IMG/VR virus record: IMGVR_UViG_3300023215_001208
Coordinates: 1 to 33,871 of that record
Length of the DNA stretch: 33,871 bases
Reading direction: 5' to 3' (one strand)
Origin: a virus
Each line of letters opens with the position of its first letter. The stretch's first letter is position 1. The notes beneath the pieces were generated by a model. The model was not told where the DNA came from. It was given only the letters and a program-made list of their open reading frames with translations, and did not search any database. Below are positions 1-33,871 of the stretch, piece after piece. The position numbers were made by a program, and so were the translations under genes.

Positions 1-1
1 G

Positions 2-394
2 ACCATAACTGGCTCTATGACACCGGAAGCCCGCCACACGGCCGTCCAGGCGTTCGAGAGCGCCGAGAATCGTGTTCTCATCGCCTCGACACAGGCAGCG
101 GGCGAGGGCCTGAACCTTCAATGCTGTAGCAAGGCCGTATTGCTTGAGCGCCAGTGGAATCCTGCTAAGGAAAAACAATTCGAAGGACGCTTTCATCGCA
201 TGGGCCAATCAAAGCCCGTCGAAATAATCTATCTCTTAATCAAAGGTTCCGTAGATGAATGGATGCATCAGTTAGTAGATTCTAAGCGAGCCTCAATTGC
301 CACCGTCCAGAATGAGAAGGAATACATTCACCCAACAACAGGAATGAAAGAAAGCCTTAAAAGTTTATTGACAAAATACCAAATTGAAGGATAA
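2..394 (+). CDS. SNF2-family DNA helicase, C-terminal part (cut by window edge)
   Basis: This is the C-terminal end of a superfamily 2 (SNF2-type) helicase, an ATP-driven DNA translocase or unwinding enzyme expected to act in phage replication or recombination. The frame is open from base 2, so the Met at base 17 is internal and the gene begins outside the window. Visible motifs are the TGSM strand before the first helical part, motif V (ASTQAAGEGLNLQ) and motif VI (QFEGRFHRMGQ, with the arginine finger). After these comes a short helical tail typical of SNF2 proteins. The ATP-binding N-terminal RecA lobe is missing. The first ~165 bases are clearly GC-richer than the rest of the gene. Confidence 0.9.
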   Translation, partial: TITGSMTPEARHTAVQAFESAENRVLIASTQAAGEGLNLQCCSKAVLLERQWNPAKEKQFEGRFHRMGQSKPVEIIYLLIKGSVDEWMHQLVDSKRASIATVQNEKEYIHPTTGMKESLKSLLTKYQIEG

Positions 395-400
395 ATAATA

Positions 401-631
401 ATGACAATTGAACTAACATCAAAAGACACAGCGGAAGCAATAGCGGCACGACTCCGCGCTGATGATCCAGAGTGGCAATATATTGTACGGGAATCTAAAA
501 CAAGTTTAGCCCACCCATTAAATCATTCTCGAACTGGAAATTATATCATTGCTGTCTATGATGATAGCGGTGAATTCTTAGGGCAGCTACCCGTGCCATT
601 GCTAAGTGCCACTACTAAGAGGAAACTATGA
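401..631 (+). CDS. Small hypothetical protein (76 aa)
   Basis: I do not recognise this 76-aa protein. It starts six bases after the helicase stop and its stop overlaps the next start by ATGA, so it is probably coupled into the same message. The N-terminal third is helical (AEAIAARLRADDPEW). The C-terminal two thirds look like short beta strands (GNYIIAVYDDSGEFLG) ending in a basic tail. No cysteine pairs or membrane segment are present. Its role is unknown; the position suggests an early or replication accessory protein. Confidence 0.6.
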   Translation: MTIELTSKDTAEAIAARLRADDPEWQYIVRESKTSLAHPLNHSRTGNYIIAVYDDSGEFLGQLPVPLLSATTKRKL

Positions 632-780
632 CGAAAAAAATTGATCTCACCTGGGACCGCCTCAAAATTAATGATGCTATAGTTCTACATCCGGCGGACA
701 TTCCTGCTTTTGGAATTAACCTGTTAATGTGTCAGTTTGAAGGGATTGAGATAATTAAGTTAAAGTTTAGAGAAGGATAA
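628..780 (+). CDS. Small hypothetical protein (50 aa)
   Basis: A 50-aa frame starts with ATG at 628 inside the stop of the preceding gene (ATGA overlap) and ends two bases before the nuclease gene. It begins MTKKIDLTWDRLKINDAIV and ends in a basic strand (IIKLKFREG). It is probably a real small phage gene because of the tight packing and coupling on both sides. No family is recognised. Confidence 0.5.
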   Translation: MTKKIDLTWDRLKINDAIVLHPADIPAFGINLLMCQFEGIEIIKLKFREG

Positions 781-781
781 A

Positions 782-1624
782 ATGGAACCCTTAATATTAA
801 TTATAAACTCTCATCAATTAACAGACTACCAAAATTGTAAACGAAAGTATAGACTAGGAACGGTTGATTTTCTTGAAGCCAAGGAAACTAAGCTGGCTCT
901 TACTAAAGGCACTCTATGGCACTTAGCGATGGCACGATGGTATCAGGGAAAGCAAGATGGCCATGCGGATCAAAGTCTTAAAATAGATATTGGTAAAAGT
1001 ATCTTAGCCAGTCCTTTAACTGATAAGGTATCTGCCCTAATGTATCTACGATTTATGGAATATTGCTATCATTGGGAGGGCGAGGAATTATCCCCCATTG
1101 CAGTAGAAGGATTAGACGAGAATAACAAAGACCGCACAGGGTTTACAAAAGTATTAGATGAAGGGGACAACTATCAAGTTCTTTTTGAAGGTAAGCAGGA
1201 TCTTATTGCAACCTGTGAAAATGGTAAAAAATATTGGATAGATCATAAAAGTCAAAGTAAAGCTAATGATCTCTACTCTTATTCAAATCAGTTTATGGCT
1301 TACACCTGGGGAACTGGAATGCCAGGAAAAATTAATTACACGGTCTTTATAAATAAGAAAAATGATGGAACTTACCGTAGGCAAATAATAGCGCCTTCTC
1401 AAAATCAAATCGAAGCCTGGTTAAAGCTCACAAGACTTTGGACGAAGAAAATTATTAAAAGTCTTTTGGAAGGGGAATGGCTTAAAAATCCATCAAGCTG
1501 TGAAACTCGTTATGGCATGTGCGTCTTTGATGACATTTGCAGGCAAACGAGTAAACAAGGCGCGGAATGGGTAATTAAGAATACCTTCAAGAAAAGAAAG
1601 GAGAGGTATTCATCGTGGAAATAA
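782..1624 (+). CDS. Cas4/RecB-like PD-(D/E)XK nuclease with likely Fe-S cluster
   Basis: This 280-aa protein has the layout of the PDDEXK_1/Cas4-AddB type exonucleases, which resect DNA ends for recombination or repair. An N-terminal helix with Cys19 (DYQNCKRKYRL) and a His in LWH (residue 47) come first. The active site follows: Asp140 in EGKQDLIA, then Asp154-His-Lys156 in WIDHKS, and the QxxxY motif (Gln170 to Tyr174). Cys240, Cys247 and Cys253 near the C-terminus plus Cys19 would form the 4Fe-4S site known from Cas4 and AddB. No cas1/cas2 or repeat array is near, so this is a phage recombination nuclease rather than a CRISPR protein. It sits between helicase and ATPase genes, consistent with a recombination module. 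Confidence 0.85.
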   Translation: MEPLILIINSHQLTDYQNCKRKYRLGTVDFLEAKETKLALTKGTLWHLAMARWYQGKQDGHADQSLKIDIGKSILASPLTDKVSALMYLRFMEYCYHWEGEELSPIAVEGLDENNKDRTGFTKVLDEGDNYQVLFEGKQDLIATCENGKKYWIDHKSQSKANDLYSYSNQFMAYTWGTGMPGKINYTVFINKKNDGTYRRQIIAPSQNQIEAWLKLTRLWTKKIIKSLLEGEWLKNPSSCETRYGMCVFDDICRQTSKQGAEWVIKNTFKKRKERYSSWK

Positions 1625-1776
1625 CTACTTTAGGCTGTATTAAGGCATTTGCAGGAATATTTTTAGTTCTTGTAGTTTTATCCCCTTTTTATGGCATACA
1701 CTTAGAAAAAGAAAGAGTTCGTTCACATAAGCATGTTCTAAAAACAATCAAAGAACAGGAAAGTAAGGCTCAATAA
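1615..1776 (+). CDS. Small single-span membrane protein (53 aa, GTG start)
   Basis: A 53-aa frame begins with GTG at 1615, ten bases inside the end of the nuclease gene, with GGAGAGG about seven bases upstream. It ends in a TAATG overlap with the zinc-ribbon gene. Residues about 8-27 are hydrophobic (CIKAFAGIFLVLVVLSPFYG) and form one membrane span. A charged helical tail (LEKERVRSHKHVLKTIKEQE) follows and would face the cytoplasm. Function is unknown; small membrane proteins of this kind among phage early genes may modify the host envelope. Confidence 0.55.
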   Translation: MEITTLGCIKAFAGIFLVLVVLSPFYGIHLEKERVRSHKHVLKTIKEQESKAQ

Positions 1777-2051
1777 TGCCAGCAAAAATCCACACTCACA
1801 TGTACCACGCCGTCGGGAATGAAAAGAAGAGAAATCAATTCATGTGTGTTGACCCCGACTGTTCCCATACCCAATCTAGAAATCTATTAATAGGGAAACG
1901 AGCCCAGTGCAATGCCTGTGGAAGTGAATTTGTATTAGATTACTATGCCCTAACTAGGAAAGTACCCAAATGTTTTATATGCAGAAGAGAAAAAAGATCT
2001 AAGGGTCGCCTGATAGATCCTAGTGTAATAAAAGATATTCTAGGAATTTAA
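1776..2051 (+). CDS. Zinc-ribbon protein
   Basis: This 91-aa basic protein has three cysteine pairs: Cys24/Cys29 (CVDPDC), Cys45/Cys48 (CNAC) and Cys66/Cys69 (CFIC), with a histidine just after the first pair. This is the arrangement of a zinc ribbon or double zinc knuckle, usually used for nucleic-acid or protein contacts. It overlaps the preceding membrane-protein gene by one base. The specific family is not recognised. A role in DNA or RNA binding within the early operon is an inference. Confidence 0.7.
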   Translation: MPAKIHTHMYHAVGNEKKRNQFMCVDPDCSHTQSRNLLIGKRAQCNACGSEFVLDYYALTRKVPKCFICRREKRSKGRLIDPSVIKDILGI

Positions 2052-2052
2052 G

Positions 2053-2499
2053 ATGGTAGGCTATCAAGGGCATTGGCGGTGTTATAGGAATAAAAAAGGT
2101 ATGATAATTCATACTACTGAAAATAATCTAACTGCGGAAGAAGAAGAGATTATATTTTATAAGGATATAGGAGAGAATAGAATGGAAAAAAAGAAAAGAG
2201 CAGAAGAAGACTACTCCCCCGCCCGACCTATCCTTCCTGAGCGTTGGGATTTGCTTCCAGCAATTGCCCTGCGCGAAGTGGCTGAGATAATGTATAGAGG
2301 GCAGGATAAACACCCCCAAGATGATTGGAGGGAGGTGGATTTTAATTCTGAACAATGCCCGCTAAATCGAGCCATTGCCCACGCTTACAAAGCTAGCGAA
2401 TTGGCTCCCCATTCAAAGGAACGCACGCGGCAATTAGCTAAGGCAGCGGCCCGCCTGTTAATGCAAATATGTTGGGAGTTACAAGTAAAGGATAAATAG
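2053..2499 (+). CDS. DUF5664-like dATP/dGTP diphosphohydrolase-type protein
   Basis: Residues about 60-145 match the pattern of the DUF5664 (MazG-like dATP/dGTP diphosphohydrolase) family: ERWDLLPAIALREVAEIM, then a Gly/Lys-His segment with DDW (compare the family's GxxKY...W), then an all-helical C-terminus (LNRAIAHAYKASEL...AKAAARLLMQICWEL). Family members hydrolyse purine dNTPs and shape the nucleotide pool. Two starts are possible. ATG 2053 gives 148 aa. ATG 2182 gives 105 aa, has GGAGAG six bases upstream, and would still cover the whole domain. The 43-residue N-terminal stretch is charged and not part of the domain. Substrate specificity cannot be read from the sequence. Confidence 0.65.
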   Translation: MVGYQGHWRCYRNKKGMIIHTTENNLTAEEEEIIFYKDIGENRMEKKKRAEEDYSPARPILPERWDLLPAIALREVAEIMYRGQDKHPQDDWREVDFNSEQCPLNRAIAHAYKASELAPHSKERTRQLAKAAARLLMQICWELQVKDK

Positions 2500-2500
2500 G

Positions 2501-2800
2501 ATGAAAATAACCTCTGAAAAATTAGAACAGATATTATATAATTATCTAAAGAGAAGTTTCACTATCGAAAGCGAAAAAGAAAGATCATCTTTAGGAGTTA
2601 TATGCAGGAATAGTAGATATTTTGACCACATCTTATCAACTTATTTTCAAATGTTTAGCGTAGAAAATAAACGTTTAGAAGACATTATATTTAATTGCTT
2701 AATGACAGGAATTGAAATAGGGCATAAGATTGCAGAAGATTCTATAGAAGTTAAACAACTAGAAGTAATATATAATATTAATGAAGAAGGAGATAATTAA
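2501..2800 (+). CDS. Hypothetical helical protein (99 aa)
   Basis: This unrecognised 99-aa protein is rich in charged residues and predicted to be mostly helical, beginning MKITSEKLEQILYNYLKRSF. It starts two bases after the preceding stop and overlaps the ATPase gene by one base (TAATG), so the two are probably translated together. No metal ligands, membrane spans or catalytic motifs are evident. It could be a partner of the ATPase downstream, judged only from the coupling. Confidence 0.55.
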   Translation: MKITSEKLEQILYNYLKRSFTIESEKERSSLGVICRNSRYFDHILSTYFQMFSVENKRLEDIIFNCLMTGIEIGHKIAEDSIEVKQLEVIYNINEEGDN

Positions 2801-3552
2801 TGCCCCTGAATGTAAAAAAAGCAACTGACCTAAAAGAAGAAATAGCAATACGCGGATTACTTGTAGGCCGGAAAGGATGCGGAAAAAGCACAGCCGCGTC
2901 AACCTTTCCTAAGCCTATGCTTATAATTGACATTGACCGCCGGATTCAATCCCTCCGCGGAATAGAGGGAGTAGAATATATTCAGTTTAAGAAATTAAAT
3001 TTTGATGAGCTACAGGATACCTTCTACCAACTTTCAATACAGGTTGACAAGGGAACCTATAAGTATAAAACTCTCCTATTCTCTTCTACTACTTCTTTAC
3101 AAACTTTTTTACTACAAGAAGCATTAGAGTTACTCCCACAGGAAGGAAAGCAACAGATAGGGAAAGTAAAAATGGCTTCCCAACGTCATTATGGTTATTG
3201 TAGCTCAGCTATTGACGCATTATTACTTAAAGATTTATTCTATTTCCCTGGAAATGTTCTTTTAGAAGCTCATGTAGTAACAAAGTTTAATAAACAGGGA
3301 GATCCCGTTGGAAAAGCTCTCCTAAATACTGAAAAAATTGCAGAGCGGATTCCCACGTTCTTTACTGAAGTATGGGAATTCTCTAAAGAACAGGGAGCTA
3401 GTCCTGGTGTTGGTCCCAGCTACTATATGAATTTTAAAAGTGACATTGCAGACACAGCCTTTACCCAACTGCCCTTCTCAAGAGTAGACATTACGGGCAA
3501 GAATTTCTACACCGAACTTCAAAGTATGCTGGGAAAGGGGACGGGGAAATAA
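2800..3552 (+). CDS. Sak4-like / AAA_24 P-loop ATPase
   Basis: This 250-aa P-loop NTPase has a clear Walker A motif at residues 23-31 (GRKGCGKST), followed by a strand ending in acidic residues (PMLIIDIDRR). This is the arrangement of the phage AAA_24 family, which includes the RecA-like single-strand-annealing protein Sak4. Family members bind ssDNA and promote annealing during replication and recombination, often beside an SSB. A helical middle and a hydrophobic strand (FPGNVLLEAHVVTKF) complete a RecA-like core. The neighbours (Cas4-like nuclease upstream, DUF669-like SSB candidate downstream) support a recombination role. The exact subfamily is inferred from pattern, not from a search. 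Confidence 0.75.
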   Translation: MPLNVKKATDLKEEIAIRGLLVGRKGCGKSTAASTFPKPMLIIDIDRRIQSLRGIEGVEYIQFKKLNFDELQDTFYQLSIQVDKGTYKYKTLLFSSTTSLQTFLLQEALELLPQEGKQQIGKVKMASQRHYGYCSSAIDALLLKDLFYFPGNVLLEAHVVTKFNKQGDPVGKALLNTEKIAERIPTFFTEVWEFSKEQGASPGVGPSYYMNFKSDIADTAFTQLPFSRVDITGKNFYTELQSMLGKGTGK

Positions 3553-3572
3553 CCAAAGGATATTTAGTAGGT

Positions 3573-3635
3573 ATGCAAAATAGAGATGGGATTATTGTAG
3601 AAACTTTATTAACTTTAAAAATAGCTATTATATGA
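3573..3635 (+). CDS. Possible 20-aa peptide or gene remnant
   Basis: A short frame, MQNRDGIIVETLLTLKIAII, follows the ATPase gene and ends in an ATGA overlap with the upstream alternative start (3632) of the next gene. The same frame stays open further upstream (KGYLVG before the Met), which may mean a shortened gene whose true start is lost. There is no strong ribosome-binding site. It may simply be a leader between genes. Confidence 0.2.
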   Translation: MQNRDGIIVETLLTLKIAII

Positions 3636-3682
3636 AAAATATAAACAACTGTCTATCAAATCAAAACGGAGAATACAACAGC

Positions 3683-4069
3683 ATGACTAAAATTACACTG
3701 GATGAAGCACATAACGTTATTCGAACAGACTACTACAAAGACGTTAGTGGTGTGGTAGATAGTTTACATGAAGCGATCATTACTGGCGAACTCGACAGTG
3801 AGGAAGAGGCGCAAGATTGGCTGCATGAAACTGTAGATAGTCACAGCCGCGTTATCCATATTGGAAAGGCCCTCGAATGTTTGTATTACTGTTCAGCTAA
3901 CAATAAAGATGCATACGCCGATTTCATTGGTGTGGTACCTATAAACGAAGATGGCGGTGTCAATTGGTCTATATTGGCTTATTGGGCTTTCCTGGCTGAT
4001 ATCCGCGAGGACTCACAATTCGATATTGCCGGATGGTTTAAAGAGAAAGCAGAACTAGACGACGACTAA
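3683..4069 (+). CDS. Hypothetical acidic protein (128 aa)
   Basis: An acidic, mostly helical protein without a recognised family. The frame is open from an ATG at 3632, but that start has no Shine-Dalgarno signal. The ATG at 3683 has GGAGA (3669-3673) ten bases upstream and is preferred, giving MTKITLDEAHNVIRTDYYKD. The protein contains EEEAQDWLHETVDSHSRVIH and a hydrophobic aromatic stretch (WSILAYWAFLADI) that looks like a buried helix rather than a membrane span. It ends in a very acidic tail (ELDDD). Codons are GC-richer than those of the coiled-coil genes that follow. Confidence 0.65.
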   Translation: MTKITLDEAHNVIRTDYYKDVSGVVDSLHEAIITGELDSEEEAQDWLHETVDSHSRVIHIGKALECLYYCSANNKDAYADFIGVVPINEDGGVNWSILAYWAFLADIREDSQFDIAGWFKEKAELDDD

Positions 4070-4086
4070 AAAAAGGAGCGGCATCA

Positions 4087-4184
4087 ATGGATACCAGGCA
4101 GGCTAAAAAATAGAATAATTAGAACAAAGAATTGAAGATACTGAAAAAACTTTAAAGGATATTCCGGGAGGGATAGGAGAATGA
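4087..4184 (+). pseudogene. Decayed small coiled-coil gene
   Basis: ATG 4087, preceded by AAAGGAG, opens MDTRQAKK and then stops. A second frame of the same region reads LEQRIEDTEKTLKDIPGG and ends exactly in an ATGA overlap with the gene at 4181. Adding one A to the A6 run at 4105-4110 and reading the TAA at 4116-4118 as CAA (one base change) would give a continuous IEQLEQRI coiled coil like its neighbours. The preserved ribosome site and coupling at both ends argue that this was once a gene. The alternative is an untranslated spacer. Confidence 0.45.
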
Positions 4185-4399
4185 CAGACAGAGAAAAAGA
4201 ACTAACAAGACTAGTAGAAACACTAACAGCAAGAGTAGAAGAATTACAGGATAATTTGAGGGATGCAAATAATAATTTTAATGCTTTTAGATGGGACATT
4301 ATTCACAAATTAGATTCATACACACCATTAAAATATGATAGCTTAGCTCATTATATCAGCTTAAAACAAGTCAAGTGTGGAAGAGAGGTAGAGAAATGA
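4181..4399 (+). CDS. Small coiled-coil protein (72 aa)
   Basis: This 72-aa protein starts with a long heptad-like helix (TDREKELTRLVETLTARVEE) and ends in a short basic region. GGGATAGGAG provides the ribosome site. It overlaps the following gene by ATGA. It belongs to a run of small coiled-coil genes (4087-5764) and has no recognised family. Such proteins may be oligomeric scaffolds or host-binding peptides, but no function can be read from sequence. Confidence 0.6.
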   Translation: MTDREKELTRLVETLTARVEELQDNLRDANNNFNAFRWDIIHKLDSYTPLKYDSLAHYISLKQVKCGREVEK

Positions 4400-4665
4400 A
4401 ATTTATACGAGCCCTACTTCGATTACATAGTATCAGTCATGGTCTAACCCATAATACGTGGAGGATAAAAAACTTAGAGGAGGATGCTATTGAGAGAGAT
4501 AGGAAACAACTCCGAGATAGCTTGGACTTAGATGATTTAACTAAAGAAGTTAGAGAAATAGGTAGAAATTTAAAAACACTAGAAGACTACACCAGAATAC
4601 TAAGCGGGAGGATTGCGAAATTAAAAGGAAACAGAGATGAGAAAAAGAATAACTCAGCAGGATAA
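4396..4665 (+). CDS. Small coiled-coil protein (89 aa)
   Basis: The chosen start is ATG 4396, which overlaps the previous stop (ATGA) and has GAGAGGTAGAG upstream. An earlier in-frame ATG at 4375 would add seven residues and is less likely. The protein begins MKFIRALLRLHSISHGLTHN and then forms a charged coiled coil (LTKEVREIGRNLKTLEDYTR). It carries the motif QLRDSL, encoded by bases 4507-4526, which recurs almost identically in the gene at 5594. The next gene overlaps its end by 29 bases. Confidence 0.6.
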   Translation: MKFIRALLRLHSISHGLTHNTWRIKNLEEDAIERDRKQLRDSLDLDDLTKEVREIGRNLKTLEDYTRILSGRIAKLKGNRDEKKNNSAG

Positions 4666-4882
4666 GAAACTAATACTCTATGAACTTCAAAGAAACTGGG
4701 CAGAAGAGTGTCTTGATAAACTAGCTAAAGGTCTTGAAGAATTATTTAAAATTAAAAGTTTTTCAACCCAAGAAGAAGGGATTAAGTATAGGGAACTAAA
4801 GGGAGGAATCAAGCTACAGTTAAAACTCTTAGAAATAGCAACTCGTGAAATTAAGTTACCCAGTAGAAAAAAGGAGCAATAA
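4637..4882 (+). CDS. Hypothetical helical protein (81 aa)
   Basis: This is an 81-aa basic, helical protein (LQRNWAEECLDKLAKGLEEL) ending in a lysine-rich tail. It overlaps the previous gene by 29 bases and is followed three bases later by the SSB candidate, whose ribosome site (AAAAAGGAG) lies within its last codons. No family is recognised. Its position directly before an ssDNA-binding candidate may mean a shared role, but this is only context. Confidence 0.55.
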   Translation: MRKRITQQDKKLILYELQRNWAEECLDKLAKGLEELFKIKSFSTQEEGIKYRELKGGIKLQLKLLEIATREIKLPSRKKEQ

Positions 4883-4885
4883 GAA

Positions 4886-5287
4886 ATGCCAACAATCCGT
4901 GTTAATAAAAAAGAACTCAGTAAGTATGACCCAATTGAGCCTGTAGGGTGGAAACAGGTTGAAGTGCTTGAAGCTGATGCGGAAGGGAAATTAGCTGCAA
5001 GTGGAAAGAGTACTAATCATCGCGTTAGGCTAGGAATCCTCGGGCCAGACAATGTAGGAAAAGAGGTTTCGATGTTTTTGAATTCCTCTGCTCCCTGGAT
5101 TATTGTGCCCGTATTCTGTGCTTGTGATAATATTACAAGGGAAGAGTTATTTTCCGAAGGAGAAGAGGTAGACTTAGATTTTTCCCGCCTAGTGGGCAAA
5201 AAGTTTGATGTCTACATTGGACATTCTGAAAGAGATGGTTCTGTACAGAATGACTTCAAGGAGTTTGCGCCTTATGGGACTAACTAG
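4886..5287 (+). CDS. DUF669-like single-stranded DNA-binding protein candidate
   Basis: A 133-aa mainly beta protein. It has the features expected of DUF669 or related OB-fold phage SSBs: an early polar strand (GWKQVEVLEADAEGK), a TNHRVRLGILG strand, and a C-terminal segment with LVGKKFDVYIGHSERDG and an Asn-rich end (VQNDFKEFAPYG), compare the family's conserved Gk.v.v.v...n.v..y. It lies downstream of the Sak4-like ATPase, as SSB genes often do. No acidic SSB tail is present. The assignment is by pattern and context and could be wrong. A GC hairpin follows its stop. Confidence 0.5.
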   Translation: MPTIRVNKKELSKYDPIEPVGWKQVEVLEADAEGKLAASGKSTNHRVRLGILGPDNVGKEVSMFLNSSAPWIIVPVFCACDNITREELFSEGEEVDLDFSRLVGKKFDVYIGHSERDGSVQNDFKEFAPYGTN

Positions 5288-5289
5288 TT

Positions 5290-5329
5290 AGTGAATAGGG
5301 AGGGGGCTTAGGCTCTCTCCCGACTCACT
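5290..5329 (+). terminator. GC-rich hairpin after SSB candidate (weak terminator or processing site)
   Basis: GGGAGGGGGC (5298-5307) pairs with GCTCTCTCCC (5312-5321) around a TTAG loop, allowing two G-U pairs. The flanks AGTGA and TCACT pair again beyond a 3x3 internal loop. The hairpin starts three bases after the stop codon of the upstream gene. Only three Ts follow, so it is a poor intrinsic terminator; it may attenuate transcription or protect or process the message. Confidence 0.4.
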
Positions 5330-5347
5330 TTGGATCACAATAAAATA

Positions 5348-5437
5348 ATGAGGGTACTAATAGCCTGTGAATATAGTGGAAAGGTACAGAAGGCTATGGC
5401 AAATCAATGGGGAGGCTTAAATGACCAAAACCGATAA
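5348..5437 (+). pseudogene. N-terminal fragment of a DNA-methyltransferase-like phage protein
   Basis: The 29-aa frame begins MRVLIACEYSGKVQKAM. This closely follows the conserved N-terminus (MxVLVACEFSGxVRDAF) of a widespread phage family usually annotated as a DNA cytosine methyltransferase-like or SAM-fold protein of roughly 200 aa. The similarity ends after about 17 residues and the frame stops at 5437, inside the next gene. It is therefore read as the remnant of a deleted gene. The start has no strong ribosome site. A chance resemblance is possible but the SGxV signature is quite specific. Confidence 0.5.
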
Positions 5438-5597
5438 AGAAGAAATAGAACAATTACAAAAGATAATTAAGGATCAGGCAGTTCGCATTTTTGGATGGGA
5501 TGAAGAACTTAAAAGATTATATACCATTCAGAGAGCATACATAAGGATAGAGAATAAACTACGGGATATTACTGAAATCATAAATAGGCTAAAATGA
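5421..5597 (+). CDS. Small coiled-coil protein (58 aa)
   Basis: ATG 5421 has GGGGAGG five bases upstream. The 58-aa product is a charged coiled coil (DKEEIEQLQKIIKDQAVRI) with a central aromatic break (FGWDEELKRLYTIQRAY). It overlaps the next gene by ATGA. It resembles the other small coiled-coil products in this stretch. No function is recognised. Confidence 0.5.
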   Translation: MTKTDKEEIEQLQKIIKDQAVRIFGWDEELKRLYTIQRAYIRIENKLRDITEIINRLK

Positions 5598-5764
5598 CTA
5601 AAAGTGAAAAAGACGATTGTATTATAATATCAAAAATGATTGCTTCAGTAGAGAAGGAACTTTTCCAAATACTCAAAAATCAAGAATTCCAAATTGACGC
5701 CTTAAAAAAAGAAAATGCACAACTCCGGGATAGCTTGGAGAAGGTAGAGCCTAGTATCACATAG
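5594..5764 (+). CDS. Small coiled-coil protein (56 aa)
   Basis: This 56-aa frame starts in the ATGA overlap with the preceding gene. It reads MTKSEKDDCIIISKMIASVE and then a coiled coil (DALKKENAQLRDSLEKVE). The codons for QLRDSL (5720-5739) match bases 4507-4526 in the 4396 gene at 19 of 20 positions, which suggests a shared origin. An 86-base spacer without a coding signal follows. Confidence 0.5.
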   Translation: MTKSEKDDCIIISKMIASVEKELFQILKNQEFQIDALKKENAQLRDSLEKVEPSIT

Positions 5765-5850
5765 TAAACAAAGGCATGCTGGCATTAAAAATAATCTTCT
5801 AGGCACTCAGTAAGTTTAAATACCTTCTATAATAGAAAGGAGAGTAATTA

Positions 5851-6057
5851 ATGAGAGTAAAGATAACTAACTTTACAGGAAACCATAAGTGTGACCAACT
5901 CTTTGTGACAACAAATCTTTCTCAGCCATATGGGAAGGAAGTTGAAATTTCGTTAGGTCTAATTAACAGGTTTCTAAGAGTTAAGTTAGATATGCAGGTG
6001 ATTCAAAAAGAATTAAGAGAAGTTTCAGGGATAGCATTAGGAGAGGTACCGTTCTGA
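5851..6057 (+). CDS. Small hypothetical protein (68 aa)
   Basis: This 68-aa protein (MRVKITNFTGNHKCDQLFVT...) has a strong ribosome site, AAAGGAGAG, eight bases before the start. It overlaps the next gene by TGATG. The N-terminal half looks like beta strands and the C-terminal half is a charged helix (VKLDMQVIQKELREVSG). A TATAAT-like sequence lies at 5828-5833 but has no matching -35 box. No family is recognised. Confidence 0.6.
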   Translation: MRVKITNFTGNHKCDQLFVTTNLSQPYGKEVEISLGLINRFLRVKLDMQVIQKELREVSGIALGEVPF

Positions 6058-6245
6058 TGTCCTCTACTTTAGGTGATAAGGACTTCACTGATCTAGTTAT
6101 AAAAGTCTGCCCGGACAATGATTTTAAAGAATATGAATTCGGGCATCTCCGTAATCAATATACATGTTTATTAAAGAGATATTTAAGACTAAAAATACGA
6201 ACAGAGGATTTAGAGGATATGAATGTTAGGAGATATTTACAATGA
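6057..6245 (+). CDS. Small hypothetical protein (62 aa)
   Basis: A 62-aa unrecognised protein overlaps its neighbours on both sides (TGATG upstream, ATGA downstream), so it is part of a coupled set of three small genes leading into the polymerase. It has an acidic N-terminus and a basic helical C-terminus (CLLKRYLRLKIRTEDLEDM). Two cysteines are too far apart to suggest a metal site. Confidence 0.55.
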   Translation: MSSTLGDKDFTDLVIKVCPDNDFKEYEFGHLRNQYTCLLKRYLRLKIRTEDLEDMNVRRYLQ

Positions 6246-6439
6246 CTGCTACTGAAATGGTTAAAAGAATAGGCGTATGCGGGGATTATAAAGCAGGGGG
6301 CTTTACTATTTCAGTAGAGATTAAGGATCTAATGGATACTGTGGGGCAAGGAACTATGTGCTTAATAATTGCCCGCGGTGCTAAAGGGCAGGAATGGGTA
6401 CCACTGCATAAAGTTAAAATAAGAGAAGAGATTGAATGA
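6242..6439 (+). CDS. Small hypothetical protein (65 aa)
   Basis: A 65-aa protein directly before the polymerase, overlapping it by ATGA. After a short helix (ATEMVKRIGVCGDYKAG) it is rich in predicted beta strands (GGFTISVEI, GTMCLIIARG, EWVPLHKVKI), suggesting a small barrel-like domain. The tight coupling could mean a polymerase accessory role, but nothing in the sequence proves it. Confidence 0.55.
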   Translation: MTATEMVKRIGVCGDYKAGGFTISVEIKDLMDTVGQGTMCLIIARGAKGQEWVPLHKVKIREEIE

Positions 6440-8838
6440 TTCAAGCTCACGGTGCATCTAATGCTAAAATAGTCTTAGTCTCAGACTATCCTACCCCAGC
6501 AGAATTAGCTAATGGCCGCTGCCTATCCGGGTATATGGAAAATTACCTGCGGGATATGTTCAAAGAGGCGGGCATTAAATGGAATGATCTTTATAAAACT
6601 TCCATAGTAAAAGAAAAATTAAAGAATCCGCCAAAACGCGGAAGCCGGAATCAGCTTAAAACATTACAGGATCAAGTAAATTGGGCGGAGGCAATAAAAG
6701 GATTAAAGAAAGAATTACTCTCCATCTATCCTACGGTAATTGTCCCATTAGGTTCGCTTTCAACGGGATTGTTTACGGGCCAATTCAACGTAGGTCAATT
6801 CAAGGGCTCCATAATGCCCGCACTTTCCTCTATGGGTTTAAGTGCTAAAACTAAAGTTATCCCTATTCCTCATCCGCGTGATATTGCAGCCCAGTACAAT
6901 CTATTCTTCAGCACTTCCGTCTATATAGAAAGGATCGTGAAGGCTTCTAAGGCTTTTGAATTCCCTACGCCTAACTATACTACTGAGGTAGTTAGAAGTA
7001 GTAGAAGATTATTAGAGTACTTTGAGCAGTCTAAGAATGCTGAATTCATCACCTGTGATGTTGAAACCTACCGCAACTATATTACGGCGGTGGGATTCTG
7101 TGCTGACGGAAAGCATGGCGTTTCAATACCGATGACGGACCTTACTGTCTCTAAGACAGAATATCAAATAATCTATCCTGCCATTTCAAGATTCTTGGAC
7201 TCTGGTATCCCCATTGTTAATCAAAACGTAGGCTTTGACCATCACCAGCTTGCACGGTTTGGGATGTACATGCGGAATGTCATTGGGGACACAATGATTA
7301 TGTTTGGCCTGCTTTATCCTGAGCTTCCGAAGAATCTGGGCTTTATAAACTCCATTTATACGGATATGCCATACTTCAAAAATGAAGGAAAGGAGTGGGA
7401 TCCGCACAAAAATGAAAACTTGTTCACCTATAATGCAAAGGATTGTATCTCAACCTGGAGAATATGGAAAGAGGAGATAACAGATGCCAAAGAATTAGGG
7501 TTGTGGAACTTCTACAATCATGGCCCGCGTCAATTTTACTTTATGTACCGAAGGATTGAACAGCGTGGCATTCGGATAGATGAAGAAAAACAAAAAGCAT
7601 TACAAAATAAATATAATAACGTGCTTTCCTTTTACCAGCAAGCGGTTGACAATGAGCTAGGAGGAAAGCCCTTAAACATCAATTCATCAAAGCAAATGGT
7701 AGAACTCCTCTACTATGAAATGGGTCTACCAGTACAATATACAAAGCGGACTGACGGGCAAAGAACTCCCTCAGCGGATGAACGGGCTCTGGAATTTTTA
7801 GCTATTAACAAAGTAGAGAAACCAGAGCATAGAGAATTATTACTTAATATAATTGCTATACGAAAGTGCATGAACATATTAAAATTTCTAGGTTTCTTTG
7901 TCCACTCCGACGGGCGTGGTCGAACGCGGTATAAAATAGCTGGAACGGAAAGCGGGAGAACTTCAACTAGCCAATGTGATGATAACATATACTTTATAGA
8001 AAATGATAAATTAATCTATAAATCAATGGGGTTTTCCCTTCAACAATTCCCTAAAAATGGCTATACCTTGCCCTCCGGTGAAGTTATAGGTGACGACCTT
8101 AGATCCATTTTCGTACCCTCTAAGGGGCATGACTTCATGGCATGGGACCAGGAGCAGGCTGAAGCCATGATCGTCGCTGTGCTAGCCTCAGACGGCGAGC
8201 TAGCCCACCGGATCCGCACTGGGGACGTGCACCGCTGGACCGCTGCGCTCATCCTAAGCATCCTGGAAGAGGAAGTCACGCCAGAGCAGAGACAGAATGC
8301 AGGGAAAAAAATTAGGCATGGAGGACATTATGATATAGGGCCTAAACAAATGTCAGCAATTAGCGGGATGACTATTGTTGAATGTACCAAAGCCTTACGA
8401 AGATTTCATGAAACTAACCCAAAGATTCGTGAAATATTTCAGAAAGGGTGCAAAGACGCGATAATAAAAGACCGCTTTATGACTTCCCCTCACGGGCGTC
8501 GGAGGGATTTCCTTTCACGGGTTGATAATAGCACATATAGAGAAAGCTACTCCTACATTCCGCAGGCAGTAGTATCCGACCATCAAAAATTCTGTATGCT
8601 TTCTTTACAGGAAGAATATAAGAAGATTGAATTCCTCGGGGAATTTCATGACGGAACCTGGCTTGAGAAGCCCATAAGTCTCAGCAAAGAACAGGTAGCT
8701 GAAAGTATAATTAAGCTCGTAAAGGAACCTATTCATTTCAAGACAGGCACCTTTATTAGAGAGCAGTCAGCAGTAATGAAAGCAAAGATTGAATGGAGTA
8801 ATACCAATTGGGATGAGATGGAGGATTTGGAATGCTAA
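6436..8838 (+). CDS. polA: Family A DNA polymerase with N-terminal UDG-like domain
   Basis: The 800-aa replicative polymerase has three parts. Residues 1-175 resemble family 4 uracil-DNA glycosylases (KIVLVSDYPTPAE, RCLSGYMENYLRDMFKEAGI, VIPLG-type strand, PIPHPRD). Residues 200-345 are a DnaQ-type 3'-5' exonuclease with ExoI Asp208/Glu210 (CDVET), ExoII Asp268 (NVGFD) and ExoIII Asp336 (YNAKD). The polymerase domain has TESGRTS (504-510), LQQFPK, motif A Asp571/Glu576 (WDQEQAE), motif B (RQNAGKKIRHGGHYDIG) and motif C His738-Asp739-Gly. Motif B has His where E. coli Pol I has Phe762 and T7 has Tyr526. Motif C has Gly for the usual Glu. The two catalytic aspartates remain. Bases about 8130-8290, around motif A, are unusually GC-rich. 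It should copy the phage genome with proofreading. Confidence 0.93.
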   Translation: MIQAHGASNAKIVLVSDYPTPAELANGRCLSGYMENYLRDMFKEAGIKWNDLYKTSIVKEKLKNPPKRGSRNQLKTLQDQVNWAEAIKGLKKELLSIYPTVIVPLGSLSTGLFTGQFNVGQFKGSIMPALSSMGLSAKTKVIPIPHPRDIAAQYNLFFSTSVYIERIVKASKAFEFPTPNYTTEVVRSSRRLLEYFEQSKNAEFITCDVETYRNYITAVGFCADGKHGVSIPMTDLTVSKTEYQIIYPAISRFLDSGIPIVNQNVGFDHHQLARFGMYMRNVIGDTMIMFGLLYPELPKNLGFINSIYTDMPYFKNEGKEWDPHKNENLFTYNAKDCISTWRIWKEEITDAKELGLWNFYNHGPRQFYFMYRRIEQRGIRIDEEKQKALQNKYNNVLSFYQQAVDNELGGKPLNINSSKQMVELLYYEMGLPVQYTKRTDGQRTPSADERALEFLAINKVEKPEHRELLLNIIAIRKCMNILKFLGFFVHSDGRGRTRYKIAGTESGRTSTSQCDDNIYFIENDKLIYKSMGFSLQQFPKNGYTLPSGEVIGDDLRSIFVPSKGHDFMAWDQEQAEAMIVAVLASDGELAHRIRTGDVHRWTAALILSILEEEVTPEQRQNAGKKIRHGGHYDIGPKQMSAISGMTIVECTKALRRFHETNPKIREIFQKGCKDAIIKDRFMTSPHGRRRDFLSRVDNSTYRESYSYIPQAVVSDHQKFCMLSLQEEYKKIEFLGEFHDGTWLEKPISLSKEQVAESIIKLVKEPIHFKTGTFIREQSAVMKAKIEWSNTNWDEMEDLEC

Positions 8839-9128
8839 GAGAAGAATACGGTCATAGCTATCGCCAATGTCCAGTTTGCAAGAAGGAGGGATTACCAAAC
8901 GGGCTAATAGTATGCTGTCAAAATAAAGAGTGTCACCACGTTATTGATACAACAATAGAGATATGGTATGATAGAGGACCGTATGCTAAAGAAGAAGAAA
9001 AAGAAGAGAAGAAGCAGGTAGCCCCAGAGTATAACAAAATATATGAATTTGTCTATTCCCTATCCCAACAGGATATGGTTAGGTTAGAGCAAGTTATAGA
9101 TAAGCGGAGGAGATATGGCGGAGGTTAG
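8832..9128 (+). CDS. Zinc-binding protein (98 aa)
   Basis: This gene overlaps the polymerase end by seven bases. The 98-aa product has CPVC (Cys13/Cys16) and a second cluster (Cys28, Cys29, Cys34, His35, His36), forming a probable zinc ribbon. A very charged linker (KEEEKEEKKQ) and a C-terminal helix (SLSQQDMVRLEQVIDKRRR) follow. It may bind DNA or a replication partner. The stop is TAG at 9126-9128; the same frame stays open for another 30 codons to TAA at 9219-9221. Confidence 0.65.
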   Translation: MLREEYGHSYRQCPVCKKEGLPNGLIVCCQNKECHHVIDTTIEIWYDRGPYAKEEEKEEKKQVAPEYNKIYEFVYSLSQQDMVRLEQVIDKRRRYGGG

Positions 9129-9221
9129 AGAAGCTGGCTCTTATTGGGAACAGAAATTCGTGATGAAGATTATTTTGATGAGATTGGCCCTCCTATAATT
9201 CCTCCCCCACCAGAAGACTAA
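9115..9221 (+). other. Spacer with short frames between zinc protein and DUF3987 gene
   Basis: Two short frames lie here. One starts at ATG 9115 behind GGAGG and gives a 27-aa peptide (MAEVREAGSYWEQKFVMKII) ending at 9198. The other continues the zinc protein past its TAG and ends DEIGPPIIPPPPED, an acidic proline-rich tail. ATG 9221 (TAATG overlap) opens a further 19-aa frame. None is convincing alone; the acidic tail may be the lost C-terminus of the upstream gene. Confidence 0.25.
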
Positions 9222-9239
9222 TGCCAAAAAGGACACCGA

Positions 9240-10451
9240 GTGTCATTCGTAGCGGACTTTCTAGAGTACAATCAACATGAAGAATCTCCAACTATTTATT
9301 TTGAATGGTGTGCGTATACAGGAATAGCTGCGGTACTCCGAGATAACTGTTGGATTCAAGCGGGGAATATTAGAATATACCCGAATATGTACACTGTAAT
9401 AGTGTCGGGGAAAAGTTCTATAACCCGTAAAAGCATCCCGATGAATCGAATTCTTGAGCTAATACAGCACGTGGATAATACTAAAATAATTCAAGGGTTT
9501 GCATCCATGTCGGGGATCTTTGAAATCCTTCAGATGCAGATAACCGGGTCTAGCCGTGGAAACGCCATAAAGGGAGGATCAGCCCTCCTATTCAGTGAGG
9601 AATTATCTTCCTTCCTTCATATGGATACCAACACTATTGAAACTCTAACCGCGTGGTATGACGGGGCAGACAGAACAGACAGTGCTCTAAAAGGCTCCGG
9701 CCACACTATAGTAGAGCGCCTATGCATAACCCTGCTAGGAACTACCAACGACTCCCTTATCCAAAAAATCTACGGGGAAACAAAGGCCCAAACGGGGGGC
9801 CTACTAGCCCGCACGGTTTTAATTCACGCGGATAACAGAAGATTCATAAAGGCAATGTATCGTAAGCAAAAGAAAGTGGGCAATAAGGATGATCTTAAGA
9901 AGCAACTGCTAAAGATTTCCAGAATGCGGGGAGAGTTTCTATTTACAGACGAGGCTAGAAATGAGATTATTGAATATACGGAGGCTATTACTGACGAAAT
10001 GGTTGGCCCGTCCGGGATTGAAGGGAGGTTACCTGCCCACGTGGGAAAACTGAGTATGATCCTGTGCGCGGATGACTGTGGCCCGCTGTTGATTAAAAAA
10101 GTACACGTGCAGGCTGCGGTTGAAAAATTTAATGAGATTCTAAAGAATTACCGCATCATGCTAATGGGCGCAGGGCAGTCTGTTCTAGCCTCTTCAGGAT
10201 CTTTTATCATTACTGCCCTCTGGAGAAAAGAGGATCACAAGCTAACTCGTACTAAGCTATTTCAGAGGATGGTAGGGGATGTTGACCTTGATACCTTTAA
10301 TAAAGCCTTAGATACATACTCTGCTAGTAACCATATTATAGTAGAACAAGAAGAGTATGAGGTAACAGTTAAATTGCATCCTCGGATTATCAAGAAATTG
10401 GAAGAGGGGCTTACTGAAGAAAAACCCCCGGATCGGGAACAGAAAGACTAA
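9240..10451 (+). CDS. DUF3987-family ATPase, putative replicative helicase
   Basis: A GTG start at 9240 (AAGGA about six bases upstream) gives 403 aa; a stop lies just upstream in frame, so no earlier ATG exists. The protein follows the DUF3987 pattern: an N-terminal helical part ending in IRIYPNMYTVIVSGKS, a modified Walker A (SGKSSITRKS, residues 56-65), a Walker B-like strand with ALLFSEELSSFL (115-126), then LTAWYDGADR and a CITLLGTTN sensor-like strand. DUF3987 proteins are P-loop ATPases found in primase/helicase settings of phages and plasmids. No primase domain is attached here. It is the last gene of the rightward arm and converges on the late operon. Confidence 0.7.
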   Translation: MSFVADFLEYNQHEESPTIYFEWCAYTGIAAVLRDNCWIQAGNIRIYPNMYTVIVSGKSSITRKSIPMNRILELIQHVDNTKIIQGFASMSGIFEILQMQITGSSRGNAIKGGSALLFSEELSSFLHMDTNTIETLTAWYDGADRTDSALKGSGHTIVERLCITLLGTTNDSLIQKIYGETKAQTGGLLARTVLIHADNRRFIKAMYRKQKKVGNKDDLKKQLLKISRMRGEFLFTDEARNEIIEYTEAITDEMVGPSGIEGRLPAHVGKLSMILCADDCGPLLIKKVHVQAAVEKFNEILKNYRIMLMGAGQSVLASSGSFIITALWRKEDHKLTRTKLFQRMVGDVDLDTFNKALDTYSASNHIIVEQEEYEVTVKLHPRIIKKLEEGLTEEKPPDREQKD

Positions 10452-10463
10452 TTGAAGCTGATA

Positions 10464-12572
10464 TCACTTTCTTTTTCTTCTTTGCCCACTAACGCGGGGA
10501 GGGAGTTTTGAAAATTGTATGCTACGCTTAATAGGAATACGGAACGGGGTCTGCTGAATTTCTCCAGTTTTTTTATTTTTAGTTTCTATAATTACTTCGA
10601 CTCCTTTGAGTATTTCAAATAGTTTACGCGCAGCAGCAATAGCTTCAGGACTATCTGGCCGAGCTTTCATAAGGCCGGTAGCAACCTTAGTAAAATCAGG
10701 ATTCAATAGTATAGCTTTAGTTACTTTATTAAACCCTATCAATACTGAAGCTGATCCTACTGCACTTGTGAAAGCCTGCAAAACGGCTTCACCAATACCA
10801 CCACCGCCAAGGGCTGCTCTAGCTGTGCTTGAACCTAAGCCAATACCTAATGACCCAGCACGATAAGCTAAAAATCCTGCCATCCCCAAATTACGAGTAT
10901 TAAATTCGACTGAAACATCTAGAAGTCTTTGAATATTATCTCTTTGGACATCTGAAAATACCTGAGATAGCCCTTGTTTTTTAGGATCAACCCAAGTCCG
11001 CATGACAGCATCAATATCAATAAGTCCTTTAGGATCTTGATGCATATTAAACAAACGTGAAAGAGCTTCTTCTCTAACCGCTTGTTTAGCTCTACGACTC
11101 TTTCCTACAAGGGCCATAAATTTAGTAGCATTTAAAGGTGATGAAAATACATAATCCCATAGTTTATCGACATCACCTTTAAATGCCTGTTGAAGTCTAA
11201 AGGGGAGTCTAAAATACCGGGCATCCGTTAATCCTGAAGCTCTTGCTGCAATTTCTTTAACTCTAGCACCATCTTTTTGGGAACCTAAAAAATTATCAAA
11301 AGCATCATTAAGAGTACTTTTTAATTGAATTAAATTTCTATTCCCTTTACTAGAAAAAATAGCGTTAGAAATTTCTTTTCCTACCGCAGTCCTTAATTCT
11401 TTGAAATCTTCCCACGGAATTCCCTTTAGATTTGAAGGATCAGCTGAGTTTATTAAAGTATCCAGAGGCTTTTGAAGATATGTTTTACCACCTTTAATCT
11501 GATCTTCTAATATACCCCTTAATTCGTCTAAAGAAGTGAGTGTTTTCCCACTAACTACGACACGCGCATTAGGTCCAAGTATTGTTCTTAATTCACCCCA
11601 GATTTTATCTTCTGCAGCCTTCAAAATACGTCCATTATCATCTATTGCTATAGTAAATTTAATAGCCCGTCTAGAAGAGGCAGGCATAGAGTCAGGAACT
11701 AAACCTATCTCAGCATCTTTGCGAACTTTAAGTCTATTGAAGGCGTTAGAAATATTCTGGAATACAGGCTTTCGCGTGTTAGAACGCTCCAAGAATAATT
11801 TTACACCATCCTCGTCTGCAAAGTTTTCAAGTGCTTGTGCAACTCTTATTCTATTAACCCTAAGTAGTTCATCTACAGAACCAGGAGCAAATAGATTTAA
11901 AGCCTTAGCCATCATAACATCTTCTGAACCAGTTGTAGGAATGGGTAGATTACTTTCTCCTATCTGAGAAACTAAAGCATCATAGCTCTCTTTAATCCCA
12001 GCATCAAATTGGGTAGCCCCAAATCTTCTAGCTACTGCCCCGAAAATTTTAGGAATACCCATCTGCATTAAATTTGAGCCTCCCTCCAAAGCTAGGTTAG
12101 CAATAACATTATCCGCAGTTTCATTATCAGTACTAAGGGAAGGCACTAAGGACTTTAGGAGAGAGGGGGTTGGTTCTACATCCCATTTACGCTCTAAGTA
12201 TTGTTTAATCCAAGTTCCAGGAACGGAGGATATTGAACTGCCAATTGCTGCTCCTTTTAACTTATCCTGGCTAAATTTACCCCCTAGTAATCCCCCGCCA
12301 ATTTCAAAAGCTGCCTGAACAGCACTAGGAGTAGCCTGCTTTACATCACCTGCAAAATTTCCTAGAACATTTCCGATACTTTCTTGAATATTTCTGAACT
12401 GCCCCGTTGCCGCTTGGGCCTGACCGGAGGTAGCTCCAAGGCCAGTCAACGCGCGCTGATTAATTAAGTCTTTAATCTTATCCGGGGACATTTCTCTGTA
12501 CATCTCTTTGCGCTTATTTTTACGCAAAGCTAGGGCTTTGTCTCTAGTAGTTTCTGTAAGTTTGTCTGACAT
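10464..12572 (-). CDS. Internal virion (ejection) protein, T7 gp16 position
   Basis: This 702-aa protein is the last gene of the late operon, in the place where T7-like podoviruses carry the largest ejection protein. The N-terminus is charged and helical. A Gly/Ala-rich stretch (about residues 85-125, FEIGGGLLGGKF) and another near 575-620 (GSLGIGLGSSTARAALGGGG) could insert in membranes. The rest is long helices with a basic end (SGQRRKRK). No lytic transglycosylase signature is seen, unlike T7 gp16. The assignment rests on size, composition and order, not on similarity to a known sequence. Confidence 0.6.
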   Translation of the reverse strand: MSDKLTETTRDKALALRKNKRKEMYREMSPDKIKDLINQRALTGLGATSGQAQAATGQFRNIQESIGNVLGNFAGDVKQATPSAVQAAFEIGGGLLGGKFSQDKLKGAAIGSSISSVPGTWIKQYLERKWDVEPTPSLLKSLVPSLSTDNETADNVIANLALEGGSNLMQMGIPKIFGAVARRFGATQFDAGIKESYDALVSQIGESNLPIPTTGSEDVMMAKALNLFAPGSVDELLRVNRIRVAQALENFADEDGVKLFLERSNTRKPVFQNISNAFNRLKVRKDAEIGLVPDSMPASSRRAIKFTIAIDDNGRILKAAEDKIWGELRTILGPNARVVVSGKTLTSLDELRGILEDQIKGGKTYLQKPLDTLINSADPSNLKGIPWEDFKELRTAVGKEISNAIFSSKGNRNLIQLKSTLNDAFDNFLGSQKDGARVKEIAARASGLTDARYFRLPFRLQQAFKGDVDKLWDYVFSSPLNATKFMALVGKSRRAKQAVREEALSRLFNMHQDPKGLIDIDAVMRTWVDPKKQGLSQVFSDVQRDNIQRLLDVSVEFNTRNLGMAGFLAYRAGSLGIGLGSSTARAALGGGGIGEAVLQAFTSAVGSASVLIGFNKVTKAILLNPDFTKVATGLMKARPDSPEAIAAARKLFEILKGVEVIIETKNKKTGEIQQTPFRIPIKRSIQFSKLPPRVSGQRRKRK

Positions 12573-12584
12573 AATTACCTCAAT

Positions 12585-14105
12585 CTAAGGAAGGGGAAGA
12601 AAATTACCGTTTGAATCTTTAATACCTGGTATTTCTTTATCCCCTTCTGTCTTTATCACATATGTATATCCAGGAGGTAATACTTCCGGTGTTGTTTTAA
12701 CCAAGTCAGCTAAGCGGGAATCAGCCTCTAGAGTTCTATCCGTTTGACTTCCCTGTAATTTTGCAAGAGTTTCTGAGTTTAAACCTAAGCTTTTAATTAG
12801 GTCAGGGAAAGCCACTATCTGTTGCATAGGATGGAAACCTCTTAATATTGATTGAACACTATTTCTAGCATTCCTTTCAAATAACTCAATACGTGCTCTG
12901 ACTTCCCCCTTTAACAGTCCAGGACGAATCATCCTAGCTAAAGACATAAGCATATCCTGATCTGAAAATCTGCCGGATTCTCCAGTTACACGGGCCATAG
13001 CTACCGCATCCGCATGATGTTTTTCTAACCCAATTAAGTATTCAGATACTCCAAAGAAACCTTTAAATTCTTGAATAGTTTTAATTATCTGACCGTCCCA
13101 GACGTTATTTGCAAATTGGTTTTTTGCTATTCCCTCCGCTATTGCCTGTCTCATTCCATCAATGGCGACAGTTAATGGAGCTAATTCACCAACTTTTTTC
13201 TTTATACTTGGATCTAAAGGTCTCCAAGTAGCTTTTTCCGCATCTTCCCTAGAGAAACCTGCTAGGACTGCTTCATCAATCATTCCCGTCCGAACAAGGG
13301 GTAATAATCTTATTCCTAACTCCCCACTTGGTAGAGCTGAATTTCCCATTCCTATACTTACACCCATAGTAGCCGCTGTTAAATCTCCCCGTAGATTCAA
13401 AGGATCATTAGCAGCTTCTTCTTTAGTTCTAAATATAATCATTCGTTTTTGTTGAGCTTCAGTTCTCCCCTTCATCTTTATAGCAAAATCTCTAGCTCTT
13501 TTTTCTTTATCTAGTTTTAGTTGATCCGTTTCGGTCTGTCTTTTAACTCTCTCAATTGCGAGTGCTTCAGCAGCCATTACAGGACCACTAACTTCGGCCT
13601 CAGCCTTTTTCTGCGCTAATCCAAAATTAATCTTGGCTATTACTGCTTTTTGAATTTGCTGAGCTTGTTCTTGGGATTGATACGGGTTACCACCATAGTA
13701 TTCTACCATCCCAGTTGTATCAAATGTTTCAGGAGTTCCACCAAAACGGGTGCCCGTATAGTCTTCAAAGTATCCTCCGAGGGGAAGCTCTCCCGGAGCA
13801 ACTGGAGTAGCTTCAGGTATCCTAAAAGTACCCAACGAAGGAGTATGCCCAAGAGCCTGCTTTTGTTGGGCTTCTAACCTACCTTCTAAATCTTTAAGCT
13901 CAGCTGCCCGTGTTGTAGCTTTTAATCCCAGGTCTGTAGTAGCCTGCAATCTCTTCTGTTCTTTAACAGCAAGCGCATGAGCTTTCTGGACCTGAATATT
14001 TTCAATCTCTTGCTGCTCCTCAGCTTGTCTATCTTGCTGAGCCTGCTTCTTTCTCTGCTCTAACAGAAGCCATCCCTGAAGAATTGAATTTGCGCCTAGT
14101 CCCAT
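12585..14105 (-). CDS. Internal virion (ejection) protein, T7 gp15-like position
   Basis: A 506-aa, glutamine- and alanine-rich protein with a long N-terminal coiled coil (LLLEQRKKQAQQDRQAEEQQ). A middle glycine-rich linker follows (LPLGGYFEDYTGTRFGG), with more coiled coil around residues 180-220. The second half is helical and globular. This build and its position between the gp14-like and gp16-like genes fit a podovirus ejectosome protein that enters the host envelope during DNA injection. The C-terminus ends GNFLPLP. No enzymatic motif is visible. Confidence 0.55.
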   Translation of the reverse strand: MGLGANSILQGWLLLEQRKKQAQQDRQAEEQQEIENIQVQKAHALAVKEQKRLQATTDLGLKATTRAAELKDLEGRLEAQQKQALGHTPSLGTFRIPEATPVAPGELPLGGYFEDYTGTRFGGTPETFDTTGMVEYYGGNPYQSQEQAQQIQKAVIAKINFGLAQKKAEAEVSGPVMAAEALAIERVKRQTETDQLKLDKEKRARDFAIKMKGRTEAQQKRMIIFRTKEEAANDPLNLRGDLTAATMGVSIGMGNSALPSGELGIRLLPLVRTGMIDEAVLAGFSREDAEKATWRPLDPSIKKKVGELAPLTVAIDGMRQAIAEGIAKNQFANNVWDGQIIKTIQEFKGFFGVSEYLIGLEKHHADAVAMARVTGESGRFSDQDMLMSLARMIRPGLLKGEVRARIELFERNARNSVQSILRGFHPMQQIVAFPDLIKSLGLNSETLAKLQGSQTDRTLEADSRLADLVKTTPEVLPPGYTYVIKTEGDKEIPGIKDSNGNFLPLP

Positions 14106-14124
14106 AATAGTTTCCTATGTAAAC

Positions 14125-14970
14125 CTAATAGCCCCAAAGTTCTTCTGAAGAACCTACTGGACTTTGAGGGCGTAAAAATGAGGGTAATCGAGAACCTGCA
14201 CTAGCTGAAATATCAGGAGCAGGAATATTTAAATCTCCTAAAGCCATGTTATTAGGTTGGTCTCCGCCTCCAAAAACATCTGGCCAATCAGAAGGATTAA
14301 ACTGTTTTGACTGATTAAATGGGGATGCAGCAACAGCTCCCCCAAAAGCATCTGCCCATCTATTACCCACCCTACCCTGAGTCTGAAGAGTTCTATCTGT
14401 ACTTTGTCCGCGAGGTTGGAACTGTAGGTATTGAGAAGCCTGCTGTAATCTTTGTTGCATGATCCGTTCTTGCATCATAGGTAGCTCATATCGCATTCTG
14501 GCGATCTCCCCTCCCACGTCTGCCAAAGCCCCTCCCCGCGCTGCCGCTAGGTTGCCGAATCCGACGCCCTGCGGCCCTGGGGAGAAGGATAGGCCCCTAC
14601 GGGCCAGATCTGCCTGAAGATTGTTCTCAGCCCCCGCAAAGCCCCTATTAACAGCCCCGGCGCGGGCCAGTCCATAATAATCAAGAGCCTCTTGACTATT
14701 GGGGAGAGACCTACCGAGCTGACTTTCAAATCTATCAAACAAATCAGTACTAAATTGCTGCGCACGCGGGTCATTATAGAAGTTACTAGTAGTCCCAGTT
14801 TGTTTTGTAGATTTCTTACTCCCACCCCCAAATAATCCACCTAAGAAACTTGAAACTATGGGAAGTCCAAATTTAAGTAGTGGGAATACTAGTGGAGCTA
14901 TTGCCAGGTTAACCCCCTCTAAGCTAGGGGCGGGCGGGGGATTCATTAGGAATTGCAACAGTTCGTTCAT
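14125..14970 (-). CDS. Internal virion protein, T7 gp14-like
   Basis: The 281-aa protein has a hydrophobic N-terminal segment (residues about 20-50, LAIAPLVFPLLKFGLPIVSS then GGLFGGG) followed by an Ala/Gln-rich helical middle (QADLARRGLS, MQQRLQQASQYLQFQ) and a Pro/Gly-rich tail. T7 gp14 and its analogues have this organisation: a membrane-inserting channel part of the ejectosome. The start has GGAG seven bases upstream and overlaps the end of the exported protein gene by 47 bases. Bases about 14510-14690 inside it are strikingly GC-rich. Confidence 0.6.
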   Translation of the reverse strand: MNELLQFLMNPPPAPSLEGVNLAIAPLVFPLLKFGLPIVSSFLGGLFGGGSKKSTKQTGTTSNFYNDPRAQQFSTDLFDRFESQLGRSLPNSQEALDYYGLARAGAVNRGFAGAENNLQADLARRGLSFSPGPQGVGFGNLAAARGGALADVGGEIARMRYELPMMQERIMQQRLQQASQYLQFQPRGQSTDRTLQTQGRVGNRWADAFGGAVAASPFNQSKQFNPSDWPDVFGGGDQPNNMALGDLNIPAPDISASAGSRLPSFLRPQSPVGSSEELWGY

Positions 14971-15256
14971 TCGGTTTCTCCTTCTTTACCCAATTTAGTT
15001 CCGCATTCAAAACATAGTCTTTGGAACCATATCTTAGTAACATAGCACTGTACCACTTAGTATACTGTGTTTGTAATTCATCTAGTTTTTTCTTCTGCAT
15101 GTCTAATTGAAATGATAATTTAAGAATGCTATTTTCTGCTTGTAACAACTGGATAGCAAGTCCTTGCACAAGCAACCTATCCTCATCTTTTAATGCCTCG
15201 GGAGCCTGTGCCCCTAAAATACTAACCGTTAGTAGAAATAAAAAAAGTGTCCGCAT
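14924..15256 (-). CDS. Exported coiled-coil protein with Sec signal peptide (110 aa)
   Basis: ATG 15256 is chosen because AAGGA lies about eight bases upstream; a TTG at 15277 would extend the frame but hide the signal peptide. The product opens with a classical signal peptide, MRTLFLFLLTVSILGA, with likely cleavage before QAPEALK. The mature part is a charged coiled coil (LLQAENSILKLSFQLDMQKK) and a basic tail ending ESPARP. It would act in the periplasm or envelope. It sits among tail and ejection genes, so it could be a virion-associated, entry or lysis factor. No family is recognised. Confidence 0.65.
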   Translation of the reverse strand: MRTLFLFLLTVSILGAQAPEALKDEDRLLVQGLAIQLLQAENSILKLSFQLDMQKKKLDELQTQYTKWYSAMLLRYGSKDYVLNAELNWVKKEKPNERTVAIPNESPARP

Positions 15257-15266
15257 TTTAATTTCC

Positions 15267-15362
15267 TTAAATCGCAATACAGGGAGTCCCCGCGGTCCCT
15301 ATTAGAATTCCATTCTTAAACTCCAGGCCATCAATTACCTCTCCAACTAGTTCGCGGCACAG
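15267..15362 (-). other. Orphan frame resembling the end of the upstream lipoprotein
   Basis: Between two genes, a frame without a good start codon reads ELVGEVIDGLEFKNGILIG and ends TPCIAI. It resembles the C-terminus of the gene at 15347-16051 (VLINAVIKNGIIIGGTCAAN): both carry KNGIxIG followed by Cys and a few residues. It overlaps that gene's stop in another frame. It may be a duplicated end module, an alternative C-terminus reached by frameshift, or the relic of a small gene. Confidence 0.3.
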
Positions 15363-16051
15363 GTACCACCTATGATAATTCCGTTTTTAATTACTGCATT
15401 GATTAGAACATTTCCACCAGTACAGGTTTCAGTTAAAGGAGTGTCACTGCTTAGCACAGATGGGAATGCTCTGGTAGCTGTACCACTGCATACCTGAAGC
15501 TCTTTGGTTGTGGTCTGAAAACCTGTCCATCCATCTTCAACTCCATCAACCCCAAAAGTGCAATCAGCATCTCCAGATAAGGTTCGGCCGTAAAAATTTC
15601 CACTAATTGTTAGATTGCTGACTTCAATAGTTCCACTGGCATCTTTACTAATCCCTACAAAACTACCAGTAGTTCCATCAGTAGTATTAGCAAAAAACAT
15701 TCTCCCCTGAACTCTCGTAGTGGTAGACTTTCCTGCATGAAAATCTTCTGAAAATATATCAAGCCACTCGTCATCTACAGTGCCTATAACGTATGTACTG
15801 GCAGCGGTAGGTACTATATTGGTTGCTAGAACCAAAGCTGGTCCCCCAGCAGCAATCTCCATCCAAACAGTGGAGCCCGCAAAAAACTCCAGCTTAGTGT
15901 TGTCCGCCGGGTCTTGCCTAATATTCCAGAAAGCAGTCCCCGCGGTGTTGCCAATATTCACACTCTCTGTATTGATTTCGCCTAACTGTCCTCTTAGAGT
16001 ACATGAGGTTAAAATTAAAATAATAATTGCACTAATTCTAAGGTGTCCCAT
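15347..16051 (-). CDS. Putative lipoprotein, fibre-like (234 aa)
   Basis: The N-terminus is a lipoprotein signal peptide: MGHLRISAIIILILTSC, with the lipobox LTS-Cys17. The mature part is Thr/Gly/Ser-rich, beta-predicted and reminiscent of phage fibre or appendage proteins (LVLATNIVPTAASTYVIG, DDEWLDIFSEDFHAG). Four further cysteines (DADC, LQVC, TETC, GGTC) suggest disulphides in an oxidising compartment. It overlaps the fibre gene at 16038 by 14 bases. It could be displayed on the host envelope or become part of the virion after export. The combination is unusual for a tail-gene cluster. Confidence 0.6.
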   Translation of the reverse strand: MGHLRISAIIILILTSCTLRGQLGEINTESVNIGNTAGTAFWNIRQDPADNTKLEFFAGSTVWMEIAAGGPALVLATNIVPTAASTYVIGTVDDEWLDIFSEDFHAGKSTTTRVQGRMFFANTTDGTTGSFVGISKDASGTIEVSNLTISGNFYGRTLSGDADCTFGVDGVEDGWTGFQTTTKELQVCSGTATRAFPSVLSSDTPLTETCTGGNVLINAVIKNGIIIGGTCAAN

Positions 16052-16544
16052 TCACAACTCCTGTATACATATACTCAAATTGTCCAGTAGAAAGAACTCT
16101 AAATGCTGAATAAGTATATTTATTTGCTTTAAGTCCCACAGCAGGTTTAGTTGAGAATTCCGCAGGCCAAGTTACCCTCCATCCGCCAGTACCATCTTGA
16201 AGAAATCTCCAAATTATCGTAGTATTAGTAGCATAGGAAGGTGCTACCAGTGTTAAGTCTGCTGTAAGAGTTACATCTAAAAATACTATCGTACCAGCCA
16301 CACCAGTAACAGTAGTCGTAATGTTCTGAATAATCTGTATTTCACCTGACTTTAAGTTTAATATAGCTTCAGTAACAAGGCTTCTTATTTCTCTCTGAGT
16401 TACATAGTCGCTTGGTGCTCTACTATTTCCCGCATTAGTAATTCTACGCCCATGAAAGTCTAAATTCTTAGAACTTAAAAAATCCAATTCCTGCCGCATC
16501 CTACCCGTTATAACATGGGCATCCTGTATACTTCTAATACTCAT
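16038..16544 (-). CDS. Tail fibre or appendage protein (168 aa)
   Basis: Starts in an ATGA overlap with the large tail protein. The segment LDFHGRRITNAGNSRAPSDY followed by VTQRE matches a pattern common near the shaft of phage tail fibres (the family's ...rItnv..P....DyVTk.e...). A Thr/Val-rich beta domain (ITTTVTGVAGTIVFLDVTLT) and a compact end follow. It has no signal peptide and no cysteine, unlike the next gene. It is probably a short fibre or an adaptor linking nozzle and fibre. Confidence 0.6.
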   Translation of the reverse strand: MSIRSIQDAHVITGRMRQELDFLSSKNLDFHGRRITNAGNSRAPSDYVTQREIRSLVTEAILNLKSGEIQIIQNITTTVTGVAGTIVFLDVTLTADLTLVAPSYATNTTIIWRFLQDGTGGWRVTWPAEFSTKPAVGLKANKYTYSAFRVLSTGQFEYMYTGVVNGTP

Positions 16545-19500
16545 TATTGCACAACCTTCTCTTTCATAGAAGTTTCATGCCCACTAAGGGTATAACGATA
16601 GTGTACCCAATACCTATGAAAAGCAGCAGTAGCATCCAACTCAAGTCTGATAATAGTCCCTTTAATGGTCTTTGGAAGATTAACTTCATAAACGTCATCT
16701 ACATCTAAAACCGTAGTAATACTCCCAGTAGCAATAGAAGCGTCCGCCCCAAAGAGTTTATAGTTAACAGTAGTCCCCCCTGCAATCATTCTTACCCGAA
16801 ATGACCTAAACTTTGCAAGTTTCGCAAACTCCGTTGGCCCGATCTGGTCGAATTTCTTAGCCACCGGGAGGATTTCTACTTCCTCCGGTTTGAGCATCTC
16901 ATAGAACTCAAAGGGATTTGCCCCACTGAATTCCATCTTATAATCTGTAAAGAAAACATCCGTTGTAAAATAATGAAAGGCAGTTCTACGGCCCGTAGTA
17001 TTAATAATGGAAGTAGTTCCAGCAACGCCGTCAAGGTAAGGAGTAAGAGTGACATTGTTTCCCTCTGTATCAATAACGAAGGGTATAGTTCTAATTCTTT
17101 TCTTCGACGGTATGCCAAAGTTTGTGCTGGGAACTGCTAGGAACCGCATTCTATCCGGCAGAGCCTCAATGGCGCGGGGCTGAACAAGGCCATAAAATTC
17201 AAAAACGGAATCCCCAGCCGCTTGTAAATCTGCTCCTAACTCAAATCCTTTTAATTCTGATGTAAATATGTGGGCATAGGTTCCTTTCCCACTGTAGTTA
17301 ACTGTACTAGTAGACTGTGCCGACCTATCAACATTGGGAGTAACTGTAACGGTATTCCCCAGAGTATCAATCTCGAAGGGTAGATGATAAAAACGCTTCC
17401 TACCAGCTACTCCGTAATTAGTGGGGGGAATTCTAAGGTGATTAAGCTGCTCAGGACGGACTTCATAATCTAAAGCCCAATATAGTAGCTTAAAGTCAAC
17501 CATCGTTCCCGTAATTTGGATTTGAAACGATTTGCCAAGGTTAATACTCTCAGAGTTAATTTCATAAGTTTTGAGAGTGACCCCATTAAAAGCAACTCCA
17601 GAAGCGATAGTAACGAGAGACCCGGAATCTTTGGCTAGTTTAATTGTAACCGTTGCCGCGTTATTTGTGTCTGCAAGTATTTTAAGTGTATATACATCCT
17701 TTCTTCTATTCGGAAGTTGAGCATCAATAAAGGGCGATAATATTGTAACAGCAAATCCTGCCGTATCATTATCAAATCCTTTTGTATCCGGGTCATCTAT
17801 TTTTCTAAGGTAATGATCCCCGGCATCACCAAATCCCGCTAAGAGAGTTCCATCCTCTTCCTCATAGAGTGAAACTGGGTCCATGAAAGATGCATACCAG
17901 TACTGTTGTTCAAAATCATAAATAATTACCCGCCTATCCCCATCCGAAAGTGGAGACATAGTAAATAGCTTTCCTTTATGAACTGCACAGTCATACGTGA
18001 CTGAATTCTGTGCCCCCATGCTTACACTCGGGTGACCGTGGCGATTTTCACCATTGTAAAGAAGAGAAGTTTCACCTACTATAGCTTGTGTAACTGCACC
18101 CGAGGTTATTCTCCATCCATCACTAGCCATATAAATAACTTGGTGATTATATAGAGCGGCGGGGGTACTAATAGGAGGATTACCAATGCCGAGCGGAATA
18201 ATTCTCGCGTCGATAGTTCCATCAGCAAGTAACTCCAATGTCCCTTGGATTTGATAGATGTCTTCCGTGGTTCCCACAAGTAATGAGTTGGCATCGCTTT
18301 TCATTATCCAAAGGTTTCGTTCTGTTTGATCCCCTGAAAAATCCAATCCCGCACGGGTTTCAATAGCATCGGGATTTCGGGAATCCGAAATTAAAACTTC
18401 ATCCCAGGTTAGATAAATGGTACGATCACCATAGGTTCCTACAATATCAATAATATCATCTGGAAGAGCGGCTAGAAATAAATTAACCTCAATACCATCA
18501 TTAACCGCGTCAATATCTAGAGTGTCATCAGTAAAAGACGAAGCACTAGTAACTTCTTTAATACGATACCAAGTGCCAGTTCCATGGATACCCCGCTTTC
18601 TTCGGAAGATCCAGGCTTTATCCGCCCCTCCAAGAGAAGCAGGGGTAACTGTAATATGTTGACCGTCTGCAATAATAGACAATGAAAGCGTTCCAACTGG
18701 GCTTTTTGCAAGATAGATGCCGTTGTCGTCCATATTTTGTTGGTAATAGTCGTATTCCCCTTTTAATGAACCGGCATGCAAAAATTTAATGTCACCAAAC
18801 TCCAATGCTTCAGTCGGTCCCGCTTCAAATGAAACTACTACGGTTTCAATATCCGACCAGCCTAAATTAGTATTTTCCCCAACGCGGGTAAAGTCACTTC
18901 GATTAGCTCGGAACGTGCTCCACTGACTAGCCCCTAAGTTAAATTGATTAGGAATATCACTTTGATTAAATTCTATAAAGAAATTATCCTTTTCCTGTCC
19001 AGTAGCATCCCCGGAAGAACTGTTAAGATAGACTTCAATGCGGGCTTTAACTGCTGTAGAACTATCTTTAAATTTTACAGAAAAGAGAAAGACATCATCT
19101 TCTTGAGTGGCTCCACTAAAAGAGCCATCCTGGGAAGAAATGTGTTTAATAATAAATCTTCCTGTAGTAGAATCCGTAGATCCAAGAACCTTAATTCCTT
19201 CGTTGTAACTTACATCAACAAATATCCCCTCTGTAGCCGAAGACCACGCCACATGCCCCCCGTCAATATAAGCAGCAGGTTTAGTAAGTAGGACTGCCGT
19301 AGGAGCACCAGGAGCAGAAATACCAAGATTACTAATACTAGCGCCATCATCCTTCTTTTTTAGACTCCCGCTAGTTATAAGCACATGGCCCAAAGCGGAT
19401 CCAAATCCGGTACGCACCGATTCCCCGCCTGAGAGAACTGTGGTAGAAAAGGTTTTAGCTTCATCTACATCTTTCTTAACAACGCCATCAAGAGTATAAA

Positions 19501-19720
19501 TATAACGATGCTTAACGCCGTTAAGAACTTTAGAATAAATCCCCGCGATAGCATCGGGTTGAAGGGGAGAAACTTTGTCAGCCCCCCGGATAAGAGTTAG
19601 CGATCCCTTCTCATCCAGATGGACATTATCCATTCGCAGGAGTCCCCTGGAATCCCCATTAATAGGGTCTCCATCTGGAATCCAACCAGAGCTAAAATCT
19701 CTTTGTCCTAGCTCGGGCAT
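16544..19720 (-). CDS. Large tail nozzle-type protein (1058 aa)
   Basis: The N-terminus (DFSSGWIPDGDPINGDSRG, LLRMDNVHLDEKGSL) is typical of podovirus tail nozzle or stabiliser proteins (T7 gp12 or tail tubular B class), which often have beta-propeller domains. In the middle, YDCAVHKGKLF and RVIIYDFEQQYWYAS support this. Toward the end come three copies of a ~96-aa unit beginning near residues 761, 858 and 953 (PPTNYGVAGRKRFYHLPFEID; VPSTNFGIPSKKRIRTIPFVID; GPTEFAKLAKF). They look like jelly-roll modules that may bind sugars. It overlaps the small membrane-protein gene by one base. It is longer than T7 gp12 (~794 aa), mainly through these repeats. Confidence 0.75.
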   Translation of the reverse strand: MPELGQRDFSSGWIPDGDPINGDSRGLLRMDNVHLDEKGSLTLIRGADKVSPLQPDAIAGIYSKVLNGVKHRYIYTLDGVVKKDVDEAKTFSTTVLSGGESVRTGFGSALGHVLITSGSLKKKDDGASISNLGISAPGAPTAVLLTKPAAYIDGGHVAWSSATEGIFVDVSYNEGIKVLGSTDSTTGRFIIKHISSQDGSFSGATQEDDVFLFSVKFKDSSTAVKARIEVYLNSSSGDATGQEKDNFFIEFNQSDIPNQFNLGASQWSTFRANRSDFTRVGENTNLGWSDIETVVVSFEAGPTEALEFGDIKFLHAGSLKGEYDYYQQNMDDNGIYLAKSPVGTLSLSIIADGQHITVTPASLGGADKAWIFRRKRGIHGTGTWYRIKEVTSASSFTDDTLDIDAVNDGIEVNLFLAALPDDIIDIVGTYGDRTIYLTWDEVLISDSRNPDAIETRAGLDFSGDQTERNLWIMKSDANSLLVGTTEDIYQIQGTLELLADGTIDARIIPLGIGNPPISTPAALYNHQVIYMASDGWRITSGAVTQAIVGETSLLYNGENRHGHPSVSMGAQNSVTYDCAVHKGKLFTMSPLSDGDRRVIIYDFEQQYWYASFMDPVSLYEEEDGTLLAGFGDAGDHYLRKIDDPDTKGFDNDTAGFAVTILSPFIDAQLPNRRKDVYTLKILADTNNAATVTIKLAKDSGSLVTIASGVAFNGVTLKTYEINSESINLGKSFQIQITGTMVDFKLLYWALDYEVRPEQLNHLRIPPTNYGVAGRKRFYHLPFEIDTLGNTVTVTPNVDRSAQSTSTVNYSGKGTYAHIFTSELKGFELGADLQAAGDSVFEFYGLVQPRAIEALPDRMRFLAVPSTNFGIPSKKRIRTIPFVIDTEGNNVTLTPYLDGVAGTTSIINTTGRRTAFHYFTTDVFFTDYKMEFSGANPFEFYEMLKPEEVEILPVAKKFDQIGPTEFAKLAKFRSFRVRMIAGGTTVNYKLFGADASIATGSITTVLDVDDVYEVNLPKTIKGTIIRLELDATAAFHRYWVHYRYTLSGHETSMKEKVVQ

Positions 19721-19920
19721 TATTCCTCTTCTTTAATTACTTTACCATCTTTTGCAAATAAAAGCCCAATCCCAGCCATTATAGCCATAAATGGAGGGGA
19801 TGTAAAATTAAGAAGAATTGTAAGATCCCCAACGGCACCACTAACTCCTGCAAGGATTGTGGAAAATCCCATAAGAGTAGTTTTCAAATTCCTTCGCTTA
19901 AAAATTTTAAAAAAGTTCAT
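19720..19920 (-). CDS. Small holin-like membrane protein (66 aa)
   Basis: This 66-aa protein has a basic start (MNFFKIFKRRNLKTTLMG) and two hydrophobic segments (about residues 15-35 and 40-57, the second ending MAIMAGIGLLFAKDGK). The short acidic C-terminus is KVIKEEE. The layout fits a small holin or a membrane protein of the kind frequently found among podovirus tail genes with an AKD motif after the second span. A second holin-like gene exists at 28403, so which one times lysis is unclear. GGAG lies upstream of the start. Confidence 0.55.
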   Translation of the reverse strand: MNFFKIFKRRNLKTTLMGFSTILAGVSGAVGDLTILLNFTSPPFMAIMAGIGLLFAKDGKVIKEEE

Positions 19921-19929
19921 AATAATCTC

Positions 19930-20763
19930 CTAAGATCCCAGCGTAGCGGTAGGATCAAACTGCCCATATCTACCTGCACGAATCCGACGTGAACTAAAAG
20001 GTGGAAACCTCTTATTAGCACTATAGTACTTGTTCTTAATACTCTTATACATCTGAGTTAACAGTAGAAATTTTTGACTAAAGTACTGAGATCCTTCAAT
20101 ATTCTGGCCCTTCCCCTCGGCTTTAAAAGCTCGGGAGCAAATGTATGCCTTCAAAGTTCTCCTAAGAATATAACGTGGCAGAATATAGTAGTCATTAGTG
20201 ATGTCAGGGGACTTATAGCATGAAATAATTACTCTAGAATTAATAGTACTCCCCGATACTCCAAGGGCAGGATTCTCCTCATCTGCATCCCCTGTAATAG
20301 TTTCATTAGGAATAGGGAAAAATCTTATCTGATTATAATCCGCATTCCATAGGTAGCCTCTAACCCCACCAGTACTAGTTCTATACTGAGCATCCAAATC
20401 CTCCACATCAATACTAGTAAGAGGATCTAAAACGTTACCTTTCCAAGTAATCTGAATGATATCTTTGATAGTTGGCAACAGCGTGTAGACTCCAGTTCCA
20501 GAGGTTACCCCAATTGCATAACGGTGAAATATGGAATGACATGCATCCGCCAGTTCAATTTCTCCATCATTAGCTAACTGCTGTAAGTAGGCGTCAGTCC
20601 AAATAGGAGTAACCGCTGCCCCGCTAACATCCAAATCTCTATCATTAAGATACCTTCGATAATAGTCTGAAAGTGAACTCCGCCCTATCTCTAGAGAAGA
20701 TTCTCCTGGTATAAAATCCCCTGGTAATACTTCCCCAGGAATAGTATCCACTATTGGGGGCAT
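19930..20763 (-). CDS. Head-tail connector / adaptor protein (277 aa)
   Basis: The protein has an N-terminal proline-rich arm (VDTIPGEVLPGDFIPGESS). The helical and beta body (YLQQLANDGEIELADACHSI; YTLLPTIKDIIQITWKG; QIRFFPIP) is the pattern of podovirus adaptor-type proteins that join portal and nozzle. It lies directly before the nozzle gene, as expected. The C-terminus is basic (RRIRAGRYGQFDP). Its body resembles in style the product at 23413, so the two may form successive rings of the tail or be diverged relatives. GGAGG lies about eleven bases upstream of the start. Confidence 0.55.
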   Translation of the reverse strand: MPPIVDTIPGEVLPGDFIPGESSLEIGRSSLSDYYRRYLNDRDLDVSGAAVTPIWTDAYLQQLANDGEIELADACHSIFHRYAIGVTSGTGVYTLLPTIKDIIQITWKGNVLDPLTSIDVEDLDAQYRTSTGGVRGYLWNADYNQIRFFPIPNETITGDADEENPALGVSGSTINSRVIISCYKSPDITNDYYILPRYILRRTLKAYICSRAFKAEGKGQNIEGSQYFSQKFLLLTQMYKSIKNKYYSANKRFPPFSSRRIRAGRYGQFDPTATLGS

Positions 20764-20854
20764 TCTTAATTATTCCTCCACATCACCACGTAGACCTTTC
20801 ACAATTCCGCTATAAACAAAGTAATGCAATAGGCTAGGAATAGAGGTCGCGTGG

Positions 20855-21202
20855 TTATTGGATAATATTCTCAATTGCAGTAATTACAGCCACTTCTCCC
20901 GCCGTCTTATCATCCTTTGCGGCCTTGATGGCAATGCAATCATCAGGAAAGACATTGCACGCCGCTTTGTAAACATCACGCATTCCAAGGCGCAGGATCG
21001 AGTTAAACAAAGCTTGACTACGCAGCTCCTGTGTATCTCCGGCATATTTAAGCGTGCCGTCCGAATTCTTCTGCGCCTGAATCCACTTCTCAACAACGAC
21101 AGCAAGCTGCCCGTCGAGGGCATTGGGAGTGGTGAATCTTCCCACTGAATCCGTAGCCACAAGGGGCAGCGCAATAGCAAGCAAGCAAATTAGTGTCTTC
21201 AT
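20855..21202 (-). CDS. Exported protein with Sec signal peptide (115 aa)
   Basis: The start overlaps the stop of the fibre gene (TAATG). The product begins with a signal peptide, MKTLICLLAIALPLVA, cleaved probably before TDSVG. The mature protein is helical (DGQLAVVVEKWIQAQK; ELRSQALFNSILRLG) with two cysteines close together (ACNVFPDDC) that could form a disulphide after export. No family is recognised. Codons are GC-richer than in the connector gene downstream and similar to the 3' half of the fibre gene, so both may have been acquired together. Confidence 0.6.
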   Translation of the reverse strand: MKTLICLLAIALPLVATDSVGRFTTPNALDGQLAVVVEKWIQAQKNSDGTLKYAGDTQELRSQALFNSILRLGMRDVYKAACNVFPDDCIAIKAAKDDKTAGEVAVITAIENIIQ

Positions 21203-23328
21203 TAGTTTACACTCCTCGAAATCTCATACCAGTTCACTCCATCACAAATAAGCTGAATCGCATCATCAGCAGTCGTAACAAAATTTCCAGCAAGTTTCAA
21301 ATTGTTTCCATCTGTAAAAGTAAGAATACCATCAAAGATCAGCGTCAACAGCCGGCCGTTGTTTGCCGCGTCACAGGTATTCACAGTAGTGATTGTTGTG
21401 GTTCCCGTGATGTGGAACAGGTTGCCGGTTCCAAGCGCAGTTGTAGTTGCACTCGCAACATTAGCTGAGTCGGCAAAGGTAATAGTCCCGGTCGTTGTAT
21501 CCAGTCCTCGGGCGCTGCTGAACGACATAAACTCAACATTGCCGTCAGTGAGCAACTGGAGCAAATCATTCGTTACAGAGTCGCCCTCAACTAGCAGGAC
21601 TTCTGTATTCCCGGTCGTCGTAGTCGGATCTTTAGTCCACGCAGTCTGGGAACCGCCTAACTCGAAGACTTTCGCGCCACCAACTGAAAAACCAAGGTTA
21701 TCGGCTGCAACGCGATACATGCCGGTATTGTTGTCGCCCTTAAAAGTGTAGTTGGGAACATTGTCCGCGCCAGCAATAAAACGCATCCTGATACTGCCAT
21801 CGTCGCCTTTGAGGCTGTTCAGCTCATTCGTGTCAATCGCAAATATCTCGGACCCGCCAACATAAGCCGTGAGAGTGTTGTCTGACCTTTCATACCACTC
21901 CGTATTCCCATCACCAAAGCTATACCCACTCCCCGCGCCAAAGGCCCCGCCGACATCGACATTGATGCCGCCGGTTCCGCCCACTGCAACCAGAACTGTT
22001 CCTGCGCTACTCTGCCACTCCCAAAGATGATTCGCGGATTGGCCCGCACCTGCCTTTACAACGCCTAGAGTTATTCCTGTAGTTGCTGTGGGATTTTCAA
22101 TCAGCGCCGTTTGGGAGCCACCTAGCTCTAAGAACTTCTGAGCACCAACGGAGAAGCCAATGTTGTTGGCTGCAATGCGGTACATGCCGGAGTCATTGTC
22201 GCTCTTAAACGTGTAGTTAGGGACATTCATTGCACCAGCCGCAAAGCGCAATCTAGGACTACCATCGCCGCCTTTAAGGCTATTCAACTCATTGGTATCA
22301 ATAGCAAACACATCAGAAGTTCCGATTCTAAAGCGTAATGTATCGTCAGCACTCTCGTAGATCTGCGTATCCCCATCCCCAAACGCAGTCCCGCTCCCCG
22401 TACCAAAAGTCCCGCTGGAATCAACAATGATGCCTCCGCTGACGACCTTTAGACCAGGAATAGTAAGCAGGCTAGAACTATAGGTTGCATTCCCTGTATC
22501 CGCAACTACAGGATTTCCAACAGAGTCCGCGCTTAGAATGTCATTTGTTGAACTAGCCCCAGTAATTAAATTGTCCCAAGAAGGAACAGCCGAAATTGAT
22601 CCAGTACCCGTTTGAGTAAGAAATTGCTTGCCCGCAGTAGTATTCCCTGCCAAGCGTGCCCAAGCTGGCGTAGCATTACCATGCAAAGTGTCCCCTAAAA
22701 CAACTGACGCAGTAAGAGAATCAGAATGCTTTGTAGAAAGGATATTATGATTCGGAGCTATAGTAGCCCAAACCGCCGCACCGGAATCATACATACAGAG
22801 AACAATAGCTGTTCCACCCCCAGTTGTACAATCTGTTGAAGTACTCCCATCTGTTACTCGGGCTAGGTCGCCATCTGTAGGACTTCCGGGTAAACTAGCA
22901 ACTACAGTAACTGGTCCTAGTGAATCTGCAATAGCAACTAACTCAGCCCCCAATTGATTGTGATGATGGGAAGCATATATCCCCAGAACTGTTGCCCCAT
23001 CATTATGTGCCGCCGCTGAAGTTCCATCAAATGCCCGCCCACTTGAACAAACCGTAAGAGTATTAGTAGAAATAGTACAGTATTTGATTATTTCATTGTC
23101 AATCTTAATTAATCCTGCTTCATTAGCACCCGGAGAAAAGAATTCACTAGCATCGGTTAGAATAATACTAGTAGCTGAGGCTGTAATTGAACCATTTAAC
23201 TCATCCCGTGCGGAATTAGCCAAAACAGTAATATCATCATGGTCAGGCAAAGAGCCTGGGTAAACTGCGGTATTCTGCGCGTTAACTATAACAATAAAAG
23301 ATAGCAGTAGAAATAGATATTTAATCAT
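21202..23328 (-). CDS. Fibre-like protein with Sec signal peptide (708 aa)
   Basis: The gene opens with a signal peptide, MIKYLFLLLSFIVIVNA, ideal for cleavage before QNTAVYPG; AAGGAA is the ribosome site. The mature N-terminus has the beta domain seen in many phage fibres (TSIILTDASEFFS, RAFDGTSAAAHNDGATV, ASHHHNQLGAEL). The middle carries two copies of a module containing NSLKGxDGS, VPNYTFK and GMYRxAAxNxGFSVG, spaced 155 residues apart. The end is a compact beta domain (ITTVNTCDAANNGRLLTLIF). Several cysteines are present. Receptor-binding fibres are normally cytoplasmic until assembly, so the signal peptide is odd. It may be an exported adhesin-like or virion protein. Confidence 0.7.
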   Translation of the reverse strand: MIKYLFLLLSFIVIVNAQNTAVYPGSLPDHDDITVLANSARDELNGSITASATSIILTDASEFFSPGANEAGLIKIDNEIIKYCTISTNTLTVCSSGRAFDGTSAAAHNDGATVLGIYASHHHNQLGAELVAIADSLGPVTVVASLPGSPTDGDLARVTDGSTSTDCTTGGGTAIVLCMYDSGAAVWATIAPNHNILSTKHSDSLTASVVLGDTLHGNATPAWARLAGNTTAGKQFLTQTGTGSISAVPSWDNLITGASSTNDILSADSVGNPVVADTGNATYSSSLLTIPGLKVVSGGIIVDSSGTFGTGSGTAFGDGDTQIYESADDTLRFRIGTSDVFAIDTNELNSLKGGDGSPRLRFAAGAMNVPNYTFKSDNDSGMYRIAANNIGFSVGAQKFLELGGSQTALIENPTATTGITLGVVKAGAGQSANHLWEWQSSAGTVLVAVGGTGGINVDVGGAFGAGSGYSFGDGNTEWYERSDNTLTAYVGGSEIFAIDTNELNSLKGDDGSIRMRFIAGADNVPNYTFKGDNNTGMYRVAADNLGFSVGGAKVFELGGSQTAWTKDPTTTTGNTEVLLVEGDSVTNDLLQLLTDGNVEFMSFSSARGLDTTTGTITFADSANVASATTTALGTGNLFHITGTTTITTVNTCDAANNGRLLTLIFDGILTFTDGNNLKLAGNFVTTADDAIQLICDGVNWYEISRSVN
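21611..21972 (-). repeat. Fibre module repeat, copy 2
   Basis: Downstream copy of the fibre module, spaced 465 bases (155 codons) from copy 1. Shared protein features in order are GGIxVD, FGxGSGxxFGDG, SDxFAIDTNELNSLKGxDGS, VPNYTFK, GMYRxAAxNxGFSVG and ELGGSQTA. DNA identity is high in the NELNSLKG stretch (21779-21850 against 22244-22315). Confidence 0.7.
22075..22437 (-). repeat. Fibre module repeat, copy 1
   Basis: Upstream (N-terminal) copy of the 155-residue-period fibre module. It matches copy 2 in order and length with scattered substitutions, mostly synonymous or conservative. A linker (LGVVKAGAGQSANHLWEWQS) separates the two modules. Confidence 0.7.
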
Positions 23329-23351
23329 AGTTATTTCCTTAATCTATAAGT

Positions 23352-23450
23352 TCACGCAGCTACTACAAAATTTATTCCAGTTACACTAGTATTGAGAATA
23401 ATGTAGTACCTCTCATATAATTCGCGAAGGAATACTCCGATAATGAGCAA
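23352..23450 (-). other. Possible small gene (32 aa, TTG start)
   Basis: After the connector gene, a second frame beginning with TTG at 23450 reads LIIGVFLRELYERYYIILNT and ends SVTGINFVVAA. The strand-like RYYIILNTSVTG looks protein-like rather than random, but there is no ribosome site and it overlaps the end of the connector gene. It could be a small tail peptide or a relic. Confidence 0.2.
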
Positions 23451-24060
23451 TCATATCGGTCAGAATCCTGTTAGCCATATGCTTTTTAAGATTATTCAGA
23501 TAGGTAAAATAATCCTTAGTCCATAGACCTGCCTTGCCATACTCTTCTGACTGTTCTAGAAGATCCATTGTACTATAATACTCTAAAATTCTTTCGTAGG
23601 CAAAAGGAATACTAGGAACCGTTGCGGCAGCTAATGTATTAGCAGAGGCTTTATAAAGAACTGTAAAAGTTCCTAATCCTGTAGCTAACCTGGGAAATAC
23701 TGAAATCCAACGCCCATCCCATACAGTAAATCCTTCCGATTCCCCTTTAGCCAATTCCCAGTCAGTCCGCAATTCTCTTAAAAGAACATGGGCATAATAA
23801 TCTAGCCATCTGTTAGTATTATTATTAAAAATCCCAGCTACATGGATGTAGTCGGGAATAATACCTCTAAAATTATAATAGCTAGTTTCATCTTCTAATG
23901 GAATTTCATAGTTGCCTGTGATAGTCCTAGCCACTGCTACTACTTCATCATAGCCATCCTGAATGGATTCATTAATATCATCAGCAGAGAAAAAGGTTAT
24001 CCCAGAATCATCCAGATTAAATCGGACGCGGGATGCTATATTATCTCTAGTTAATGGCAT
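23413..24060 (-). CDS. Head-tail connector / adaptor-like protein (215 aa)
   Basis: The 215-aa protein begins with short helices (MPLTRDNIASRVRFNLDDSG; ADDINESIQDGYDEVVAVA) and then beta strands (YYNFRGIIPDYIHVAGIF; GTFTVLYKAS). It ends in a helical pair rich in Tyr and Leu. This is the usual build of podovirus gp-adaptor or head-completion proteins that dock below the portal. It is encoded after the capsid genes and before fibre and nozzle, in line with that role. A GC inverted repeat (24075-24116) lies just upstream of its start, and no strong ribosome site is visible. Confidence 0.6.
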   Translation of the reverse strand: MPLTRDNIASRVRFNLDDSGITFFSADDINESIQDGYDEVVAVARTITGNYEIPLEDETSYYNFRGIIPDYIHVAGIFNNNTNRWLDYYAHVLLRELRTDWELAKGESEGFTVWDGRWISVFPRLATGLGTFTVLYKASANTLAAATVPSIPFAYERILEYYSTMDLLEQSEEYGKAGLWTKDYFTYLNNLKKHMANRILTDMIAHYRSIPSRII

Positions 24061-24074
24061 TCAATTTAACCAGC

Positions 24075-24116
24075 AGGGGGGAACTCCCCATAATTCTGGA
24101 TACGGAACTCCCCCCT
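24075..24116 (-). repeat. GC inverted repeat between methyltransferase region and connector gene
   Basis: AGGGGGGA (24075-24082) and TCCCCCCT (24109-24116) are perfect inverted arms. Inside them GGAACTCCCC occurs twice as a direct repeat (24080-24089 and 24104-24113), and GGGGAACTCCCC is itself a small hairpin. It starts four bases beyond the stop of the 41-aa gene. No T-run follows, so it is more likely an RNA processing or stability element than a terminator. Confidence 0.5.
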
Positions 24117-24119
24117 ACC

Positions 24120-24245
24120 TTATTGTCCAAGTTCAGCTACTTTACCCTTGCCAGGCAGGAAAAGGAAAGTGCGAACAGAATCCCTACAGGGGTGCGGAAA
24201 TCCCCCGTTTAGACTCAATCGGACAATTCTTTTACGCGTAGACAT
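24120..24245 (-). CDS. Small basic protein (41 aa)
   Basis: ATG 24245 lies 14 bases inside the end of the methyltransferase gene, with AGAGAAG upstream. The frame begins MSTRKRIVRLSLNGGFPHPC and ends FLFLPGKGKVAELGQ, and it fills the otherwise empty space between two genes. It is basic, with one cysteine and no membrane segment. No family is recognised. Tight packing and a proper start make it a plausible gene. Confidence 0.45.
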   Translation of the reverse strand: MSTRKRIVRLSLNGGFPHPCRDSVRTFLFLPGKGKVAELGQ

Positions 24246-24774
24246 TAAAAACTTCTCTCGCAAGGATATCTTCCCTAGTACAGACATTCCTCACTTTCTT
24301 GCCAGATAATATTGTGTAATATTCATTTGGGATATCTTCTGCTACACTTTTGATTTCCCCAAAGCCGTATTCAATAAGCTCAGACCGAAAATACGGAGTA
24401 TGCATAGGGACTACATTAAAATCATATGAACTAGTCTGCCTACCATACAGAGTATTTAGCCAATATTCTTTTTTCCCCTGAACATTATCTAAAAATCGTT
24501 GGGAGCATTCAGCAAACTCAGGATAGGAAAATATAACCTCTCCGCCCTTATGCAATACCCTGCTTATTTCATACAGAATGTCTTCCCTTTTATTTATTGA
24601 TACGTGTTCAATAGCATGGAACATCCAAACTGCATCAACTTCTCCATCCTTGTAAGGCAGAGGAGAAGAAAGAATATCTAAAACCACATTGGGCTTAAAA
24701 TCCGCACTAGCATCTATATTGATAACCCCTTCCTTTTTAATAGGCTTATCTCGACTACAAAGGTTAAGGGTCAT
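24232..24774 (-). CDS. SAM-dependent methyltransferase-like protein (180 aa)
   Basis: This class I methyltransferase-like protein overlaps the glycosyltransferase gene by ATGA. Recognisable parts are the first strand (MTLNLCSRDKP), the acidic strand (GVINIDASADF), LPYKDGEVDAVWMFHAIEHV (motif IV region with the EHV turn) and EISRVLHKGGEVIFSYPEF. These match the COG4627/type 11 layout of small sugar- or lipid-modifying methyltransferases. The usual Gly-rich motif I (LNLGSG) is LNLCSR here, so cofactor binding may be altered. With the adjoining glycosyltransferase it may modify a virion or host surface glycan. Confidence 0.7.
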   Translation of the reverse strand: MTLNLCSRDKPIKKEGVINIDASADFKPNVVLDILSSPLPYKDGEVDAVWMFHAIEHVSINKREDILYEISRVLHKGGEVIFSYPEFAECSQRFLDNVQGKKEYWLNTLYGRQTSSYDFNVVPMHTPYFRSELIEYGFGEIKSVAEDIPNEYYTILSGKKVRNVCTREDILAREVFNVYA

Positions 24775-25502
24775 GCCAACTGTTCCTGAACACGCTCCGC
24801 GTATTTAATTCCACGATCTATACTTTTCTCAGGAGGTTTAGCCCCAAAGAAGTCTTCTTCAAATTTCTTTACAATATCAAATTTATCCGAGTTGATAGCA
24901 TAACGATCTACAATATGTGAAGTGTCAATAGAAGTATCGCATACTACCTTAGCTTCAGAATAATTTGTCTTCAAACGGCAACAATAATAAACATCCTCCG
25001 TACATTGACTTGCAGTAACAAAATAAGGAGGCTTCATATTCTTGAAATAGGAAGTTCTAAGAAGAGCACAAGAAAATCCCACCGCTCCAACACTCAAAAC
25101 GCCCTCTTTATCCCTTATATCCTCTACCTGCTTTAGCCCACCGTCAGAAATCTCTTCAAAGACCATAGGAGGAAATGGGTACCCACGTACATAGGTTAAA
25201 CCCGCTGCGACCCCAATATTTTCATCGGCATTCATTAGGGCTACCAATTTCGGCAATGCATCTATGGGCAGAAGAACATCGTCGTCATAGAAGAATAAAA
25301 ATTCAGATTCCTGTTGTAAGGCAAAAACTGCCGCCTGATTCCTCATGTTATCTATGGACATCCGCCGCGAGCCATATAAATAAAATTTATACTTTCCAGA
25401 GAGTTCCTTCCCCCAGTTATACCAGTTTTGGCAATGGTTAGGATAGGCTATCCCGTCAATACTTGTAAGTATGTTGCAACCTACTGTTATACTGGATTCC
25501 AT
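24771..25502 (-). CDS. Glycosyltransferase, GT-A (family 2-like)
   Basis: ATG 25502 is chosen. The open frame extends upstream to 25640 but only through codons antiparallel to the decoration-protein end, giving an implausible Leu-rich stretch. The 243-aa product has a GT-A fold pattern: a first strand (SITVGCNILTSIDG), a helix with Asn/Arg (SIDNMRNQAAVFALQQ), and FLFFYDDDVLLP with the metal-binding Asp73-Asp75. An acceptor-side segment with ECVxCAL-like features (GAVGFSCALLRTSYF) and CTEDVYYCCRL follow. It transfers a sugar from a nucleotide donor to an unknown acceptor. It is inserted between decoration and connector genes and coupled to a methyltransferase. Confidence 0.75.
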   Translation of the reverse strand: MESSITVGCNILTSIDGIAYPNHCQNWYNWGKELSGKYKFYLYGSRRMSIDNMRNQAAVFALQQESEFLFFYDDDVLLPIDALPKLVALMNADENIGVAAGLTYVRGYPFPPMVFEEISDGGLKQVEDIRDKEGVLSVGAVGFSCALLRTSYFKNMKPPYFVTASQCTEDVYYCCRLKTNYSEAKVVCDTSIDTSHIVDRYAINSDKFDIVKKFEEDFFGAKPPEKSIDRGIKYAERVQEQLA

Positions 25503-25554
25503 TATATTTTCCGCATTCTGAAGGGGGCCAGGTCTCCCCAGCCCCCCAACAGGT

Positions 25555-26061
25555 TTACATAGCACGAACAAATGCTTTAATAGTTCCAGTTCTAGCTGTA
25601 GAACTATCAGCAGTAGTACTAGCACTAGAAGCACTAGCACCAGTTGTACCTATTGCAACACATACAGGCATATAAGCAGAAGCAAGTCCAGCCGCCTGCC
25701 GACTAAATGCATTAGCTACCGTATTGGGTAGCATAACATCGCCAAGAACAATTGCAGGAGAAGAAGCATAAGGGTCAGTACTAGCTGCCCTAGTCCCCAT
25801 AACAAACTTAATCTTGGTAACTACCCCGTACGCTTGAATCTTACCACGAGCACCAGCAGCAATAGCTTCAGTACAAACTCCAGCAAAAAATAGAGACTTA
25901 GCAGCAGTTGAATCCGATAGTTGGTGAACATCCAACCCGTCATCACTCCCATCCATTGCAAAAGCAACAGGCTCGCCAACAACAAAAGCATTAGCACTGT
26001 CATTTTGTACTTGAATGAGGATACGTTCTGGCTTATCTTTTGTTAATTCAGCAATTTGCAT
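25555..26061 (-). CDS. Capsid decoration-type protein (168 aa)
   Basis: The gene lies immediately after the major capsid gene with GGGGGA upstream. The small protein begins with ILIQVQNDSANAFVVGEPVA and continues with beta strands and a Gly/Ala-rich core (FAGVCTEAIAAGARGKIQ, YGVVTKI). This is the organisation of DUF2190-like head decoration proteins, which stabilise the capsid lattice. A Ser/Ala/Thr-rich loop (TTGASASSASTTADSS) near the end could be exposed and is a candidate site for glycosylation by the neighbouring glycosyltransferase, though that is speculation. Confidence 0.65.
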   Translation of the reverse strand: MQIAELTKDKPERILIQVQNDSANAFVVGEPVAFAMDGSDDGLDVHQLSDSTAAKSLFFAGVCTEAIAAGARGKIQAYGVVTKIKFVMGTRAASTDPYASSPAIVLGDVMLPNTVANAFSRQAAGLASAYMPVCVAIGTTGASASSASTTADSSTARTGTIKAFVRAM

Positions 26062-26076
26062 TTACATATCCCCCTA

Positions 26077-27174
26077 TTAAGAAGAAGCGTCAATGGACCC
26101 GGTACGTCGGATGCCATGCGCTACGCCTTGTTTACGCCGATTATTGCAAGTCATATTACCCATCCAAAGAATAAACTTAACCATTGCATCCTGACTGGTA
26201 GGAGTACGCGGGTCAGTTGTTACAAAATCCGAATCACTTTCATAACGGATCTTCCAAAACTGAGTATTGAGCATATACAAAGTCCCAGCAGTAGTAGTAT
26301 TGGTATTTCCATTTGCAGCATCATGCATAAACTCATCAGTAACAATGGTCATGCCTTTCCATACAATGTTGTTAAATGGAAATTCCTGATTAGTACTAAT
26401 TGGATGCCGTGTTCTATTATAAAGAATACCCTCTAGAATAGAGTAAGTTTCCTCGTCAGTAATTGCAAAATCAGGAGAACCACCAGGACCACGAGTACAG
26501 CGTTGATAGAGTTGAGTTAACCCTGCCAATACCTCTGTCCCAGTATCAAAACTGGAACCTGAAAAATCCTGAGTCTGATTACGCCACCAGGAATTAGCTG
26601 AATCTCCTTGGGCAATATTACCAACTGTTAAAGCTGACGAAGGGCTATAATGAACCATAGAAGCCAGAGTATTAATTCCTGTCGCCCCTAGATCACCATC
26701 AACTACAGCATCAACGATCGTTCCTCCATTTGGTTTATTTCCCTGGAAGATAGCTTTCGGAATAAGCTCTTGAATTCCAAGGGAAGCCTGCTGAATTTTA
26801 GATGTAAATAGATCTACAATTTTATGTTTATTTTGCTTTAGCTCTTTACCTGAGATTACAACTGATACTGCTGCTTGTCTCCATTCGTACAGGGCTTTTG
26901 TAATTCCATTGATGGTATCAGTTTTAAGAACATCAAAGCCATCAAACCAGTGAGCATTACCTAGTGCGTACATCAAAGGCTCTTCAATATGAGTCCCCCC
27001 ATCAGCACTTTCGTATGCGCCATTATCAATGATGCGCTTCCAGAAAGCATTGGATGTTGAAATATTATCAAAGAGCTGTTTGCGACTATTCTCAACTGAA
27101 AGTGAAAACAGTGCGTCTAAATTAATAGTTTTAGCTGAGGGCTGTCCTGCTGCCCCAAGGGTTAAAGTTGCCAT
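26077..27174 (-). CDS. Major capsid protein
   Basis: A 365-aa protein encoded directly after the scaffold gene. It shows an N-terminal arm (SAKTINLDALFSLSVENSRK), a GTHIEEPLMYALGNAHWFDG beta region, and YEWRQAAVSVVISGKELKQN followed by a long spine-helix-like segment. C-terminal strands follow (MTIVTDEFM; TLYMLNTQFWKIRYESD; DAMVKFILWMGNMTC). Order and composition fit a HK97-fold capsid subunit of the type seen in podo- and siphoviruses. Oddly, no Shine-Dalgarno sequence lies before its ATG, although this should be the most abundant protein; coupling to the scaffold gene may compensate. Confidence 0.85.
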   Translation of the reverse strand: MATLTLGAAGQPSAKTINLDALFSLSVENSRKQLFDNISTSNAFWKRIIDNGAYESADGGTHIEEPLMYALGNAHWFDGFDVLKTDTINGITKALYEWRQAAVSVVISGKELKQNKHKIVDLFTSKIQQASLGIQELIPKAIFQGNKPNGGTIVDAVVDGDLGATGINTLASMVHYSPSSALTVGNIAQGDSANSWWRNQTQDFSGSSFDTGTEVLAGLTQLYQRCTRGPGGSPDFAITDEETYSILEGILYNRTRHPISTNQEFPFNNIVWKGMTIVTDEFMHDAANGNTNTTTAGTLYMLNTQFWKIRYESDSDFVTTDPRTPTSQDAMVKFILWMGNMTCNNRRKQGVAHGIRRTGSIDASS

Positions 27175-27194
27175 TAGGCTGCACCAAAGTCTTA

Positions 27195-28070
27195 CTAATC
27201 TTCAAGCCGAACACCTTTCGCGGCTGCTTCTACAGCCTCTCTAATTCCGGCCATATTAGACGTTTTAGGGTTAGAAATACGCTTACGAACTCTAGGAGTC
27301 GTAGCGTCAACTGACGGGGCATCCTCATCATGAAGATTTTTAGTTATCCGAGTAGCATTCCGGGCCGCATCTTGGGATTTCTTAATACTTCGGGAGGCTA
27401 ACACATAGATATCTCCCACATAATCTATTAATTCATTTTGATTTTTATAGTTAGGTGGCATTCTTTTCAAGAGTGTATTAGCTTTTGCAATAATCTTGTC
27501 TTTATTTTTTCCTGAAATATTATCCTTTTGCATTCTACTCTCTAAGGAAGTCTGCATTATTTTTGTATCGGATGCCTGTTTCTGCTGGGCGAAGAGAGGA
27601 CTAACCTCATTATGTAATACCTCTTTAATTGCCGCACCCATTCTTTCTGACAGAAACTCATACCCTTCTCCTAGATGTTTATTAAAGGTTTCAGTTATCT
27701 GATCCGCTTTATTGTCTACAGCTTCTTCTGCCTGCGCTGACCCCACCGGGGCTAATTTCCTGCCAAATTGTGCAGCTAATTCTTCCAAGGAAGCCTGTCC
27801 ATTTGGTCCTGTAAGAGCGTCATATAGTTTATGTCCTGAAACTGTTCGTTCATCAGTTTCTGTCGATTTTCCGCTTTCTTCCTCACCGGCCTTCCTCTCT
27901 TCATCCGACTGTGAAACTTCCTTGTCTTCTTCTGTGACTTTTTGTGCTTCGTTTTTTTCTTCAAGGGCCGTTCCTACCTGTTCTTCCACACTTTTTTCTT
28001 CCTCTACACTATCCTGACTGACTAAAGATTCCGCTGCTTCAGTTACTGCCGCTTTTATTGATTCTGCCAT
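27195..28070 (-). CDS. Capsid scaffolding protein
   Basis: ATG 28070 is preferred over the ATG at 28091 because AAGGAG sits seven bases upstream of it. The 291-aa product is very acidic and Glu-rich in its first third (EEEKSVEEQVGTALEEKNEA), helical in the middle and basic at the end (PRVRKRISNPK). These are hallmarks of scaffolding proteins, whose basic tail binds the capsid shell. It stands directly before the major capsid gene, as expected. It should be present in procapsids and leave before or during packaging. Confidence 0.8.
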   Translation of the reverse strand: MAESIKAAVTEAAESLVSQDSVEEEKSVEEQVGTALEEKNEAQKVTEEDKEVSQSDEERKAGEEESGKSTETDERTVSGHKLYDALTGPNGQASLEELAAQFGRKLAPVGSAQAEEAVDNKADQITETFNKHLGEGYEFLSERMGAAIKEVLHNEVSPLFAQQKQASDTKIMQTSLESRMQKDNISGKNKDKIIAKANTLLKRMPPNYKNQNELIDYVGDIYVLASRSIKKSQDAARNATRITKNLHDEDAPSVDATTPRVRKRISNPKTSNMAGIREAVEAAAKGVRLED

Positions 28071-28071
28071 G

Positions 28072-28413
28072 TTAGGCTCCTTTAGGATCATACTCTACAT
28101 GGATATGATCCCTGTGCTTTGAATCCCCATAGATAACTTGGAATCCTTTTTCTAAGTGCTCCCTTAATTCTTTTGCAATATCCCAAGCATCCGCACCCAT
28201 CTTTCTAGTCCGTATATCAAAAGCTAGCCCTGTTGAATGAAGGCTGAATTTTTTAGTTTTCTTCCGAACTAAACTGGTTACACATAAATCGTAACCATAC
28301 CCTACGCATATAAAGTCACTGAGACCCATCGCTTTCCAAATAATAGGCTGGGGAACAATAACCTCTCCGTCCAGCCCTTTAAGATTAAAGAAAATGCCAG
28401 GCTTAAATCTCAT
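28072..28413 (-). CDS. M15-family peptidase, putative endolysin (113 aa)
   Basis: ATG 28413 (AGAGG upstream) is preferred; a TTG at 28419 is the only extension. The protein carries the zinc ligands of peptidase family M15 (VanY/L-alanyl-D-glutamate type): His59 and Asp66 in SLHSTGLAFDIRTR, and His105 in DHIHVEYD. The length fits a bare catalytic domain with no cell-wall-binding region. It would cleave peptide cross-links or stems of peptidoglycan at lysis. It overlaps the holin-like gene by 11 bases, forming a lysis cassette, and ends just before the scaffold start. Confidence 0.85.
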   Translation of the reverse strand: MRFKPGIFFNLKGLDGEVIVPQPIIWKAMGLSDFICVGYGYDLCVTSLVRKKTKKFSLHSTGLAFDIRTRKMGADAWDIAKELREHLEKGFQVIYGDSKHRDHIHVEYDPKGA

Positions 28414-28597
28414 TTCCAAACCTCTGCTTTAAATAAGAAAGAATAGATACTCCTGTTATTGCAAATGCCGCTCCCGCCCCTGTATCTAATAGCTCAGAAA
28501 TATCTAAGTTGTTGGCCATTACCGCATTACCCAAATAAGACCCAATAACACAGGTTAAGGTTATTAAAAAGTCCCATTTACTAGCTTGAGGTTTCAC
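28403..28597 (-). CDS. Holin-like membrane protein (64 aa)
   Basis: This 64-aa protein has two hydrophobic segments, about residues 10-27 (FLITLTCVIGSYLGNAVM) and 40-56 (AGAAFAITGVSILSYL), separated by an acidic loop. The charged C-terminus is KQRFGNEI. The layout and its position directly before the M15 peptidase gene fit a small holin that opens the inner membrane for lysis. It overlaps the upstream membrane-protein gene by ATGA. Confidence 0.65.
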   Translation of the reverse strand: MKPQASKWDFLITLTCVIGSYLGNAVMANNLDISELLDTGAGAAFAITGVSILSYLKQRFGNEI

Positions 28598-28965
28598 GTC
28601 TTCCTCTTGAAAGTGTTGAAAAGATTTAAAGATAAAGCCCCTAAAACACTAAGAATTATAAAATTCTGAGTTCCTGCAACGTTATCTATTTTTTCATCCA
28701 TGAATTTTATAGCTACAACTGCTTCTGAAATAATATCGACCTTTTCTTCTAACCTTACAATCCTAAAATTTTGATCCTTAATCGCCTGCTTATTAAATTC
28801 AGGCGTAGCCGTCTGAGCAATTAGAAAAACAGCCGAAATAAAAGCCCAAGCAATTAGCCAAGAAAAAAATAACTTTTTAGTGTCCTGTAAATACACTATT
28901 AGCCATTCTAAAGAGCTTATTAAATTATTGACTAAAAGGTTCATTTCTATAACAATTAATTTCAT
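28594..28965 (-). CDS. Two-span membrane protein in lysis cassette (123 aa)
   Basis: ATG 28965 overlaps the portal stop (TGATG); a GTG at 28968 is also possible. A membrane span lies near residues 33-51 (FFSWLIAWAFISAVFLIAQ). A charged coiled-coil-like loop follows (NFRIVRLEEKVDIISEAVVA), then a second hydrophobic segment near the end (FIILSVLGALSLNLF) and a basic tail. It may be an antiholin, a second holin or a spanin-like factor of the lysis cassette. The sequence alone does not decide. Confidence 0.55.
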   Translation of the reverse strand: MKLIVIEMNLLVNNLISSLEWLIVYLQDTKKLFFSWLIAWAFISAVFLIAQTATPEFNKQAIKDQNFRIVRLEEKVDIISEAVVAIKFMDEKIDNVAGTQNFIILSVLGALSLNLFNTFKRKT

Positions 28966-30884
28966 CACTGAACCTGAGTTAACTGATTCCCTATCTGATT
29001 CCTAATCTCTTCCTGATCTGGTGGAGTCTGCTGTGCTACTATTCCCTGTGCTATCTGGCTTTGTCCCTGTGCTTGTTGCTGCCCTTGCGCTTGCGTTTCC
29101 TTAATTGCCCCTTCAAGTTGTCCAAATTGAACTGCTTGTAATGCCTGTGCTTGTTTCTGCAATATCCGTATTGCTTCCCTATTCCTGAAACCAACCATCT
29201 CTGCCGTAACACTAACCAAGGCAGGACTAGATGCAATCATAGGAAATTGTGTTAACAAAGAAACAAATTCAATAAGTTTCCTCTTCTCTTCGTCATTAAT
29301 AATTGGTGACATTGAAGAAACTAGAATATCTAGGTCAAAATCATCATCCCCTAAATCGGCAGAGGTAATTTCTTGCCATTTCTCCGTAACTTCTTCAATT
29401 AAAGAAAAATCGTCCTCTTTAGCTCCAGAAAGTTTAATCCAGAATTTAAGAGTAAGCCGTTCTCTAGCTTGCAGTAATACTTCTTTTCCAATAGCACAGA
29501 GGAAATTAGCTACTGTTATACGATCTTTAGATTCCCTAATTGAAGCACGCTTGTCAAGAATATTAGCTTGAGTTGCTGTACTTGATCTAACTTCTCCCCT
29601 CTGCTCCGCAGTTACCCCTGCAATATTGTCAAAATCATTAATAGACGTTGCTGATCCTTCCAAATGCTGTGAACCAAGATCGGCATTAGGAACAGGAGCT
29701 ATAGCATCCCTTAGTGGAACCCCACTTTTTACCTGTACAATAACTCCATCCCCTCCGAATTGCAGCTTTTCTATCTCTTCCTGTTCAAAGGCATCTTCAG
29801 AGGCTAAGAATTTCCTTACAAAACGCCTTCGATGCATCCGCGCAGCTTCCCGAGTTTCATTTAGTTCAAGCTGTGGAGATATCCAGTTAAACGCCAAAGG
29901 TAGAGGATAAAATCCGTGTAGACGTTCCCTAAACTTAAGAATGAAGACTGGAATTCGCTTGAAAGATTTTTCCCTAATAATCTCATTCTGTTCATCTACA
30001 AAGTACAGAATCTTCTTAGCCCTTAAGTCATAAATCTTCCAAAGCCTTACAAGATCACCCTGCTTTAGTTGCTCATTAAGTTCATCCGAAAGGGCTTCGT
30101 TATCAGTAAATTTAGATCCCGAAACATTGTCTCCACTGCGAGCATTGGCAATATTAACTTCAGAAGTATCGTAATTCTTATTTGAAACAAGATCAGAAAC
30201 TCTAAAGTATTCCCAATACGCAAACCACGCACAGCGGTCTAACTGTTGAGAGTCTAGAGTAGAAACAATAAATCTGTTAGACGGAATCCGCTTAATGAAC
30301 ATCTGCTCTTCAACAGGAATCCTTGAAGGATGTTTAACTATTTTTTCATCCTCCCCATCTAAAGATATGTCACTCTCTACCAAAGGCTTCCCAGCATCAG
30401 GATTATCAATCCAATCGGATGTCATCCCAACTTCAATTACTCCAAACCGAAAGAAAGAATCTAGAATAGAAAGATCAAGTTCCGCGCCCCAGCTATTAAC
30501 ATTTGCCTTGAAGAAATAATTAAGAGTATCCTCGTTAAGCTGCGTCCGTTCTGCCGTGTCTTCTTGAAAGTATTGAGATCGTGAAGGACGAGACAGGACA
30601 TTAAAGGTTGGGTTTTGGAAAAGGAGGGAAGGCATCTTTACATCTATAGACACAAAAAATCTATTAGATATATAGGGAAAATGAAAAGCATCATTTGCAA
30701 TGTGTGTTTCAAATTCCGACTGATGGCCGTAGTAGAATTCCTCTAGAAGATCAGTCTGATATTTATGCCCCCATACTTTCTTGTATTCCTTTCCCTGGGA
30801 AATGCGTTTACCCCAAATCTCACCCGCATCGTCCTTAACCGTGGCAAACGTTTTTCCCTGAGAAATTAATGGCGTATTTGGCAT
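28965..30884 (-). CDS. Portal protein
   Basis: A 639-aa protein encoded after the terminase genes. Typical portal features are the N-terminal wing with HIANDAFHFPYISNRFFVSI and DVKMPSLLFQNPTFNV. Further on are FGVIEVGMTSDW, the ELNETREAARMHRRR helix, SINDFDNIAGVTAEQRGEVR, and a long C-terminal helix that becomes very Gln-rich (QAQGQQQAQGQSQIAQG), as in podovirus portal barrels. It forms the dodecameric DNA channel at one vertex of the head. It overlaps the next gene by one base, and a 41-aa gene separates it from TerL. Confidence 0.85.
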   Translation of the reverse strand: MPNTPLISQGKTFATVKDDAGEIWGKRISQGKEYKKVWGHKYQTDLLEEFYYGHQSEFETHIANDAFHFPYISNRFFVSIDVKMPSLLFQNPTFNVLSRPSRSQYFQEDTAERTQLNEDTLNYFFKANVNSWGAELDLSILDSFFRFGVIEVGMTSDWIDNPDAGKPLVESDISLDGEDEKIVKHPSRIPVEEQMFIKRIPSNRFIVSTLDSQQLDRCAWFAYWEYFRVSDLVSNKNYDTSEVNIANARSGDNVSGSKFTDNEALSDELNEQLKQGDLVRLWKIYDLRAKKILYFVDEQNEIIREKSFKRIPVFILKFRERLHGFYPLPLAFNWISPQLELNETREAARMHRRRFVRKFLASEDAFEQEEIEKLQFGGDGVIVQVKSGVPLRDAIAPVPNADLGSQHLEGSATSINDFDNIAGVTAEQRGEVRSSTATQANILDKRASIRESKDRITVANFLCAIGKEVLLQARERLTLKFWIKLSGAKEDDFSLIEEVTEKWQEITSADLGDDDFDLDILVSSMSPIINDEEKRKLIEFVSLLTQFPMIASSPALVSVTAEMVGFRNREAIRILQKQAQALQAVQFGQLEGAIKETQAQGQQQAQGQSQIAQGIVAQQTPPDQEEIRNQIGNQLTQVQ

Positions 30885-30886
30885 TA

Positions 30887-31012
30887 TTATCCTACCGTTT
30901 CAGGGGATTTTCTAACAATTTCTTCATATTCACTCTCTACATTTTTAGAAGAGTCCTTATCTTTAAACCATTCCATTGCTTTTATATCAATATATTTCTG
31001 TCTAAATCTCAT
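30887..31012 (-). CDS. Small hypothetical protein (41 aa)
   Basis: A 41-aa frame, MRFRQKYIDIKAMEWFKDKD... ending SPETVG, fills the space between the large terminase and portal genes. GAGG lies upstream of the start, and the stop is two bases before the portal start codon. It is charged and helical. Packing and ribosome site support it; no family is recognised. Confidence 0.5.
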   Translation of the reverse strand: MRFRQKYIDIKAMEWFKDKDSSKNVESEYEEIVRKSPETVG

Positions 31013-31028
31013 AACCGCCTCTACGTAA

Positions 31029-32396
31029 TTAATTTATCGTCTGTCGAATGTTATCATACCACTCGGAATATTCCCGCCCACTAAGAATTCTATTACTAAC
31101 TCGGTATTTCTTCCGCTTGTGTTCTCCAAGGACATCCAGAAAGGAGCCAGGAACTATTCTCCTCTTAACTAATTCCTTGTAAATAGGCCGCGAGCCCGCA
31201 TAGTAACGTAAACAATCATAAGCATGATCTTCAACGCCTCGCTGCCGCTCATCGGAAAATTGCGGTTCACCATTAGTCTCGCCAACCTGTTTCCTTCGCT
31301 GGGATTGAATCTGCTGTATAATCTTAGAACATCCATTAGGATAGGCAGGGGACTTCTTAATAAAGAATAGCCGTGGACTCCCTTCCTTTCCTGTTACTGG
31401 ATGCTTAATCTTAGGATTAACTCTAAGAAGCTCATCAATACGATTTCGAGTCATATACTCATCGTTATTGGCTTTAATCCAATGAATTGGAGGAGCTTCC
31501 ATGCTGGTATCTTTAAATTCTTCTTCCACAGACCAAAAGCGGTTATATTTTTGCATATTCTTGGAGAAGATACTAGGATCAGCTAATGAATATTTATATT
31601 TTTCATAAACATTATTACCCCTGTCAATTCCTAGCTCTTCAATATTAATCCTATGCTCTGAGATTAGTGTTCCTTCTTTATAATACTCCCTATAGCACAA
31701 GTACCAATCCTTATAAGCCGAGAACCATAGAACCGATGTAGGCGAGGACGCCCCGTAGTCCAGTACCCTTACAAGTTCACCTTTTTCAATGAATTCCTGA
31801 TAAAGCCCTGGGGGAATAGTACTTAAAACTGAAAAATCGTCAAGCGTATGGACCATTCCCTCAGTAATACCCCAAACGCCCATTACAAACCTTCTTACAA
31901 AGGCTTTATCACGACTGAGTAAGGTGTCTATTAATTCCTCTTTAAGAGCTGGATTATCAATGGTAGTTGCTTGGTACATCTTATGCGTATCAGAGAAGGA
32001 ATACTTCTTCCCCCGCATATTAACCCGTTGCTCACTGTGAGCATCCGAATCAGGATGATACTTCCTGTAAATCCAATGCTCAAAAGAATCTGGATTGCAA
32101 GCAATAAGCATGTAGGAAGGGATTTCTATTTCATTGGTATTTGGATTCCGTGGGTATTCTTCTGGGTTAGCAATGTCCGGGAGAAGAGCCTTATCCCATC
32201 GGCCAATACGAGCATCCAATTGGTCATAGACAGATTCCCCAACTTCTTCTGCTTGATCTATGAAGGCCATATTAATTTCAAGCCCGCGCACTACATTGTC
32301 GTCATAGTCATCCAGATGAAGGAAGAGAAATTCGCTACCATTTGTAAACCTTAACGTCCCCCGCGCATCAGAGCGGAAGCCCCCCCCGCGATTCAT
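31029..32396 (-). CDS. terL: Terminase large subunit, C-terminal part (frameshifted)
   Basis: This frame holds most of the packaging motor. It contains Walker B (INMAFIDQAEE), the coupling motif region (ACNPDSFEHWIYRKY), and an RNase H-like nuclease with Asp213 in VRVLDYGASSPTS, Asp273 in LADPSIF and Asp394 in EDHAYDCLRYYAG. The Walker A part is in the overlapping frame upstream. The two join if the G8 run (bases 32380-32387) had seven Gs, giving one protein of about 537 aa, the normal TerL length. The Met at 32396 is therefore not a real start. It packages DNA into the procapsid and cuts concatemers. Confidence 0.85.
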   Translation of the reverse strand: MNRGGGFRSDARGTLRFTNGSEFLFLHLDDYDDNVVRGLEINMAFIDQAEEVGESVYDQLDARIGRWDKALLPDIANPEEYPRNPNTNEIEIPSYMLIACNPDSFEHWIYRKYHPDSDAHSEQRVNMRGKKYSFSDTHKMYQATTIDNPALKEELIDTLLSRDKAFVRRFVMGVWGITEGMVHTLDDFSVLSTIPPGLYQEFIEKGELVRVLDYGASSPTSVLWFSAYKDWYLCYREYYKEGTLISEHRINIEELGIDRGNNVYEKYKYSLADPSIFSKNMQKYNRFWSVEEEFKDTSMEAPPIHWIKANNDEYMTRNRIDELLRVNPKIKHPVTGKEGSPRLFFIKKSPAYPNGCSKIIQQIQSQRRKQVGETNGEPQFSDERQRGVEDHAYDCLRYYAGSRPIYKELVKRRIVPGSFLDVLGEHKRKKYRVSNRILSGREYSEWYDNIRQTIN

Positions 32397-32643
32397 CGTA
32401 TAGGTCAGGAGGACAAATTTTGTAGAATGTTACTCGGGTAGTCTTGGCTAAATCCGTACTAGACCGGCGGAGTATCGCTACTCTATAGTTAGAAAAATAG
32501 GAGGCAAAGGCTATTGTCTTTTGGCAGCAAACGTGAGTCTTGCCATTACCAAAACCACCCGAAGCGCATTGGTTCCGGTATTCAGAATGGAAGAAATCCT
32601 TCTGAAAATTATTTATGAAAGAGACTGGTACTTTAACGGGCAT
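32368..32643 (-). CDS. terL: Terminase large subunit, N-terminal part (frameshifted)
   Basis: The start of TerL: MPVKVPVSFINNFQKDFFHS, then Walker A at residues 29-36 (GGFGNGKT) and a strand with the ATPase arginine segment (YRVAILRRSS). The frame ends nonsensically after LYDESRGG with LPL and a stop, at a run of eight Gs. Removing one G continues it into FRSDARGTLRF of the other frame. Either the sequence has a homopolymer error, the phage genome is defective, or a programmed +1 shift is used. It starts three bases after the preceding gene's stop. Confidence 0.85.
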   Translation of the reverse strand: MPVKVPVSFINNFQKDFFHSEYRNQCASGGFGNGKTHVCCQKTIAFASYFSNYRVAILRRSSTDLAKTTRVTFYKICPPDLYDESRGGLPL

Positions 32644-32646
32644 TCT

Positions 32647-32841
32647 TTATTTTAAACCTGACCAGTCATGTTTAGCTACGGCAAGAATTAATAGTTTATC
32701 TATATTAATTGCAGAATTAATAGTTTTATAGGGACCGGGTGTTAAGGCTACCTCGGGACTCTGCCAACCCCAAGACCGCGCTGGCCCGAATAGCCCCGCT
32801 ATGATTCCCGCTAGGGTTAAAAAGATCCCGCGCCTAGTCAT
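32647..32841 (-). CDS. Small exported or membrane protein with twin-arginine start (64 aa)
   Basis: It starts in a TAATG overlap with the preceding gene. The N-terminus, MTRRGIFLTLAGIIAGLFGPARS, looks like a signal peptide with an Arg-Arg pair near the front, similar to but not a perfect match of the Tat consensus. The remaining ~40 residues (PEVALTPGPYKTINSAINID) have no known domain. It would be membrane-anchored or exported. Its position between the two terminase genes is unusual. Confidence 0.5.
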   Translation of the reverse strand: MTRRGIFLTLAGIIAGLFGPARSWGWQSPEVALTPGPYKTINSAINIDKLLILAVAKHDWSGLK

Positions 32842-33098
32842 TACCTCTCCTCAGCTTCAATCTCTGCTTCCAAATCCACCAGAAAGGGCTTAACATTAAT
32901 AAAAGTCAACTTTTTGGCTCCTGCATAACGCCTAGTCAATTTCCTTGCTACTTCTAAATCTTTAGCTTTGAAAATTATTTCATAACTGGTAGCGCCAGAC
33001 TCCTTAAATTTTGCAGTGAATAAATGCCCAAATTCCGTTGGAACATCTTTTCGTTTCAGCTTAACTTCTTTGCTTCCTACAGATTCTACTTCCGCCAT
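32841..33098 (-). CDS. Hypothetical protein (85 aa)
   Basis: An 85-aa charged protein with an alternating beta/helix pattern (SYEIIFKAKDLEVARKLTRR; KLTFINVKPFLVDLEAEIE), resembling a small alpha/beta domain. AAGGAG lies nine bases before its start. It overlaps the following gene by one base. No family is recognised; it lies between TerS and TerL and could be a packaging accessory. Confidence 0.6.
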   Translation of the reverse strand: MAEVESVGSKEVKLKRKDVPTEFGHLFTAKFKESGATSYEIIFKAKDLEVARKLTRRYAGAKKLTFINVKPFLVDLEAEIEAEER

Positions 33099-33156
33099 CC
33101 GCTTTCTCCTTATAAATCTTTAGGGCAAACTGCATTATCTGAAAACGGCGTGTCAT
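33061..33156 (-). CDS. Possible small basic protein (31 aa)
   Basis: ATG 33156 overlaps the TerS stop (ATGA) and gives MTRRFQIMQFALKIYKEKAD, ending with a basic tail in the first codons of the next gene. It would explain the otherwise empty 54 bases between the genes. No further evidence supports it. Confidence 0.3.
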   Translation of the reverse strand: MTRRFQIMQFALKIYKEKADGGSRICRKQRS

Positions 33157-33470
33157 CCGTTCCCTATTTCCCGCCGAGGATTAAAAATTGCGAGAGGTCT
33201 TTCAGGAACCTTCCCGTTAATTATAATCTGAATTCTGTTATCTACAACCTGAGCTTCTTCTTTATTTACCCCGTGTAGCTCTAATACCTGCTTTGCCGCA
33301 TTAAGTCGCACCTGATCCATATCTGAAGAAGCCATTAGGCCCGCTAAGGTTCCGCAGGCATCCTCAACCGACGCCCCTGTAGAATCAAGAATAGCTGTAA
33401 TTCGCTCCTGATCCTTACTAAAAGGGTTGTCATCATGTAAGACATTCTGGATTGCTTTATGCAGAGACAT
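33153..33470 (-). CDS. Terminase small subunit candidate (105 aa)
   Basis: This 105-aa helical protein (RITAILDSTGASVEDACGTL; LNAAKQVLELHGVNKEE) ends with beta strands (RIQIIINGKVPERPLAIFNP) and a basic tail. Small terminases often combine an N-terminal helical DNA-binding part with such a LxLHG helix and a C-terminal strand region. Its place two genes before TerL supports the assignment. It would recognise phage DNA and load it onto TerL. It overlaps the upstream gene by TAATG. Confidence 0.6.
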   Translation of the reverse strand: MSLHKAIQNVLHDDNPFSKDQERITAILDSTGASVEDACGTLAGLMASSDMDQVRLNAAKQVLELHGVNKEEAQVVDNRIQIIINGKVPERPLAIFNPRREIGNG

Positions 33471-33601
33471 TATTTCCTCTTCTTATGGCCCAGAGTAGCC
33501 TTGCCGCCCTTAAAGCAAATCTTCCGCCCCCGCTGGGAGCCTTTGGTAAGGGTACGAACTCTCCCGCCTGATTTAGCACACTGCGTGAATTTTTTTGGCA
33601 T
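33470..33601 (-). CDS. Small strongly basic protein (43 aa)
   Basis: A 43-aa frame starting MPKKFTQCAKSGGRVRTLTK and ending GHKKRK. It is overwhelmingly basic with two cysteines and is coupled to TerS by TAATG. It may bind DNA or RNA near the packaging step. No family is recognised. Its codons are GC-richer than average for the window. Confidence 0.5.
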   Translation of the reverse strand: MPKKFTQCAKSGGRVRTLTKGSQRGRKICFKGGKATLGHKKRK

Positions 33602-33603
33602 GC

Positions 33604-33774
33604 TTATCGGTGGCTTAAAAATTCTTCAAGATGCGTAATATTATCTTTCTCTTCCAGGCGCAGATGCGGACTCCCCGCCAGGCGCTCTTCAGCCCGAATA
33701 GAAGTCCAGGCCAGAAAATCACGAGCCGATGCTTCCGCTGTCCTTAGTTTGCTTTTAATATATTGCTCAGTCAT
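33604..33774 (-). CDS. Small helical protein (56 aa)
   Basis: A 56-aa frame, MTEQYIKSKLRTAEASARDF..., ending ITHLEEFLSHR, starts at ATG 33774 with AAGGGG and GGAG upstream. Its stop lies two bases before the next start. It is charged and helical with no known domain. Upstream (33775-33871) I see only stops in all minus frames and no clear promoter. Confidence 0.5.
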   Translation of the reverse strand: MTEQYIKSKLRTAEASARDFLAWTSIRAEERLAGSPHLRLEEKDNITHLEEFLSHR

Positions 33775-33871
33775 CTCCGTCCCCTTAATTTCCCTATCCT
33801 AATTCGTATGGTTTACTTTTGGTCCCTTTAAACTGCCCTGCCAATCCTTACCCTAGAAGTGCAAGGCTTTC

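Follow-up and report, generated by a model that had tools for sequence, protein, structure and literature searches.

Four genes in the tail region of the window (the whole analysed stretch of viral DNA, 33,871 nucleotides) encode proteins with predicted Sec-type signal peptides (SPs), and these proteins look like exported virion appendages that are translocated by Sec, oxidised outside the cytoplasm, and probably joined to the tails around lysis. They would form two exported fibre pairs, of 708 and 115 aa and of 234 and 110 aa, each with an SP-bearing fibre-type protein beside a small SP-bearing protein; the rest would be an ordinary podovirus tail operon.

All four open reading frames were found on the minus strand, and a Shine-Dalgarno-like sequence precedes each start (AAGGAAAT, GAGGAG, CAGGAG, and AAGGAAAT); the frame at 14924-15256 starts at its own ATG and not at the upstream TTG. 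The N-termini of all four proteins have the anatomy of a Sec/SPI substrate: the n-region is basic, the core is hydrophobic, and the residue preceding the cut is small. Cuts were predicted at VNA-QN (21202-23328), LVA-TD (20855-21202), and LGA-QAP (14924-15256). Glutamine is the +1 residue in three of the four SPs, provided that the 15347-16051 product is cut at LRG-QLG, and also in most SPs of the related contig L009. The SP calls relied on a home-made rule, and starts were picked with a simple chooser. The background of the rule was about 1% (8/594 genes of distant Mx8-like contigs and 5/628 shuffled proteins), and it returned four positives among about 12 tail-side genes, with P between about 2e-6 and 1.4e-4 depending on the rate used. 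The rule, the Shine-Dalgarno-supported starts, and the relatives described below confirm the export signals that the first-pass annotation had read on these tail-cluster genes.

The larger pair comprises a fibre/tailspike-type protein of 708 aa (21202..23328, minus strand; SP MIKYLFLLLSFIVIVNA, cut before QN) and a 115-aa protein encoded directly downstream (20855..21202, minus strand; SP MKTLICLLAIALPLVA, cut before TD). The C-terminus of the 708-aa protein was confidently modelled (pLDDT 90) as a 104-aa tailspike-type domain, whose best PDB match is a tailspike depolymerase and which also matches many predicted phage fibres, and residues 44-133 match structural proteins of cyanophage and pelagiphage origin; the domain architecture, as modelled, is of tailspike or fibre type. 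The ordinary tailspikes or fibres Solidus gp83 and CBA120 TSP4 have the same fold as the C-terminal domain. Many homologues of this domain lack an SP, unlike the 708-aa protein, and we know of no SPs on ordinary phage tailspikes and fibres. The mature 115-aa protein has two cysteines with the spacing CX6C, and we suspect it to be a co-exported helper; a small SP protein directly after an SP fibre is also present in L009, L007, L081, and L018.

The second pair comprises a fibre-like protein of 234 aa (15347..16051, minus strand), with an SP and four cysteines in its mature part, and a 110-aa protein from the adjoining gene (14924..15256, minus strand; SP MRTLFLFLLTVSILGA, cut before QAP), with no mature cysteine. 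The sequence of the 234-aa protein was judged fibre-like by eye, and its AF2 model had a pLDDT of 35. This protein had been read as a lipoprotein, and the motif LTSC does fit a lipobox; however, LRG-QLG is an equally good signal-peptidase-I cut resembling that of its relative, and the relatives in L009 and L011 show plain SPs and no lipobox, so the lipoprotein call is doubtful. The L009 relative, a 387-aa protein with the SP cut SVA-QDT, matches the 234-aa protein at 38% over 73 C-terminal residues and has a cysteine pair in common with it. The body of the 110-aa protein, also a suspected helper, appears helical or coiled-coil-like by eye, and its positional equivalent in L009 and L011 is a 104-aa protein with the SP MKKLYIVAIMFSSMAFG, cut before QVE. 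Neither Pfam nor PHROGs returned a significant match to the 234-aa protein or the small SP proteins, and in these searches the 14924-15256 and 20855-21202 products showed no homology to any known family of tail-fibre assembly chaperones; their likeness to chaperones is one of gene position. Tfa and T4 gp38-type chaperones are likewise small proteins whose genes directly follow a fibre gene, but they are cytoplasmic, whereas the small proteins of the window bear SPs and match no family.

Other tail proteins of the window lack SPs. The 168-aa fibre (16038..16544, minus strand), which also lacks cysteines, served as an internal control, and its SP-less state is kept in L009 (33%) and L108 (43% locally). 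It is accompanied by a 1058-aa tail-operon protein conserved across the family (16544..19720, minus strand; 36% to an L009 protein of 1169 aa), an SU10-type adaptor (19930..20763, minus strand; Pfam PF24175, E 2.7e-11), and an adaptor-like protein adjoining the 708-aa gene (23413..24060, minus strand), which shows 34% to a 212-aa protein located next to the SU10-type adaptor in L003. The major capsid protein (26077..27174, minus strand; phrog_9953, E 1.4e-43) was the basis of the family tree.

When the relatives were examined, it was observed that L009 and L011 carry SPs at equivalent positions, which counts against the SPs being artefacts, and that tail proteins without an SP in the window are without one there as well. 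Tail-region SP genes were confined to one clade of major capsid proteins (support 100/99), with no such module in 21 adequately covered rows outside it; the SP trait of the tail genes is inherited. Direct scanning of viral contigs retrieved no relative of the portal and none of the complete 708-aa protein; with the C-terminal domain alone as the query, relatives were retrieved. About 18 (mostly distinct) of 76 viral contigs with this domain carry an SP-bearing version, in tail or head-tail contexts of podovirus- and siphovirus-like contigs. The next gene was likewise SP-bearing in 12/16 cases against 2/40. The Fisher tests of the analysis count sequences of common ancestry as separate. The arrangement occurs beyond this podovirus. 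A prophage and host search of GTDB genomes with the same domain yielded five loci; none of them carries a convincing SP, and hence no host was identified.

The mature proteins contain even numbers of cysteines: six in the 708-aa protein, forming three close or domain-internal pairs, two in the 115-aa, four in the 234-aa, and none in the 110-aa protein, which agrees with the cysteines noted earlier in the first three genes and their absence from the 168-aa fibre. SP-less relatives of the 708-aa protein reach 16 cysteines, so a high content alone is no proof, and it was dropped as evidence of export. The cysteine pair of the tailspike-type domain was found in six SP-bearing copies and in 0/48 SP-less copies. 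Together with the conserved SPs and their clustering, this pairing supports the proposal that fibre-like proteins are routed out of the cytoplasm.

The closest experimental analogy comes from marine Cellulophaga phages, in which, as in the window, SP-bearing genes of fibre or pectate-lyase-like type lie in runs next to the tail genes, with +1 glutamine in nearly all SPs of the fibre battery. The records of four isolates (phi10:1, KC821618; phi19:1, KC821607; phi18:3, KC821620; phiSM, KC821616) list 12 fibre-like proteins with SPs as virion proteins on the basis of experimental MS/MS, namely phiSM gp08, phi18:3 gp085-087, phi10:1 gp091-094, and phi19:1 gp101-104. The SPs go unmentioned in these records. 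Unlike the window, these phages belong to other families, infect another type of host, and do not use Shine-Dalgarno sites, and their SP proteins are likened to those of the window as analogues, without homology shown. The MS/MS matches may stem from secreted protein or vesicles that co-purified, and several other MS/MS-characterised phages had no SP-bearing virion protein among the proteins examined. Because of the four isolates, assembly of virion parts outside the cytoplasm is, by analogy, the best supported of the three meanings offered by the first-pass annotation. The protein bodies are phage fibre modules, which speaks against an acquisition of envelope proteins from the host. Virion proteins with Sec-type SPs exist in filamentous phages (pIII and pVIII), but these are membrane-anchored, extruded without lysis, from non-tailed phages, and unrelated in sequence. 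Five SP genes following the +1 glutamine rule (Q-rule), of unknown function, occur in Porphyromonas gingivalis phages; like those of the window, they are phage genes with SPs, here matched to the host, but the authors read them as able to modify the host outer membrane and not as fibres (PMC10367356). Searches of the literature for SP-bearing tail fibres brought up partial mentions only, and an export route for tailed-phage fibres was found described nowhere.

We considered that both pairs could follow a common route, and the model as a whole seems to us fairly probable. Judging from sequence features, the host Sec machinery would carry the products over the inner membrane and signal peptidase would cut them, mostly leaving a +1 glutamine. 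Outside the cytoplasm, the fibres would form disulphides, as the cysteine pairing suggests, and would oligomerise; from their gene position, the small co-exported proteins may assist in this. Meanwhile, filled heads bearing tail stubs would be built in the cytoplasm, and the tails would receive their folded fibres at the time when holin and endolysin breach the compartment barrier, or just after. We know of no assembly intermediate for such a route. The mature fibres would be receptor-binding or depolymerase virion appendages, by analogy with the Cellulophaga MS/MS proteins.

Exported fibres might instead be displayed by the infected cell, acting at its surface or in the periplasm and masking the receptor, which would stop superinfection by related phages and the sticking of progeny to debris, with no virion role needed. 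Export signals joined to a receptor-binding or depolymerase-type domain would suit this reading, and a phage precedent exists in T5 Llp, which is likewise phage-encoded, exported, and active at the envelope, where it blocks FhuA in superinfection exclusion, although it is a dedicated lipoprotein acting on that receptor and no fibre (PMC9586334). Display is unlikely, given that comparable proteins were recorded in purified Cellulophaga virions, that the lipobox is not conserved and no outer-membrane anchor is evident, and that the genes are late and lie in the tail operon. Decidedly less probable is that the SP proteins leave through the envelope during infection to dissolve capsule or exopolysaccharide and aid progeny spread. 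The tailspike-depolymerase-type fold would fit, as would phiSM gp09, an SP-bearing pectate lyase annotated by similarity and not by MS/MS; however, Sec takes proteins of diderm hosts no further than the periplasm, no additional signal for secretion was seen, and MS/MS places most of the comparable Cellulophaga proteins in the virion. The fibre N-terminus is usually the end attached to the virion, and a hydrophobic stretch there could insert the fibre, uncleaved and unexported, into the tail or, during infection, into the target membrane. The complete SP anatomy including cut sites, the +1 glutamine fitting the Bacteroidota rule in Bacteroidota-type phages, the restriction of the cysteine pairing to SP-bearing copies, and the SPs on small non-fibre neighbours make this very improbable. 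That the N-termini are hydrophobic by chance or the start codons wrongly chosen, for which the home-made rule and the simple chooser leave some room, deserves hardly any credence in view of the low background, the conservation in relatives, the restriction to one clade, and the Shine-Dalgarno-supported starts.

Tailed-phage assembly is generally held to be wholly cytoplasmic. In our estimate, it is as likely as not that virion assembly is divided between the two sides of the inner membrane in a widespread class of tailed phages, with Sec-exported, oxidatively folded receptor-binding fibres, co-exported helpers, host-matched SPs, and fibres joined to the tails at or after lysis. If this were true for many phages, lysis would also be an assembly step, disulphide-stabilised fibres would become possible, infected cells might already show receptor-binding proteins ahead of lysis, and uncultivated phages would offer a host clue in the signal peptide itself.

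As to the host of the window, its SPs follow the Bacteroidota Q-rule of +1 glutamine in most SPs. A Bacteroidota host was rejected, indirectly, on Shine-Dalgarno usage (61% of window genes against 3-6% in the Cellulophaga phages). An Acidobacteriota host was considered as a candidate; in stretches of Granulicella plasmids, +1 glutamine was present in about 5 of 13 called SPs, a small sample.

Four minus-strand ORFs among the tail genes (21202-23328, 708 aa; 20855-21202, 115 aa; 15347-16051, 234 aa; 14924-15256, 110 aa) had been proposed in the first-pass annotation to encode export signals, and the proposal held. Each ORF was preceded by a Shine-Dalgarno-like site, and each product opened with a basic n-region and a hydrophobic core, the predicted cut falling just after a small residue. 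Signal peptides (SPs) were called with a purpose-written rule, whose background was measured on control genes (8 of 594 genes from distant Mx8-like contigs) and on shuffled proteins (5 of 628); the chance probability of four matches among about 12 tail-side genes was about 2e-6 to 1.4e-4. The 115-aa gene follows the 708-aa gene, and the 234-aa and 110-aa genes also adjoin. The 33,871 bases form an entire IMG/VR virus record, with late genes (portal protein, major capsid protein (MCP), SU10-type adaptor, and long tail-operon protein) on the minus strand and DNA polymerase and primase on the plus strand; the MCP shows a distant likeness to Mx8/Mx9.

Following its SP, the 708-aa protein contains a domain known from cyanophage and pelagiphage structural proteins, and it ends in a 104-aa domain (model pLDDT 90). 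Among solved structures, the latter domain was closest to a tailspike depolymerase from Acinetobacter phage Solidus (E 9.5e-5), with CBA120 TSP4 a weak second, and the predicted viral structures matching it included pectate-lyase-type and tail fibre proteins. These domain and structure matches identify the body as that of a phage fibre or tailspike and disfavour the suggestion that host envelope proteins had been acquired. The 234-aa protein is fibre-like over one stretch and has a C-terminal region in common with its relative in L009 (38% over 73 residues), in which a cysteine pair could be matched by eye. Its proposed assignment as a lipoprotein was weakened, since the lipobox (LTSC) is absent from the L009 relative; an ordinary signal-peptidase-I cut at LRG/QLG thus appears at least as likely as lipidation. 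No family was matched by the 115-aa and 110-aa proteins.

The gene order of the window was retained in the relatives L009, L010, and L011, with MCP identities of 38-39% for L009 and L011. In L009, 692-, 117-, 387-, and 104-aa proteins carried SPs, their genes matching the window SP genes in position or lying close to it; a 109-aa protein with an SP plus a second hydrophobic segment may be a membrane protein. SPs were absent in this comparison from the 168-aa fibre (16038-16544), the 1058/1169-aa protein (16544-19720 in the window), the adaptors, and the capsid genes. Between L009 and L011, the SP and mature part were 65% and 92% identical in the 387-aa fibre (SP character and the A/Q site being kept), 73% and 81% in the 692-aa pair, and 100% and 91% in the 117-aa pair. 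A maximum-likelihood MCP tree placed all SP modules in a single 14-member clade (support 100/99; 7 with SP, 2 without, 5 truncated) and none in the 21 adequately covered rows outside it, L115, whose rule match is a glycosyltransferase-like gene, being scored as lacking the module. The SP genes lie before the first adaptor in L098 (on a contig that breaks off within the SP gene, before an adaptor is reached), L100, and L102, between the two adaptors in the window (708+115 pair), and after the second in L108; the SP protein of L107 is not fibre-like in appearance.

The C-terminal domain of the 708-aa protein matched 76 viral contigs, with a convincing SP on the domain-bearing ORF, by rule and eye, at about 18 distinct loci; of the remaining ORFs, most have N-termini like those of cytoplasmic proteins and a few are cut short. 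Where scanning established the gene context, as it did not for some such as L046, the SP-bearing examples adjoin portal, capsid, tape-measure, baseplate, or tail genes on podo- and siphovirus-like contigs, and in four contigs (L025, L071, L081, and L084) three to five SP genes stand close together. At 12 of 16 SP-fibre loci the next downstream gene also carried an SP, versus 2 of 40 SP-less loci (P 2.5e-7), with truncated loci excluded by hand and L028, one of the 12, scored by eye; a stricter count gave 10 of 14 SP-fibre loci (P 2.3e-6). Cysteine number did not separate SP-bearing from SP-less proteins. Both cysteines of the C-terminal domain occurred together in six SP-bearing proteins versus 0 of 48 SP-less ones (P 3.6e-5, or 1.5e-4 with L009/L011 collapsed, in counts that take no account of common descent), a pairing that would suit folding in an oxidising compartment; 28 of the SP-less proteins retained the second cysteine only. 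In the mature window proteins the cysteine counts are all even (6, 2, 4, and 0).

Virion presence of SP-bearing fibre-like proteins has been shown by others in Cellulophaga phages, according to GenBank notes recording twelve such proteins in four phages as structural by experimental MS/MS (phi10:1 gp091-094, phi19:1 gp101-104, phi18:3 gp085-087, and phiSM gp08), their genes lying mostly in runs. The SP of phi19:1 gp104 (FSFG/KDYC) was called by eye and lacks glutamine after the cut (+1 Gln), and that of gp101 is also compatible with a lipobox. SPs were absent from nine further phi18:3 virion proteins identified by MS/MS and from those examined in phi14:2, phi4:1, phi40:1, and phi18:1. No homology is claimed between the twelve SP-bearing proteins and those of the window. 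An SP-plus-N-terminal module, MKKTIYILSILLLTISGVSAQTVIKIKQ, is common to phi18:3 (L189), Nekkels_1 (L190), phi10:1 (L194), and phi19:1 (L197), spanning two families, Pachyviridae and Assiduviridae, on differing C-terminal bodies.

Beside the sequence features, conservation, clustering, and cysteine pairing observed here, we propose that the window proteins would be exported by Sec and cleaved in the host and would then form disulphides, that the small SP proteins may act as helpers, and that the fibres would join tails around lysis. Of the remaining alternatives, display for superinfection exclusion ranks first, a secreted depolymerase second, and an uncleaved anchor third. Fibres, tailspikes, and signal peptides each belong to a known class; a tail module of exported fibres was not described as such in the searchable literature, and since subscription papers and preprints lay outside its reach, an earlier description is possible.

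In Bacteroidota, +1 Gln is exposed after signal peptidase I cleavage (the Q-rule; PMC5837995), and Q-rule SP genes of unknown function occur in P. gingivalis phages (PMC10367356). Of the window genes, 61% have an upstream Shine-Dalgarno site, versus 3-6% in the Cellulophaga phages, so the window host is probably not a Bacteroidota. About 5 of 13 SPs called in three stretches (L191, L192, and L193) of plasmid pACIX901 of Granulicella (Acidobacteriota) have +1 Gln, and a Q-rule-like bias may therefore extend beyond Bacteroidota; the window host may, at most tentatively, be an Acidobacteriota.

The terminase large subunit is split between two overlapping minus-strand ORFs, 32368-32643 (91 aa, with the Walker A motif) and 31029-32396 (455 aa), versus one 501-aa ORF in L003. 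The break coincides with eight consecutive G, so it probably reflects an error in assembly or sequencing, or possibly a programmed shift. Upstream of the terminase, a 64-aa protein (32647-32841, minus strand) begins MTRRGIFLTLAGIIAGLFGPARS and carries a twin-arginine-like motif. Methyltransferase-like and glycosyltransferase-like genes (24232-24774 and 24771-25601, minus strand), whose products are candidate modifiers of virion proteins or the cell surface, separate the capsid gene from the adaptors in the window, L003, L009, L108, and L111, and one or both occur in several other relatives. Between the portal and capsid genes, 28072-28968 (minus strand) encodes a pair of small membrane proteins together with a product matching M15 peptidase weakly (below the Pfam cut-off), a group that looks like a lysis cassette.
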